Positions 1 through 64,000 of a stretch of DNA of 64,000 nucleotides are shown here, piece by piece. This DNA comes from Bolinopsis microptera (lineage: Eukaryota; Ctenophora; Tentaculata; Lobata; Bolinopsidae), in assembly GCF_026151205.1 (NCBI RefSeq), contig NC_087072.1, forward strand, positions 4,512,084-4,576,083, read 5' to 3'. The position numbers and the translations under genes were made by a program. Under the pieces are notes generated by a model. The model saw nothing but the letters and a program-made list of their open reading frames with translations, ran no database searches and was not told the origin of the DNA. Position 1 is the first letter of the stretch. Each line of letters starts with the position of its first letter.

Positions 1-2870
1 CAAATACATTTTTTCTTTTGTTCGTTTTGTGGGGAAAAAGGGGAGCCTCAAGAAAAAAGAAGATCAATAAAAAAAAGGGGAACAAAAATCCGGGGATTAC
101 CGTTTAAAAACCCATTCGGGCCAATACAAGGGTATAATCTATTTGGGTAAAAATCTATCTGAGTCCCATGTTTTTGGTACAAAAGATTTGGCACATTTTC
201 AATATCATCTCCCCAGTCTATATCATTCTCATTGGCAGGGGGTAAATTATATAAAATTATAATGTGGGAAATGCTATTAAACATCGCCCATATTAGGGGC
301 AGTTACTGATCGGGGCTACTTTAAAGATTACAATTAAAGGAAATTTTTTCAAAGCTAATTAACAAAAGGCTACTAGACGTTTTGGGAACGGTTTACATTG
401 GTTCCCCCCTTTACAGGGGTTTAAAACATGTGTTTAAAATGATTAAGTTTGGTTATTCCCATTTGGGGTTAACCCTAACACGAAAATTTAAAACCAAAAC
501 GTTAAACATTACACAAAAAAACCACACGGTACAGACTACAGACACTAATTTCTACTAAAATTCTGAAACCCCTTTAATTAACCACTACAAATTAAAACTA
601 CTACAACGATTAAACTACAACCGCAAAGAAAAACAAAAAAATTTGTGTGTAGGTAAAGCTTACTAAACAAAGCCAAAAACCCAAAACCAGAGAAAAAATT
701 TAGAACCACTGTCATGCGTCACAAAACAGTACAAAAATTTGATACGCGCAAAGTGGGGTGTGGAATAAAAGCTAGAATTAAAAATAAGCAGTATAGCACC
801 CTCGGGAAATTTATATAAACATTTCCTTCACGAGATGGGGGTGTCCTATTACGCTTCTTTCTGTTTTGTTTATAAGGGCCCCCCTTTTCCCATCATTTAC
901 CCCCCTTTGGGCATCACAGGGTATTTTGGGGTAATAGATACAGACTTTCACGTATAAAAAGTAAATTTTCTAGAATTTTTGTGGAAATGAACGTAGGGTA
1001 ACAGTAAAGGTACCCAAAAAATTTTCATAAACAAAGTAAAAAACGAAGGTAGATTTTTTCACAAATTAAAAGGTTTGGTGAAATCAAAAAAAGTTAAAAA
1101 AACTTACATCTAGTACAATATTTACTACCTAATACAATAGTTTTATTTTTAAATATTTAAAAGTAAAAAATTTTTCTTTTTAAAAAAGCTTTTTTTTTTT
1201 ATACATTCAAATACAATAATTTGTTTATACTTTTTAATTCAATAATCATAGCGTCACCCTTAATCAATAATATTCCCAATTACCCTAACATCATATTACT
1301 CCCAAAAACCAAATTTGATTTCCCACATATATCTAAAATAACCAGATTTTAAAAATTTTTTTTGGGATAAGATTTCACAACTTTTTCGTTTTTTTAATTT
1401 TTTAATAATACCATAATTTTTTTGATAAATTTTTCTTAAAACAAACTGAAACTTTTTTGATTAAAAAATTTTAGTAAACTGAAGTTTTTGGAACCCTTTT
1501 TAAACGAAATGAATAAATATGAACCTAAATTTTCCAAAATTTTTACAAAATCTAAAAAAAAATGAAGAGGGGAACAGTTTGGCAAAACATTTGCCATCCT
1601 ATGGCTTTTTTTTTATTCAATTTGGGAATTCTATTTTTGTTTTTTCTTTTTAAAAAGATCTGGTTTTTTTCGTATGCTAAAAAATCGAACAGCAAAAAAA
1701 TTTTTAGAATCCAAATTTTAAACTCTCCCCAAAAATTTGAAAAGGCCCCTTGTTACTTAAATTTTATGAAACATACGAACAGTTTTAAAAAAACTTGAAA
1801 ATAAAAACTTAAAACTTTCACAAAAACTTTAAAAAAGGGATTACCCCACCCAAAAAACTATTTTCTAAGTTTAATTACGTAAACAAAATTTATACAATTT
1901 TTTCGTATTTTAAAAATCAAAAAACCCTTTAAGTTAAATATCCAAAAAATTCCAAAGTTTCCAAAGTTTAATTATCCCAAAAAAATTTCTGGACCTCTGC
2001 ACAGCACCCTTTCCATTTGGGTAATTCTGCTCCCTTTCCTTGTCCCCCCATGTCGGATTTTTAGTGAGTCCCTTCCCCAAAGGCAGCTTTTCGACTTTCC
2101 CAAAAATTCCTAGTGCCTTGCAGCACCCAAATTTCCTGCACCCAAAAGCTGTTTTTCCTGCAGTTTTCTGCAGGGGCTTTCCACAAAATCCCCGGAATGT
2201 CAGCTTGCTTTCCCCAAAACGGGCTTATTCTTTTCAAAACCCCCCATAAATTTTCTCAGCACTGAATTTAAAATTTGGCCCTTCTGGGGCCCATGGACTC
2301 AAAAAATTTCACACCCCTGGAAGCACCAGCCCAAGGGGCCCCCTGGCAATGTGGCTTTATTAGTGTGGGGCAGAAATTCCCAAATTTAATAGGCCTCTAG
2401 CAGTGGGGCCCCCAGTAAGAGCATAGAAAACCAACTGAAAGCGGGTTTAAAAAGTAGGGGGTCTGTGTACTGTCAACATTTCCCACTGAGTTGCTCCCAC
2501 CTCGTGCTGCTGGAGATGACTTAAATTTAAACCTCACCCCACCGCACTACCCCCCCCCCAATAGCTACAGCTCCTTCCAAGGCTATATTGCGGGGACCAA
2601 ACCCAAACCTTGTATGCAAGGGTTGGTTAAGAGTCCGTGCGGGACTGGAAAAGTCAGTGCCATATTGGCAGCATAAAAACCCAGTCCCCCTAGGTACACT
2701 TAGCCTCGCCTCCGGAAGCAAAAGCTGTCCAAAGAGTGCAGCCTGTTGGTCCCCCAGACACCTGCAATAGGTTTTTTCCCCTTTTATCGCACCGGTGCCT
2801 GATGGGGCCCCCTATATCTCTGCACTGCCAGATCTTTTGGCAAAAATCTTTTTATTTACCACCGAAAACT
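1..2870. other. poor-quality sequence block 1
   Basis: The text is dominated by over-long runs of A, T, G and C (for example around 1140-1200, 1380-1480 and 2551-2561) and looks unlike the clean sequence right of 2870. The 3' two thirds of glycerol kinase can be traced through its right part, with many small indels. From 1 to about 1980 I recognise no gene. Short ORFs there have no family resemblance. Confidence 0.6.
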
Positions 2871-3506
2871 GACACTTTCTTTTTTATCCCAATCTAACGT
2901 CTCGAGGTTCATCAACATGGTCCTGGAAGCATTTGTTACGTCAGTCACATGAATTCCTTGTTCTCCTTCCTCCTGGTTCCTGGTGAGATTCCATATCAAC
3001 CAGGTGTCAACGGTACCAAACAGAACACCATCCTCAGAAACTCCAGGCACGTTATCCAGCAACCAACGTAGTTTTACAGCACTAAAGTAAGGTGAAATAG
3101 GGAGTCCAACTACTGACTTGAAGTGTGTAGCCGTCTTGCTGGGAGTAGCATCCACCAATTTATTCACCGTCTCATTGGTCCTGTTATCCAGCCACACAAT
3201 CGCATTGTACAATGGCTTCCCACTCTTAGCATCCCATACAATGGTCGTCTCCCTCTGGTTTGTAATACCTAACCCTGCTATCTTATCAAGAGGTACTCCC
3301 TTAGCACCAGCACTGGCAACAACTGTATCAATACATTCGTTAGAAGTCTCAAGGATTTGGTTGGGGAGTATTTCAACATAGCCCTCCTTGGGGAAGATGT
3401 TGGGGAGCACAACGTTGTGCTCTGCGATTATAACCCCAGTGTTGCAGTCAATTACGACAGCACGTGTGCTGGAGGTACCCTGATCAACTGAGAGAATGTA
3501 TGACAT
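1985..3506 (-). CDS. glycerol kinase (FGGY family), 5' part intact, 3' part frame-broken
   Basis: Glycerol kinase converts glycerol and ATP to sn-glycerol 3-phosphate. The first ~211 codons (3506 down to ~2870) are uninterrupted. They start MSYILSVDQGTSSTR, which holds the family's N-terminal phosphate-binding DQGTSSTR motif, followed by GITNQRET and IVWLDNRT. From ~2870 leftward the reading continues only with repeated frame changes, but family motifs remain in order: SGTGAIKG, GDQQAALFGQ (about 2724-2757), a GTG..LC segment, ALEGAVAIGGG..RW (about 2540-2583), SHIAR (about 2340), and a C-terminal EKGAVQRS (about 1990). The implied length of ~507 codons suits the family (roughly 500-550), so the gene looks intronless. 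The breaks start exactly where homopolymer-stretched, poor-quality sequence begins, so I infer base-call errors rather than a pseudogene. A decayed retrocopy remains possible. The left end is approximate. Confidence 0.8.
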
Positions 3507-4298
3507 CCTGTGGTATGTATTATATCATCATGGGTTGGTTATTCGAATATTTAACAGAAATGATTCGCATGCGAGTAAAATCAGATTTTAGCAATCAATA
3601 TGACGTGCAGACAATTATGCTAATTTTAAGATTTACATTTATTTATATGAATTTGACTCAAGTCATATATGCATTACATTAATGACTATTTAAAGTTAAG
3701 TTAAAATGATTAAAGTGGACAGCTCCACCTCGAAACGTTTGTCTCGAAAATTAAAACACTGAAGGTAACATGTTTCACAGAACAAGGAATGAGGACTGAG
3801 GAATTGTAAATCAAAAGCGTGATGACTTGAATTAGCTAGTAGGGACCGGTTGATAACTAGATTACAAAAATTCTCCTTTAAACCGGAAATTGGTTCCATT
3901 CACTGCTCAGTGCTCTCAGTATTGTTATCTTTACAGGACAGTGCCAAAAGTTTGAACTTTTGGTATTTTATCAAAGAATAAAACATCAAAACATCCGACT
4001 TTTAAGGTTTCTGAGATTTATTCGTATTACATTACTAAGTTTTATAATCTTCCCTCTTCCACGATCAATATTTTATCGGCATTAAAAATACTACGTAAAA
4101 TCACGACGATAATTGTGAACAACTAAATTTGTGGGTAAACGTGAGTAGCAAATCAAGACATAATTTCAATTAATCGTTTTAGGTCACTTTTTCAAGATTT
4201 CGCCAAGTTTCGCCAAGTTTCGCCAAGACATTATTATAGACACAAACCTTGATAACAGTTTATTCAGAAAACTTATGGGCCGGCACAGAGTTTTTTAA
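3507..4298. other. upstream flank of glycerol kinase, no gene seen
   Basis: This would contain the glycerol kinase promoter and 5' UTR. I see only AT-rich sequence and a small 10-bp tandem repeat (CGCCAAGTTT, about 2.7 copies, near 4198-4226). Confidence 0.4.
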
Positions 4299-4698
4299 TT
4301 AAGGGGGCCGGGGGGGTCTTCATCAATTTTTTAAAGATTTTTCCAGGTCCAAGATTTTCAAAATAGAATAAACAATTTTCTAAGGCCTATCTCAAAATTC
4401 GGCTCGTTTGATCTCTTTTAAATGATCCCTAGAACATATCCTGAAAGTTTCAGGGTGATTGCTTTAAAAATGTAGGAGAAGATAGATTTTTAGACTCGAT
4501 TTTCAGGGCACGCAATTGAAAATCGCTCGCGCAATACAATTACACATAAGCGCTGACCTTTGACCGGCGAAAATTTCGGCTAGGAACAATATTTTTCCAT
4601 GGGACCAAAAGCAGCTGATAGATATTACTCACCTCTAACAGAAACAACTATAAAATCAATTTCGAGAGAATTTTTATGAAGACCCCCGGCCCCCTTAA
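4299..4698. mobile_element. MITE with GC-rich terminal inverted repeats and TTAA target duplication
   Basis: Left terminus 4303-4323 begins GGGGGCCGG and ends GTCTTCAT. Right terminus 4676-4694 is its reverse complement, beginning ATGAAGAC and ending GGCCCCC, differing only by two G in the homopolymer. Each end is flanked by TTAA (4299-4302 and 4695-4698). The 392-bp interior has no ORF. TTAA duplications are typical of piggyBac-type transposition, so this is probably a non-autonomous derivative; the superfamily assignment is inference. Confidence 0.8.
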
Positions 4699-4920
4699 CT
4701 CTCACCAAAATTGTGTCCATTTAATTATTCGATTGTACACAGCTACACAGTAGAATTCTAGCCCACCCCAATCAGTAAATCAAACGATTACAACCGTGCA
4801 CCAATTTGAGAGGAGGCATATCGTGTAATCAGTACATTAAAATACGATATAGCCACACTCCAAAATAAACATAATTATGTCAACTGAAATTAAACGAATT
4901 CGATTCAAGTCTTGAATTTC

Positions 4921-4950
4921 AATATGGTCCTATCAAAATAGGACCATATT
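4921..4950. repeat. perfect 13-bp inverted repeat, 4-nt loop
   Basis: AATATGGTCCTAT at 4921-4933 is matched exactly by its reverse complement at 4938-4950 across the loop CAAA. It has no poly(T) tract and no adjacent gene, so a terminator role is not supported. Confidence 0.85.
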
Positions 4951-5879
4951 AGATTTCCTACTGTAGAGGCCGGTGCTATCGGGATCTTGAGAACTACTCT
5001 AGAGGCAAATCTATTTGATGTTTGAAGTAATACACGAGTTAGGTTGGTGACTCGAAAGTTTTAAGTCAGGAAAATTGTATTAAAGGCGCTTTTACAGAAT
5101 CAAATTTGCATATGAGAACTTTCTACAAAGAACTAATTAGAGGTGAATTGAACCATAAAATTTTGAGACCACGGACCGGCTGTGAGGGGTGAATGAAGTG
5201 TCACGTGATTAATTGTGCGTATGATCTATGATTGGTTGTTGTTACTTGTTAGGCTAATGTTAGGATGGTGATAGGTGAAGGTTGCTACTTTGAAGGTCTA
5301 GTGGAAAGGAAATTGTGAGCGAGGTGCTATGAAACTGGTGTGAAATTGAGGTCAGGAAATGTGTATAATGCTGGGTGAAAGTGTTTAGCTGTAGCCATCC
5401 GGGGATAAGAAATTATATCATTTTATGTATTAATCAGAACACCATCTATAAAATTATATTAAGATTAAATAGGTAGTTATCATTTTCTACACTTCTCCCC
5501 TACATAACACATGACACATTTCATCAAGAATCAAGATACCTGACCTTAATCTTACGAATCAACAGAAACATTCTACGTCATTTTACATCACATTACACAT
5601 ACCAATTCTTTACCATTACACTTGTAACCTCTCCCAGTACTGTGTTCATTACAGCTCGTTCACTGTGCAAGCAATCATATTCTCGACCTGTGTCAAATAT
5701 TGGGTGTTATTTTTAGCTTTTTTTAAAGCTTTTTTTTAAAGCTTTTTATTCATGGATGAATAAAATAACGTTGTAGTTTTAGTAACGTTGTAGTTTGTGT
5801 TATAATGGTACATTTGTACTTAAAAATAACAGTAAATAATAAAAGTAATGAAAATAATAAAAGTAATAAAATTTAGCAA
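4951..5879. other. intergenic, no gene seen
   Basis: AT-rich sequence with a short AGCTTTTTTTAA direct repeat near 5717-5748. There is no coding signal on either strand. Confidence 0.4.
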
Positions 5880-7740
5880 AGCATTTGATAGTGTTTTTTT
5901 TGAAAAGGGCCCGTTTTCAAACTCAGCAAATACCAAAAAAAAAGGAAAAATTTGGGAGAATAATCAATAACTACCCGTTTTCCCCCCAAATTAAAAGGCG
6001 AGGTTAACAAAAATCTCGATTTTCCCAAAGCCATGTTTTGGTTTGGGTTTGGGGTTTCCCCAAACTCTGGGCCTTGCACCCCGCTATTTATCCTCTACTT
6101 TTCCGGGTAAAGTTATGCAAGGACCACTTCCACTGGAATGGGAGCTCTAACTCAAGCCTCTTCAAATATCTGAAGATGGAAAACGTAGCAGTCTCTCCAA
6201 ATAGATCCAAAATGTGCTCATCGGAAATTTTGCGTTGGGGGTGCAAGTAAACCCTTATGTCTGGTGCAGTAAGTGGAAAAAATTATCCCAAAAACCCTTT
6301 TCCCACAAAAAAAAAGACCGAGTGTATTTAAAGATCACACCAACATCCCATCTGCCCTTTAATTTTCACAGCCTTTTGGGCCACTCATTATCGGGGGAAT
6401 AAACCCCTTAAAATATACCGTCAAAACAAAATGTTTTTTGGGCCCGAGGGAAAACGACAAACTTAAATTTCAAGAGTCACGCAAAATTGAAACTCAAAAA
6501 TGCTGGGTTTTCCTGGGACGGGGTCCTCAAAACTCCACCCCCACAGGGGGCCCGAATGCAAGCTCACTCAAATTTTCTCTTCCCCAAAAAATAGTACTCA
6601 CAAAAATTCTATATGCTGCTCCAAAAATGGCTAAAAGAACCAGAAAATTTTAAAAACTTTTATTTCCAAAAAACCCTTGAAAAAAAGTGGGTCCACTCAC
6701 CATTCCCCCCCAAAAATTTGACATCTGTTGGCTTGGAAATTTTTCCCCCTTTAGATATCCTACAAGTTTGGGCACATTAAAAATTTATAATTAAAAGGCC
6801 CTTACAAGTGACCCCTTTATGCAAAGGGGTTCATCTTCGCTAGAGGAGGCAAAAAAACCCCCCGATATCAGCAAACCCTAGATGAGATACGTAAGTTTCC
6901 TTACGTGGACAATCAAGGGGGGCCAAAAGCTCAACAGAAGCGGGAAAAGACCTTCTGCCCAGTGTCCACAAACCCGGGGTTGTCGGGTATTCAAAAGGGC
7001 AAATAACCCCTTTTATGGACTTCACTTGGGAAAACATCTCCTACTGAACCCTAGAATAAATCCGGGGGAGATACTGGAAACAAACGAGGGAGGGGCAAAA
7101 AATTGTTTCCACGCTATTCAAGCCGGAGGGACAGACACTAAAGTAATTTCTCTTGCCCCCGGGCCCTGACCTCACCTTTTGGGATTCAAGGGAAGGGGTT
7201 TTTAAAAAACTGCGACCCTCAGTGTCCGAAATTTTCAGATGTTGGGCAACATTTTCCATCGAATCTTTCCTGTCCCCTGTAAACCCCTGTTCCAATTTGA
7301 GAAACCTTAAAAGCCTCCCCCGTGAACCCAACCCTGATGGTCCCCTTAAGAGTGTTTGTGATGAAGCATCACTGCCTTCCGATCTCAAACACAGATCGCC
7401 ATCGGTGAACATAAAAGAATTGGGTACTTTTTAAGGGGCTTTCCCTTTACCCTTCCCCCTTCCCCCCTTTATTCCTAAAATTCCTTATGACAAACACTTC
7501 CCCCCTTTTCCCCCCTACTATTCCCCCTACTACTCCCTTTTTTGCCCCCTTCTGGACTAAATTTTTCTTTGTTTAGTTTTAGAATTCCAAAAAACCCCCT
7601 TTCCCAAATTCGAGTACTCTCAACCCACTTAGTCCACATGCCTTGCAAACTTACAGCAGGGTATTTGTAATGGTCTAAGTCCCTAATACACGCCAAAGAT
7701 GGTTCCTCTATACTCAACCGTAGGAGAAGAGAATTAGGTG
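5880..7740. other. poor-quality sequence block 2, unresolved ORFs
   Basis: This block has the same stretched-homopolymer look as 1-2870. Several overlapping medium ORFs lie on both strands (for example 7041-7412 minus, 6882-7169 plus, 7153-7434 plus, 7475-7717 minus). Its GC content is higher than its surroundings, as in the damaged glycerol kinase, so a real coding region may be hidden. I could not match any reading to a known family. Confidence 0.45.
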
Positions 7741-7924
7741 ACTGTATTTTGTTCTAATGTTGATATTAATTAGTATGTTCTAGTTGTTACTCCTTTTGTT
7801 TTAACGTTTTTATGGTACTCTCCTTAAATTATTTTAATGCAGTCACTCAGATTTTAAATCAGGACACTTCAACAAAGACACATACTCTGCCCACAATAAG
7901 GGGTCATAATTTTTAAATTATGTA

Positions 7925-8190
7925 ACAGTATAGTATAGTGGTGTAGTGGTAACACGATCGCCTCCCAAGCAGAAGACCCGGGTTCAAATCCGGTCGGATG
8001 CAAGTAGGCCAGTTACCAAGCTGTGATTTGGTACAGCTTCGGCTGGTGATACACACTCTCTGGCTCGTAGGACTAACCCCCCTACAGCTGGTATAGTGCC
8101 TCGGCACAGAGTGGCTTAGGGTTACTGAAAAGGAGATAAGCACCTCAGGCCATCCCAACGTTCAGGAGAGACCTGCCCTTGTATTCTTTT
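7925..8190 (+). mobile_element. tRNA-derived SINE
   Basis: The head contains a pol III A-box-like TGGTGTAGTGG (7939-7949) and, 31 bp downstream, a perfect B box GGTTCAAATCC (7981-7991), preceded by a Gly-like anticodon arm GCCTCCCAAGC. The T-arm has two mismatches and the acceptor ends do not pair, so this is not a functional tRNA gene. A ~170-bp non-tRNA body follows. Ends are approximate. Confidence 0.7.
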
Positions 8191-8231
8191 GTTGTATAGA
8201 ATTATTATAAAGGGTCTCAATAAGAGGTCTC

Positions 8232-8307
8232 GACTGCCTAGGCGTCAAACCTTGGCAGTCGGTAGTTTTCCTCTGGCCCGGGATCAGCTGACCCTAGGGA
8301 CCAGAGG
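8232..8307 (+). repeat. two consecutive hairpins
   Basis: Hairpin 1 pairs GACTGCC (8232-8238) with GGCAGTC (8254-8260), plus an inner AGG/CCT. Hairpin 2 pairs CCTCTGG (8270-8276) with CCAGAGG (8301-8307). They follow the SINE body directly and may belong to it or to another transcript. Confidence 0.5.
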
Positions 8308-8592
8308 GTAAAGGTGTAGAGACTATGTGTATCTACAAATCTTTCGAGGTTGTTTTTACAAGAGACACGGCTTGCTACGCAAGGGAAGAAAACCGGGAGA
8401 AACAATCACAAATTATACAAATAAATATTATAAAACCTAGTAAAAAGAAATTAAAACAATCCTACACTACTACAAATGTTTATTACATACTACAATGTAA
8501 TACACGATAAATAAATGCTGTATTATCAAGAAACAGGGCTTGCAGGGCAAGGGACGGAACACAGGGACTGGCTACAGAGTGTATAAAACAGT

Positions 8593-8626
8593 GATTCAGC
8601 AAGTACCCATTGGGTATTGCTGAATC
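8593..8626. repeat. near-perfect palindrome
   Basis: GATTCAGCAA (8593-8602) pairs with TTGCTGAATC (8617-8626). The centre TACCCA-T-TGGGTA is also palindromic, giving 16 paired positions with one bulged G. Confidence 0.75.
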
Positions 8627-8921
8627 TGACCTTGATAAAGTCCAATGCGTGACGAAAATTTGGTTTTACAGTTTACTTAGTTCCTTGTTTCACTTTGTTC
8701 GCAGTTTTATTTCGGGAGACGTGAAGTCTAAAATGAAAGCTAAATTCGTATGAATCTGACCCACAAAATACCAAAATCAATACAAGAATATACAATATTT
8801 AAACAAACATTATTTATTATTATTATTATTAAAAGTAATGATATATTTGTATGTTGGTATAATGATAAGGTCAAATCATAATAATAAGGTCGGATTATAA
8901 TGAAATAAATTAAATTTTATA

Positions 8922-9535
8922 GAGATGACCAAGTTATGATTTCACTTTGGATGGCACAAGACACGATTGAGGCACTAACAATTAGATTACCCCAAAGAAA
9001 GCTTTAATTAACGGAAAATTATCAGAAAAGACATTTTGGAAGTTGGAACAGTTTTTAATAAAAGCTTCTCTGCCAATTCTTTGACCCAAATTTCACAGTT
9101 TGGACTGAATTTCTTACCAGTAACCGACAGTGAAGTCAGTGTCGTTGACACAAGTCACCATCGAGGTACTGGAAGCTGAATATTTAGAGAAAACTTCGAT
9201 GAAAGGAAAATTATAAAAATGTACTACCAGTTACAGTAGGACATTTTCAGATTTCAGCTTTTCGTAGCCCACATTTCACTGTTTTGACTCAGTTTTTCTT
9301 GGATGACCAAGTTATGAGTTCAAGTTATATATATATGGATGGTACAAGACACGATTGAGGCACTAAAAGTTAGATTACCCCAAAGAAAGCTTTAATAAAC
9401 GGGAATCATCAGAATAGAAGGAGACATTTGGAAGATTATTTAATAAAAGCTTCTCTGCAGTTTCCTTGACCCAAATTCCACAGTTTGGACTGAATCTTTG
9501 ACATAAGTCGCCATCGAGGTACTGAAAGCTGAATT
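8922..9535. repeat. imperfect tandem duplication (~260 and ~235 bp units)
   Basis: Unit 1 runs about 8922-9181 and unit 2 about 9302-9535. Both start GATGACCAAGTTATGA, share ACACGATTGAGGCACTAA, AGATTACCCCAAAGAAAGC and CAGTTTGGACTGAAT, and end GGTACTG.AAGCTGAAT. Unit 1 carries about 31 extra bases near 9113-9143. Confidence 0.75.
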
Positions 9536-9594
9536 GTACTTTGAATTGCTCGCAATCCAGTTCATATCCAGTTTTTTCATTACAGGTCATATCA
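9375..9594 (-). other. possible unidentified exon, four cysteines
   Basis: A plausible acceptor (TTGATTGCAG) precedes an open frame from 9594 to 9375. It encodes DMTC...ELDC, then FQYLDGDLC, then FSPNCGIWVKETAEKLL. I do not recognise the family. The half inside the tandem duplication is interrupted by a stop in the sister unit, which favours a relic. No other exon of the gene was found. Confidence 0.25.
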
Positions 9595-9620
9595 CTGCAA
9601 TCAACAAAAATATGACACAA

Positions 9621-11740
9621 CGTGTAAATAACTTTGGAATTCTAACAGTGAGGAATATAAATTGATTTGGAAATACAATACTACTCCATACACGAAGAAA
9701 GTAATCTAACAATAAAGTTAAAGAAAGTGAAACCAAAAGATTAAAGACATCTACTCAGAAAACCTTTCAGAGAAATAATCGGATTTCGTTTGAGCGCTCG
9801 ATTATCAATATGCGCGGCGCGATAATTTTAATTTAGTTGTTAATGAACAGTGATTAATGTGGGGTATAAGTTTGATCTCTAAAAAACATTTAAATTAATA
9901 GAAATAACTTTAATATTTGTATACATATTATATATTTTAAAATTTGAAGTTAAATAAATGTCAATTAGACATTTAAAAATACATTATTGATTTACCTAAC
10001 CATGTGCTTTCGCGCCACTGCGGGCGCGCTTGTTTCGCAAGTGAGGCGGGCGCGCGCTACTGCAAGCGCAAGGGCTCTGAATAGAGCAACATTATTGATT
10101 ATGTGCAAAAAATAACTGAATTCAATATAATAATAATGCAATTCTTTTGCTTTTTTGTTCGATCGGCGTTGACACACGCTGTAACCTTATTTGATCGCGG
10201 CCGGCCGGCCGGTGTGCACGATCTGTGTGCACGAAAGGTATACAAGTGTTATAGCTTGATTCACGATGTCAATCCTTCGCATCTCGCTGCACTGATCTGC
10301 GAGAAGCATTATTGGATGCGCGGCGCGGCCCAGTAGTGCGTCGCGCTACAAAAGTGTAGCAAGATTGGTGAAATAAAACGCAACACTGGCCCTGCCGAGC
10401 TGCAAAGGATTGACATCGTTCGCGTCAATTAAAATGAACAACCCTATGTCATGGGGATGATTTGGAATCAGCATCCGAAAATAAATAGATTTTAATTGGT
10501 TTCAATTGTCATGTCAAGGCCGGCCCTTCCAGAAAAATTTCGAAGATCGAGCGTAAAATGATTTAGCACGTTCGTACTTAAATGTAAACAAAGAATATTA
10601 AATATTTTATTTTGCTTCAGTAACATAATAGCCCGGGGTCGACAATTAAACTAATATGTAGTGGGTGTATTTTGTGATTTGATTTGTTTGTTATATTTTT
10701 GATTTATTGCTGATGATAATAAACATGTTTTTATATTGTAAAGTCCAGAAGTGAACATTTTCGCTGGGCGGCGCGCATTCCGATAAAATCTGGCAAAATC
10801 TAGCGCTATGGTGAAATTTCGCGTCTTGATTAGTTGAAATATCCCGGATGAAAAGTGATAGTGTAGTTAAAATAGGTTAAAATAGGTACAACAGTGATTT
10901 CTCTCCGTGGAGACAGAGGTGCGGGAAAAAACATTGTTGATATAAACAGTCTAGATCTTAACTTGGAGCCACAATACAAGGCCAAGGGTAATTTTTGATT
11001 GTTTAGGAAACTTTTTTAATTCTTAAAGGGTAGATTTTATATAGGGTCACTACTATATTATGTGTATATTGTTTGAATAATTTTATAATATAAAATAGGT
11101 TTTGTTTTATTAATATTTATTTTGTTAATTAATAGCAGATTTAAATATAATTTACAGTCAGTGCATTGATTGTCATTTGGCTACTTTTACTCTAAAAGTT
11201 CTTTATAAAAATGTTCCTCAGTTTTTACTCAGATTTTTACTTTTATATAGGGTTACTGTGATATCATCTATATTAAAGTCACTATTGTGACGGTACATTA
11301 GAACTAAACAGAAATAAAGTGTAAAGGGCCTGAACGGAACCCCTCGGTTTCAGTTCCTTGTTTAACACTGCCGTACAGCAAGGACATCCACCGGGTTCTC
11401 CAAGGATGGGCACATAGCTCACTCCACACTATGCTCTGTCAAATGTTGCTTATATACCAAGGATCTACAGGAAATATTTCCTTGTAAGTTTAGAGGGCGA
11501 TCTGTGGACAGACAAATACCTCATTCCCAACTATAGGAACTAGAATTCCTATAATATCTCAACGAGCTACACCAAGCATAGTTTTAGATGAGATATATTG
11601 TTTCACATATTACGTAATCAGCCGAGGGGGGACAGGGGTTTCCACATGATTACACTATTGTGATTTTGACACAATAGCTGTGTGTAAAACAGATTACGGA
11701 GGGTGGGGGGGTAAAAATTATTCAAAAAGTGGTTACGTAC
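9621..11740. other. intergenic with GC-rich islands, no gene seen
   Basis: AT-rich DNA interrupted by CpG-dense patches (about 9790-9830, 10009-10070, 10195-10225, 10315-10355), several with the core GCGCGGCGC. Short ORFs spanning these patches look like by-products of composition. Confidence 0.4.
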
Positions 11741-13078
11741 ACAATAGTTGTGAGTACACAATAGTTGTAATTCTGAAATAATTTAAGTTACACATTTCTT
11801 ATTATTTACAAATGTGTAGGGATAATTTAGAAATGTTATATAATGCTAGTTTTAAAAAAATAAATAAATCGAGTTTGTATGGTTTAATTTTATTTTAAGG
11901 TCCTATATTGTTCGTTCATACAGAGAATTGAACGGATTGCTCTTGCTGTGGCAGTAAGTGTGGTAGGATCTAGAGTTTTGTTGGAGAGCAGACGGGCTAG
12001 GTCAGTAATGTTTTGGGGATGGAAATTAAATTTTTCCCTAACTGCGGAATAGAGCAAACAGTCAATTAATAATAATAATAATAATAAATTAATGTTATTT
12101 TTATACAGCACCAAAAGGTTAAATAATTTAAATTTAACCCTTATGCTCAGCTGTAAATGATACTTAAGTTAACGAGAGTGTGCATCTTTGCCTTAATACG
12201 TGACTTTCGTCCTCAATAGGCTTCAGCCCTTTGATGAAAAAGCAGTAGGTGCACCAACGTTCTTCTCTTGGTACAAGGGGGCTTTCGTATCTGCCCCTTT
12301 CGATGTAGAGGTTGTGGCAGCTGATACGAAACCTTGTCAGACTTTTTCGAACATCAGGTATTTTGACAATTTGTAGATATGCCTCTGGTTCGAAATCATG
12401 TTTAATTAAGTTATAGAATTATAGTTTTGGCGAGGAGGCCTTGGCAGATTTCCAGGTATTCACGAATTCTTCCCTCATGTTATGACTGATTTGGGTGGAG
12501 AGCTTAGATTTTGAGGAAGATGAGAGGGTGAAGTTGTATTTGGTGAGAAGCTTTGAGATGTTGGTATACCAAGGAAGGCCCAGCATGATCTGTTCGTGAA
12601 ATACAGCACAGAGTAGTTCGTTTTCAGTGTTTTCAAGGCGACTATAGTAATCTATTGCAAGTTTGCAGGCTTCAAAGAATAGGGGGTGGCGCCCGCTTTC
12701 GCCCCAGCAACCTATATTTGATGCTTTTGAATGGACGGACAAAGACCACTTGATAAACTTTAGGTGGAATTTTTCATAGTGGTCTTGTGCAATGTACTTC
12801 AAGGTATGCTGGGGGTTGGCTTTGTCATCTATTTTTGAAAGGTATCTCATGGTTTTTGAGTGGGGGCATAAGACTTCAAGACAGCCATAAAGCAGGATTG
12901 GTTTTATTAAGGAGTCAATTAGAATATTAAGGGCACGGTGAGAGAGGGCATCCTTAACTATATTGCCTTTGAGACCATAGAGAGCACGGAGAGCCTTGGC
13001 CCTTAGCTCAGTATTTGCTGCTGTAAACGATCCATTTCTGTGGAATATTATGCCAAGATAGCAGTGTATGACCCCTTT
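11741..13078 (-). mobile_element. 5'-truncated non-LTR retrotransposon (LINE), C-terminal part of ORF2
   Basis: The minus strand reads through the post-catalytic part of a LINE reverse transcriptase: YLGIIFHRNGSF, ALYGLKGN, LIKPILLYGC (13078 to ~12850), then GCWGESGRHPLFFEACK (12419-12850 ORF). After a frame break comes RFRISCHNLYIERGRY and a zinc-knuckle-like WCTYC...ESHVL...C (about 12190-12400). The C-terminus near 11890 reads LLSNKTLDPTTLTATARAIRS. The YxDD catalytic core is absent. The 3' tail is the short repeat ACACAATAGTTGT rather than poly(A), as in CR1/L2-like elements. Confidence 0.8.
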
Positions 13079-13689
13079 TTAATGTTGCTGTAACACAAGA
13101 TGGCAGATCACAACAGACCATGTGATCAGTGGTTCGAGTAACACCCCTTGATGGATACTTACTCTGGTTACTCTGGTTTCAGTCCTTATGTTTTGTTTTC
13201 TTCGAGGAGCCTCAATTCATTTTGTTGAACTTCCCATATAGTACACTGAATAGACCTGTAGCTGTCTCCTTCCTCGTATTTTGCTGTTGCCCTTTACATG
13301 CAGATATGTGAAAGGATTCATGGGATGTATTATAACAAGTAATGTTAGGGGTATAAAGTGCAGTTCTGCGATGTGAGAATTAGTGTGGAAATAAAAGAGA
13401 TTCATTTTATTACATCATATATCTTAATTAAGTGACAGTAAGTATTATTATTTTAAATATAGATTATATTATTTCAGTTAGTATTGACATGAATGTTACG
13501 ATTTCAGTTTATTTATATATTATATTGTCAATAAACCGGTTGCAAAGCCCTTAAGGGTGGCCCTCGGGTCTTTAAAACAAAACAAAGTGGCCTTTGGCAA
13601 AGAACTAACTGCTCTAAATTAAATCTTTTCAGCTCAGGCAACTTAATATATATTTCATTCATTGAGGTTATGAGGAAGCAACAAGGTTA
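13079..13689. other. spacer between LINE copies, no gene seen
   Basis: No coding signal or recognisable repeat. Confidence 0.3.
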
Positions 13690-13721
13690 GGATACAAGGA
13701 TACAAGGATACAAGGATACAA
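13690..13721. repeat. 8-bp tandem repeat (GGATACAA)x4
   Basis: Four exact copies next to the 3' end of the second LINE copy. It may be retrotransposon tail or a pre-existing target. Confidence 0.8.
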
Positions 13722-13740
13722 AAGTGATAATTACTTTATT

Positions 13741-14052
13741 GAGTACACAATAGTTGTAATTCTGAAATAATTTAAGTTACACAATTCTAATTATTTACAA
13801 ATTATTTATATAAATGTGTAGGGATAATTTAGAAATGTTATATAATGCTAGTTTTAGAAAAATAAATAAATCGAGTTAGTATGGTTCTATTTCAATTTAA
13901 GGTCCTATAGCATTATGCACTTGCCAGTATTTGAGTGGAAATTTGGGCTCTTATAATAGGCTGTATATTGTTCTTTCACAGAGAGAATTGAATGGATTGC
14001 TCTTGCTGTGGCAGTGAGTGTGGTAGGATCTAGAGTTTTGTTGGAGAGCAAC
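13741..14052 (-). mobile_element. second copy of the LINE 3' end
   Basis: This matches 11752-12000 closely (for example AATTCTGAAATAATTTAAGT, GGGATAATTTAGAAATG, GGATTGCTCTTGCTGTGGCA, TAGAGTTTTGTTGGAGAGCA). It encodes the same C-terminal LLSNKTLDPTTLTATARAI stretch. It has ~56 bp not present in the first copy (about 13908-13963). It is strongly 5'-truncated and ends ~100 bp before the tetraspanin start codon. Confidence 0.8.
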
Positions 14053-14150
14053 AACAATGAGGCAATAAGGCAACAACAATTAACTACTATTTAAATCAGT
14101 TTCCTGTGTAAAGTGCAATATTTTCTAATTTCAACATCCCATTAGGAAGG

Positions 14151-14219
14151 ATGAGTTCTTTTTGGGGAAGTAGAACATTCGTCAAATACTCTCTCTTTGC
14201 TTTCAATATATTGTTCTGG
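14151..14219 (+). CDS. tetraspanin exon 1
   Basis: 23 codons from ATG: MSSFWGSRTFVKYS then the first half of TM1, ending before GTAAGA. The start fits the family's short cytoplasmic N-terminus before TM1. Confidence 0.85.
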
Positions 14220-17200
14220 GTAAGATTAATCTAAATGTTATATTGTGTTTAACTTAGAGATTTCATACATATCATTCATCTGCTTGAAAAATGCAAAAAA
14301 TCCTTCAGATTTGATGATAAAATTTTCAAATCTATATCAACTATTTCAGCTACTTGGCTCAGTGCTTCTTGTCATCGCAATATGGAGCAAGACAGAGAAA
14401 GGCAATTTGATGGACTTCAATTCCATGGCTGTAGACCCAGCCACTATATTGCTTATTGTTGGAGCAGTTATGTTCTGGATTGGGTTCTTTGGTTGGGTGG
14501 GAGCTCTACGTGAAAATGTAAAGTTCCTCCAAGTGGTAAGTTTCTGTTCTTAATTGGTGGTCAATTCTTTTCATAGTCAAAACATTATTCCTCTACACTC
14601 TTCAGTCTACACGTTCCAATACTATCCGTGTTAGCTGAGCAGTTTAAAAATGTAGGCTATACGAATATCATGACCATCGATTTACACTCCACATGACTAA
14701 ATCATTGCATTATCGTTATAAGTGTGACCCATAACTAACTTCAGTTTGCCACGAGTTTAGTTATCCTGTTTCTTGGGGAAGCAGCTGTTGGGATCCTTGC
14801 GTTTGTCATGAAAGAAAAGGTAGGAATGGGGAAGGTTTTTTAAACGCTTTATATTGTATCTGAGATCTGAGTGACCTAAGATAATTACATCTGATATTTA
14901 CTAATATATAGTTACATTATTACTTTTGTTTTTGTTTTCTGTTGTGCAACTCGACGTCATTGAGGTTACTTAGGTCGGTTATAAAGTCAGTTATTACAAC
15001 TATAAGTTCCTATAACAATATGACTTGCCTCGTTCTGGATTCAACACCCCTCAACTATACCAATAGATCCATGTTGCACTGTTCATATCATCATGACAGC
15101 TCGGTTCAGCTTGTTATGTTCAATTTATAATCGTACATTAAAGTTTTATTGAACGTGTCTATAGTATAGTCTACTGGAATGATTCTTCGGAATTTCGCTG
15201 GATTGTACAACTTTCGTCTTGGTAGATTCCAAACACAAGGAAATTTTCCTTCTGGTTGGAAATTTACTCAATGATGGGAGTATAGTGTATTGTCTATGCC
15301 CCGCATACTAGTTTAACTCTTTCTAGTCCCCTGCTACACGGCATGTAAACAGGGATTGGCTAGTTAGAGGCGGTCCGTGTAGGCCTTACACTGTGCTTTC
15401 AGCAATACTCATAGATTAATCTATCGAAAAATTAATTATGTAAACTGCTCCATGTAAGCTCGGACTGCATCGAACATATCTTTTTTTTTCGACAAATTGG
15501 GGCAAAAAATTTTTAAGAAAAACAAAATGGGAATTGTAGGGATGTCAAATTGCCAAAAAGGAAATTTTATTTAGGGCCTTTTAGGGGGGAGGGGAAGGTT
15601 TTTGTTTTATCCGAAAAAAAGAAATAATGGGGACATTTGGGGGTATTAAAAGGGGGGGGGTTCGTCCCTTCTTTAAACACTAAATGTTAAAGCCAAAAGG
15701 TTTTGAATAATCGTTTTCCCTTTTTGTTATGTTTTCTGATAAGGTTTTTTTAAAAAACCTTGCCCCCGGTATTTATACAACACCCTATTTTGGGCACACC
15801 CCCTTTAAACCCCCCTTTGGTCATTCCCCCCCAAGCGGTTATTTAAAAAGTGCGGTTAAAGTATTTAAAACCGTGATATAATATTTTACCAATCCAATTT
15901 CTCTTTTAAACCCCAAACGTTTAAATTCCCCTACTCATTGTTAAAAAATGTTTAAACCCTTTTAAAAAATCAAATGTGTAATAAAGGGGAAATAAAGTAA
16001 AATCCCCTATTAAATGGGACTGAGAAAACAAAATGAGCTGGGGGTAATTTTAAGAAAAAATATTTACAATACAACTAAATTTTTTGGCATGATTTTTGTT
16101 TTTCGGCATATAATCTGATTAAATTATCCACCCCCACTTTTTTTTTAAAAAATTTTAAAAACCGGTTTTTTTAGTTTAAAAGACCGGAGTTTGAAGTTTG
16201 GGTGAAGTGCCGTATCATGTAGCCCCAGCCCACTGGGATGTTTTACATTTAACAAAATGTATTTGACGTGAAAAAAGCCTGAAAATGAAATGTTTTCCAC
16301 ATGATTAAATCTGGGTTTTTTTAATTTATATGTATACCAATGGGGTTAAATTTTTGGGGGTTTTATTTTGAAAAAAATATGGGACATATTTAAGTTACAC
16401 TATGTTACCCCGAAAAACAATTTTTAAATTTTCCCCCATTGGGGGGGGAAAAAATCATTACCGTTTTAACCCCGATCTTTAATCGACTTTTTGGGTTTAA
16501 AAACCGTTTAAAATTTAACGAAAAAATTTCATTTTAAAGGGGTTGTGAAATTTAGACCCTCAAATTTAAAAAACCCTTGCTTTTGACCCTCAATAACCCC
16601 AATTTTTACTGCCTCCCTACATTTGTGGTAAATATTGGAAAAAATAAATTCCCCAAAAGGGTCGATGTGTTTTTTAAGAAAGCTTAAACCATAATTATTT
16701 ATAAACAAAAAAAATCTATAAATTAATAAACTTAACACCAAAACAAATTTCCAAACACAAACTCTTTAATGAAATCATCAAAACATACTGTTAAAAGACA
16801 CCCACCCATGGGCCCCCTAATGTTGAATTTCGTTTAAAAAGCTTTCCGGGCCATCACATTGTGTTTACCCCCACGGAAAGGGGGGTTTCTCTGCATTCAT
16901 CCGCCCAAAAAACCCTTTTTACACGTCAAAGTCCCAAAAATGATAACTGATTAGATAACCTTACCCGGAAAAACCCCAAAATATCCAAAATCTGTCCCCT
17001 TTAGGTTCCCAGGGTGTCCCTAAGAAGAACAAAAATGTTTTTACGCGGATTAAGCCACAGAACGACAGTGATTTGAGGGAAAGCGGGAAACGAAAAACCC
17101 CCCCCAACCCGTGAGTTTTTTAGCCCCCCTTTTTTAAAAAAGAGTAAAAATTTTTAAACATTCTGTAAATGTTTATTTCTGGGAATTTGAAGTAAAAAAT

Positions 17201-20200
17201 ATCCCTTCATATTTCGCCCAATCTTCAAATAGGTTACAGACCAATTTAACGATTTGCCAAAAAGGTTTTTCCCCCTTTTTAAATTACATTTTGAAAGGTT
17301 AGAATAAATGGGGGAATTAAAAAGGTTTTAAAATGGGGCCTTTGATTAAGGGGGTTTTTTAAAAGGGGTTTGGGGTTTCTTGATTAATTTTGGGTTTTTT
17401 TATTTTTAAAAAATTTTAAAAAATTTTTTTTTAAAAAGATTAATGGTTAGTTTAAATTTTAGTTGTTAAAATTTTTTTCCTAAAAAAGTGCCCTTGTGAA
17501 CGAGGAATTCGAAGGGGGATGGGGTTTTTTCAAAAAATTTCTATAAACCAGAAGGGAGAAGGGTAATTTAATTTTTGGTTAAAGGGGGGGGTTTTGGGGT
17601 TTTGTGAAAAAAATTTTTTGAGAGGGATTTGGGGGAGTGGGGAGGGGATTTGGGGGTTTGGGGGTTTTGGGGGGGGGGAAGGGGGGGAAGGGGGGGGGAG
17701 GGGGGGGTGGGGGGGGTTTAAAGGGTTTTTAAAAGGTTTTATTTTGGAAAAAAGAAAAAAGGGAAGAATTTAAAATTTTGGGATGAGAGTGGAATTTGGG
17801 GTTTTGGAAATATTAGGAAGGGGGGTGTGTTTTTTTTTTGGGTTTTATGAAAAAATTTAAAAAGGGAAAAAATTTTTGAAAAAATTTTTTTTTTGGGGGT
17901 TATATTTGAATTTGAGAAATGAAGTTGGATTTTGGGAAAATTATAAAGGGGGGGAAGGGTTTAATTAATAATATTTAAAAGGGGGAAATTTGGGAAAAAA
18001 ACAAAATTTCAAAATTGGTTTTTTTAAAATTTTTGGGAAAGTTAAGGGGGATTAAAATAAAAAACAAATTTAAATTTAAAAAATTTTTGGGGGGAAGGGG
18101 AAACGAGAAAAAAATTTTTTTGAACGGGGATTGTTATTGACGGGGGGTCCCCCTAGGTGAACTGGAAGAGTTAGGGAGGGAGCTATGTTAAATCCGGGAC
18201 AGAGTAACCAGGGAACCTGTGGCCCCTGTAGTTAAGGGGGTTTTGTAAGGACTTCCTCGCTGACTAACCCCCTTAACACCAAAGGGTACTTATTACCCCC
18301 TATAGAGCTCTTTAGCTGACCTTGTGCTTAAATGTCTTTAGGTTCTATTCCCCGGGCCCAAACTGGGGGCAAACTTTCCCTTCTGTTTTTGTAGTAGTCT
18401 AGGAAGATGAGAGTATTATGACTGATGATCAGGGAGGAGAGGATGATGATCAGTGGACTTAGCTGGTATGTTGCCCCTTTGAAGATATTCAGTTGTTGCT
18501 GTGGCCCGGTTTCAGATAGTGTCATTGTTATCAACAGTCTGCGAGAGAATTGCGGATTACTAATACAGTGTGGGATCAAGATGTGTTTCAACCATAAATA
18601 TAATATGTTTTAATTATCAGCTGGTACTCCAAAATAATGACGATTATAACGAAATAATTCATCCAGACAAGTTATTTTTTATCTATTCTATCTTTCTATT
18701 ATCGCATAACACTCAAGGAAATTTGTAAAACAAACAGGAACAAGTGTTTCAAGAATGGGCCATTCATCACAATCAGTTGTACCATCTTACGTGTTCAGAC
18801 CGCCCCTACTCATCGGAAGTATAGTAGGAAGTAGGAACGTTTGTTAGAGGATAAGAATTTAAGGAATGCGGAAACAAGTATAACCATGTATGCTGATGAT
18901 ACAAAAATATGGCGTAGAATTACGTCTCAGGATGACCATTTGCATTGGCTGCTCCAGCGGGATATTAACAGTCTTCAAAATTGGGCACATCATAATAAGA
19001 TGGTGTTTCACCCCTCAAAAAGTCACGTTCTTTCTATTACCCGAGCGTATTCTATGAATCGTAGTATAGTGTTAATTGTGTGTACTTCATGAATGAAACG
19101 GCTATCGAATACACTGACATTGAAAAAGATCTTGGAATACATATCAATAGTAAGTTAGATTGGTCACATCACTGTGATATGATATACTCTAAAGTCTAAG
19201 GCTAGTCAGAGGTTAGGCCTTCTAAAAAGAACATGTTACTTCACCAAGAACACTAATAAACGTCGAGCCTTCTATCTATCTCAGGTTAGAAGTCATTTCG
19301 AACACTGCACTGCGCAATTATCTGGCGGCCTCATTCAGAAACCTCGGTGGAGAAACTTGAATCGATATAAAAAAGAGGTCTCAACTCTCAAGTGGATCCT
19401 TAATGATATTTACTTGAGCCTTAGGGACAAAAAAAGGTATTTCCTAGCGTGTAAGGAACTTAATATCCTTCCACTCTCTGTAAGGTTTGATTACAAGGAT
19501 ATATCATTTTTTCATAATATCTTTTATGACATGTCAGTTGTGACATTTCCACCTTACTTACGACGTTTCATGGGAAGTAGGTTAAGGTGATCACATTTAG
19601 ACGATCTCAGTATGATTAGTGACATTTTACCTCAAGTTCCATAAAACCTTACCTCAAGTCAGACCAGATGTTCAGGCATATCTAAGTATTACTTTTACAG
19701 AGCGCACATTCTTTGGAATAAACTCCCTTATAAATTGAAGGAAATCTCAAGGCCATATGCGTTTAAAACTCATTTAATTCAGCACCTCTGGACAGTTCTA
19801 AACGACCTTATAACATCTTCTGACAATTGAACAATTTATGTCGTCCTCGTTTCACTCAGATTAAACAATATACATGTACATTACTTCTCGATGTAATTTC
19901 TATGACCAGTTTACTGGTCAACTGGTGTTTCGGTGTCCCTAATTTTGTTTACACTCGGTCACTTGTCGACTGTCGAGGCTTGTAAGGTCATTCGGCGAAT
20001 TTTCTTTTTTTTAAAATGATGTATTTGTGTAAATTTGAAAGTTTATTGATTTTAAAAAAAGAATGTGCATCTTTAAGTCTTTATACAGTAAAATTTAGAT
20101 CCGAACAACTTTCCCCTCATATAATTGGGTTTAGTCCAATTACTTAAATCTCTCTGTATCTGATTATCTGTTTATCTGCAGTTTAAATGTTGCGGAATCC

Positions 20201-23200
20201 GGAATTTCACTGACTGGCAGGAGAATGTTTACTTCAAGTGCTGCAATGAAGGAATTGAGAGTTGTGGTGTTCCTTACTCCTGTTGTAAACTGGTATGTAG
20301 CCTGCTGAGTACAGCAGCTAACACTGTTTTCTTTGCGATATCTAGATTGCCAGATAGTAATGAATACACTCAATCTATCTTGAATTGTGTCAATGAGTAG
20401 TTACATGTGCACTCTATCGTGTTCGTTACTGTGATGTTGTTACACTTTTATCTTTACGGTGAGAAGGAATCGTTAACGCTGTCAGATAACAAATTTCTCT
20501 ACCAGGATTTGCAAGTTAATCTGTTTTGCGGTGTCAAGGTAATGGACTACAAGACCGAGGAATATTGCACCGATACCAACAAATACGTTCCAATGGTGAG
20601 TTCTGATATTCTTCCTAGTCAGCAATCAAATGGTTATATTTAGCATTTTATCCGCAAGATGAAAGATCAGTGATCAGTCGCACTCGATAGACTAATAGAG
20701 CTAGAAATAAAATGTTTTAGTATAGACTTTCGATATCATATCACTATGTGTAATGTGTTGGTTTAATTTTGAGTCTGACAAAGAAAACGGGCGAACTGAT
20801 CTTCTGACAAATGGTTGTTAAAGACGCATCCGGCCGCGCTCGACAATCGACTTTGATGCAATAAAATGCTCTTTTGTTAACCTTCGAATGTTTATTCCGC
20901 GCGGCGCGGCCAGCGCGTTCGTTATCGCAAAAGTGAAAAGTGATCTGACATGATGTATATCATGATGGCGAAGTGCATGTGAGTACAGTCACCAGTGTAA
21001 CAGGAAAGCGATGCAAAACTTTACTATGTTTACAATGACGCTTATACATATGATAGACGAGTAACACAAAAATCCTAAGTGAATCCGGTAATGAGGGCAA
21101 AATGAATCAAAAACTTGAAATAGTTTGGAGTGGCTTGTGAGTCAGAAATGATCGTTGAAGTGAATGGAGAATTTAGGGCGAAATTGGCGGAGGAAACGAT
21201 GCATCGGTAGTTAGTGAGTTTTCGCAATTTACAGGGACGATTTGATTTTGTAGGAGTGTGTCAGAGATAATTTCTATTTACATCTGGGATCCCCCAAGAT
21301 TTTGCTAACCCGTAAGTTCCATGCCCGAATTTTCACTCAAATTTTTCACCCGAATAAAATTTGCCCGAATTTTAAACCCACATTTTTCGCTTCGACTGAA
21401 ATATTCGGGCTAAAAAATTCGTGAACTTGCGCACGAATTTTTTTTATTTCACTCAAATAATATAGTCGCTGCGGTTGTAATCAATACTATAATTGCATTT
21501 CGTTGTCCTAAATGTTTCTGGGATTACCTAACGCATATCATCATAACACTAATGATAACAACGCTATTACACTACACATCGATTACACGATTAGCCATTT
21601 TATTGAGGAGCTGCAGTGAGTCATTTTCGGGTTCCCATTTCAAGAACCAATGTTTTATTATCTGATATTTAGGACGACTGAGGAGAAGGAGGAGGAGCAT
21701 TGAGGAGGACTGAGGAGACCTGAGGAGGATGACTGAGGAGGACTGAGGAAGAGGAGGAGAAGGACTGAGAAGGACTATGAAGAAGGGGGAGGAGGAGGAG
21801 GACTAAGGACGAGTAGGACTGAGGAGGAGGACTCAGGAGGAGGAGAAGGACTCAGGAGGAGGAGGACTCAGGAGGAGGAGGAGGACTCAGGAGGAGGAGG
21901 AGGATGAGGAGGACGAGGAGGACTGAGAAGGAGGACGAAGGACGAGGAGGACTGAGAAGGAGGACGAGGAGAACTTAGGACGATGAGGACTGAGGAGGAG
22001 GAGGAGGAGGACTGAGTAGAAGGAGGACTGATGAGGACTGAGGAGGACTGAGGACTGAGGAGGAGGAAGAGGAGGAGGAGGAGGAGGAAGCATCTAAATG
22101 TTATTTCCACAACATTCTTGTCTGTTTTTGTTCCGTTCTTGTCCGCCCTACTTTTTGTCCGTTTTGAAAATATAGGGTACCGAACGGACAAAAACGGACA
22201 CAAAACATGATCCCCTCCCCAGTCCTTATATCTTTATATTAATTTAAGTTGGTCAATCACGTTAATTGCGAAGGAATTATTCCTGACTATGAAAGTTCAA
22301 ACAATTTAATTTAGATATGTCAACCCTATTTTCTTAAATTTACACAAAAGAGTTTATAGAAAATATATGAAGGACACTAATTTGCTTCTGCACATTGGTT
22401 GTTACACTAGTTTACGTGATGTTTACGTAATTTTCATCCTAATTTAAACTTGGGTGGTCGCAGTCTCGATCTCACCCGCGACGCAACCGATACGCGTATC
22501 GATTTCCGCACGCAAATTATTTGGGCATGGAACATGTCACCCGAATAAATTTTTTTCACAAATAAAATTTGCCCGAATTATTTTACCGTATTATTTGGCC
22601 ATGGAACTAAGGGGTAAGAACATAAATTCTCCGAGAAGAGATATGCGATTATGCAATATCTGCGGGTGATACATCACGTACGACAAGTTACATCAATACT
22701 GTACGTGCTTTTATATGGTATAATGTTTGCATCATGGCCGATTGATCTGCAAACATTTGATGCTAGAGATGACATCTGCCAATGTGCCCATATGATGGCC
22801 CTGCGTCAGGTGTTTACAGTTATACGTAATGATGGCGGTTAGTTCACTAGCTCAAACATTTCCTTTCAGAACCACCTCAAGGCGGAAGTGAGCGAAAACG
22901 AGCAGATATACGAGACAGGCTGTTTAGTGACGATGGAGCAATGGTTCAACACCAACTTGTACTACATTGGAGGAGCGGCGCTGGGTGTGGCTGTTGTTCA
23001 GGTGAGTGTCTCAATATTAATCGTGGAAAAAAAGTGAAATTTCCTTTTAAAGTTCTTTTTGTTTCGTAGCATTCCATGATTCTGGTTAAGAAACTTTAAG
23101 ATATGTTCCTCTTTATAGTGTTATAAAAGAATAATGGTCATAATTGACAGGTTGGTTTGATGTGCACTGCTTCTATATTATTAGGCAGTGTCAGAGACCT

Positions 23201-23464
23201 CAAACACTCCTACATAACTGACAGCTAATTAGCTTGATCCGGGGACCGACTGACATAACTGACAGACATGATAGGACAGACTGACATACTGGAGTGCGAG
23301 ACTGACATTGTGACTAAAAAAAGACTGACTGACTCAACTTATTAAAGTCATATAATTATTGTCATTAATTGAAACATTTGCAGATTGGAGGGGTTTGGCT
23401 GGCTCAGAGTTTGACACACAAGATAAAATCAGTTACAGCTGGCTATTATCAGCATCATAAATGA
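14151..23464 (+). CDS. tetraspanin, TspanC8-like (seven exons read, one missing)
   Basis: Tetraspanins are four-pass membrane scaffold proteins; TspanC8 members traffic and steer the ADAM10 protease. Exons: 14151-14219, 14350-14535, 14745-14819, 20182-20292, 20506-20595, 22870-23001, 23384-23464, all phase 0 with GT-AG sites. TM1 is FVKYSLFAFNILFWLLGSV, TM2 ends GWVGALREN (the tetraspanin post-TM2 motif), TM3 is in exon 3. The large loop has KCCGIRNFTDW and GVPYSCC, and TM4 reads GGAALGVAVVQ. IWSKTEKG and GALREN fit Tspan5/14/17/33. Readable protein is 247 aa. About 30 residues of the loop's first half (before CCG) are missing, presumably in an exon between 14820 and 20181, where the sequence is poor. 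The loop has ten cysteines instead of eight. Confidence 0.88.
14350..14535 (+). CDS. tetraspanin exon 2
   Basis: 62 codons between TTTCAG and GTAAGT. It holds the rest of TM1, the small loop (IWSKTEKGNL...), TM2 and the GALREN motif. Confidence 0.9.
14745..14819 (+). CDS. tetraspanin exon 3 (TM3)
   Basis: 25 codons, FATSLVILFLGEAAVGILAF..., between CTTCAG and GTAGGA. The Glu in the middle of TM3 is typical of the family. Confidence 0.9.
15480..18150. other. poor-quality sequence block 3 inside the tetraspanin intron
   Basis: Extreme homopolymer stretching, especially 17580-17720, where runs of G and T alternate. The left edge is abrupt at ~15480. The absent tetraspanin exon may lie here and be unreadable. 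No ORF of note. Confidence 0.7.
18130..18380. repeat. possible SINE-like repeat
   Basis: It has a B-box-like GGTTCTATTCC (about 18340-18350) and a CTGACTAACCCCCTTAAC stretch resembling the ACTAACCCCCCTAC of the SINE at 7925. The resemblance is short, and the left half borders poor sequence. Confidence 0.3.
18840..19830 (+). mobile_element. decayed CR1/L2-like LINE fragment with reverse transcriptase
   Basis: The catalytic YADD box is at 18889-18900 in TMYADDTKIWRRI. It is followed, across frameshifts and stops, by DLGIHINSKLDWSHHC, LGLLKRT, FPPYLRRFMGSR and WNKLPYKLKEISRPYAFK (to ~19830), the usual order at the C-terminus of CR1/L2-type ORF2. It is 5'-truncated, inactive, and inserted in the tetraspanin intron in sense orientation. 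Confidence 0.82.
20182..20292 (+). CDS. tetraspanin exon 5 (large loop, CCG motif)
   Basis: 37 codons between ATCTGCAG and GTATGT: FKCCGIRNFTDWQENVYFKCC...SCGVPYSCCKL. It contains the hallmark CCG and PxSCC. The second Cys of FKCC is extra relative to the eight-Cys pattern. Numbered 5 on the assumption that one exon is missing upstream. Confidence 0.9.
20506..20595 (+). CDS. tetraspanin exon 6 (large loop)
   Basis: 30 codons between CTACCAG and GTGAGT: DLQVNLFCGVKVMDYKTEEYCTDT... The Cys of FCG matches the conserved loop cysteine; that of EEYC is extra. Confidence 0.8.
21308..22615. mobile_element. possible inverted-repeat element with polypurine core
   Basis: The left end ACCCGTAAGTTCCATGCCCG (from 21308) and the reverse complement of the right end (22593-22615, ACCCCTTAGTTCCATGGCCA) agree at about 19 of 23 positions. 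CACCCGAATAAA/TTTGCCCGAATT motifs recur near both ends. No transposase is visible. Boundaries and class are uncertain. Confidence 0.45.
21668..22090. repeat. polypurine GGA/ACTGAG low-complexity repeat
   Basis: About 420 bp almost entirely purine on the + strand, built from GAGGAGGA and GAGGACTGAG variants. Proline/serine-rich minus-strand ORFs over it are artefacts of the repeat. Confidence 0.9.
22870..23001 (+). CDS. tetraspanin exon 7 (end of loop, TM4)
   Basis: 44 codons between TTTCAG and GTGAGT: ...IYETGCLVTMEQWFNTNL then the start of TM4. GC...W is the conserved last loop cysteine region. Confidence 0.9.
23208..23335. repeat. degenerate GACTGACAT repeat in tetraspanin intron
   Basis: Recurrent ACTGACA(T/G) words over ~125 bp, degenerate and irregularly spaced. 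Confidence 0.4.
23384..23464 (+). CDS. tetraspanin last exon
   Basis: 26 codons plus TGA after TTTGCAG: IGGVWLAQSLTHKIKSV..., the end of TM4 and the short cytoplasmic tail. Confidence 0.9.
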   Translation: MGGVWLAQSLTHKIKSVTAGYYQHHK

Positions 23465-24159
23465 GGGAGGAATCGACTCAGCCGAGACAAATTGTGATAA
23501 TCTGTTGTGACCTGGACCACCGCCCTTTCTGTCAGCGTGGTGAAAATGAAGGCCTGAACCAAAACACTGAATTCAAGAGAACAAAATATCGTTGGCTTAG
23601 ATAAGAATCATAAAATAAGTTTATTTTTATTTGATCGCATACATTGAAGATATTTTTCAAGTCTTCCTTTATTTTCGATTTTTATCTTCCCAGAATTCAT
23701 TTAAACATTAAAGTATCGTGTGTAACTTTAATCTTTACTTTTAGTTCATAGTTTTCGTGTTTTAGTAATTACAAATTATCGAAGAAAAAGCATTTATTTC
23801 ACTCCTTATCAGAAGAGAAAAAGATCCTTTAATCAAGAGTTTTAACAGTTACTTTTTCTGATAGCCTAAATGGGAGGTTACATTTTTTTGTTGGAAGATA
23901 ATTGCACAGTCATGTTTCTCCTCCCAGTATCTGTTAAGCTGAGTTTGATTAATAGCCTCTTTCCCAATGATATTCAAAGGTCTGATCTTTGTTATAAATT
24001 AATTCGCTTCTAAATGCATTCACGGACATTTCATGACATTTAGAGACTGTAGATAAACCTTGTTTCAGATTTCTGTTGATTTGTATAGATCTTACACTAT
24101 ACCATATTACCATTATATATTTGATTTGTTACTGTAGAAGTAATGATTTTAAATTGGTT

Positions 24160-24165
24160 AATAAA
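24160..24165 (+). promoter_or_regulatory. candidate tetraspanin polyadenylation signal
   Basis: AATAAA about 700 bp downstream of the tetraspanin stop. It is a consensus hexamer only. Confidence 0.35.
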
Positions 24166-27098
24166 AACATGAGCTTGGCGTATATCTCGAACCAGTGGTG
24201 ACGTCTATAAATACGGATTATGAAATGGGTTCAGTCAGGGCTGACGCAATTTGGTTGTAATTGACCTGTCTTTTGGAGGGCCCCTAACGGTTTTGTAGAA
24301 ACATCTAACTTAACTTCTGGACAGACTTAGTATAATAGGGGATCTAAGTACTTTCAAATAAAGGTCACTTTCAAAAACTTAATTTAACAACGTGGATATG
24401 ATGCGGCGTCACATCTTCACATAATATGCGCGGCTCAATCTACGCACGTGGTACAAGCTGAGGAAACCAATATCATCTATCAAAATCGATCCGCGCCCGA
24501 CGAATCATACACTACCTACCGTAGCAATCAGAAGGACTTTCTACAAAACTGTACCAAATAAGATGGTCGAAAATCAAGTGTTTTAAAAAATAACATGGAA
24601 ATACAAATTTCTTGAAACTTTTGTGGTTATATTTTCTTGTGTTTGAAGTAATATCTCAAAATTGGCACATAGAAATTCGCCCAAACTCGTACAGATTGTT
24701 CCTATTATTGTTATTTTACTATTTGGAAATTTTAAAGAAAATTTATCAACCCGATCTCGAGATAAATGCCTTGGTACCAAATATTGTACCTTGGTACAGT
24801 TTGGTACAGAAAGTCCAACTCATAGCAATAAAGCATATTGTAGGGACTGACAATGGGAGAATGGTGAATGGAGTGGGGACAGACTTTCACTGTTTATCCC
24901 TCATAAGTACCGCTGTCAGTACATCATGAGCATATCATGCAGTCTCAATCCCACCTCACTGTCAATTCTGGTAATTCGGCGACTAATGTCTAATTGGGAA
25001 CAATTGATCGGATCCCAAGTCTCGAATTCCCAAAATTGACAACTTAACTGTTCCACGTGTTTCGGTGGACCTTAGTGGTCTTTGTCGTGGACCGAGTAGA
25101 GTGCTCATTGAAGCAAATGATCTAAAGATTACGGAGAATCTATGGCAGAATAAGTAAAACACGTGATTTGAACAATCCAAATATTAGAGAATAAAGCAGT
25201 TTGTGACTTCGAAACGGGGATAATGCCTACTTCTCAATTAAAGTGTAAAATTTCGACTTAAGAGTTTTATAAAATATTGGAGCTCCAAATTTACGGCATC
25301 GTTGAAAAGAACTGATACTTTTTGACAACATTATATGGTCACTATTTTCAGTTGATAGGCCCAATCTTCTTTATGATGAAAGTAGCAGTAGGTTATTACA
25401 TAATTTTCTAAAGTAACTGCAGCATTCAACTGCAGTATTCTAAGTAGACATTATCCATTTTGTACTTTTACAACTTTTGATATATACAAGTAGAATTGAA
25501 CAAATTAACACAGTTTTCAAAACTTACCTTTCAGGAATCGTAAACTCTTAACATCATAACAGTTATCACCGTGTAAACTTTGCTCCGAAACTTGGATTGA
25601 TTCAAAACTGTATTTCGTACGATACTTATTAAATATAATAGAAACTTGAAAACTTTGCCAGTTATATATAGTAAATTGTTTAAAAAATTCTGTATGACAA
25701 ATGCTACCACAAATTACAATACAAGTTGAAAAACTCTAGGTGTTGTGCCTACGATTAGGAATGTGCGGAATGGGAGAAAAGGTGGAATAATTTAATGGTG
25801 GGTCGTTACTATAAAAGTAAGGCACATTATATCATAAATTAAAAATCAAAACTCTAGATATATCAAAACCTTTGGTAGCATTAAAAACATCGATGTATTC
25901 AGAATAGGGCAAGATAGCAGAAAATTTGAGGTACAAATTTCCAATTCTAGTTTATTCTCATGAAAATGTAGATTCATATCCAAATAGGTCTATTCAAAAA
26001 GTGAATCGGTATTCCCCGGCCAAGAAATCTACAGTTGATCACATGATTCGACCCATGCAGACAAATATTTTTGTAAAATGTTGCCAATTTCGTTTAAATT
26101 GTGTTATTAGTTTTTGTTATTTTGATATCCTAGAAAAGAAGCTGTCAGTCAACAATTGGCAACATTTCAATTTTGTATCTTTACGGCTTAAATAACAAAT
26201 AACAAACCATTAAGCTATTCAGAAATTCTGCTCTTGACTCATCAAATAATAATACATTTCTAGTTAACATTAATTTTGGTTGATGTAGGTATTATGTATC
26301 ACGTTTAGAAAATACTTCGTGTCCACCTTTAATAGTCTACGATACAATAACTATGTCCTTCCAGGAATTCAACATTTTGAAACAGATAACATCTTTTTTA
26401 TAGCACATTGGAAACTCAAGTTTGTGTCCCATTTAAAAAAAACCCTTTCCATAATCTCAATAAGTTACTAGGCTAATTGTTTGTCTATCACCAAGTTCAT
26501 AAGTTCGCAGTTATTTGGGCCAAATGAGTAGCGATCATCTTAACACTGCCACCAAAATACGAACACAGTTTTCACACACGGGTTGCACCTAACACTTAAC
26601 ACTCTTCATAACTTATAAGAACTTTAAAAATTAAAAAAACTTAAAAACATCCCGACGGGAAATTATTAGGTTAACCGCTATCTAGGGGATTATATTGTGT
26701 AGTCTGACTGTGGGTAAACGGTGCACTAACAGCTAAAACTCGGTCAAGAACAGAGAATATCCTCAAATCATACAACAAAAACAGGGAAAACAGTATATAA
26801 GTCCGGTTTCTCTTTTAGGTACGTGATCTACGTAGATGGTGGGACAACATTGGTCAAATTCCTTTCACACGGCTTGAAGTTGAATCGTCTCTCTTTCACA
26901 ACTCAATCAATTATTATTTCATATTATTCAGAAAGATAGAGAGTCACACACAGTATAAATCGATCTATAAATATCCTTCTGTAACAAAGGGGAAAGCTTA
27001 AAAAACTTTTTAAATTTATCAAATATACCCCGATCTGACACCTCGTTTCTTGTCATTTTGAAACGTGTTTTCTGTGACAATAGTCCGCAAGAGAGCAG
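24166..27098. other. convergent intergenic region, no gene seen
   Basis: It lies between the 3' ends of tetraspanin (+) and cyclin D copy A (-). AT-rich, with short degenerate TTGGTACAG repeats near 24770-24810. No coding signal. Confidence 0.4.
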
Positions 27099-27254
27099 TT
27101 AGCACCCTTCCATCTCCAGGAGATCTTTGGGGGTGTGCATTGGTCCGGGAGACTTCTCTCTTGACTGGAGGGGTTCGACATCCACATGTGGCAGGTCCGT
27201 CCGGTTAGCTGCTATCAGAGTTCGTACCTTACTGTGTATCACCGCTAACTCGTC
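27099..27254 (-). CDS. cyclin D copy A exon 6
   Basis: 51 codons plus TAA after TTTCAG: DELAVIHSKVRTLIAANR..., ending HTPKDLLEMEGC. Thr304-Pro lies 10 residues from the end, close to Thr286 in the 295-aa cyclin D1. Confidence 0.85.
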   Translation of the reverse strand, partial: DELAVIHSKVRTLIAANRTDLPHVDVEPLQSREKSPGPMHTPKDLLEMEGC

Positions 27255-30200
27255 CTGAAACAAAGATTTTGTTTTTAAACTCCAACGCGAAAAAGCGAGC
27301 ACACACGCGGACCCGGATTAGTTAGACAATATCTATAAATTATTCATGACACATATTATCTAAGCTCCCATCGTTATGGATTATCAGCATATCACCAACG
27401 TCTGAGTGTCTGCTTCCAGAGCAAACTGCACTGGCCTCGCGACCAGAAGTGTACGTATCAACCAGCGCTTTCACCCGACTGCTTACTTCACTCATCCGGG
27501 AAGCGTGTGTAATCTTTTCCGAGACACGCGGATTTTCTCAAATTAGCCCCTTTGAGGATACATATCTCGGAGTCTTCTCTTATGGCATGCTCTATGAAAG
27601 TATGGTGAAAGCACGACCGCACCCCAGATTGTGAAGCCGTACACTCCGCACACGAATAATAAGATCAGAAAATATTTTAAGTAGGGATCACGCGAGAGTG
27701 TTAAAAATGACTCGAACCAGCAAAGAGTCTGGTTCCTAGAGACGATATGGTGGTCGGAGGATGATGCAGGTGGTGTTACTGGTGGGATGGTTAGGGTACC
27801 AGAGGGAGCATGTGGTGGTAAGGTGCCAAAATGGCAACTCCTTGTCAACAAGTCCGGGCCTGAACAAAGTGGACACTCCACATTCTCTCACTACACCCGG
27901 AATATGGTGTGTTGTGGTGGAGTTACGTAAACCCCTAAAGTGACGTGTAAACTGTAAAGTTAACCCCCGGTGTTTGGTATTAGCTGATTGGCTCCCAATC
28001 CCCCCACACACACACACACCTCACCGGCCCCTTGTTTAACAGTCATGTTTCAAGACACCCCAGGGAGGAGGGCCTCCACTGTTTCCTGCACCACAATACA
28101 CTTTCAAATATCATCACCATTATAATGAAACTTGGTTTCTTATAATACTTTCGCTTAATACTTAGCCTCAGGCTTCTTTGGAAAGGAAAGCAAAAGTACT
28201 GTCTGTCAAGAAACCGGGAATGTTCTAGATAAAAAGGTACGGTCTTTCTGGGGAATGACGGAGGGCCTCACCTCAAGACCCAATTTATTGATTAGAATTA
28301 CTCTGCTCTGGATCTACAAACTCGTATGGGGATCTAGGTTCCCAGAATAGCTCCAAACTTCAAATAATAAGACAGTGGGCCATTTGTAGACTACTCAGAC
28401 TTAGATTTGCAATATATTTTCATTATTAGTCCAAACTCTCTTGCACACGGTTTATTTATTTCAGGCACACAAGAAGCTGGCTCCCAGCTGTGGAGCCGTA
28501 TCCTGCTAATTAGCAACTCAATTTATACTCTGGATTGGGTTTCTCTGCTGTAATTTCTCTGAAAACTTTACCAACGTGTCACTGTGAAACTGGAGACCAT
28601 GACACCTTGACAGCTTCACACCCAGCACCTTGAACCCACATTGGCTCTAATTGCAGGAGTAATTTTCAGATAATTGGGTGCAATTGGATGATTTCCTGGC
28701 TTAATTATCGTAAGGAGGGGCTAGTTGAGGAGGTTAGACGACAAAACGCACCTCGAGGGGATCTCCGTGGTACAAAGGACACAATATCTGATGATTGGCA
28801 TGTGAAAAGGAGCCCACTATCAACCCACTATCATCACTCTCCTCCCCACATACACTCTATCACTTAATACCGGGGCCCAGCCCTCTATCTCCCTTTCGTG
28901 ACACTATGTTCTATCCTACATAGTAACTGCATGGTGAAACTCCAAACGTAGCTTTCATCACCCACTATCCTTTACTTTCCCGCAACTTTCACGCTTTACG
29001 GGGTGACCCATATAGATAGTGTATTGTTAATGTTAGCAGTGCTATACTGCTGCTATACTGCAGTGCTATACCATGTATACTGCTGCTATCGACTCATTAA
29101 TTAGGTTGGGGACGAGTATCAACTATCAAGTTCAAGTTTCAACAATGTATCAATGTAGATCATATCTAGCGGCTTTACAAGCAATAATGACCCAACCCAA
29201 TAGCAATGCCGGAACCAACTCCGTCATTGCTATTTTCTAGGTTTCTTCCCTTCTCACACTATAACTCTTAATCACAAGATTTTAATGTAATTCTACAGCA
29301 ATTTCGAGCTTCTAGCAGCCAGCTTTGCTGTGAATTAACAAGACATTGTTAATTAAAACTAACAAGGATTAAGCTAATGATTGACTAGTTAGAATGAGGT
29401 TAGAATATGAGAATATGACACTGAATCTGTGTAAAGATATATTTGGATAAGGTCTAAGAATAAGGAATGAGAGATCTACATTGTAACACACATAATAATA
29501 ATGTGCTGAATAAACTGACGCTGAGTCTCATTATATACAAAATGTGAAAGTATTATCTCGACATAGAAGCATGGAATTCATTTTGCGCCTAGGTAGTTCC
29601 CACAAGGATTCTCCAAACTATTTACTCTATGGAAATACAAATAGTTTGCATTGTATTAATAAGTTATGACAAGAATCTGAAGCATTTATAGCCATTTATT
29701 TGCCGTGATTCGTATGAGGTATATGCTCTCACAAATTGTTGACGTAGTCCTCTAATGCCGACATTTCAAATCAATAACAAAAAAGAAAGATACCGAGTTC
29801 CACATAAACGTGAAAAACTCAGATTGCAGAAGCGTCCGTCTGAATATACTGAAGAAAGTTTATCAACAGAATAAAGTAAGGTAAAACACGCTAAATAAAA
29901 TAAATAAATAAATAATAAAATAAAGGATTTCTAAACTAACCTTGTTGATATCAACGAAGTGGCTCATCAGTTCAGGGAGAGTCCGTCGCAGTTCCATGTA
30001 CTTGGAACCCAGGGCGAATATGGCATCGTAGAGACATCCAGTAGCCATCATCGTACTGGAGTGCGGCAGAAACATATACTCTGAAATGGTTAAACTTTTA
30101 TAAACAGTTCCAGTTTGTAGAGGTATTTTGAGCAGAATGTTGCTGATCAAAATATTTAAAGGTCACGTTATGGTCAGATTTTCGCCATTTAATCGTCACG

Positions 30201-33200
30201 TACGGCGACAAACTGAGTTCCTGTAGGTCGCGTTTGCAGAAACTTTTACTAGCACTACAGATTTTCCGCCAAATTGAGTTGAAGCCTTTTTCTATTGATA
30301 TTAGGGAATAGCCGAATTAAGTATAGACATATCAGAATTCCCATAATAATACTCCGATTTCGGAATCATTCCTGTCAGGAAATCTTTGTATTTTGAAATG
30401 CATCAGATTCGTGGAAATATTGGGTTGAAGCAATGACACTTGTTTGGTGGTAATACAATATACATTACATAGGGGGAAATAGTTGACACATTTTCATACA
30501 TGTAAAGTTTATTCGGAGTGTCTTGCTCAAGACACACGTGTCAAAAAATTCGGGTGTAACAGACTTTGATCGTTCTCACAAGGATTCTTCTGCAAACATA
30601 TTGATACAATCAAGAAGTTGTTCGGAAGGTTTCGAGATTCATGTGATTATTGTCTTTCTTCGTAATAAGATTCAGGTGATTACTGTCCTTCTTTGTAATA
30701 AGATTCATGGGGAAGGTTAATGACAATGTGTTATTAGTGAAAATATTTTCACCCGTCTCTACAGAAAATTATAAATAGATGCTAGCATCACTCGTAGCTA
30801 TGTAAGAATAAAAATTTGCTTTTATCGATCAGATCGTATTTTGCCTGATTTTACCGATCGAAATTGTTTTAAACAGCAAATTACTGAAAAATTGTAGAAG
30901 TAATAACTCAGTTGGGTTAAAAATATGTCATACTAAAATTTGTAGCAGAATTTCAGTCCGACACAGGAAAAACTCGCCTTCTTATTGCGCTCATATTACA
31001 GTCTTGTGCCTTCAGCATACCCAAATAATATACTTATCTTGCGCTAAAAGGTCCGCTTTCAGCTCGAAAAGAAACGGGGACTCAATTTAATTAAAGTCGA
31101 TATTGTGCTAAATATTGTGTTTATTTAGCACTGATCAGCTAGTGCAAAATTTGTTTCAATAGCACTTAGAGCATGATTGAGCACATTTGATGCATGAAGA
31201 TTGGAGAGCGCAAAAAGTTTCAGCCTGGAGGTCCCGCAGATGCACATTTATTGTTGTTTTGTTCCGAGATAATCCAACTAGGCCAAATTAACAATGAAAG
31301 TTTCAAAATTTGAGAAGAGTCCTGGCGCATGCACGTTATTCAATCAATCGTAATTCATTTATTGATTCTCGATTGATAGTTGATACCATGGTTCATTATT
31401 TATTTGATAGACTAATCTAATGGCCATTAGTCTATTACATAATAAGTGACAAGGAATCAGTTAAGTTAAGGAATTAGTATCCATGATGATAGGAGGGCTG
31501 GTTTTCGTAACCAAATTACCGTATTATATCAGTATCATGAGGGACGAGGGTTGATTAGCAAATTTGAGAAATCAGAAGAGCATGATAAGTACAAACTTGT
31601 CAGTCGTGGAACTTTGGGACCAAATCCAACTCAAATCCGACAAATCGTATGGAAAAATGCCAATCAAACCACATCCGTGACTTGTCCTACTTCTTATAAT
31701 TTAACGGTTTTTTATTTTATTCTATCTTTATTTGAAATAAAACTGTTATTTCGTTCGTGACAGGATCATTATGAGAACTTGCATATTATGCGGACAAAGC
31801 CCTGAACAATATGGACGGAGAGACCAGTAATTACAATAAATATTGAGTTCCAGGGTCGGGTGGGGCATCCGGCTTTCTGGACACGCAAAGTTATTTTCAT
31901 GGTGACAATGCATCCTGGAATACACACATGCTACGTCTGAATGTATGTACAGTACCGAGAGCGGTGGTTCTTGTAAAGTCTCAAGATCTGCGAGATCATT
32001 AACAACATTGAAACGAGCTGAGGTAGTTATTGGGTTATCCCTCTCATTAAACTGGGACACGTTAGTTTCACGTGGCTATTAATTGCCCTGTAGCAGCAAT
32101 TCAGAACGCTAACTGGATTAACTTCAACTCAAATGAGTAAGGTAGATGAAACCTACAACATTTAGATTCTTTACTGCGGCATCATCAGAGTCACTTCATC
32201 TCGTACAAATACCTTAAATTAGGGTACCATACAGATGGGACCCTGTGAATTCCAATCGAGGCCTAGGCCAGACAGTGATAAATCCATGATCGTTTTTCTT
32301 TGTTAATACAATTGATAACCTAGCTTTGTTTACAATGAAGAGTGACAAAACTTCCATTTTGTTGACAAGAATAGACTAGTACTACCCGGTACAGGGCCGA
32401 TACCTTCCTCTCAATTGAGAGGAAGAATGGAGAACCGAGCCATAAAGTGATGCAGCCTTTCTACTTAGTTCCTACACAAAGGGGGGCATTCAAATTAAAC
32501 CCCCCAACTCCCCGATTAAAGATAGGATCACTTGCATCCAAGAACAACGATCTGAACAATGTCAGCCCTCAAAACATCCACGTGCATGGTCCTCTGCAAA
32601 GTTATTTTCACGGCCTACAATTTGGTGGAATAGCTATTGTTAGATTCTGGGTCAGTAATTATAGATAACAGGAATTATGATCCGCGGTGGACCGCACCTC
32701 ATTACCAAGACAATCCTTCTTAGTCTGACGACTGTAGTGGTTCAATGACATATTCAACTTATCCACATATCATACTGCAGTAGGTTTAACCAATTCCACC
32801 TCGACAAATCTATTAAACAGAGTGTATGTATTGTTATGGAAATCCGTGACCACCGAAAGCTCATGTGGCACCGGAAATATTAATCAAGTGCACGGTCTAA
32901 AAGAAAGACTAAAGACAAGTTGTGAATCTTTTGTCAGTGCTACTGGTACGGCTCGCAGAGGACCTTAAAAATAATTGTAGGGCAGCAGGAGCCACAACGT
33001 GGCTCTGCAGAAGCAGTTACGTTTTGAAAACTTGCAATTTGCAGAATGACAACATAGAAAGTTTTGTATTTAAACAAATTATCTCCAGAAGAATGTCCTC
33101 CATCCTTTGTTGTTTCGTTAAAAGCTCAATTTTGAAGGCTCGATTATTAAGAAGGCAGTAGCTAATAAACTGACCATTTTTTAATTATCCTTATCCGAGC

Positions 33201-36200
33201 AGTTATATCATTGTATGTGTAATATTAGAAGAAAAGGATATAACATGGTATAAGCTAGCTGTTGCTAATTTAAACCATGATCTGTAAAATGGAACTAGCA
33301 GAAAAGGCCTCCATGAGGAATTAAGATTGGTTTGACGGAAATAGAGCTCTTCATGAGGATTTACATTAGTGATAGTGGCTCTGGCAATGGCCAGACATTT
33401 CATCTGATGTGACAAGTCATCTTAATAGTTATCAGTGGCTACTGCCAATCTAAGACAGCTGACTCTCTGTCATAATGAGGCAATCTGATAAGCTATTAGC
33501 AATCTGATAAGCTATTAACAACTCAATCAACCCCTAATACAGTTTTAATGTAGCTTCAGCTTGAACCGTTGCCAGACTGATTTGGTGGCTGTAACGGCCT
33601 GCATGCGCTGTGTCTCCCAATAAAGAGTAATAAGTGGGCAATTCATAGTGACGGCGATGGTAACCGTTAAAATGTTCACATGTGACCCACTTGAACGGTG
33701 GGTCAGAACAATTTACCAGATAACGGACAATTTTCGGAGCTCTCTCAAGCGGCGGGGAGCTATTTAGTTAGTGTGTGACAGAGAGAGGTTGCTTTCCTTG
33801 TTAAAATCATGTCTAACCGACCATCAAATGAGAGGTTGAAATTGCTGGACTAAGTCCCTGATCATTGGCCAATTCATCACATAGAATCTGTACCGTCACT
33901 GCAGGGCGAGTAAATCTCGTCTGTAGTGCGGTCAATGATCCTTGGTTTAAGCGAGATTTGCCTACTTTAAACGCAGATTACTGTCCGACATGGTCCGGGC
34001 TAAGATGACACAGACACCTAATCCATCGAAACTCAGCCACTTCATGACTCGCAGTTTGAATATTTTACATAATCAGATCCCTCTCTAGTGCGGCGGCAGA
34101 ACATAAGTTAAATATTTAGATACTAAGTCTGATTTAACTGAATAGTTTAAACTGAGTTGTTAATCTCAATCGCAGAATTATAAAGAAGTAGTACCTGTAC
34201 AGCACATGTTTATGAGGGTTCTGGCGTGGTAAGTTACTCGGCTCTTAACTTGATCTGGTATCGGGAGTCTGTGGAGGAAGTGGTCTAACAGGTCGTGAGG
34301 TAGCACCGCGCTCGTGTCCCAATTCAACATGTTCAGTATTCGCAGCTCCCAACTCTGAAGGTGATTCTGATTTAGTTTTGTGAAATAGTGATAACAGTAA
34401 GGGGAAGGCATGTGGATTTATTTTGAGTATCTGTAAGTTGGTTGACAGAAGACTGTTGGGAGGAATGTTGAACTGATATACCAATCTGGATCCATTTACA
34501 AGTCACACGCTAACCGATACAAAAGTGATCGTATCTAGATACAAATTGTTTGATCCAGACAGTTTTGTGGTAACTGGCAATAGCATGCACTATTTCCCCC
34601 CAGTTACTGCCGAATTATGACACTGCGACATCTACCCAACTGGGGTTTCGTTATTTGGAAGCCTGCTATTGGCTGGCTGCACCAGTTCCGTGCAGTGATT
34701 GGATAATGGATATCGTCACCCTGACAAACTGCACTTGCGGCCGGGGGCTTCTCATGGGCAATTCCAACGCAGCTTAGGAGTAAATGGATTATGATATAAA
34801 AGTTGAAACCCAACTCTTTAATGGCATTACATGAGGGGAGTGGAGTTGTGTCAATGTACCCGATCAGAAAGTCTGAAGGAAACACCAATGCACTCACGTA
34901 CCTACTTGAACATTACCACATCTTATCTGTATTATACTAGCCTGTATTCTGGGTTGAAGAGCGGATAAAGCTAGCAATCTTGACGCCGTCAATTCTTGTT
35001 CAGTTTCACTACCGCTAAGCCGAGGGTACATACTACACACACGTAAACAATTGCTAACATTGATGCCAGTTTGGTCAATGACTCGAATGCTTCGATGTAA
35101 TGCAAGCGGTTCAAGGAATTCGGAAAGATTGAATGTTTATATTCAACCCATTGACGTTCTTAATATTATAGAATGTTCCCATTGTTCAAGAATATTCACA
35201 TAGAGCCTCGGTATTATACTATATGTTTTAGAAAACTCCAAAAAATGTATGCTCGTTACGTTGAAGAGCAAAAAACTTCCTCTCAAGTCTAGCAACGTTA
35301 AATAGATGATGGACTAAAATTAAAGGACCCTAGCTAGACGGCACGGATATGTTATATTATTGATAACGTAATGAAGTTTATTTTTTCTTACATTTCGGTT
35401 GCGAATACGATAAGGCACGCAAACAATTTCCAAGAATACCTTAGACAATAAATTCAAGAATGTGGGAGACTTTGATTACAGTAAGGTTCGTAATAAATTC
35501 AATACGTTGAGTACATTCATTCATCTATAAAGACACATTACATTGATTCTACCTCGATCTCCAGAAAATCTAGAAAACTCCTAAAGTAAACCTGCCGAAT
35601 TTCAAGGTCATGGTTTTGGGGTTGAACAGTAGTCGGCTAATTGTTGCGCGGAGCTAGAGTTGGGTTTCAATTAAACCACTTGTCGGGGGTCCCATGAGAT
35701 GATGAAATGGACCACTCCACCAGGAGCTTAGTCGCCCTCTCTGCACGTGCAATCTCTATCACCCTCACTTCTCGTTACATCAACATATTTTCAGGTCGAC
35801 CCCAAACAAACGGCCATATTGAGCCTATTTGAAATTGGAAGATGATGACATTGAGAATGATGTTGAGGGCACGTGCAAACTCCTTCATTAGCGGCCCTAC
35901 CTAAAAACTTAATTATCACTTTGAATTCGACCCAGTTGAGAGGGTCTAAAGACCGTTAATCGACAGTAATCTAATGTTAAAACGAGAACGAGCATTAGAC
36001 ATGTAACTATGCCCAGCATTCATTCTCGGCCGACCCATGTGGACAGGTATAGAGCACGACAAAACACAAAACTCCCCTGATTTTGTGTCACATGAATCTG
36101 TCCTCAGGGTTCCTCGACGGAGGCAGCTACCTGAATATATCGGGAATAAGTAGTTCCATTAAACGCCTTATGGGAGCCCAGTCTGCCGACCAATGATATC

Positions 36201-39200
36201 ACACCTCCGTGCTCAGGTGACCAATCAGCAGGCTCAGATTTGTCACGTAGCTACAATTTCTCTGTTGGATGGGATGTCCTGCTGAATTATTCAAGAAGGA
36301 ACTCGGTACTAAATACCTGGATATGCCTGTCGTCATGGTAACTATACCCTTGTCAAGACATAAACTGGTTGGGGACAACCCTTTCTCCGATAATATATTC
36401 CTCACAATTATTAAACTACCGGTTGGTTCCCAAAATAGGGATTTACAACGTTGGTCTAATTTGTAGCAGAGGTAACCAGAAGGCAGACTAAACCTAACAC
36501 AGGGACCTCGGCACAGTGTGAAGTACCCTGACCATCGTACCGTTACCAACTAGAATTGTAGATGAAGCAGTGTACCAGAACCTTGATCCGCACCGCTCAC
36601 ACGCCAGCTAGATTGGAGAGGAATAGTGCGGTTCTTCAGAACACTAAAGTAGGACAAGGTTCGGTGCTCACCTTCCTAGCACAGACTACTTTTACAATGC
36701 TCAACTTTCCCATGACAATAATAACATTTCCTCACAGAAAAGTGAAATTGGTAAAGCAACACAGATTGAAGCCTTAATACGCTTCAAACAAAGGGACTAC
36801 CCACACTCAAATTGTTTGAAGCGATCATCTGATGAGTGGTGATGTAAAAGGACATGTAATCTACAGTCGTTTAGAATGTTTACAAATTTAACGACTCAAG
36901 TTCAGACTCAAGGGCAGACTTGAGCTCTCTGACTTTAAATCGCGAACTTTGAAGACATCTGTAGATCTGAAGATCTGAACTTAGAGGATCGTGGACCTGG
37001 GCAAGATCAACCATGTCGACACGCATTGATCATATTTCCTAGACTATTTTAATCAAAATTGATATTTCATTAGGGTGATTATAACCATCTATCATGACCG
37101 TTTGGGACCGTGTAAGCTTGTTTTTACCAATAAAAGCAGAGCTTTTCGCATGTACACTGGCAGTCAAATAAACGCTTAAAACAAACACGTCTTTCATTAC
37201 CTTAATAACAATCGATTGACTGTCAGGACAGATATATACTATCTCATCAACTGTCATCATCAAAATAAATACCAGGTCTCCCCTGAAAGTTCTACCAAAC
37301 TGTTGATGGAGCTAAGAAGGGTCGGAGTCAGCTTGGTGACGGCTGGAAAGCACAGGTCCTTAACTGAGCCCCTGGAGCATTACACCCAGCCACCATGCTG
37401 CTCTTCTAATGAGACCAGACTGTCCCTCCGCAAAGTTATTATGACGTGTAGAGGTGGGGAGGTAGTGTTGGTACCAACTTGCTTGCTTGTTCACCTTTTA
37501 AATTGATCACCGTCTTGGAGCAGGCTTCCTAACATGGGGTCTGGCGACCTGCATGGTTGATTTTACCATGGATGGTTGATATTTTCGGTTTATGTCCTCT
37601 GAGAAAGTGGATCAACCTATATACCACTGCAGGCACATTAATAGAGACCCAGTGAAGATGGAGTAAGTAGGAGTTCCATTAATACAGATTGTTGTAGGAA
37701 ATGTGGTGGTTGTTAAATTAATTCAAGTTACCAGCACAATGAACCCACTTCACGTTATCCTAAGGGTCATTGAGCGTGCTCGGAGAATAAGCAACAGCCC
37801 CTAAGGGTCCCTGAATCACGCCAAGAGCAATTACCATCCATGTCACGTGATCAGTGGTTTTAAAACCTCATTGGTTGGCTTCAGGAGTTAAAGATGAGTG
37901 GTTGGTGGTCGCGATGTAGGAGCTGACTTTTTAGTTATAGGAGAACTGAGGTGACTTAAGTACACTGCTGAGCCTTCACTGTCAAGACTGATGTAATAAC
38001 TAGTTGTAGATGTGTATAAAATGAGGTTTAGGTATGGTAAGATGGTGTCACCAACCTTAGCAGTCCACCCTCGCACAAAGGATTGAGGATCACGAATATT
38101 GACTATTGAGGTCCCCCTTCAGGAGCAGCATATCATTTAGTTACATAGTTAATAAATGTAATTAAGTATTTGAGATAAGGTCTTCTGGAGTAATGAGAAA
38201 AAGTGAAGGTTATAAAACCTACACCGTGTGTTTTTTATGATACAAAATGTTGTGGCGTCAGAATAGTCAATACTAGTGAGACCTTCTCAGTGTGATAACA
38301 AACTATGTCAAATTAGTTCCCAAGTTTCATCACATATTCAGAAACCCACTCCGATCCTTGTCCACATAAATGTACAACAGATAAGACAGAATGTATCTCC
38401 GTTATCAGCTATTGATCACATTTTAGCAACTTCATGCTGCTAACAGCCCCACAGCCGGAAATCATTGGTCCTCCCCATCCACGTGACCAATCAACTTGAT
38501 CTCATTGGGCTGTCCCATCGGATAAATTACCTGCAATGATGACAGGCTTGGGCATAATGCGCTGTGAAAACAGCGATACAACTTGTCACTGTATTGTATG
38601 GCCCACTTCCCGAGCCCGGATTGGTGGTCAGGATGGCCTGATCTCCGAGGATTGGCTGACCTGGAGCTCAACAGGTCGCCGAGCTACATTTAACACTTTG
38701 GTTTTAATGAGGATTGTCCGGGCCCTGAGGTTGTGTTGAGCACGTGTAGATGGGCTGCTAGCCAACTCACTCAGCACTTCAGCTCGCCGAGGATATTTTC
38801 ACACTTGGCACCGGATCAATCCTCTCACTGAACACCAAATAATCACCTACATGGAACTTACCAGGAACCCTGGGGTAATTACTAAATATAGCCCTCGTAA
38901 ACCGTAGTCTAACGTGCACGTACGCTCTGTGAATGGTAGCCTAAATAGAGGAGGTAACGTCATCCTTAGATCCTGAGACGGAAAAGTTTAGACCCCGGAG
39001 AGGATTACAGATTTCACAAGTTGTTATTTTGGAGGGTTAGGTCACATTGCCACTTCTATTGTAGGACTCCTGGCAGGGAAGGGAAACAACGTACCGGACC
39101 TACCAAACCTGTGATCGAGATTACGTCACATTGTTCACTGACTACTGATCTCTGTGAAGGGCATTGGATACTGATCTAATCTTCCTTCGTAACTATGACT

Positions 39201-42200
39201 TTTTTATGGAGCATAATTATAAACGTTGGGGAACTTTACAGTTATCATTAGATGGAAGACACTGTAAATGTAATGCATATTGCAGGATGCTACTAAATGT
39301 AAACATCTTGATTCTTGAAATATTCTTTCAGGAGAAATTATAATAAGATCATCATGTGAACTCCCTAAATAAGCATATATCCTAAGAAATATATTTTGAA
39401 GTAAGTTTACTAATACTTTTAGAGGGCAGAGGAACAACTTTCGATTCTGTACCAGGAATTTGGGCGCTCAATTAGTAGATTACAAAACCATGGTAAGTAG
39501 GGAGTGAAAAATGCTTCACACACTCAACCGATGCTATTTTTGAATTTTGTAAGTTCACCTGACCCGATCCTCAAAGGTCATTCTCTCAGGCTCAGCTATT
39601 TCTTCAAATTTCTTAAAATACTGTAAAAACGTCCTGAATAGTGGTGAACTTATAGGGGTAATTTACAAGAGCACATCCTAATTGTTTCGGTACACGTAAT
39701 CAAGTTCGACACGCACTGTAGTTCATCAAACCCAAAGGTTCGACTCTGTCGAACTAAAGTGCGCTACCTGGACTCAAGTTCGACACGTACTAGAGAGAAC
39801 TACGACTGTCGAACTAGAGTTTTAAATCTCCGATCTTAAGCAACGATCCTTTACGAGCTTGAAATCTATTCGTTTGTTTGTTTTCCACTTGTCTCATGCT
39901 GTTCAACTTGAACTATGTGTGAATGTAATCTCTATAATCCATATCTATGAACATTCAATTGACCTCGTACTCCGTTTTATATACTTGTAGAGTACGCTAT
40001 AAAATATCTACCACATACCACACATTTTATGTATTATCACAATCAACTAGTAACCGTACCCAATACTCACTGGGTTTATCTGCCATTGAACCCAGTGATC
40101 TTATAATAATGACCCGGCAATAGCCGGTGGATCACTTAAGTTGTCGAACTATAGTGCGTGTCGAACTTGAGTACGTAAATCCGATGAAACTAGTGATTCA
40201 CGTCCACTTCATTTTTTTGGAGGTAAGAATTCAAAAGCAAAAGAAAGGCCCGTTCTTTAGCTACTACAGCTCAGAAAAAACAGTACCAGGATGGCTATAC
40301 CTCGTTAATTCGCCGACGGGAATGCATTAAATTCATTTGGCCGGTAATTTAGCCTAAGAACAGGTACGATTATTGTGATCCCAAAAACAATACCCGGTGG
40401 TTGGCAAGGGAGTATATTATATCAACCCCTCCCATCAGTGAGAATGTCCTTTTCATCGCAACTCGCGTGATACTTTGATGTTCCTCTATCATATATCTAG
40501 CGATCATTGTTTACAGTCGATAACAAGGGCTCAGTGATAAGAGCTGTGTTTCAATATGTTAACGATAATACTGCTGCTTAACCTGCTCAATGCTCATGTA
40601 GGAGTATTGGCGATCTGCATTCCTCAAAACATGTTGCGTCACTCCGACCTTGTGTTTCCTTAGTAACCGGAGTATTTCAGGAACGTCAGCGATTCTCTTA
40701 ATTGCCTGAACACAATTGATCGGGTCCCAAAAATATTTAAAACTATGGTGACCATGGTAAAAGTTAGCCTGCTCCCAACCGAGGAAAATTTATTTAGTCA
40801 AACAAACGAGGAGGTCTTTTATTAAGGATCATTTATTAGGAACGCGTGACCGTTCTTATAGCCCGCTCTTACACCCCGTTCTTATAACTCATAACTCATT
40901 CTCATAACAACAAACAGGATTGAACCTGAATGATCTTTGTCATTTCAGATGGAATTGCGGCTTTAATAACGCCGAATCTAACGAATTTTTACCCTAATTT
41001 GGACTAATTTGTGGACGGACAAAGAATCAAAGAATTAAATTGAATCATGAGCGGAACAAATTTAATCGGTCGGTATTATTCCTCACACCAAAACTCAGCC
41101 GTTACACCCTTTGACTTCTTTAACAGTTCACTAGCCAAAACACTGACCTTTCTGTTGACCTGGAGATCGTGTAGCTAACAGCCTCGTGTACACAGTAATA
41201 CATATCTGACAAATCAACATACCAGCTTTCATATATATCATGTATATGAAGCAAAAATCAAGCTCTGAAGACCTGAAGTTCTAACATTTCAATCTGCTTC
41301 TGCATTTTGTTGTCGAAAGAATTTTAAACCGGGGCCGGGTGTGGAGTCACAAATCACACAATCTCATATTAATCACGATCCATCGCAGCCAATTGGCATC
41401 CACCTCTGAGAACCATAACCACCGCATAAAATGGGTACATACTAATTATTCTAATAATTTCTCAAGTACCAGGCACAAAACCAGCCTGGACCCCGGAAAC
41501 ATCCACAAAGGAAAACTCCCACGGAGACCAAACGACATAACGGGTCTCTAGCTCAGGGAATTCTCTGTCTCCAGTTCCACCACACATGTTGAAGCAGCGG
41601 AGCAAGCTCGTAACCAGAGCCAGGAAGTGCTTGAGACTTGAGAGTTTAAATATTTGAAGCAGGGTCCCCCGGATATACGAGTGTATGATCAAAAATATAA
41701 CCGTTTGTATGAACTTGATAAGGAAACCTTTGAGGGAGCGATGGTACTAAATAACTTCTAACTCTTTGGAGCGAGATGTAAAGACAGATGAAATGTAAAG
41801 ACAGATGAAATGTGAAGTATGTGATATTTGAACCTATGAGAAGTTCGGTAAAGATGTGAAATTTAGTGCAACGAGAATTTGAAATAGCAGCTAAGTTGGT
41901 ACCAATATTCGGAGGAGACGAGCCCCACATCCCACCAGCCAGGATGTAGTCTAGCCACCCCGTACACACCACGACACCATGTTAATTGTACACATTGCAC
42001 AACAAATGTACATTGTCCAGGGTGGTATTATTGGCTGCGGGTTCTGATTAAAGCTTCAAATACGCCCGCATTTCCTTTGCCCAGTGACATCGCAAAAGTT
42101 GCTCAAAAATCGCTTCTAGGACGCTTCTAAGTGAGAAGTATTGGAAGGTAAATAGTTCACATTTTCTGAATACTGCAAATGCTTCGGTGTGAGTCATTGA

Positions 42201-45200
42201 TCCAGAGGCTCCACTTGGTACTGATCACAGATCACAGTTCAAGCTCCCAATGAGGATTACCCCACATATCTTATACACCTTCTCAGTGGCTCTAAAAAGT
42301 TCCAAAACTGCAAATATGCAACCGGAATGTTTGGAAATTCCAAATAGACCTAGAAAATCATTCTTGTCGCTTGATTAGTGGCCTGAGGAAATGCTAAGGA
42401 ATCGGAAACCTCTACTTCTAGATTCAGCCCCAGATTGGTACCCGTATTCGAGTACTTTTTAACGAATAAGAAGTTGTGTGTGATTCCGTATATAATATCG
42501 TACATTGCAACGTTTAATGTGGTTTTATGCCAAACAATACATTTCCATTTTTCCTCGAGGACACCTGTCCAAGGTTATTTATATCCGAGAATGTATGAAC
42601 TATGTACCATGTGATACCAAATACCATGTGATACCAAATACCACAGCCAGAACTGTAAGTTCCGTGTATGTAGATTTGGGTCCGCGTGACCTCAATAAAA
42701 GGGTTGTGAATCAATTATTCCAATTGAATGACTCAGCCAGACTTTGACATTAACATTCATGTAGAAATATCAACTCCACTATATTTCAGTCGTTTTAAAA
42801 TTCGAAAACGCTCCAATTTTTCTTGGAGCGTCAGCTACAAATAAGATTCATTTTAGACAAAAAATGCAGCTTTCATTTGTTACAGGCACAAATTCTGTAT
42901 TAAATTAGGGACGAGATCGAGTAGTCTGAATTAAAAAGAGGGCTGACGTATTACCATAGTTTTGCAATTTGCATGACGTACAAATACATTTCTGTGGTGA
43001 TAATAGAGCGATCAGTTAGTCGTTATGAGCCTCTATAGTCTATAGTCGTAATGAGCCTTCATAAAGGATTAGATTGGACGTGATGAGGTATTTCTGAAGC
43101 TATTTTCAACTTAAACAGTTGGTAAGCAATCTGCTAGGGGTGAGGTCCCAATCCGACAAGTATTAATGAGAAGAATCTAAATTGTGATAGATTCGCCTCT
43201 TATTCACCTAATGAATAATTTGAGTCTGTAAGCAGTGTGTGCAATATTGGGGTTTAAAACCGTTTAAACAAGGGAAGCATTTAACGGCCAAACGTTCAAA
43301 TTATAGGCGTTACTGAGATTCATACATAAAATGTTTCCTTCATGATTGAATATTCATGCTTTTTTTTTTTTTTTTTTATTTTTTTTTTTTTTAAGAGAGG
43401 CTGGGCATAGAAAGCCCACTAGAGGATAGCATTAAGATGCTTTGCCTACCTCTGGGATGAGGGGGGGTTTATTGGAGACAACAGTGTGAATTGTGGAGGA
43501 CGGTGGTGGTAATGATCTGAATGGGAATACCGCGCTTTGGTACCAGATGAGTTTATAGATCAGTTAGGCAAGGCTGCAAATGTGATGTGTTAATGCGCTA
43601 AGTTACGCCAGTCTGATCCAGTTCTTCTGGTACTATTAAGCGTTTGGTGCGGTTTGTGAAGTTGACGATTGTGGTAATGTGATGGTTGTCGAATATGTCG
43701 TTGACCGAGAGGTAGTAGTCCCGAAAGTATTGACCTCTTAGTTGGGCAATAGCTGGGCACTGTCCAAGAAAGTGTGAGACAGTTTCCTCTCCGTCACCGC
43801 ACATAGGACAAGCACTGGTACTAGATTTGCGGATGGTGTGAAGGTGTTTGTTTAAGCCACAGTGGCCCGTGATTAGGTGGACTGCGGTTCTATAGTCTTG
43901 TCTATTGTTGATGAGTGACGTGTTTATATTATTGATTATTTTGGTGTGCTTTTGGCCAAGTGTTAGTTTGGTGTGTCTAGGACCATCTGTTAACCAGATA
44001 TCCTGATTCAGTCTGTGAATATTCATGCTGTTCTACTTACAGATACTGTAAGTATACTTGTACAATATTTCCCTTACTCATCTCTTCACTTAGGTGTTAG
44101 GTTAAATGATGGAGCCCAGGAAATTTTGTGATAAATTTGATTCAGATTTATCACAAAATTTGAATCAGATTTTGGCTTGTAATTTTTCTGCTGAAAAACT
44201 TTCAAATTTGCTGACTTCTATAGAAAAGAAAGTGTATAAGTTCAATATAATAGTGGGTGGCGTTATGAAAGACTAAAAGTCTGCCAAGGACGATAAACTA
44301 GACATGAACATTACTAAGACTTCAGTTAATTGGCGGTGTAGACTGGAAACACGTTTTTAGTGTGTTCCGCGAGATTTGCTTTAATTATCTTGAAACACAC
44401 TGTACTTATTGTTTGCAATTCTATCAAATTCGATAGAAAGGAGTTAATAGAAAGCTTATTATCATGTATCATTACATCCAAATTTTCAAAATACTAAATA
44501 CTATGGACCAAAACGATTTTAATATTTTGTCTGCTGAACAAAGGATTAAGATATACTGTGATCTTTCTGCATTTTTCAAAAATGCAGTGCTTCAACGGAA
44601 TTTTATTTTATTCAAACTCCCATACGTACATAAAATGTCATATTAGAATGAAAGATGCAGCATGTTTACATTTCTCTAGCAGACGTTCAGGGAAAGTCTG
44701 TGGGGCGGTGCTTGTGACAGACCAATTTGTCACAGTACTCCCAACGGACCCACTGGGTCAGCCTAATATGCTATGTGCTTGAGTAAGCGGAATCTTGTGG
44801 TGAATTAGCGTCCTCTTAAAACTTGGTTGTAACGAGCACGGCGCAACGGTATTTTTAACGATACGTTATTAAAAAGTTACAGAGTTGAGAAATGGTTGAA
44901 ACTATAGGTGTTGAATAATGTTTAAAATATTGAAACTGTTAACTAACCCTGACTTGCTTGCTGGTGTAGCTAAAACTTCCACTCTCACATAATCTATCCA
45001 CAGGTAGGGGTTGGTTCTCTCGGAGTTTGCTGGCCAGGAACAGGCACACAGCTCCGATAACTTGCAAATCGTCCCGGGGTGACACAACCTGGGTGGTATA
45101 AACCTCAGGGCCACGAAATTTGGCAGGAAAATTGGGAGATCAACTCGTTTAGACTGCATTATATCATGCGGTATAAAGTACATCAACGACCATATGTCAA

Positions 45201-47057
45201 ATATTTGGAAGAATTTAGGGGCTGAATAGGTGGCAGTGTATCAACATACGGTGGCTTTAGAGAGATATCTGTCTAATAAGTTAACTGCATGAGGTAATAC
45301 TCCTTCCTCGCATACGTCAGAGATCTGAAATGTATTGATAAGGGGTTAATAACTAGATAATTACATTAATGCAAATTATATTCAATGATTTCGATGATGC
45401 GACAAAGCTCGCTGAGCCAGGGTTAATATATTATGATAATTTGTTGTGGAGTGAAAGTTATTGTTTGAAATATGACCGTTATCATAATTTTGCTAGATTA
45501 TGAATTCGCATTAAGGCAACATAATAAACAATCCCATCATAAGATCATGGATTTTTATGGTTTACATTAGGTCAAATATGTAGGTTCTATGGAATCCCGT
45601 AAATTTTCTGGATACATTTAATCGTTCAATGACAGGATGACGCAGAAAGGTTTGACATTTAACGCATATGAACCAGTGCATGGAGAAACCACAATTGCGA
45701 AATGTTACAGTGACAACTTTTAAAATAAGTCAACAACTCAAGGTTACGATACTTGTATATACTCATGAAAGTGGAATGACTTTTAACTTTATAGCGAACA
45801 ATTTTGCAGGACAGCTTTCTCTGCGTACCTACTGTTAAACACAATATTTCTGTTTGAGTTATCAGAAGACAGTGGTATACCGGTAAACTCATTAGCTAGC
45901 AACCAATTTTAAGATAAGTAAAGATGTTTTTATAGATTAGGCAGCTTGCCGGCCCCCTGAACATGTGTAACATTTACATACCAACATAAAGTCGAGTCAG
46001 CCCAAACCTCACCACAAATCTTATTACTTCGTAATTTCAGTAAGAAATAAGGGCATGTCAGGCTTGATAAGATTGTGTGAACCTTATCAAACCAACAGCC
46101 CACGCAGGCCCAGGTATCACGTCACGGACATGTTGTATGTATTTTCTCTTGAAATTATATACAAATATTCTCATTCCATGATTCCCAGCCGATAAATATG
46201 ATCGCAATCCCACGAATGTATAACTGCATACTAAAAGCATTCCACTCTCATTGAGCATTAGAACGCATAAGGAGTCCGGAACATTGCCACCCATGTACAA
46301 TATAATTACGACGGGAACGCTCAAATAGACCTTTATTCTATTGAACGACGGGAGACAATGTTCTAATATGAAATATGATGAGGCATGTCTGATATGTAGT
46401 GAACTGACGTCATAGCAACATGGTGAAAGGAGACCGCTTACTGTCCTAACTGAGATGATGACGTAATTGTGTCCACATTTATGGTTCGATCTTATTCAAC
46501 ATATTGTTACTGTAACTCTCACAGAAATCAAACGCATGGTAACTAGGAATTTTCCCTACCCAAGTGAAATCCGTACACAAAGAGGAACTGGGGCGTATTC
46601 TCGATTGATTTGAAAATATAAATTTTCAAATGAACATTTAATCTTAAACAATAGTAGTTCGACGAAACAAAGCAACTCTGAGTCAAAGAGACATCCAAAA
46701 ACCGCAAATTTCTTGTTTATTTCTATCAAGTACCGATAGTAATAAACAAGAAAAAGGACGAACATTCAACTTGAAGCTACACACCTCAAACATCCACTCC
46801 GTAAGTTGCTTTCTCATCTCTATCGTAAAATTGTTCTTCTGGATAAGCTCCAGATATTTCGGATTCGGTTCATAGAACTTGCTGACTCGTATCAAGTTAT
46901 TCAGTGTCTTTGGGTCATCAATATTACAGCCATCTGGAGCAGCACGTCGTGGAACATAATTCTCAAATCCAGATTCATAACAAAACATCGACAAGTAGGA
47001 TAATGTGTTTAGACGGCGTGGAAGCACATCTGGAAACGAATAATTTGGTTGGGACAT
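27099..47057 (-). CDS. cyclin D, copy A (complete, six exons)
   Basis: D-type cyclins activate CDK4/6 to phosphorylate Rb in G1. Exons in coding order: 47057-46785, 45324-45250, 45088-44948, 34354-34195, 30080-29941, 27254-27099; 945 nt, 314 aa, all GT-AG. Cyclin-box landmarks: MRKQLTEWM (residues 81-89, the MRAIL region), LLDRYLS, LQVIGAVCLFLASK (Lys137, equivalent to cyclin D1 Lys112), SWELRILNMLNW (Glu166, equivalent to Glu141), LPHDLLDHFL. The N-terminal Rb-docking LxCxE is represented by MFCYE (24-28), Met for Leu. The C-terminus HTPKDLLEMEGC resembles the cyclin D1 Thr286-Pro degron. Intron 3 is 10.6 kb and holds a LINE insertion. Lies 3.6 kb downstream of copy B on the same strand. Confidence 0.9.
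29941..30080 (-). CDS. cyclin D copy A exon 5
   Basis: 140 nt between ATTTCAG and GTTAGT, completing a split Glu codon: YMFLPHSSTMMATGCLYDAI..., the second cyclin fold (PPSMIATGS-like in vertebrates). Confidence 0.9.
34195..34354 (-). CDS. cyclin D copy A exon 4
   Basis: 160 nt between CTTCAG and GTACTA: SWELRILNMLNW...LPHDLLDHFLHRLP...HARTLINMCCT. The first 134 nt in coding order differ from copy B exon 4 at only three positions. Confidence 0.92.
39694..40176. mobile_element. fold-back/MITE-like element
   Basis: Terminal inverted repeats of 31 bp agree at 29 positions: left from 39694 (ACGTAATCAAGTTCGACACG...), right ending at 40176. Further copies of TCAAGTTCGACACG and its complement lie inside the left half (about 39744-39820). 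No ORF. It lies in cyclin D copy A intron 3. Confidence 0.75.
43347..44029 (-). mobile_element. 5'-truncated LINE with target site duplication and A-tail
   Basis: Bounded by a perfect 14-bp direct repeat TGAATATTCATGCT (43347-43360 and 44016-44029). The element is in minus orientation with a long A-tail (T run ~43361-43393). The ORF (43598-44026) encodes an ORF2 C-terminus: LTLGQKHTK, LITGHCGLNKHLHTIRKS, and the zinc knuckle CPMCGDGEETVSHFLGQC (CX2CX8HX4C), typical of I/R1/Jockey-type LINEs. Its apparent ATG falls in the duplicated host DNA, so it is not a native start. Confidence 0.88.
44121..44161. repeat. perfect 16-bp inverted repeat, 9-nt loop
   Basis: AAATTTTGTGATAAAT (44121-44136) and its exact reverse complement (44146-44161) flank TTGATTCAG. 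It is next to the LINE but not part of it. Confidence 0.85.
44948..45088 (-). CDS. cyclin D copy A exon 3
   Basis: 47 codons between CACCCAG and GTTAGT: VVSPRDDLQVIGAVCLFLAS, K137, LREN... This is the cyclin-box core. Confidence 0.9.
45250..45324 (-). CDS. cyclin D copy A exon 2
   Basis: 25 codons between TTTCAG and GTATGT: ISDVCEEGVLPHAVNLLDRY..., matching the family's EVCEE...FPLAMNYLDRFLS segment. Confidence 0.9.
46785..47057 (-). CDS. cyclin D copy A exon 1
   Basis: 91 codons from ATG (47057) to TTTGAG before GTGTGT. It carries MFCYE (24-28) and MRKQLTEWMFE (81-91). No in-frame upstream ATG extends a cyclin-like reading. Confidence 0.88.
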
Positions 47058-50000
47058 TTCCCTTAAAGAAGGGACGAGCGCTCGATTTCAAGATCGGCTG
47101 TATTGAAGATGTTGAATTTTGGCTAGCGCGCGGCGCTCTGATTAAATCAGTGATGCTGCCGCTGCGCGCCGATGCTTTAAAATTCCTGATATTATTAATT
47201 TAACTGATTATTTTAATTGTAGTAACTCATTAAAATTATCCAATTATGATCTAGTACATGTACAGTCTTGCTAACTCGACTCAATTTAATTGAGAGCTAC
47301 ATGGCAACGCCTACTTTGTACTTAAGTTACAATGTTTCTCATTCATCATCAATCATGCTGTTATGTACATCATATCTAAGTTTCTCCGTGACTCAGGCTT
47401 TTCATTACAACACAAAAACAGGGTCAGATAATGCATTGGAAAAGTATCTTTTTACAATTTTAAGTTGGGCACCATAAAGCTTAAATAGGTAATAATAAAT
47501 TTGTAATTATACATTATTATGATTATAGTTTATTAATCTTTTCCAAGCTGAAAACTATGGACTAGTGCGTAAAGTAAAGCATATGACATACGGCCCACTA
47601 GCTTAAATCGACTGTTCAAAATAAAATAATATTGATTGCTGGTGTAAAATGTCATTTTTACAAAATATTTGAATTGAAGTGAGGAGTTTGCTTATTTGAA
47701 AAATGATGCACAAAAAAGTTCGGGTATTGAATTGGTCGTGACCACAAATTAGTTCAGCTTGGGACCTACAACTTTGGATTTGTTTCTCATTTCTACAACT
47801 AAAAAGCTCATGTGGTTTTAGTGAAGTCATAGATCATAAACTTAGAGCACATGCATAATTGTCAGTGGCAACCTACGACAGAAGCCATTTTTCTTTACTA
47901 AATGGCGCGCGGCTTGTAACTGTCTGTACTCAATTCTGTGGTCAATTTCGCATATTTATTATTATAATTGAGTGGTCTTGTTCTTCTAAAAAGGGTTTTA
48001 AGACTATCCTGACGTACAAGTACTAACTTCATTTATTATGCATAAATGGTATGTTAATGTTTGTGTTGAGTGTTGCTAACTTGTTAGTGTAACCACTCAT
48101 GACACATCACTGCAGAATAATGAGTGAAATGTTTTATGTTTTTGGCGATGTAACTGATAAGATCAGGGTGGCATATATTACGGTTGATGGTTGACTGTCA
48201 ATTTTAACGTGTCTGGAAAGCGATCGATGACATTCTATAGAAAAAGCGAAGACTTTTACTTCTATGCACTACACTGTACACGGATAATCACTTTCCACGA
48301 ATTCATTCCTGGAATTTCTGAGAATAACATTCACACTTTTACTAGGCACTTATCTCAGTTCTGAAGCACACATTTTACATCCTCAGTAAACAAATAAAAC
48401 AGTAAGTTGGTGGGGAATGAATTGGAACAACATTCAAAATTTACATTTCAATTGACTATTTCTTTCTTTGGTCATCTTCCTTACTATATTATTATGTTAA
48501 ATTAGATAACAATTCAAAGTCAAACGGCGGCTTTATTCTTAAACTGTCTTTGGTTATGCACCTGCCTAAATTCATATCTGTCGATTCGGTGTGTATCACT
48601 CAAATGCATTAACTAACATCAAAATAAATTGCACATAAAACTGTATATCAAGACTTTCATAAATTAAAGAGTTAAAAATTTGCTACAAACTTGTCGTTAT
48701 GTATTTTTTTATCAGCATATAATTATTTGCTTTTTTTCCTTATTTATCACTGTTTTCTCCTCGAAAGTTTCAAGATCAAACACCAAAAATATAACACTAA
48801 AAGTCTCAGTATTACATTGCACGTACCCCTCGTAACGTCATTCTCACGCCAGCCGTAGAAATGCAGAATATAATAACAACTACCCAGTGTGTCCAACTCC
48901 AAAACCACACGCTACTACTAAGGGCAGCACACACGTTGACACAAGCCCTTCATCACATTCGTAAATCAGAAAAGAAGCTCCGCCCAGAAACAACGCACGT
49001 GCACCTAAGTTCAGACCGAGTACCAGGCAAGTTCAGACAAAATACCGGCCACGAGGCCCTGCCGTGCGACGTGCACTCACAACTAAGTGAGGTTAGCACG
49101 TCAACTACCCTGCTACACTTGCAGCTACAACTAACTGAGTTAAAAAGAAAACGTTGTCACTTGTCAAGGTGTGTGTTAAATCATGTGTGGTTAAAGGTTT
49201 CTAGTGGACCACAGTAGCTGGTTTAAGTAGCGCTGAGCAGTCACCAAACAATTACTAGAGTCCATTTTTATTATCAATACCGAGACACCATTACACTGGG
49301 TAATCGTTAAACTATTTTTCAAATTTTCAAATATATACCTAAATCCGTTGACAGAGTCAATGTGTTGGCCATTCAATCTCATCTCGAGTATTATATCATT
49401 ACAATATCAGTACACACTTTTCTTGTACTCATCCACTCTTCGTAGAAAATAATCCTAGGTTTAAAAAACTAATACAAAACCTATAATGAAGGTCTGTTGA
49501 TATCATGAAAATACGTGTCCTTGCAAGTAATGAAATTATTGCCACCAATAAATTATCCCGGACATATGTAAGGTTTCTTCGCAATAACAGAAGACAATCA
49601 TTTCACAATAACTTGCAAGAACACGTGTTGAATATCGCTCTACATGCTATTTGTAGAGGGAAAAAAAGAAACGTGTAGCTGTAACCCATCAACAACTTCT
49701 CAATTACGATTCGTCATTGACTGCTGTACGTCAGACAAATTTATAGATAACTTATCCCTTCTCTCTCGCGAAAACACTGGCAAACAGATCAAGTAGCCTA
49801 AATATATTATAACCTTGTCCCACCGCATCATCATCATCATAACAGGTAGACATTTAAATTTAAAACACATATTCAGTGCGAACTCATCATTATAATTATA
49901 ATAAATTAGTGATTATTAAAACGAATTAAAAAATTAAAAAGGTAAATGTAACCCGTGTCCTATACAGCTCACCAGTGCAAATGCCAGGTGGACTGGACCC

Positions 50001-50612
50001 TTACCATTAAAACAAATACCAAAATAAAATAGTGTTCAGTGTGTCAATAGCTACGAGTGTGACACTCCACTTCCCAGTCCCACGGTACATGTCTGTTCAG
50101 ATAAATCGGGGTACGGATAGGTGATCGTGAGAGATACTGATAGTATCTAGATACATGATACAGGATATCCCTTAGAAATGAACAGAGGGTGCCGTTGGAC
50201 CAAGAAGTAGAAGGTCTACACTCGATATTATTTGTGTGTGAGACTATGAGCAAGTTAAATAACTGAAAAAAACTTCTTTTTGCGTAAAAATTATCATTTT
50301 CTCACACGCAGAGCAAACTCCAAACAAGTTTTTTTGTTGAGTTATATTAGAGCATTAAGCGCACACGCTTGTTTACAGTTTAGTGTTTTATTGTTTTTTT
50401 CTATTTTTCCTAAACCTAAATCAACATATTCATATAATATAACCTAAGGCACATCACCCCACTGTCGACTGCCACGTACGTGACACCATGCGAGATGCCG
50501 CGCAACGAACTTCGCGCAAACCTCATTTTGCACGGGCAGCGCAAACAGTGAGCTACGTGTAGCAGGAAATTGAACTAATTGAAGAACTATATGGGGTTTG
50601 AGGGTGGGGGTG
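47058..50612. other. intergenic region between cyclin D copies
   Basis: It must hold the copy A promoter and the copy B 3' flank. A CpG-rich patch (about 47076-47170, GAGCGCTCGAT and GCGCGCGGCGC) sits just upstream of the copy A ATG. A second GC patch lies at 50485-50550 with TTCGCGCAAA, a near-match to an E2F site. A 118-codon plus ORF (48861-49217) has no recognisable family. Confidence 0.4.
50387..50392 (-). promoter_or_regulatory. candidate polyadenylation signal of cyclin D copy B
   Basis: AATAAA on the minus strand, about 220 nt past the copy B stop codon. Confidence 0.4.
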
Positions 50613-50771
50613 TTAGGTGCACAGCTCCTCGATGTTGGTGGGTGTCGATGAGGAAGGACTGGAGCTGCGTTTCTCTGAGAAGGAGAGGGGCGGGATCTCG
50701 TTTGAGGCGCCGCCGCCGCGTGTGCTTTCCATAAGCTTTCTGATCTTTGTTACTACGCCTTCAAATTCGTC
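50613..50771 (-). CDS. cyclin D copy B exon 6
   Basis: 52 codons plus TAA after ATTTCAG: DEFEGVVTKIRKLMES, a Gly/Ser-rich linker, then SSTPTNIEELCT. The Thr-Pro lies 10 residues from the end. Confidence 0.85.
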   Translation of the reverse strand, partial: DEFEGVVTKIRKLMESTRGGGASNEIPPLSFSEKRSSSPSSSTPTNIEELCT

Positions 50772-53700
50772 CTGAAATTAAACGAGGGATAAGAAAATAA
50801 TCAAACCCGAATTGAATTATAAAATTTTGGCTACACGAATGTATATTCAATAATTTAATAATATAAAATGGCGCTTTTAATGTGTTAATAACGGGGTTAC
50901 ATTTGTTCTTTTGTGGTATCGCTTATTATTCATTTTGTTTATTTTCAAAGTTTCAATATTGTTTATTTACCGTTTCTTTGATTTTTTCCACAGCTCAGAT
51001 TACATCGTTGTTTAAGTTGTTAAAGAATGTGAACCGCATTTATTAAAAGATAATCTTATAATCTTATCGTAACTTTTGTTTGAACTACATATATTAAATA
51101 TTTAGTCCGTGTAGGCGAGCTAACTATCACCAAAAATACGATTCTTGGGTTTCGCTATTCCCACGGATAAGTGTTTCGTTTCTACATTATATATCATTAA
51201 GTGTAAATTCAATTTAAAGCGTTAACATTCAATAAATGGCTATGTACAGAGAGATATAATAGCATTGCGGTACACTCAAGAGTCTTCTAAAGTTCGCTTC
51301 AAAACAGTGTAGTTTCCGTTCCAAAGAGGGTCCTATGTGATCTAATAAAGACACACGGTGGATAAAGAGCGCTCTTAGCCACCTTCTATATTTACATTGG
51401 AGATTAAAACGTTACACGTTATTTGTATCCTTAGCCTTTTACAGCTCACCATCTGTTTTATTTATTTATAAAGCGGACTGTGAAACAACCTTTCATGTTT
51501 TAGTGAAGTCAGAGCGCAGGAATGTGGAGTCAATTTTTTATTATTCTGAAGGTCAAGAGTTATAATTTTAACAATTATCATAATTATTAATATTATGGAA
51601 GACAATTAAATTTTTGCACTTTTGCATTTAGAGTGAGAATACCAAGTTACAAAATAAAAAGTTGGTACATCAAAGCTCTTACCACGTCAATTTCGATGAA
51701 TTTTCCCATGAGTTGAACAACGTTTCCTCTGAGCTCAAGAAACTTGGAACCGAGGGCGAATATAGCGTCGTAGAGACATCCGGCAGCCATTATTTTACTG
51801 GAGTGAGGAAGAAACATGTACTCTGAAAGAATTTACTCATCAAAAATAGATCAAATAACTAAAATATCTTAAATAACTAACGTATTAGTGGTATATCTTC
51901 GATATAATAACGGCAAAATACTTTTACTGGTCTTAGTATGATTCATGCTTGCGCAATTGATCACATTATGATTTGAACAAAGAAGTCTCATATTTCATTT
52001 TGTGGTCGATCGTTTAGTCGTTTGATTTTCAGGATTGGCGGGAGTGGTCTAAGATTGATTCAAATGAACCAATGGTAGACGGTCCAAAAATGAATTTCAA
52101 ATTTACTGACTAGATGAATGATGATCAAACACCTGTAGCATCTGACGATCATAACGAAATAACCCTATACGAAATTTCATTGTGTTTGACTTTAGCTACC
52201 TGTTTGAATTTAAAATTTTAATATAGTTAGATTTCAGAGCAGATGTGAGCAGCCTATGATTATTTGATGGAATCATTAACGAACGGTACAATCATACAAA
52301 ATTAAATGGTACAGATTTGTTAATGTTCAGTCACGTGTATCAAGTCTCGTACGTAGGACGGCCGCGTGTAGTGAAATTAATGGCAATTAACACTTAGTGG
52401 GGACCTTCGAAGAGTTCCTATTGTTTGTAATCAACCGGCGTCTCACACCGGTCCATTTATCGAAACATCATTATATTGTATCAAATACCACACAAAATAT
52501 CTGGAGGAATGGAAATTCAATCAAATACCACACAAAATACTGTCTCTGTATCTGGGAACATTGAAATTTATTAACTTATGTGAAGGGTCCTGAATAAGAG
52601 AAGGCTGCAGGTGATATAGGGACGGTGCACTTTATGTAAGAGTAGACGAGTAGGGGGCTAAATTGCGGCCGTCTGTTCAGTATGTGCTACGTTTTGGAGA
52701 TAACATGTAGGGACAGTCAAGCACCTCACTTTCGGCCACATTCACATTATGTCATATAAGATTGTTCCATATGCTCCATCAGCATATATCGAAATTGTGT
52801 GGAAATTACATTAGTGTCAGCATTTCACCCAGTTTCAGAGCCCATCCTCTCTAAAATTCAGATGTGATATGTAAACCCTCCCTCAGGATGACTGTGGGCC
52901 ATCGAAAATCAAGAAATTACTGTAGTCGGTTGGGAAACGATTTTACGTATGGAAGAAGAATGGAAATGTCTGGGAAAGTGACAGAATTTGAGTACCTATT
53001 GTTTCGATCGTGCACTTGAAATCTAAATTTTTCGATGGAGCCGGTACAAAGTTTGCAGAAGGCGTGGTAGGAAGTCAAATTACGGAAAAGAGCAACGCCT
53101 CACGATACTCTGATTTAAGAGCTAAATTTGTTAAATTTGTTTTAAAATATCGAGAAATGAACCGGGCGTTGTCCCAACTTCAAAGCAGGAGAGTGATCCA
53201 TAATTATCCTTACGTCAAGTTTAGTGACCGCAGGAGAAAACCAAAGACACACAACTTACCGGTACATGAAAGGTTGAGGAGGGTTCTGGCGTGGTAGGTT
53301 ACTCGGCTCTTAACTTGATCTGGTATCGGGAGTCTGTGGAGGAAGTGGTCTAACAGGTCGTGCGGTAGCACCGCGCTCGTGTCCCAATTCAACACGTTCA
53401 GTATTCGCAGCTCCCAACTCTGAAGGTTAGATAAATTTAGAAACTCGATTTGTGCGGGGCGGTCGTAATGAGGAGATTGAGATATAGTTAGGGTTGTGTT
53501 CGAGCTAATAGTCCGTAATTTCATAACTTTTATTCGGGAATAGAAACTTAGAAACAGTGAGACACTCCCACTCGTAATATGAACCACACTCCACATTCCT
53601 AACTTTTAAACCAGTTACCAGCCACTGTATATTTTGATGTGCTCTGAAACTGGGGAGAGGGCCGGCGGGGCAGCCGCATCTTGCCGCACCGGCGGTGGTG

Positions 53701-56700
53701 CGTCACAATGCGGCTCATCATACCCATTAAACTACTTGTTTTTATAAATATGCGGTCTCCCAAACTTACATGAGGCACCCAAATATGTAATAGCACACAT
53801 CTCTGGCTAATGATTTGAGGAAACGGAATGGTCTTAACCTTTTAACAGAAAAACAAAAAGTTTGTTGCTCAACTTAGTTCATTATCTCTATCTAGATTCT
53901 AGACTCCTCTCAATGCTCATTGAGGGCGTTAAGTGTTCGCGAAAACAAAGAGAAATAGCTGCTCCTTTACAATTCACATGGTTCATTTGTAAACGAACCT
54001 CCTACGTCATTATCATAGTCGTTATTGTGAGAGTAGAATTCATCTCTGTGTCTATCTAGACTTTGTTTATCACTTGAGCTTCTAACAATAGCGAGATAAA
54101 CTCGAGGTCAGGCTTTGCACACCACTCCGTGCTCTGTTAACGATAAACAGTGTACATGATAATAAGATAATAAGATAATATGATGATAATTGGCGATATT
54201 GGCGAGCTGATTTGCATTTCAAAGGAGTCTGGGGTTCTAGCACCCAATTCTTAAGAATTTCCCTTTTTTGTCGGCAAATCGCAAACATTAGTCAGGCCCC
54301 GAATTAGGTTCACTTTGTAACAAATGACCAAGTAAAATTAACCAATTATATAGGAGAAGTAAAATGCACCGCAGCAACTCATCCTAAGGCCTCAGATCAA
54401 TATAGGCTCTGGCAACAGTAGCTTAGTCTAGCTAAGAGAAAGGTTAATAACTTGATAATCCTCATACATTATACAACACCTGATTGTGAAATTTCAAAAG
54501 GTCTCTCCGAGGAGGTCAGTATTTTATTTTAGTACTGTGGGAAATTTCGGGCAACACAGCCGAAAGAGTTAGGGAGCTTGTATGGCTTTCAATTGGTGGA
54601 TCTAGAGCGAAAGGACGTTAAATCATTGCGGAGGTATTGACAGCGCCATACATTAGATCCTGAAACGTTCCTGCTTCAACGAGCGCCGTGTGTGCAAATC
54701 ATAGTACTTTCTTTAAGTACAGTGAGTCATTTAAGGATTTACTATTACGAAATTTTGCGAAATTCGTAACGAACGGTCTTTACTGATATGGGAGGAATGT
54801 GGAGCAAATAATGTACCAATTCTCACCCAATTTTTTAATGTTTGATCGTATCTTTTTACATCGTTCAATGTAGGATTACCATAACAACACTCACACTTAT
54901 TTAATTTGATAAGTCATCCCCGCCTAGGTCATATAAAAAGTGTCTGTCATGAATGCAGTTCGACATGATAACCAATCAGGAACCTCTAAAATACAAGAGA
55001 GCCAATCAGTACCCCCCTTACAAGGTCTCGTGATGACATCAGTATTTAGAAAATCTTATTTACAGCGCAGCTGAAACGAGGTCACTTTGAAAATGAAATG
55101 AGGAGGCCCCCGGACACCCAACTGGAACCCTGAAGACTAGGTGCTCGTGACCTTCTTCCAGCAAGTAATTTAGAAGATCCGGATATGTAATAATAATTCC
55201 CCAGACGCTAGGAACTCGAGCTATTGGAGAGAGCCAAACTCTGATTAAATTCATTACTGGGTTTATGAACCGGCCGCTGAACAAGTTACCATAGGGATTT
55301 GAAACTGAATGACAAATGACTTTGGTTTACAGGCGAGTTGGGTGACCCTAAAGTCAGACATTGTTAATCCACTACAACACCATAACTTCTCTAGTGTGGT
55401 ATTTTTAGCTCTACATCCAGTTAGGAGGGGAGACATGGGGTCGGCCACAATCGGTTAAAACAATTTCTAACTACCCAGAACTTGTTAGAATGTAGACGGC
55501 GGTCCATACCACAGATACGTATCTTGATGACTTAACTTTTGACACGTCCACTTTAATGGATACAGCACAATGTTCTGGCACTGCTGTAATCTTCGTCAGA
55601 ACATTACAGCAGATTGGAAACAAGCTAGAACTCCCGCACAAGCTGGGGAGAGATAACCCATACAAGTCGGCCAATATAATTCTCCCCTAATCAGTGTTTG
55701 ACACTAACACCACTGTCTAACTTTCAGTTAGGACAGTACAGCCTTGCATGTGACAACTGCAGCACTGCCCACAGTTTTAGTGACTTTATATCCTCAAGAG
55801 TTCGACATGAAGCAGTGTGTCAGCAGCTAGTTGTGTTACGAATGACTTCACCTCCATAACACAACACGTTCCAATAAAATTATGGTCCATCAGTCACCAC
55901 TGATCTGTAACCAGGTAACCAGGTAACCTGTGCGTAAACGGGGGTAGGGTTTTGTCTGCTGCCAGAACGTTATAACCATGATATTTGGTTGTCATGAACA
56001 CATGAAACGACGTATACCAAGGTGATCTGTACATTATAAACTTGGTAATATACAGCACAGTGTCTGATAGAGTTTGGGATATTGAAGTAATATAAGGCAG
56101 AGATGGTAAGATTACACGTACCCTCAAAATGTAGTACAGGATATGTGTACGAGCACAGGCCGGGTACCTTTAACCTGACGTGTAGTTTCCTGATGTGTTC
56201 CTAGTATTTTACGTGTTATTGTGCCACCTGACAAATCGAGATATGGACATTTTTGGTAAAGTACTGGCCCCTGTCTGGCCCCACCTCAATGTACTGGACA
56301 CTGTCTAGGTTTCATGGGAAAGTGGTTTTACCCACCCAATCAATGAGGTTTTAATAACAGAGTGCCAGTGCTAGTTCCAGTGCTGCTCAGTATGGTAAAT
56401 AAACTTGTATGCACTTTACGGTGTGGGCACTAGGCAGCCATAACTCGTTTGCGCTATATATTTCCTAAACAGCTTTAAATCAAATTTACATTCTCCAACT
56501 ATAACTGATGATACATTACATCAAGCCGTGAGGGTCGTTCACCGAGCGAGGAGCGGGGTCAATAATTTCAGGAAATATGCAGGAGACATCGCTCCAAGAA
56601 GAATATAAAACACCGTACCGTGTCCCTTGCCCCCTTGGTATTAAGTAGCGTCACATTAGACTTTCTTTAGGGAGGGAGGTGAAGGAGTGAGTTGAGAGCC

Positions 56701-58467
56701 CTGAGGGGCCCCAACATACCGCACTATACCCGGATGTTCGGTCCGACTAACTACCTTCACCCAGTATTTGGGGTATCTGATGAACTAAACTACGTTTGTT
56801 TGCACCGTGAACTAACTTGGAGAAAATGTAAGAAGTTTGGAGGTGTCTACACGCCGATTGCCATGTTGCCCCTGAGAGTGCTGGAATCTCAAACCAAGTA
56901 GACTAAATTCCCGGTCACATGTAACTATCAAGTAACACATGATTAGCAGGAAAGATTGCCCTGTGCTAATCACTCACATCTCCTCATTAAAAGTCCGGGG
57001 AGGTAGTGACCTGCTTTTTCCACAAATCTGAACACTCGCGCCAAACAGGTTTATAATACGTTGCAGTGTGAACCAGATTCTTTCTAAACTTGCCGCGTTG
57101 CACTCAAATCTGGTATGGCTGTGAACTTTTATAATGAGAGCTGAAATATTGAGCTCGGTTTAAATATTAAATGTTATATTATCTAGCCGTTGAAAGGTCT
57201 GGACTGCAAAATTTGCAGAACATCTGGGCACATATTTAATATGTGATAGTCAATTTGTAGAACATATGGTACCCTAGGAACATATAATAGACTCTACAAT
57301 TATTCGGTACTGTTTCAAAACGGTATTATCTCCAAGATTCGATCTATAATAAGCAAGATGAAAGGCATATCTGACCGGCAATTCCTGTAAAGTTTTTCTG
57401 ATTAAAACATGAAGTTCCACATGATTAACAATACCGTATCATATCTTCATATCGAGTTTCTAAAGCAGAGCCGTTCGTTGGGGGACACGTGACTGAGGCA
57501 GAGCTTCGCTTTGTTTCGCTCATCTGAGATCATCAGAGCTCTAAACGGGGCCGAGGCTGTAGACTGTAGAGTATTGTGCAACACTTACAGCACAGCTCCA
57601 TCTCATGGTCAGACACTCGGCTTAGGAGTTTTGAGAAGAAATTGTTAACTTAGTATATGACTAAGCACTCGGCTCTGTGCTTTTGACGGAATATTTGAGA
57701 GCCTGCAGGACTCCTCGAGGCTATTTATTCCCAGGAACAACAATACGTTTTACAAAGAGGACATATCACTATTCATTTCTGTCATTATGTACCGAGTTAC
57801 AAGACTGTACTCAGTACTACCGATAGCATCAGGGCAGGTTTTGCGAATCTAATTCGTCTCCAGTACTGAAGAATTACCATTAGAGCGACAGAAATCCGAC
57901 AGAAATCTTTGCCCCTTCTAATTTAATACCACGTGGAGAACTTTTGATTATGACAGCGATATATAATTTAAGGACAGTTTTGAAAGGACCATTTGTCATA
58001 GTACGTGGTAATGAAAACTTGGGTGGCCAGAAAACGATTCCCGCCGGTAGCATGTTTAGAACCACGTGGAATCTTCTATTATTACTCTAACGATTGTGAT
58101 TTCGTAACACATTGTTTCATCCATCTGATTATGTGGAGTCTGACCAGCTTGAAAGACAGAACAATAATCTGGCTGGGTAGAGGTACTACAGGGAGATACC
58201 GTGGTACAATGGCCTATATTCTGGGCCCAATTACAGGGCGCCATTGTTCGAGACACTGTCTGGTGAAGGTGTGGGGAGGGAGGATGGCAGGCGGGACCAT
58301 GTCACCACCAGATCCACCAGGAGGAGCCTCGTTCCGTCTCACCATTCAACTGAATACCGTCAGTCCAAAGGAATGGAATCTTAGGATCTCGGAAATAGGA
58401 GATAAAGTAATGAGATTGGCTAGAGAAATCGTCCTGAATGGGACTCTCCTTCGAAATTTAGATCTTT

Positions 58468-58552
<85 letters not shown>

Positions 58553-61500
58553 AAGGAAGATCAACATATTTTATTCTACATGAGGATAATGTGAATGTAA
58601 AGCTAATTATCGAGCTCCCCTCCCTGCACACTCAGTATTTCTATGTGTGAGAGACTCCGCGATCCAACTTTCCTGTGTGTCTATTTGGTGAGGATAAAGC
58701 CCGACAAGTACCAGGTGGGTCACGTGATAACACATGTAAACAGCACAAGGAAGTCAAGTAACCCTCCCTCCAGGGTCCATGCTTTACATGCTTCATCTTT
58801 GATCGGCTTGATATATATCCGATGAATCTGGTTCCTGGTTTTAAGACAGATATTTACGATAATCTTCACTTAATGAATACGTCATTGTTCAAAAGGTTGT
58901 GCAATTGATCGTCCAGATCGGTCAATAGCCCCCTTATTTGAGTCGTCAGGAAGCTGTGTTTTTCGTAAGTCACATGACGGAGACATTTCAAATCACAAAA
59001 CCATTAAAACTTCAGGGAAATGACAATTGCAGTTGAGTCACATGACCCCGAGGGGAGAGACGCTCACAGGGGGATCACGTGAAGATTGGACAGCGGCAGA
59101 GGACAGCTCGGATAGAGAGAGCACACCTAGTAGGAAACGCTTTACTGAGTCTAGACGGAGTACACGGCCGTGTCTAGCTCACCCGACACACGGCTTCTCT
59201 CCGGCACTTCCTAACCACGTGGTTCAGACACATACGTCTGATTGGCCGGCTGGAATAGAGGGCACCCACCATTGGGTGGGAAGACCAGGCTGACAGTATT
59301 ACAGGATATTAAGCTGGATAATAACCAGGTCTGGATATAGCTATGGGGATACGAGAGTAGGTTCCCGCAAGCATGCTCTGAACTGTGCTATATGAACTGG
59401 ATCAGGGGACAGCTAGGAAAGAGGACCTGAGCTGAGGGAGGTGGAGATGACGAGGAGGAAAAGGGGTGAGGAATGTGGAGATGTGGAGACAGAAGAAAAA
59501 GGGAATGTCAATATATGGAGACGGAGTAGATTGCTAACACAGAAAGACACCTTTTAAACGTGGACTTTACACACTTAAAAATACGATATATTAAAAAGTA
59601 CCGCAAGATACGAAGTATTCTGTTTTATCGTGTATCTTAAAATTAATCCCATTCAAAAAGTCTTGCTCAAAATCTGTGCTCACATAAAAGTCTGTTAGTC
59701 TTTGTTTATATTTTAGACCTTTTAAAATGACCTGCTAACAGATAAAAAGTGCAAAATAACCGCAGTTCTAGTATATTTATCTATGACTTATGAAGAAACA
59801 TTACATACATTAAATTACTTTCTTTTAAAGTTAGGCTCCGCAGATAGTGTGTAAATTGACATATGTGGTATTTTGGACTGGAGAGGTATCAGAAACTTCT
59901 AGATGGATGCAAAATTCCCGCAATAGTCATGTTTACATAATACAACTTATCCCCTATTATATGCTTACCTTTTGAGTTATCAGCGAAACACTGTAGCATA
60001 TTTACAGAACAGAAAAAGCCATTTACATCTCCAGTTTTCCACTGATAACTCGAAGACGTAAGCATTTTAGGGTTGCTTTATAATATTACAAACAATAAGT
60101 GTTGAGATAATTATGCCGTTACAGTCCGTTAATTATAGCACTTTCCTTAATTATAATGGAGGAATATTTTATGGCGCCGTTCACTTTTGAAACATTGTGA
60201 TTATTTCTTTGTAATAATTTGCTTTGTAATAATTCTTTTCAAGGCCATCGAAAACAATGTCGTAGTAAATAGCAATTATTGAATTGTATAAATAGTTCTC
60301 TGCAATTCACAGGCCTCCCTGTATCGATAGATTATATTCTCAACAATACTATTGAGGCATGAGGCCTGTGACATTCGATAAGGGAAAGTAATAATTGCTT
60401 ATCATCGTATTACAAATGAAGGTTATTAGTTTAACGAAGCTCAGTCAAAGTTAACAACGTTATCGCGAAGCTACGAGACATTCTTTTTCAGAGCTCCTTC
60501 TATTTTAAGGATAACATAAATCATTGCTTGTCCCTCCAAAATAGAAGATTTGGACTCAACAGCCTGGATATATGGCAATAGATGACCCCGTTGACGACAT
60601 TAATTTGTCCTAAATCCCGTGTACACACCCATGACTTGACTAAATGAAACTCTTACAAGACGACTTTAAAATTTCGGAATCAACAAAGTTAGTGTTGATC
60701 TAACTAATAGAGGGAATCTGGACAGTGAGATCGGTAGATTTCAGCCTACACGCTCACAAACACGTACAAACAGACAACACACACACACACACATCTACAC
60801 ACCCAGTACATTTTCCAGGGAAAGCAAGGCGTCGTCCACTGAGAGCTGCAGTTTGTGTGCTGTACATAATATCGTATATTTCTAGGTGTGGACAGGTCAG
60901 TGTACAAAATACCAGAGTCAAATTCTCAGCGCAAAAGTGACTCAATCCTACGAGAGAAATATAAAATATTAGCCATGTTAAATGAAGATTACTTGTGCTA
61001 TTTATAGAGCATGATAGGTGACACGGGTGGAAACTAAATTTGGGTAGGGACTAGGTGGTCAGGTGGTATTATTTACTATACTTTAAAGGATTTACAAAAT
61101 TACAGACAAGAGAAAGTGTTATAAATACTGTGAACTTTTTCCGCTTATTTCGTTTTTTTATGTTTCGTAATTCGTTTTGACACGTGTTAAATCATCGTAG
61201 GAAATGGCGAGTAAAGGAAAAGTGACAAATAACATTTACGCGGATGTTTAACAGTTTAGTTTAACAAACTTTAGTTACAAACTTTAGTTACAAACTTTAG
61301 TTACAAACTTTAGTTATAAACTTTAGTTACTAATTTTAGTTACTAACTTTAGTTACTAACTTTAGTTACAAGTTTTATATCAAGATCGGTGCATATAATT
61401 ACTGCTTTCGCAACATTAAGCTTGATAATATTCAGCTAATAGCACACTGCTAACTTTAATTATACCAATACAATGATCCACCTCCACATCAAATGCAGCT

Positions 61501-62818
61501 GCGACAATAAAGACAAATTTATAATTTATATGCTATTAGTTAATATGATAAGTTTATGTTTAATATTTCTAATTCTGTAAATTCGCACCTTGACTCCTAT
61601 TCCATACCTGTCGATCTGATGAGAAACCTTTACACGTGTTTACAGAGGGGTTCTGGGAATTGAGCCCAGATCTAGAGGTGTGACCAGCCGAGTAGGAAAC
61701 CAATCCGAGCTATTACATTCCAGGAAAACCAATCAGACTCTAAGCTAAGGTGTGTTTCAAACGGACTTAATTACCCTATTAATTACACACCGGTCAGTTC
61801 ATATGTTTTCTTACCAAATCCCAAAGGAATGTATAGTAAATGTATCAATGTAGACCTAATCAACCAATCCATACTATCCACACACATTCTCATCAACTTT
61901 AGGCTCCATCTCACATAAAATCTGTCAAACTATGAAGCTCATGTTAACAATTTCACCAGACTATAGAGCTCATGTTATCGATGCTATCGGACTACTAGAC
62001 TCTAGAGAGCTTATGTAGTTATGTAGTCTCAAATTAAACCGGTTTGGGCAGCTGGTCACTTACTCTAACATCCCTGATGGAGTAGCTGTATCCACCGCAC
62101 TCCACTAGTCCGTCCACGGAAAGTGGGGTCGCTTCGCGCAGCTTGCTGGCTATAAACAGGGACGTCGCTCCGAGCACTTGCAGCTCCTCTGTGGGCCTCT
62201 CGACCTGAAGTCGTGGTATATATAAACTCACATCACTTCTATATTTAGGATGTAATAACCCTAAATAGCGGACAACATGGAAAATATTAAAAAGTTGAGG
62301 CCGGGGCAGCTAGCCGGTCGAGCTAGTGCGGTGTGGGTTAAGGAATTTACACACGAATCAGACATCTCGTGTAGTCGAACGAGAGGGAGAGAGCTAGTGT
62401 TGGGCAGGAAAACTTGAACAGGTTACCACAGATCCACGGCCCCCGGAAAATTCAATTAATTCTTATTAAGCTCTCAGTTAGAATCTGATGATCGGGTAAT
62501 TTTGCGATCAAGTATGATGTAATGTTTACTTTTCGCAAAGAATATACTCTACACACCGCTGAATAAATATATATAAAATTTGAAATCCAATTCTGGATAA
62601 TGATCGCAGTTCAGGATTGATTAATGGGAAAAGAATGAGAGGGCGTACTAAATTGCTGGGTCCCCATATCGCCCACATTCATTCCTCATTGTTCTCCGGA
62701 ACGGAAACTTCCCAGCACCAAATTTCATCCGGTATAAATTTACCTTTTGGAGGGATAGATATCTATCGAGTAAGTTCACAGCGTGGGGCAGGACACCGTC
62801 TTCACAAATATCTGATAT
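50613..62818 (-). CDS. cyclin D, copy B (exons 2-6; exon 1 outside window)
   Basis: A second D-type cyclin, head-to-tail with copy A. Exons: 62818-62744, 62204-62064, 53419-53260, 51822-51683, 50771-50613. Lengths 75, 141, 160, 140 and 159 nt match copy A's 75, 141, 160, 140 and 156, with the same intron phases. It keeps LLDRYLS, LQVLGATSLFIASK (the CDK-contact Lys), SWELRILNVLNW (Glu) and a C-terminal SSTPTNIEELCT, closer to cyclin D1 CTPTDVRDVDI than copy A's. Protein identity to copy A by exon (2 to 5): about 80, 55, 92 and 66 percent; exon 6 is mostly unalignable. Exon 1 (MRAIL helix, Rb-docking motif) is not found in 62819-64000, so it presumably lies further right. Confidence 0.88.
51683..51822 (-). 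CDS. cyclin D copy B exon 5
   Basis: 140 nt between CTTTCAG and GTAAGA, completing a split Glu codon: YMFLPHSSKIMAAGCLYDAI... The first half is very close to copy A, the second half is divergent. Confidence 0.9.
53260..53419 (-). CDS. cyclin D copy B exon 4
   Basis: 160 nt between CTTCAG and GTAAGT. It differs from copy A by four amino acids, three of them in the divergent last 26 nt. Confidence 0.92.
57486..59221. promoter_or_regulatory. cluster of CACGTG E-boxes in cyclin D copy B intron 3
   Basis: CACGTG occurs at 57486, 57930, 58063, 58721, 59076 and 59216: six in 1.74 kb of AT-rich DNA, where well under one is expected by chance. CACGTG is bound by MYC/MAX, USF and MITF/TFE factors. 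Enhancer function is inference. Confidence 0.3.
58470..58549. repeat. (GA)n microsatellite
   Basis: About 40 uninterrupted GA units, in copy B intron 3. Confidence 0.95.
61264..61367. repeat. 13-bp tandem repeat x8
   Basis: Eight adjacent units of ACAAACTTTAGTT. The first four are identical; later ones carry A>T and C>T changes (ACTAACTTTAGTT). In copy B intron 3. Confidence 0.9.
62064..62204 (-). CDS. cyclin D copy B exon 3
   Basis: 47 codons between ACTTCAG and GTAAGT: VERPTEELQVLGATSLFIAS, K, LREAT... This is the cyclin-box core. Confidence 0.9.
62744..62818 (-). CDS. cyclin D copy B exon 2
   Basis: 25 codons between TTCCAG and GTAAAT: ISDICEDGVLPHAVNLLDRY... Confidence 0.88.
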
Positions 62819-64000
62819 CTGGAAAAATTAGAGTTAGACCAGACTAATAATATCATAATTAATTCACGTAATGTATCGTGAGATGAAATCTTGGTCCATA
62901 TATACGATACATCTACATGATACCCATATAAAAATGTCATGTAGCATTAGAAATTCATTAGGGATTTCGGGATAATTGGAGTGATTGCTTGCTGCGAGGA
63001 ATGTGGCCTGTTCATGTTCAGCAAGGGAGGACAGAAGTCTGTTATTTGATCTAGCCGAGAGTAAATTGTAAAGTAACACTTGGTGCATACCAAATCTACA
63101 TTTCACCACCACTTCACGAGGGTGTGAAGAGTGGAGATAAAATCAGCAATCTTGGGAAAAGGGGGACACTTTCATCGGTGTCGACGGATTGCACAACTAC
63201 CAATTATTATTAGGATAGTATTTTGAATAGGTTGAAGCCAGACCAGTGCTTTTGGGCCTCTTCTCACGAGTGACAAGTCATCGATAACAGTAGTTTCCGT
63301 GATCGAACATGGTGCTACCGATCACGGATGATAAACAGTTCGCATGCTTCGAACAAGAGTGCATAATAGAAAGTAACGTGGTGACCACAACTTTTCCCAC
63401 CGACAGAAGACAAACATCCGAGTTCCAGACAACAAACGATGTTGTACTTCGAATAGCCGGGAGATCAGAGATGACGTGTCTAGTTGCTACACACAAATTA
63501 TTGCACGTGTGGAAATCGTTGCGCGATAATTCTGCGCGGAGATAGAATTCAACGATTACACGTACGCTTCATGCCCGATTCAAAAGTCTTTACCAAGCAA
63601 AGAATTCGAGCCATTCCTCCGATCGTTATGCCATATGCCTTCATTTGTCGAACACAAGGTCAGAAGTGACATTACATAGATATCAATATTTACACCGTGA
63701 CTGAGTAGCAGTTACTTAGAACCAAAGCACCGAGGCACGAAGATCGGTCGTTAAGAAATCACTTGTATGCGACTTATTTTAAGACTTAACCATCGACTGA
63801 TAGAAAACCACTATTTTGATATTTAGAAATCGTAAGACTTTAAAGGCAGTCAATATTTATCAACTTCAAAGAATCGACAGGAAATCAGTTTAAAAGCGGC
63901 CAAACTTTAATGGGAAGATGGTGCAAACCGAAACATCCGATAGAGTGATTCAACGTCAGATAGAAAAGTAAGCTCTTTTTGTTATTTGAAAGCAGATTTC
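62819..64000. other. presumed intron 1 of cyclin D copy B
   Basis: No exon 1 match on the minus strand. Copy A's intron 1 is 1.46 kb, so exon 1 of copy B may lie just past the window. The small ORFs here (for example 63309-63545 plus) show no family features. Confidence 0.45.

Follow-up and report, generated by a model that had tools for sequence, protein, structure and literature searches.

A near-identical exon in two otherwise diverged tandem cyclin D genes: a probable case of interlocus gene conversion

How can two cyclin D genes that have strongly diverged over most of their length agree almost letter for letter in one exon? The question is raised by a stretch of 64,000 nt (the window; C1:4512084-4576083) of an assembly of 264.65 Mb in 232 contigs. 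Two cyclin D genes, designated A and B, are located here in tandem and in direct orientation, both on the minus strand.

The tandem cyclin D pair

Gene A extends from 46988 (or from an upstream Met at 47057) to 27099, and gene B starts just beyond the window and ends at 50613 (Table 1). The exons were modelled from the DNA sequence alone, and the last exon of each gene is a predicted one. Exons 2 to 5 have the same lengths in both genes (75, 141, 160, and 140 nt). The original prediction of tandem cyclin D genes was borne out by structure and domain matches. The top PDB match of both genes is cyclin D3 (1.6e-46 for gene A, 9.7e-37 for gene B), followed by cyclin D1, and both joined proteins score above the curated Pfam cut-offs for Cyclin_N and Cyclin_C, the latter only barely (23.4 and 22.5 versus 22 bits). 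An N-terminal LxCxE is the Rb-binding motif of cyclin D. At the corresponding place, both genes encode MFCYE, with Met instead of the Leu of the motif.

Table 1. Exons of the two cyclin D genes and the homogenised tract (window positions unless marked C1)
Feature	Position	Strand	Basis or remark
Gene A exon 1, from the Met common to gene B	46785..46988	-	in-frame Met also upstream at 47057
Gene A exon 2	45250..45324	-	
Gene A exon 3	44948..45088	-	
Gene A exon 4, 160 nt	34195..34354	-	splice sites and frame; Pfam Cyclin_N, Cyclin_C on joined protein
Gene A exon 5	29941..30080	-	divergence from gene B only moderate in the first part
Gene A exon 6 (last), ends ..HTPKDLLEMEGC stop	27099..27254	-	frame and acceptor; predicted model
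Gene B exon 1	C1:4576104-4576310 (beyond window)	-	
Gene B exon 2	62744..62818	-	
Gene B exon 3	62064..62204	-	
Gene B exon 4, 160 nt	53260..53419	-	splice sites and frame
Gene B exon 5	51683..51822	-	
Gene B exon 6 (last), ends ..STPTNIEELCT stop	50613..50771	-	predicted model
Homogenised tract, gene A: last 8 nt of intron 3, then exon 4 nt 1-141	34214..34362	-	two-state model, identity profile, exact runs
Homogenised tract, gene B: last 8 nt of intron 3, then exon 4 nt 1-141	53279..53427	-	two-state model, identity profile, exact runs

Extent and silent-site divergence of the shared exon

Both copies of exon 4 cover 160 nt, with AG acceptors and GT donors, at exactly the positions predicted before (34354-34195 and 53419-53260, minus strand). 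The copies differ at 10 of the 160 nt, with three differences in the first 141 nt and seven in the last 19. The earlier counts of three differences (two silent) up to nt 134 and seven over the final 26 nt were both reproduced. Of the three, the one at exon nt 25 (ATG/GTG) is a Met/Val replacement, and those at nt 57 (CCT/CCG) and nt 123 (ACT/ACC) are silent; the seven are located at nt 142, 144, 148, 150, 152, 153, and 159. The match continues for 8 nt into the upstream intron (ACCTTCAG) and then stops abruptly, as had been noticed originally. The neighbouring exons are far less similar: exons 1, 2, 3, and 5 encode proteins with 71, 80, 55, and 66 percent identity, in agreement with the range of about 55-80 percent first given, and their DNA identity is about 61-72 percent.

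The identity profile and a two-state model, which is simple and whose parameters were set by us, delimit a tract of 149 nt that begins at intron position -8 and ends at exon nt 141, and the posterior for the tract falls from 0.99 to below 0.1 over about 10 nt at each edge. Apart from the two blocks in which the edges fall, ungapped identity is 1 to 8 of 20 per block. Exact shared runs of 65, 32, 31, and 18 nt are found within the tract. These are all four of the sense-strand runs of at least 17 nt between the gene bodies; lowering the limit to at least 16 nt yields a fifth, of 16 nt, which is non-collinear and lies off the tract. BLAST with word size 7, applied to the flanking introns over 3 kb upstream and 1.4 kb downstream, revealed no similarity on the sense strand, and in a comparison of the window with itself only exons 4 and 5 appeared as common to both genes. 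The last 8 intronic nt before exon 4 match at 8 of 8 positions, whereas the four remaining acceptor pairs agree at 5, 3, 6, and 6 of 8 positions; the stretch is short and consists mostly of splice signal. The term "exon-restricted", which had been used for the homogenisation, is a little too narrow: the tract takes in 8 nt of the intron, has its other edge within the exon near nt 141, and perhaps has an older counterpart at the start of exon 5.

Silent sites set the tract apart from the remaining coding sequence. Among codons for the same degenerate amino acid in both genes, 2 of 41 differ in the tract (codons 1-44), compared with 66 of 118 in exons 1, 2, 3, and 5 (Fisher p = 1.1e-9; 23/44, 16/20, 16/26, and 11/28 per exon, respectively). 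Fourfold sites give the same picture, with 2 of 18 differing in the tract and 32 of 48 in the other exons (p = 6e-5). When the 165 silent-informative codons were shuffled 20,000 times, the observed segment score was never reached, and chance is excluded as the cause of the exon 4 identity. The per-exon dS, proposed originally as a check, is far lower in exon 4 than in exons 2, 3, and 5, as expected there: NG86 gives values of 0.15 (exon 4), 1.83 (exon 3), and 1.37 (exon 5), and exons 1 and 2 are saturated and not computable. Maximum likelihood yielded a dS of 0.055 for codons 1-44 and 2.30 for exons 1, 2, 3, and 5 pooled. Altogether, dS is 0.06-0.07 in the tract (NG86 0.07) and ranges from 1.2 to saturated elsewhere. 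The silent age of the last 19 nt of exon 4 is poorly measured, because only six silent codons are comparable there, one of them differing, and the dS estimates scatter from 0.09 to 4.7. GC3 is 0.64/0.68 in the tract and 0.50/0.48 in the other exons pooled. Since the same values are reached outside the tract, in exon 5 of gene A (0.64) and exon 3 of gene B (0.68), the tract is not distinguished by its raised GC3.

In exon 5, which had been counted among the diverged exons, the divergence is not uniform along the exon. Its first 27 codons are intermediate, with 6 silent differences among 22 codons compared with 55 of 90 in exons 1-3 (p = 0.008, uncorrected) and with p = 0.018 against the exon 4 tract; the split at codon 27 was chosen after viewing the alignment. 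For the whole of exon 5 against exons 1-3, p is 0.051. These codons are a weak candidate for an older conversion tract, or they may reflect ordinary constraint.

Competing explanations

Constraint on silent sites of exons does occur in general, and the tract is mostly exonic. Purifying selection at the nucleotide level, whether on an RNA structure, a splicing code, an overlapping gene, or a regulatory element, might have frozen exon 4 in both genes since the duplication. We consider this very improbable. The abrupt loss of similarity near exon nt 141 is hard to explain by selection, and mixed Leu codons (CTG, TTG, CTA, TTA, and CTC) coincide at the same places in both copies. The degenerate codons are identical in 39 of 41 cases, whereas 15.2 would be predicted from the codon usage of the other exons, and codon bias was rejected as the cause. 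With regard to an RNA structure or a known RNA family, the window contained no Rfam match at gathering score, and exon 4 of gene B, the copy that was folded, was no better than its shuffles (z = 0.70); this candidate was rejected. No plus-strand ORF spans exon 4 among the listed ORFs of at least 45 aa, and one reaches only into the final 38 nt of the copy in gene B.

Constraint on the protein does not account for the identity either. Between genes A and B, the segment encoded by exon 4 is the most conserved of exons 1-5 (49 of 53 residues). Between cyclins D1 and D3, whose chains we take to be human, it is the least conserved (24 of 53), in a partial comparison covering the first 25 residues of exon 5 and the aligning part of exon 1. 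Exon 4 of A and B compared with D1 or D3 shows middling conservation (19/53 and 22-23/53). As the segment is least conserved between D1 and D3 yet most conserved between A and B, protein constraint is no explanation for the identity. The original reading as gene conversion is thus supported by the collapse of dS in exon 4 alone, the sharp edges, and a protein segment not specially conserved between D1 and D3.

A different origin would be the insertion of an exon-sized copy of exon 4 into an intron of the other gene, where it replaced a native exon that then decayed, perhaps leaving a relic in intron 3 of gene B. A candidate for such a relic is located on the sense strand at 61049-61008, where 14 residues (PYPNLVSTRVTYHA) match exon 4 (PIPDQVKSRVTYHA) at 9 of 14 positions. 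Both exon 4 queries had it as their best match outside the exons, and an equal or higher score occurred in 3 of 200 Markov-shuffled intron sets. However, the stretch comprises 14 residues only, is followed by a stop after one further codon, and has no clear similarity to exon 4 upstream. A profile search gave E = 0.85, the stretch is absent among the listed matches of the D1 or D3 queries, and for the D1 query a chance match elsewhere scored nearly as high (21.8 versus 23.0 bits). The resemblance is probably due to chance. Moreover, the seven differences in the last 19 nt of exon 4 fit the overwriting in place of part of an exon and are expected from partial conversion. We consider an inserted exon very improbable. 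Similarly low odds are given to an assembly or polishing error that copied one exon 4 onto the other: the flanks of the copies are dissimilar, the window is without any N, the copies differ at 10 sites including the dense cluster at the 3' end, and a copy error of 149 nt in a contig of 26.2 Mb would in our judgement be unusual.

Probable gene conversion between the two genes and comparison with known cases

The preferred explanation, which we hold with high confidence, is an interlocus gene conversion, recent and possibly repeated, that covered about 149 nt. The two old paralogues, whose copies of exon 4 are separated by about 19 kb, would have exchanged sequence when exon 4 of one gene served as the repair template for that of the other, and 8 nt of intron 3 together with exon nt 1-141 would have been overwritten. 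The edge on the intron side would mark the loss of detectable homology, and the other edge a stop of the conversion inside the exon.

A third gene as donor was considered and rejected. Searches of the assembly, which may have gaps, with exon 4 as protein and as DNA found only the two copies, and cyclin D exons were obtained solely from the two loci in the window and its right flank. The joined protein of gene A gave 13 matches in the assembly and no third cyclin D among them; three of the matches (C4, C11, and C10) coincide with Cyclin_N matches and are taken as other cyclins. With two exon 4 copies and two cyclin D genes found, the exchange is most simply placed between these two. The full match of the 8 intronic nt at the acceptor suggests that the template was DNA rather than spliced RNA, with the reservation that these positions are mostly splice signal. 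The differences in the tract and the GC3 are compatible with either gene as the donor.

The DNA identity of the neighbouring exons is, in our judgement, low for starting strand invasion. With such poor homology around it, the conversion requires either an earlier, more similar state or repeated events, and repeated conversion since the duplication is an attractive alternative to a single late event that started from poor homology. Repeated conversion may have kept exon 4 similar enough to pair. A bolder and rather doubtful extension is that exon 4 forms a self-sustaining conversion island, converted often enough since the duplication to stay above the identity needed for pairing, with the other exons escaping in turn and the beginning of exon 5 representing a decaying island. 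The reading as gene conversion is based on one genome of one individual; pattern scans with exon 4 gave 209 matches in genome_contigs and 56 in viral_contigs, none of which was confirmed as a relative.

Mosaic gene conversion within genes is established. The closest case found, a near twin of the cyclin D tract, is the adjacent pair Dlxa/Dlxb of Capitella teleta. In these otherwise divergent paralogues, the homeobox 5' of its intron and 12 intronic nt are identical, GENECONV identified a fragment of 150 bp, and the argument was likewise based on conserved silent sites (PMC3199776). Two differences stand out: the Dlx genes are arranged tail-to-tail (inverted), unlike the direct cyclin D tandem, and the Dlx tract lies in the gene region that is best conserved among taxa, whereas cyclin D exon 4 is not the part most conserved between D1 and D3 (PMC3199776). 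The mammalian pairs BMP8A/B, DDX19A/B, and TUBG1/2 are cases of mosaic concerted evolution and resemble the cyclin D pair in that some exons evolve in concert by gene conversion and others diverge (PMC2720389). Their tracts span introns and several exons and were demonstrated with several species; the cyclin D pair, in contrast, has one tract of 149 nt between introns without detectable similarity, seen in one genome (PMC2720389). Judged by titles and the beginnings of abstracts, none of the literature matches listed reports gene conversion of a cyclin D exon.

Cyclin D exon 4 is a new case of a known process, in direct tandem genes, affecting one exon, and set between introns without detectable similarity. 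As a short conversion tract between old paralogues it is unusually clean, and because the introns lack detectable similarity, its edges can be read to within a few bases. In this lineage, exon 4 of cyclin D would give a misleading tree or date. The case can also serve to test how little homology is sufficient for interlocus conversion, and whether conversion can hold one exon in concert as the exons around it diverge.

Duplicated stretches and open frames in the window

A local tandem duplication comprises 8924-9181 and 9302-9534, whose copies are 81 percent identical over 197 nt and 92 percent over another 37 nt. A second stretch is likewise present twice (11751-11990 and 13740-14050), with a similarity that is uneven: the strict search returned an 87-nt match at 94 percent and a 170-nt match at 88 percent, the loose search a 311-nt match at 73 percent. 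Open frames, including three retrotransposon-like remnants, are listed in the table with the assignments that we presume from their reading or appearance.

Open frames in the window and their presumed assignment
Coordinates	Strand	Presumed assignment	Reads
3524-2859	minus	glycerol kinase-like	YILSVDQGTSSTRAVVID...
13078-12422	minus	remnant, non-LTR retrotransposon protein-like
14230-14550	plus	tetraspanin exon-like
18835-19587	plus	remnant, non-LTR retrotransposon protein-like
20164-20397	plus	tetraspanin exon-like
44032-43598	minus	remnant, non-LTR retrotransposon protein-like

Exon 4 and exon 5 of the cyclin D paralogues

Intron 3 of gene B, one of the two tandem cyclin D paralogues, contains on the minus strand (61049-61008) a stretch of 14 residues, PYPNLVSTRVTYHA, which is similar to PIPDQVKSRVTYHA of exon 4 (9/14 identical). 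It may be a decayed exon 4 or a chance resemblance.

In the first part of exon 5 (30080-30001 in gene A, 51822-51743 in gene B), 6 of the 22 comparable degenerate codons differ silently between the paralogues, compared with 55 of 90 in exons 1-3. This part of exon 5 is possibly an older conversion tract.
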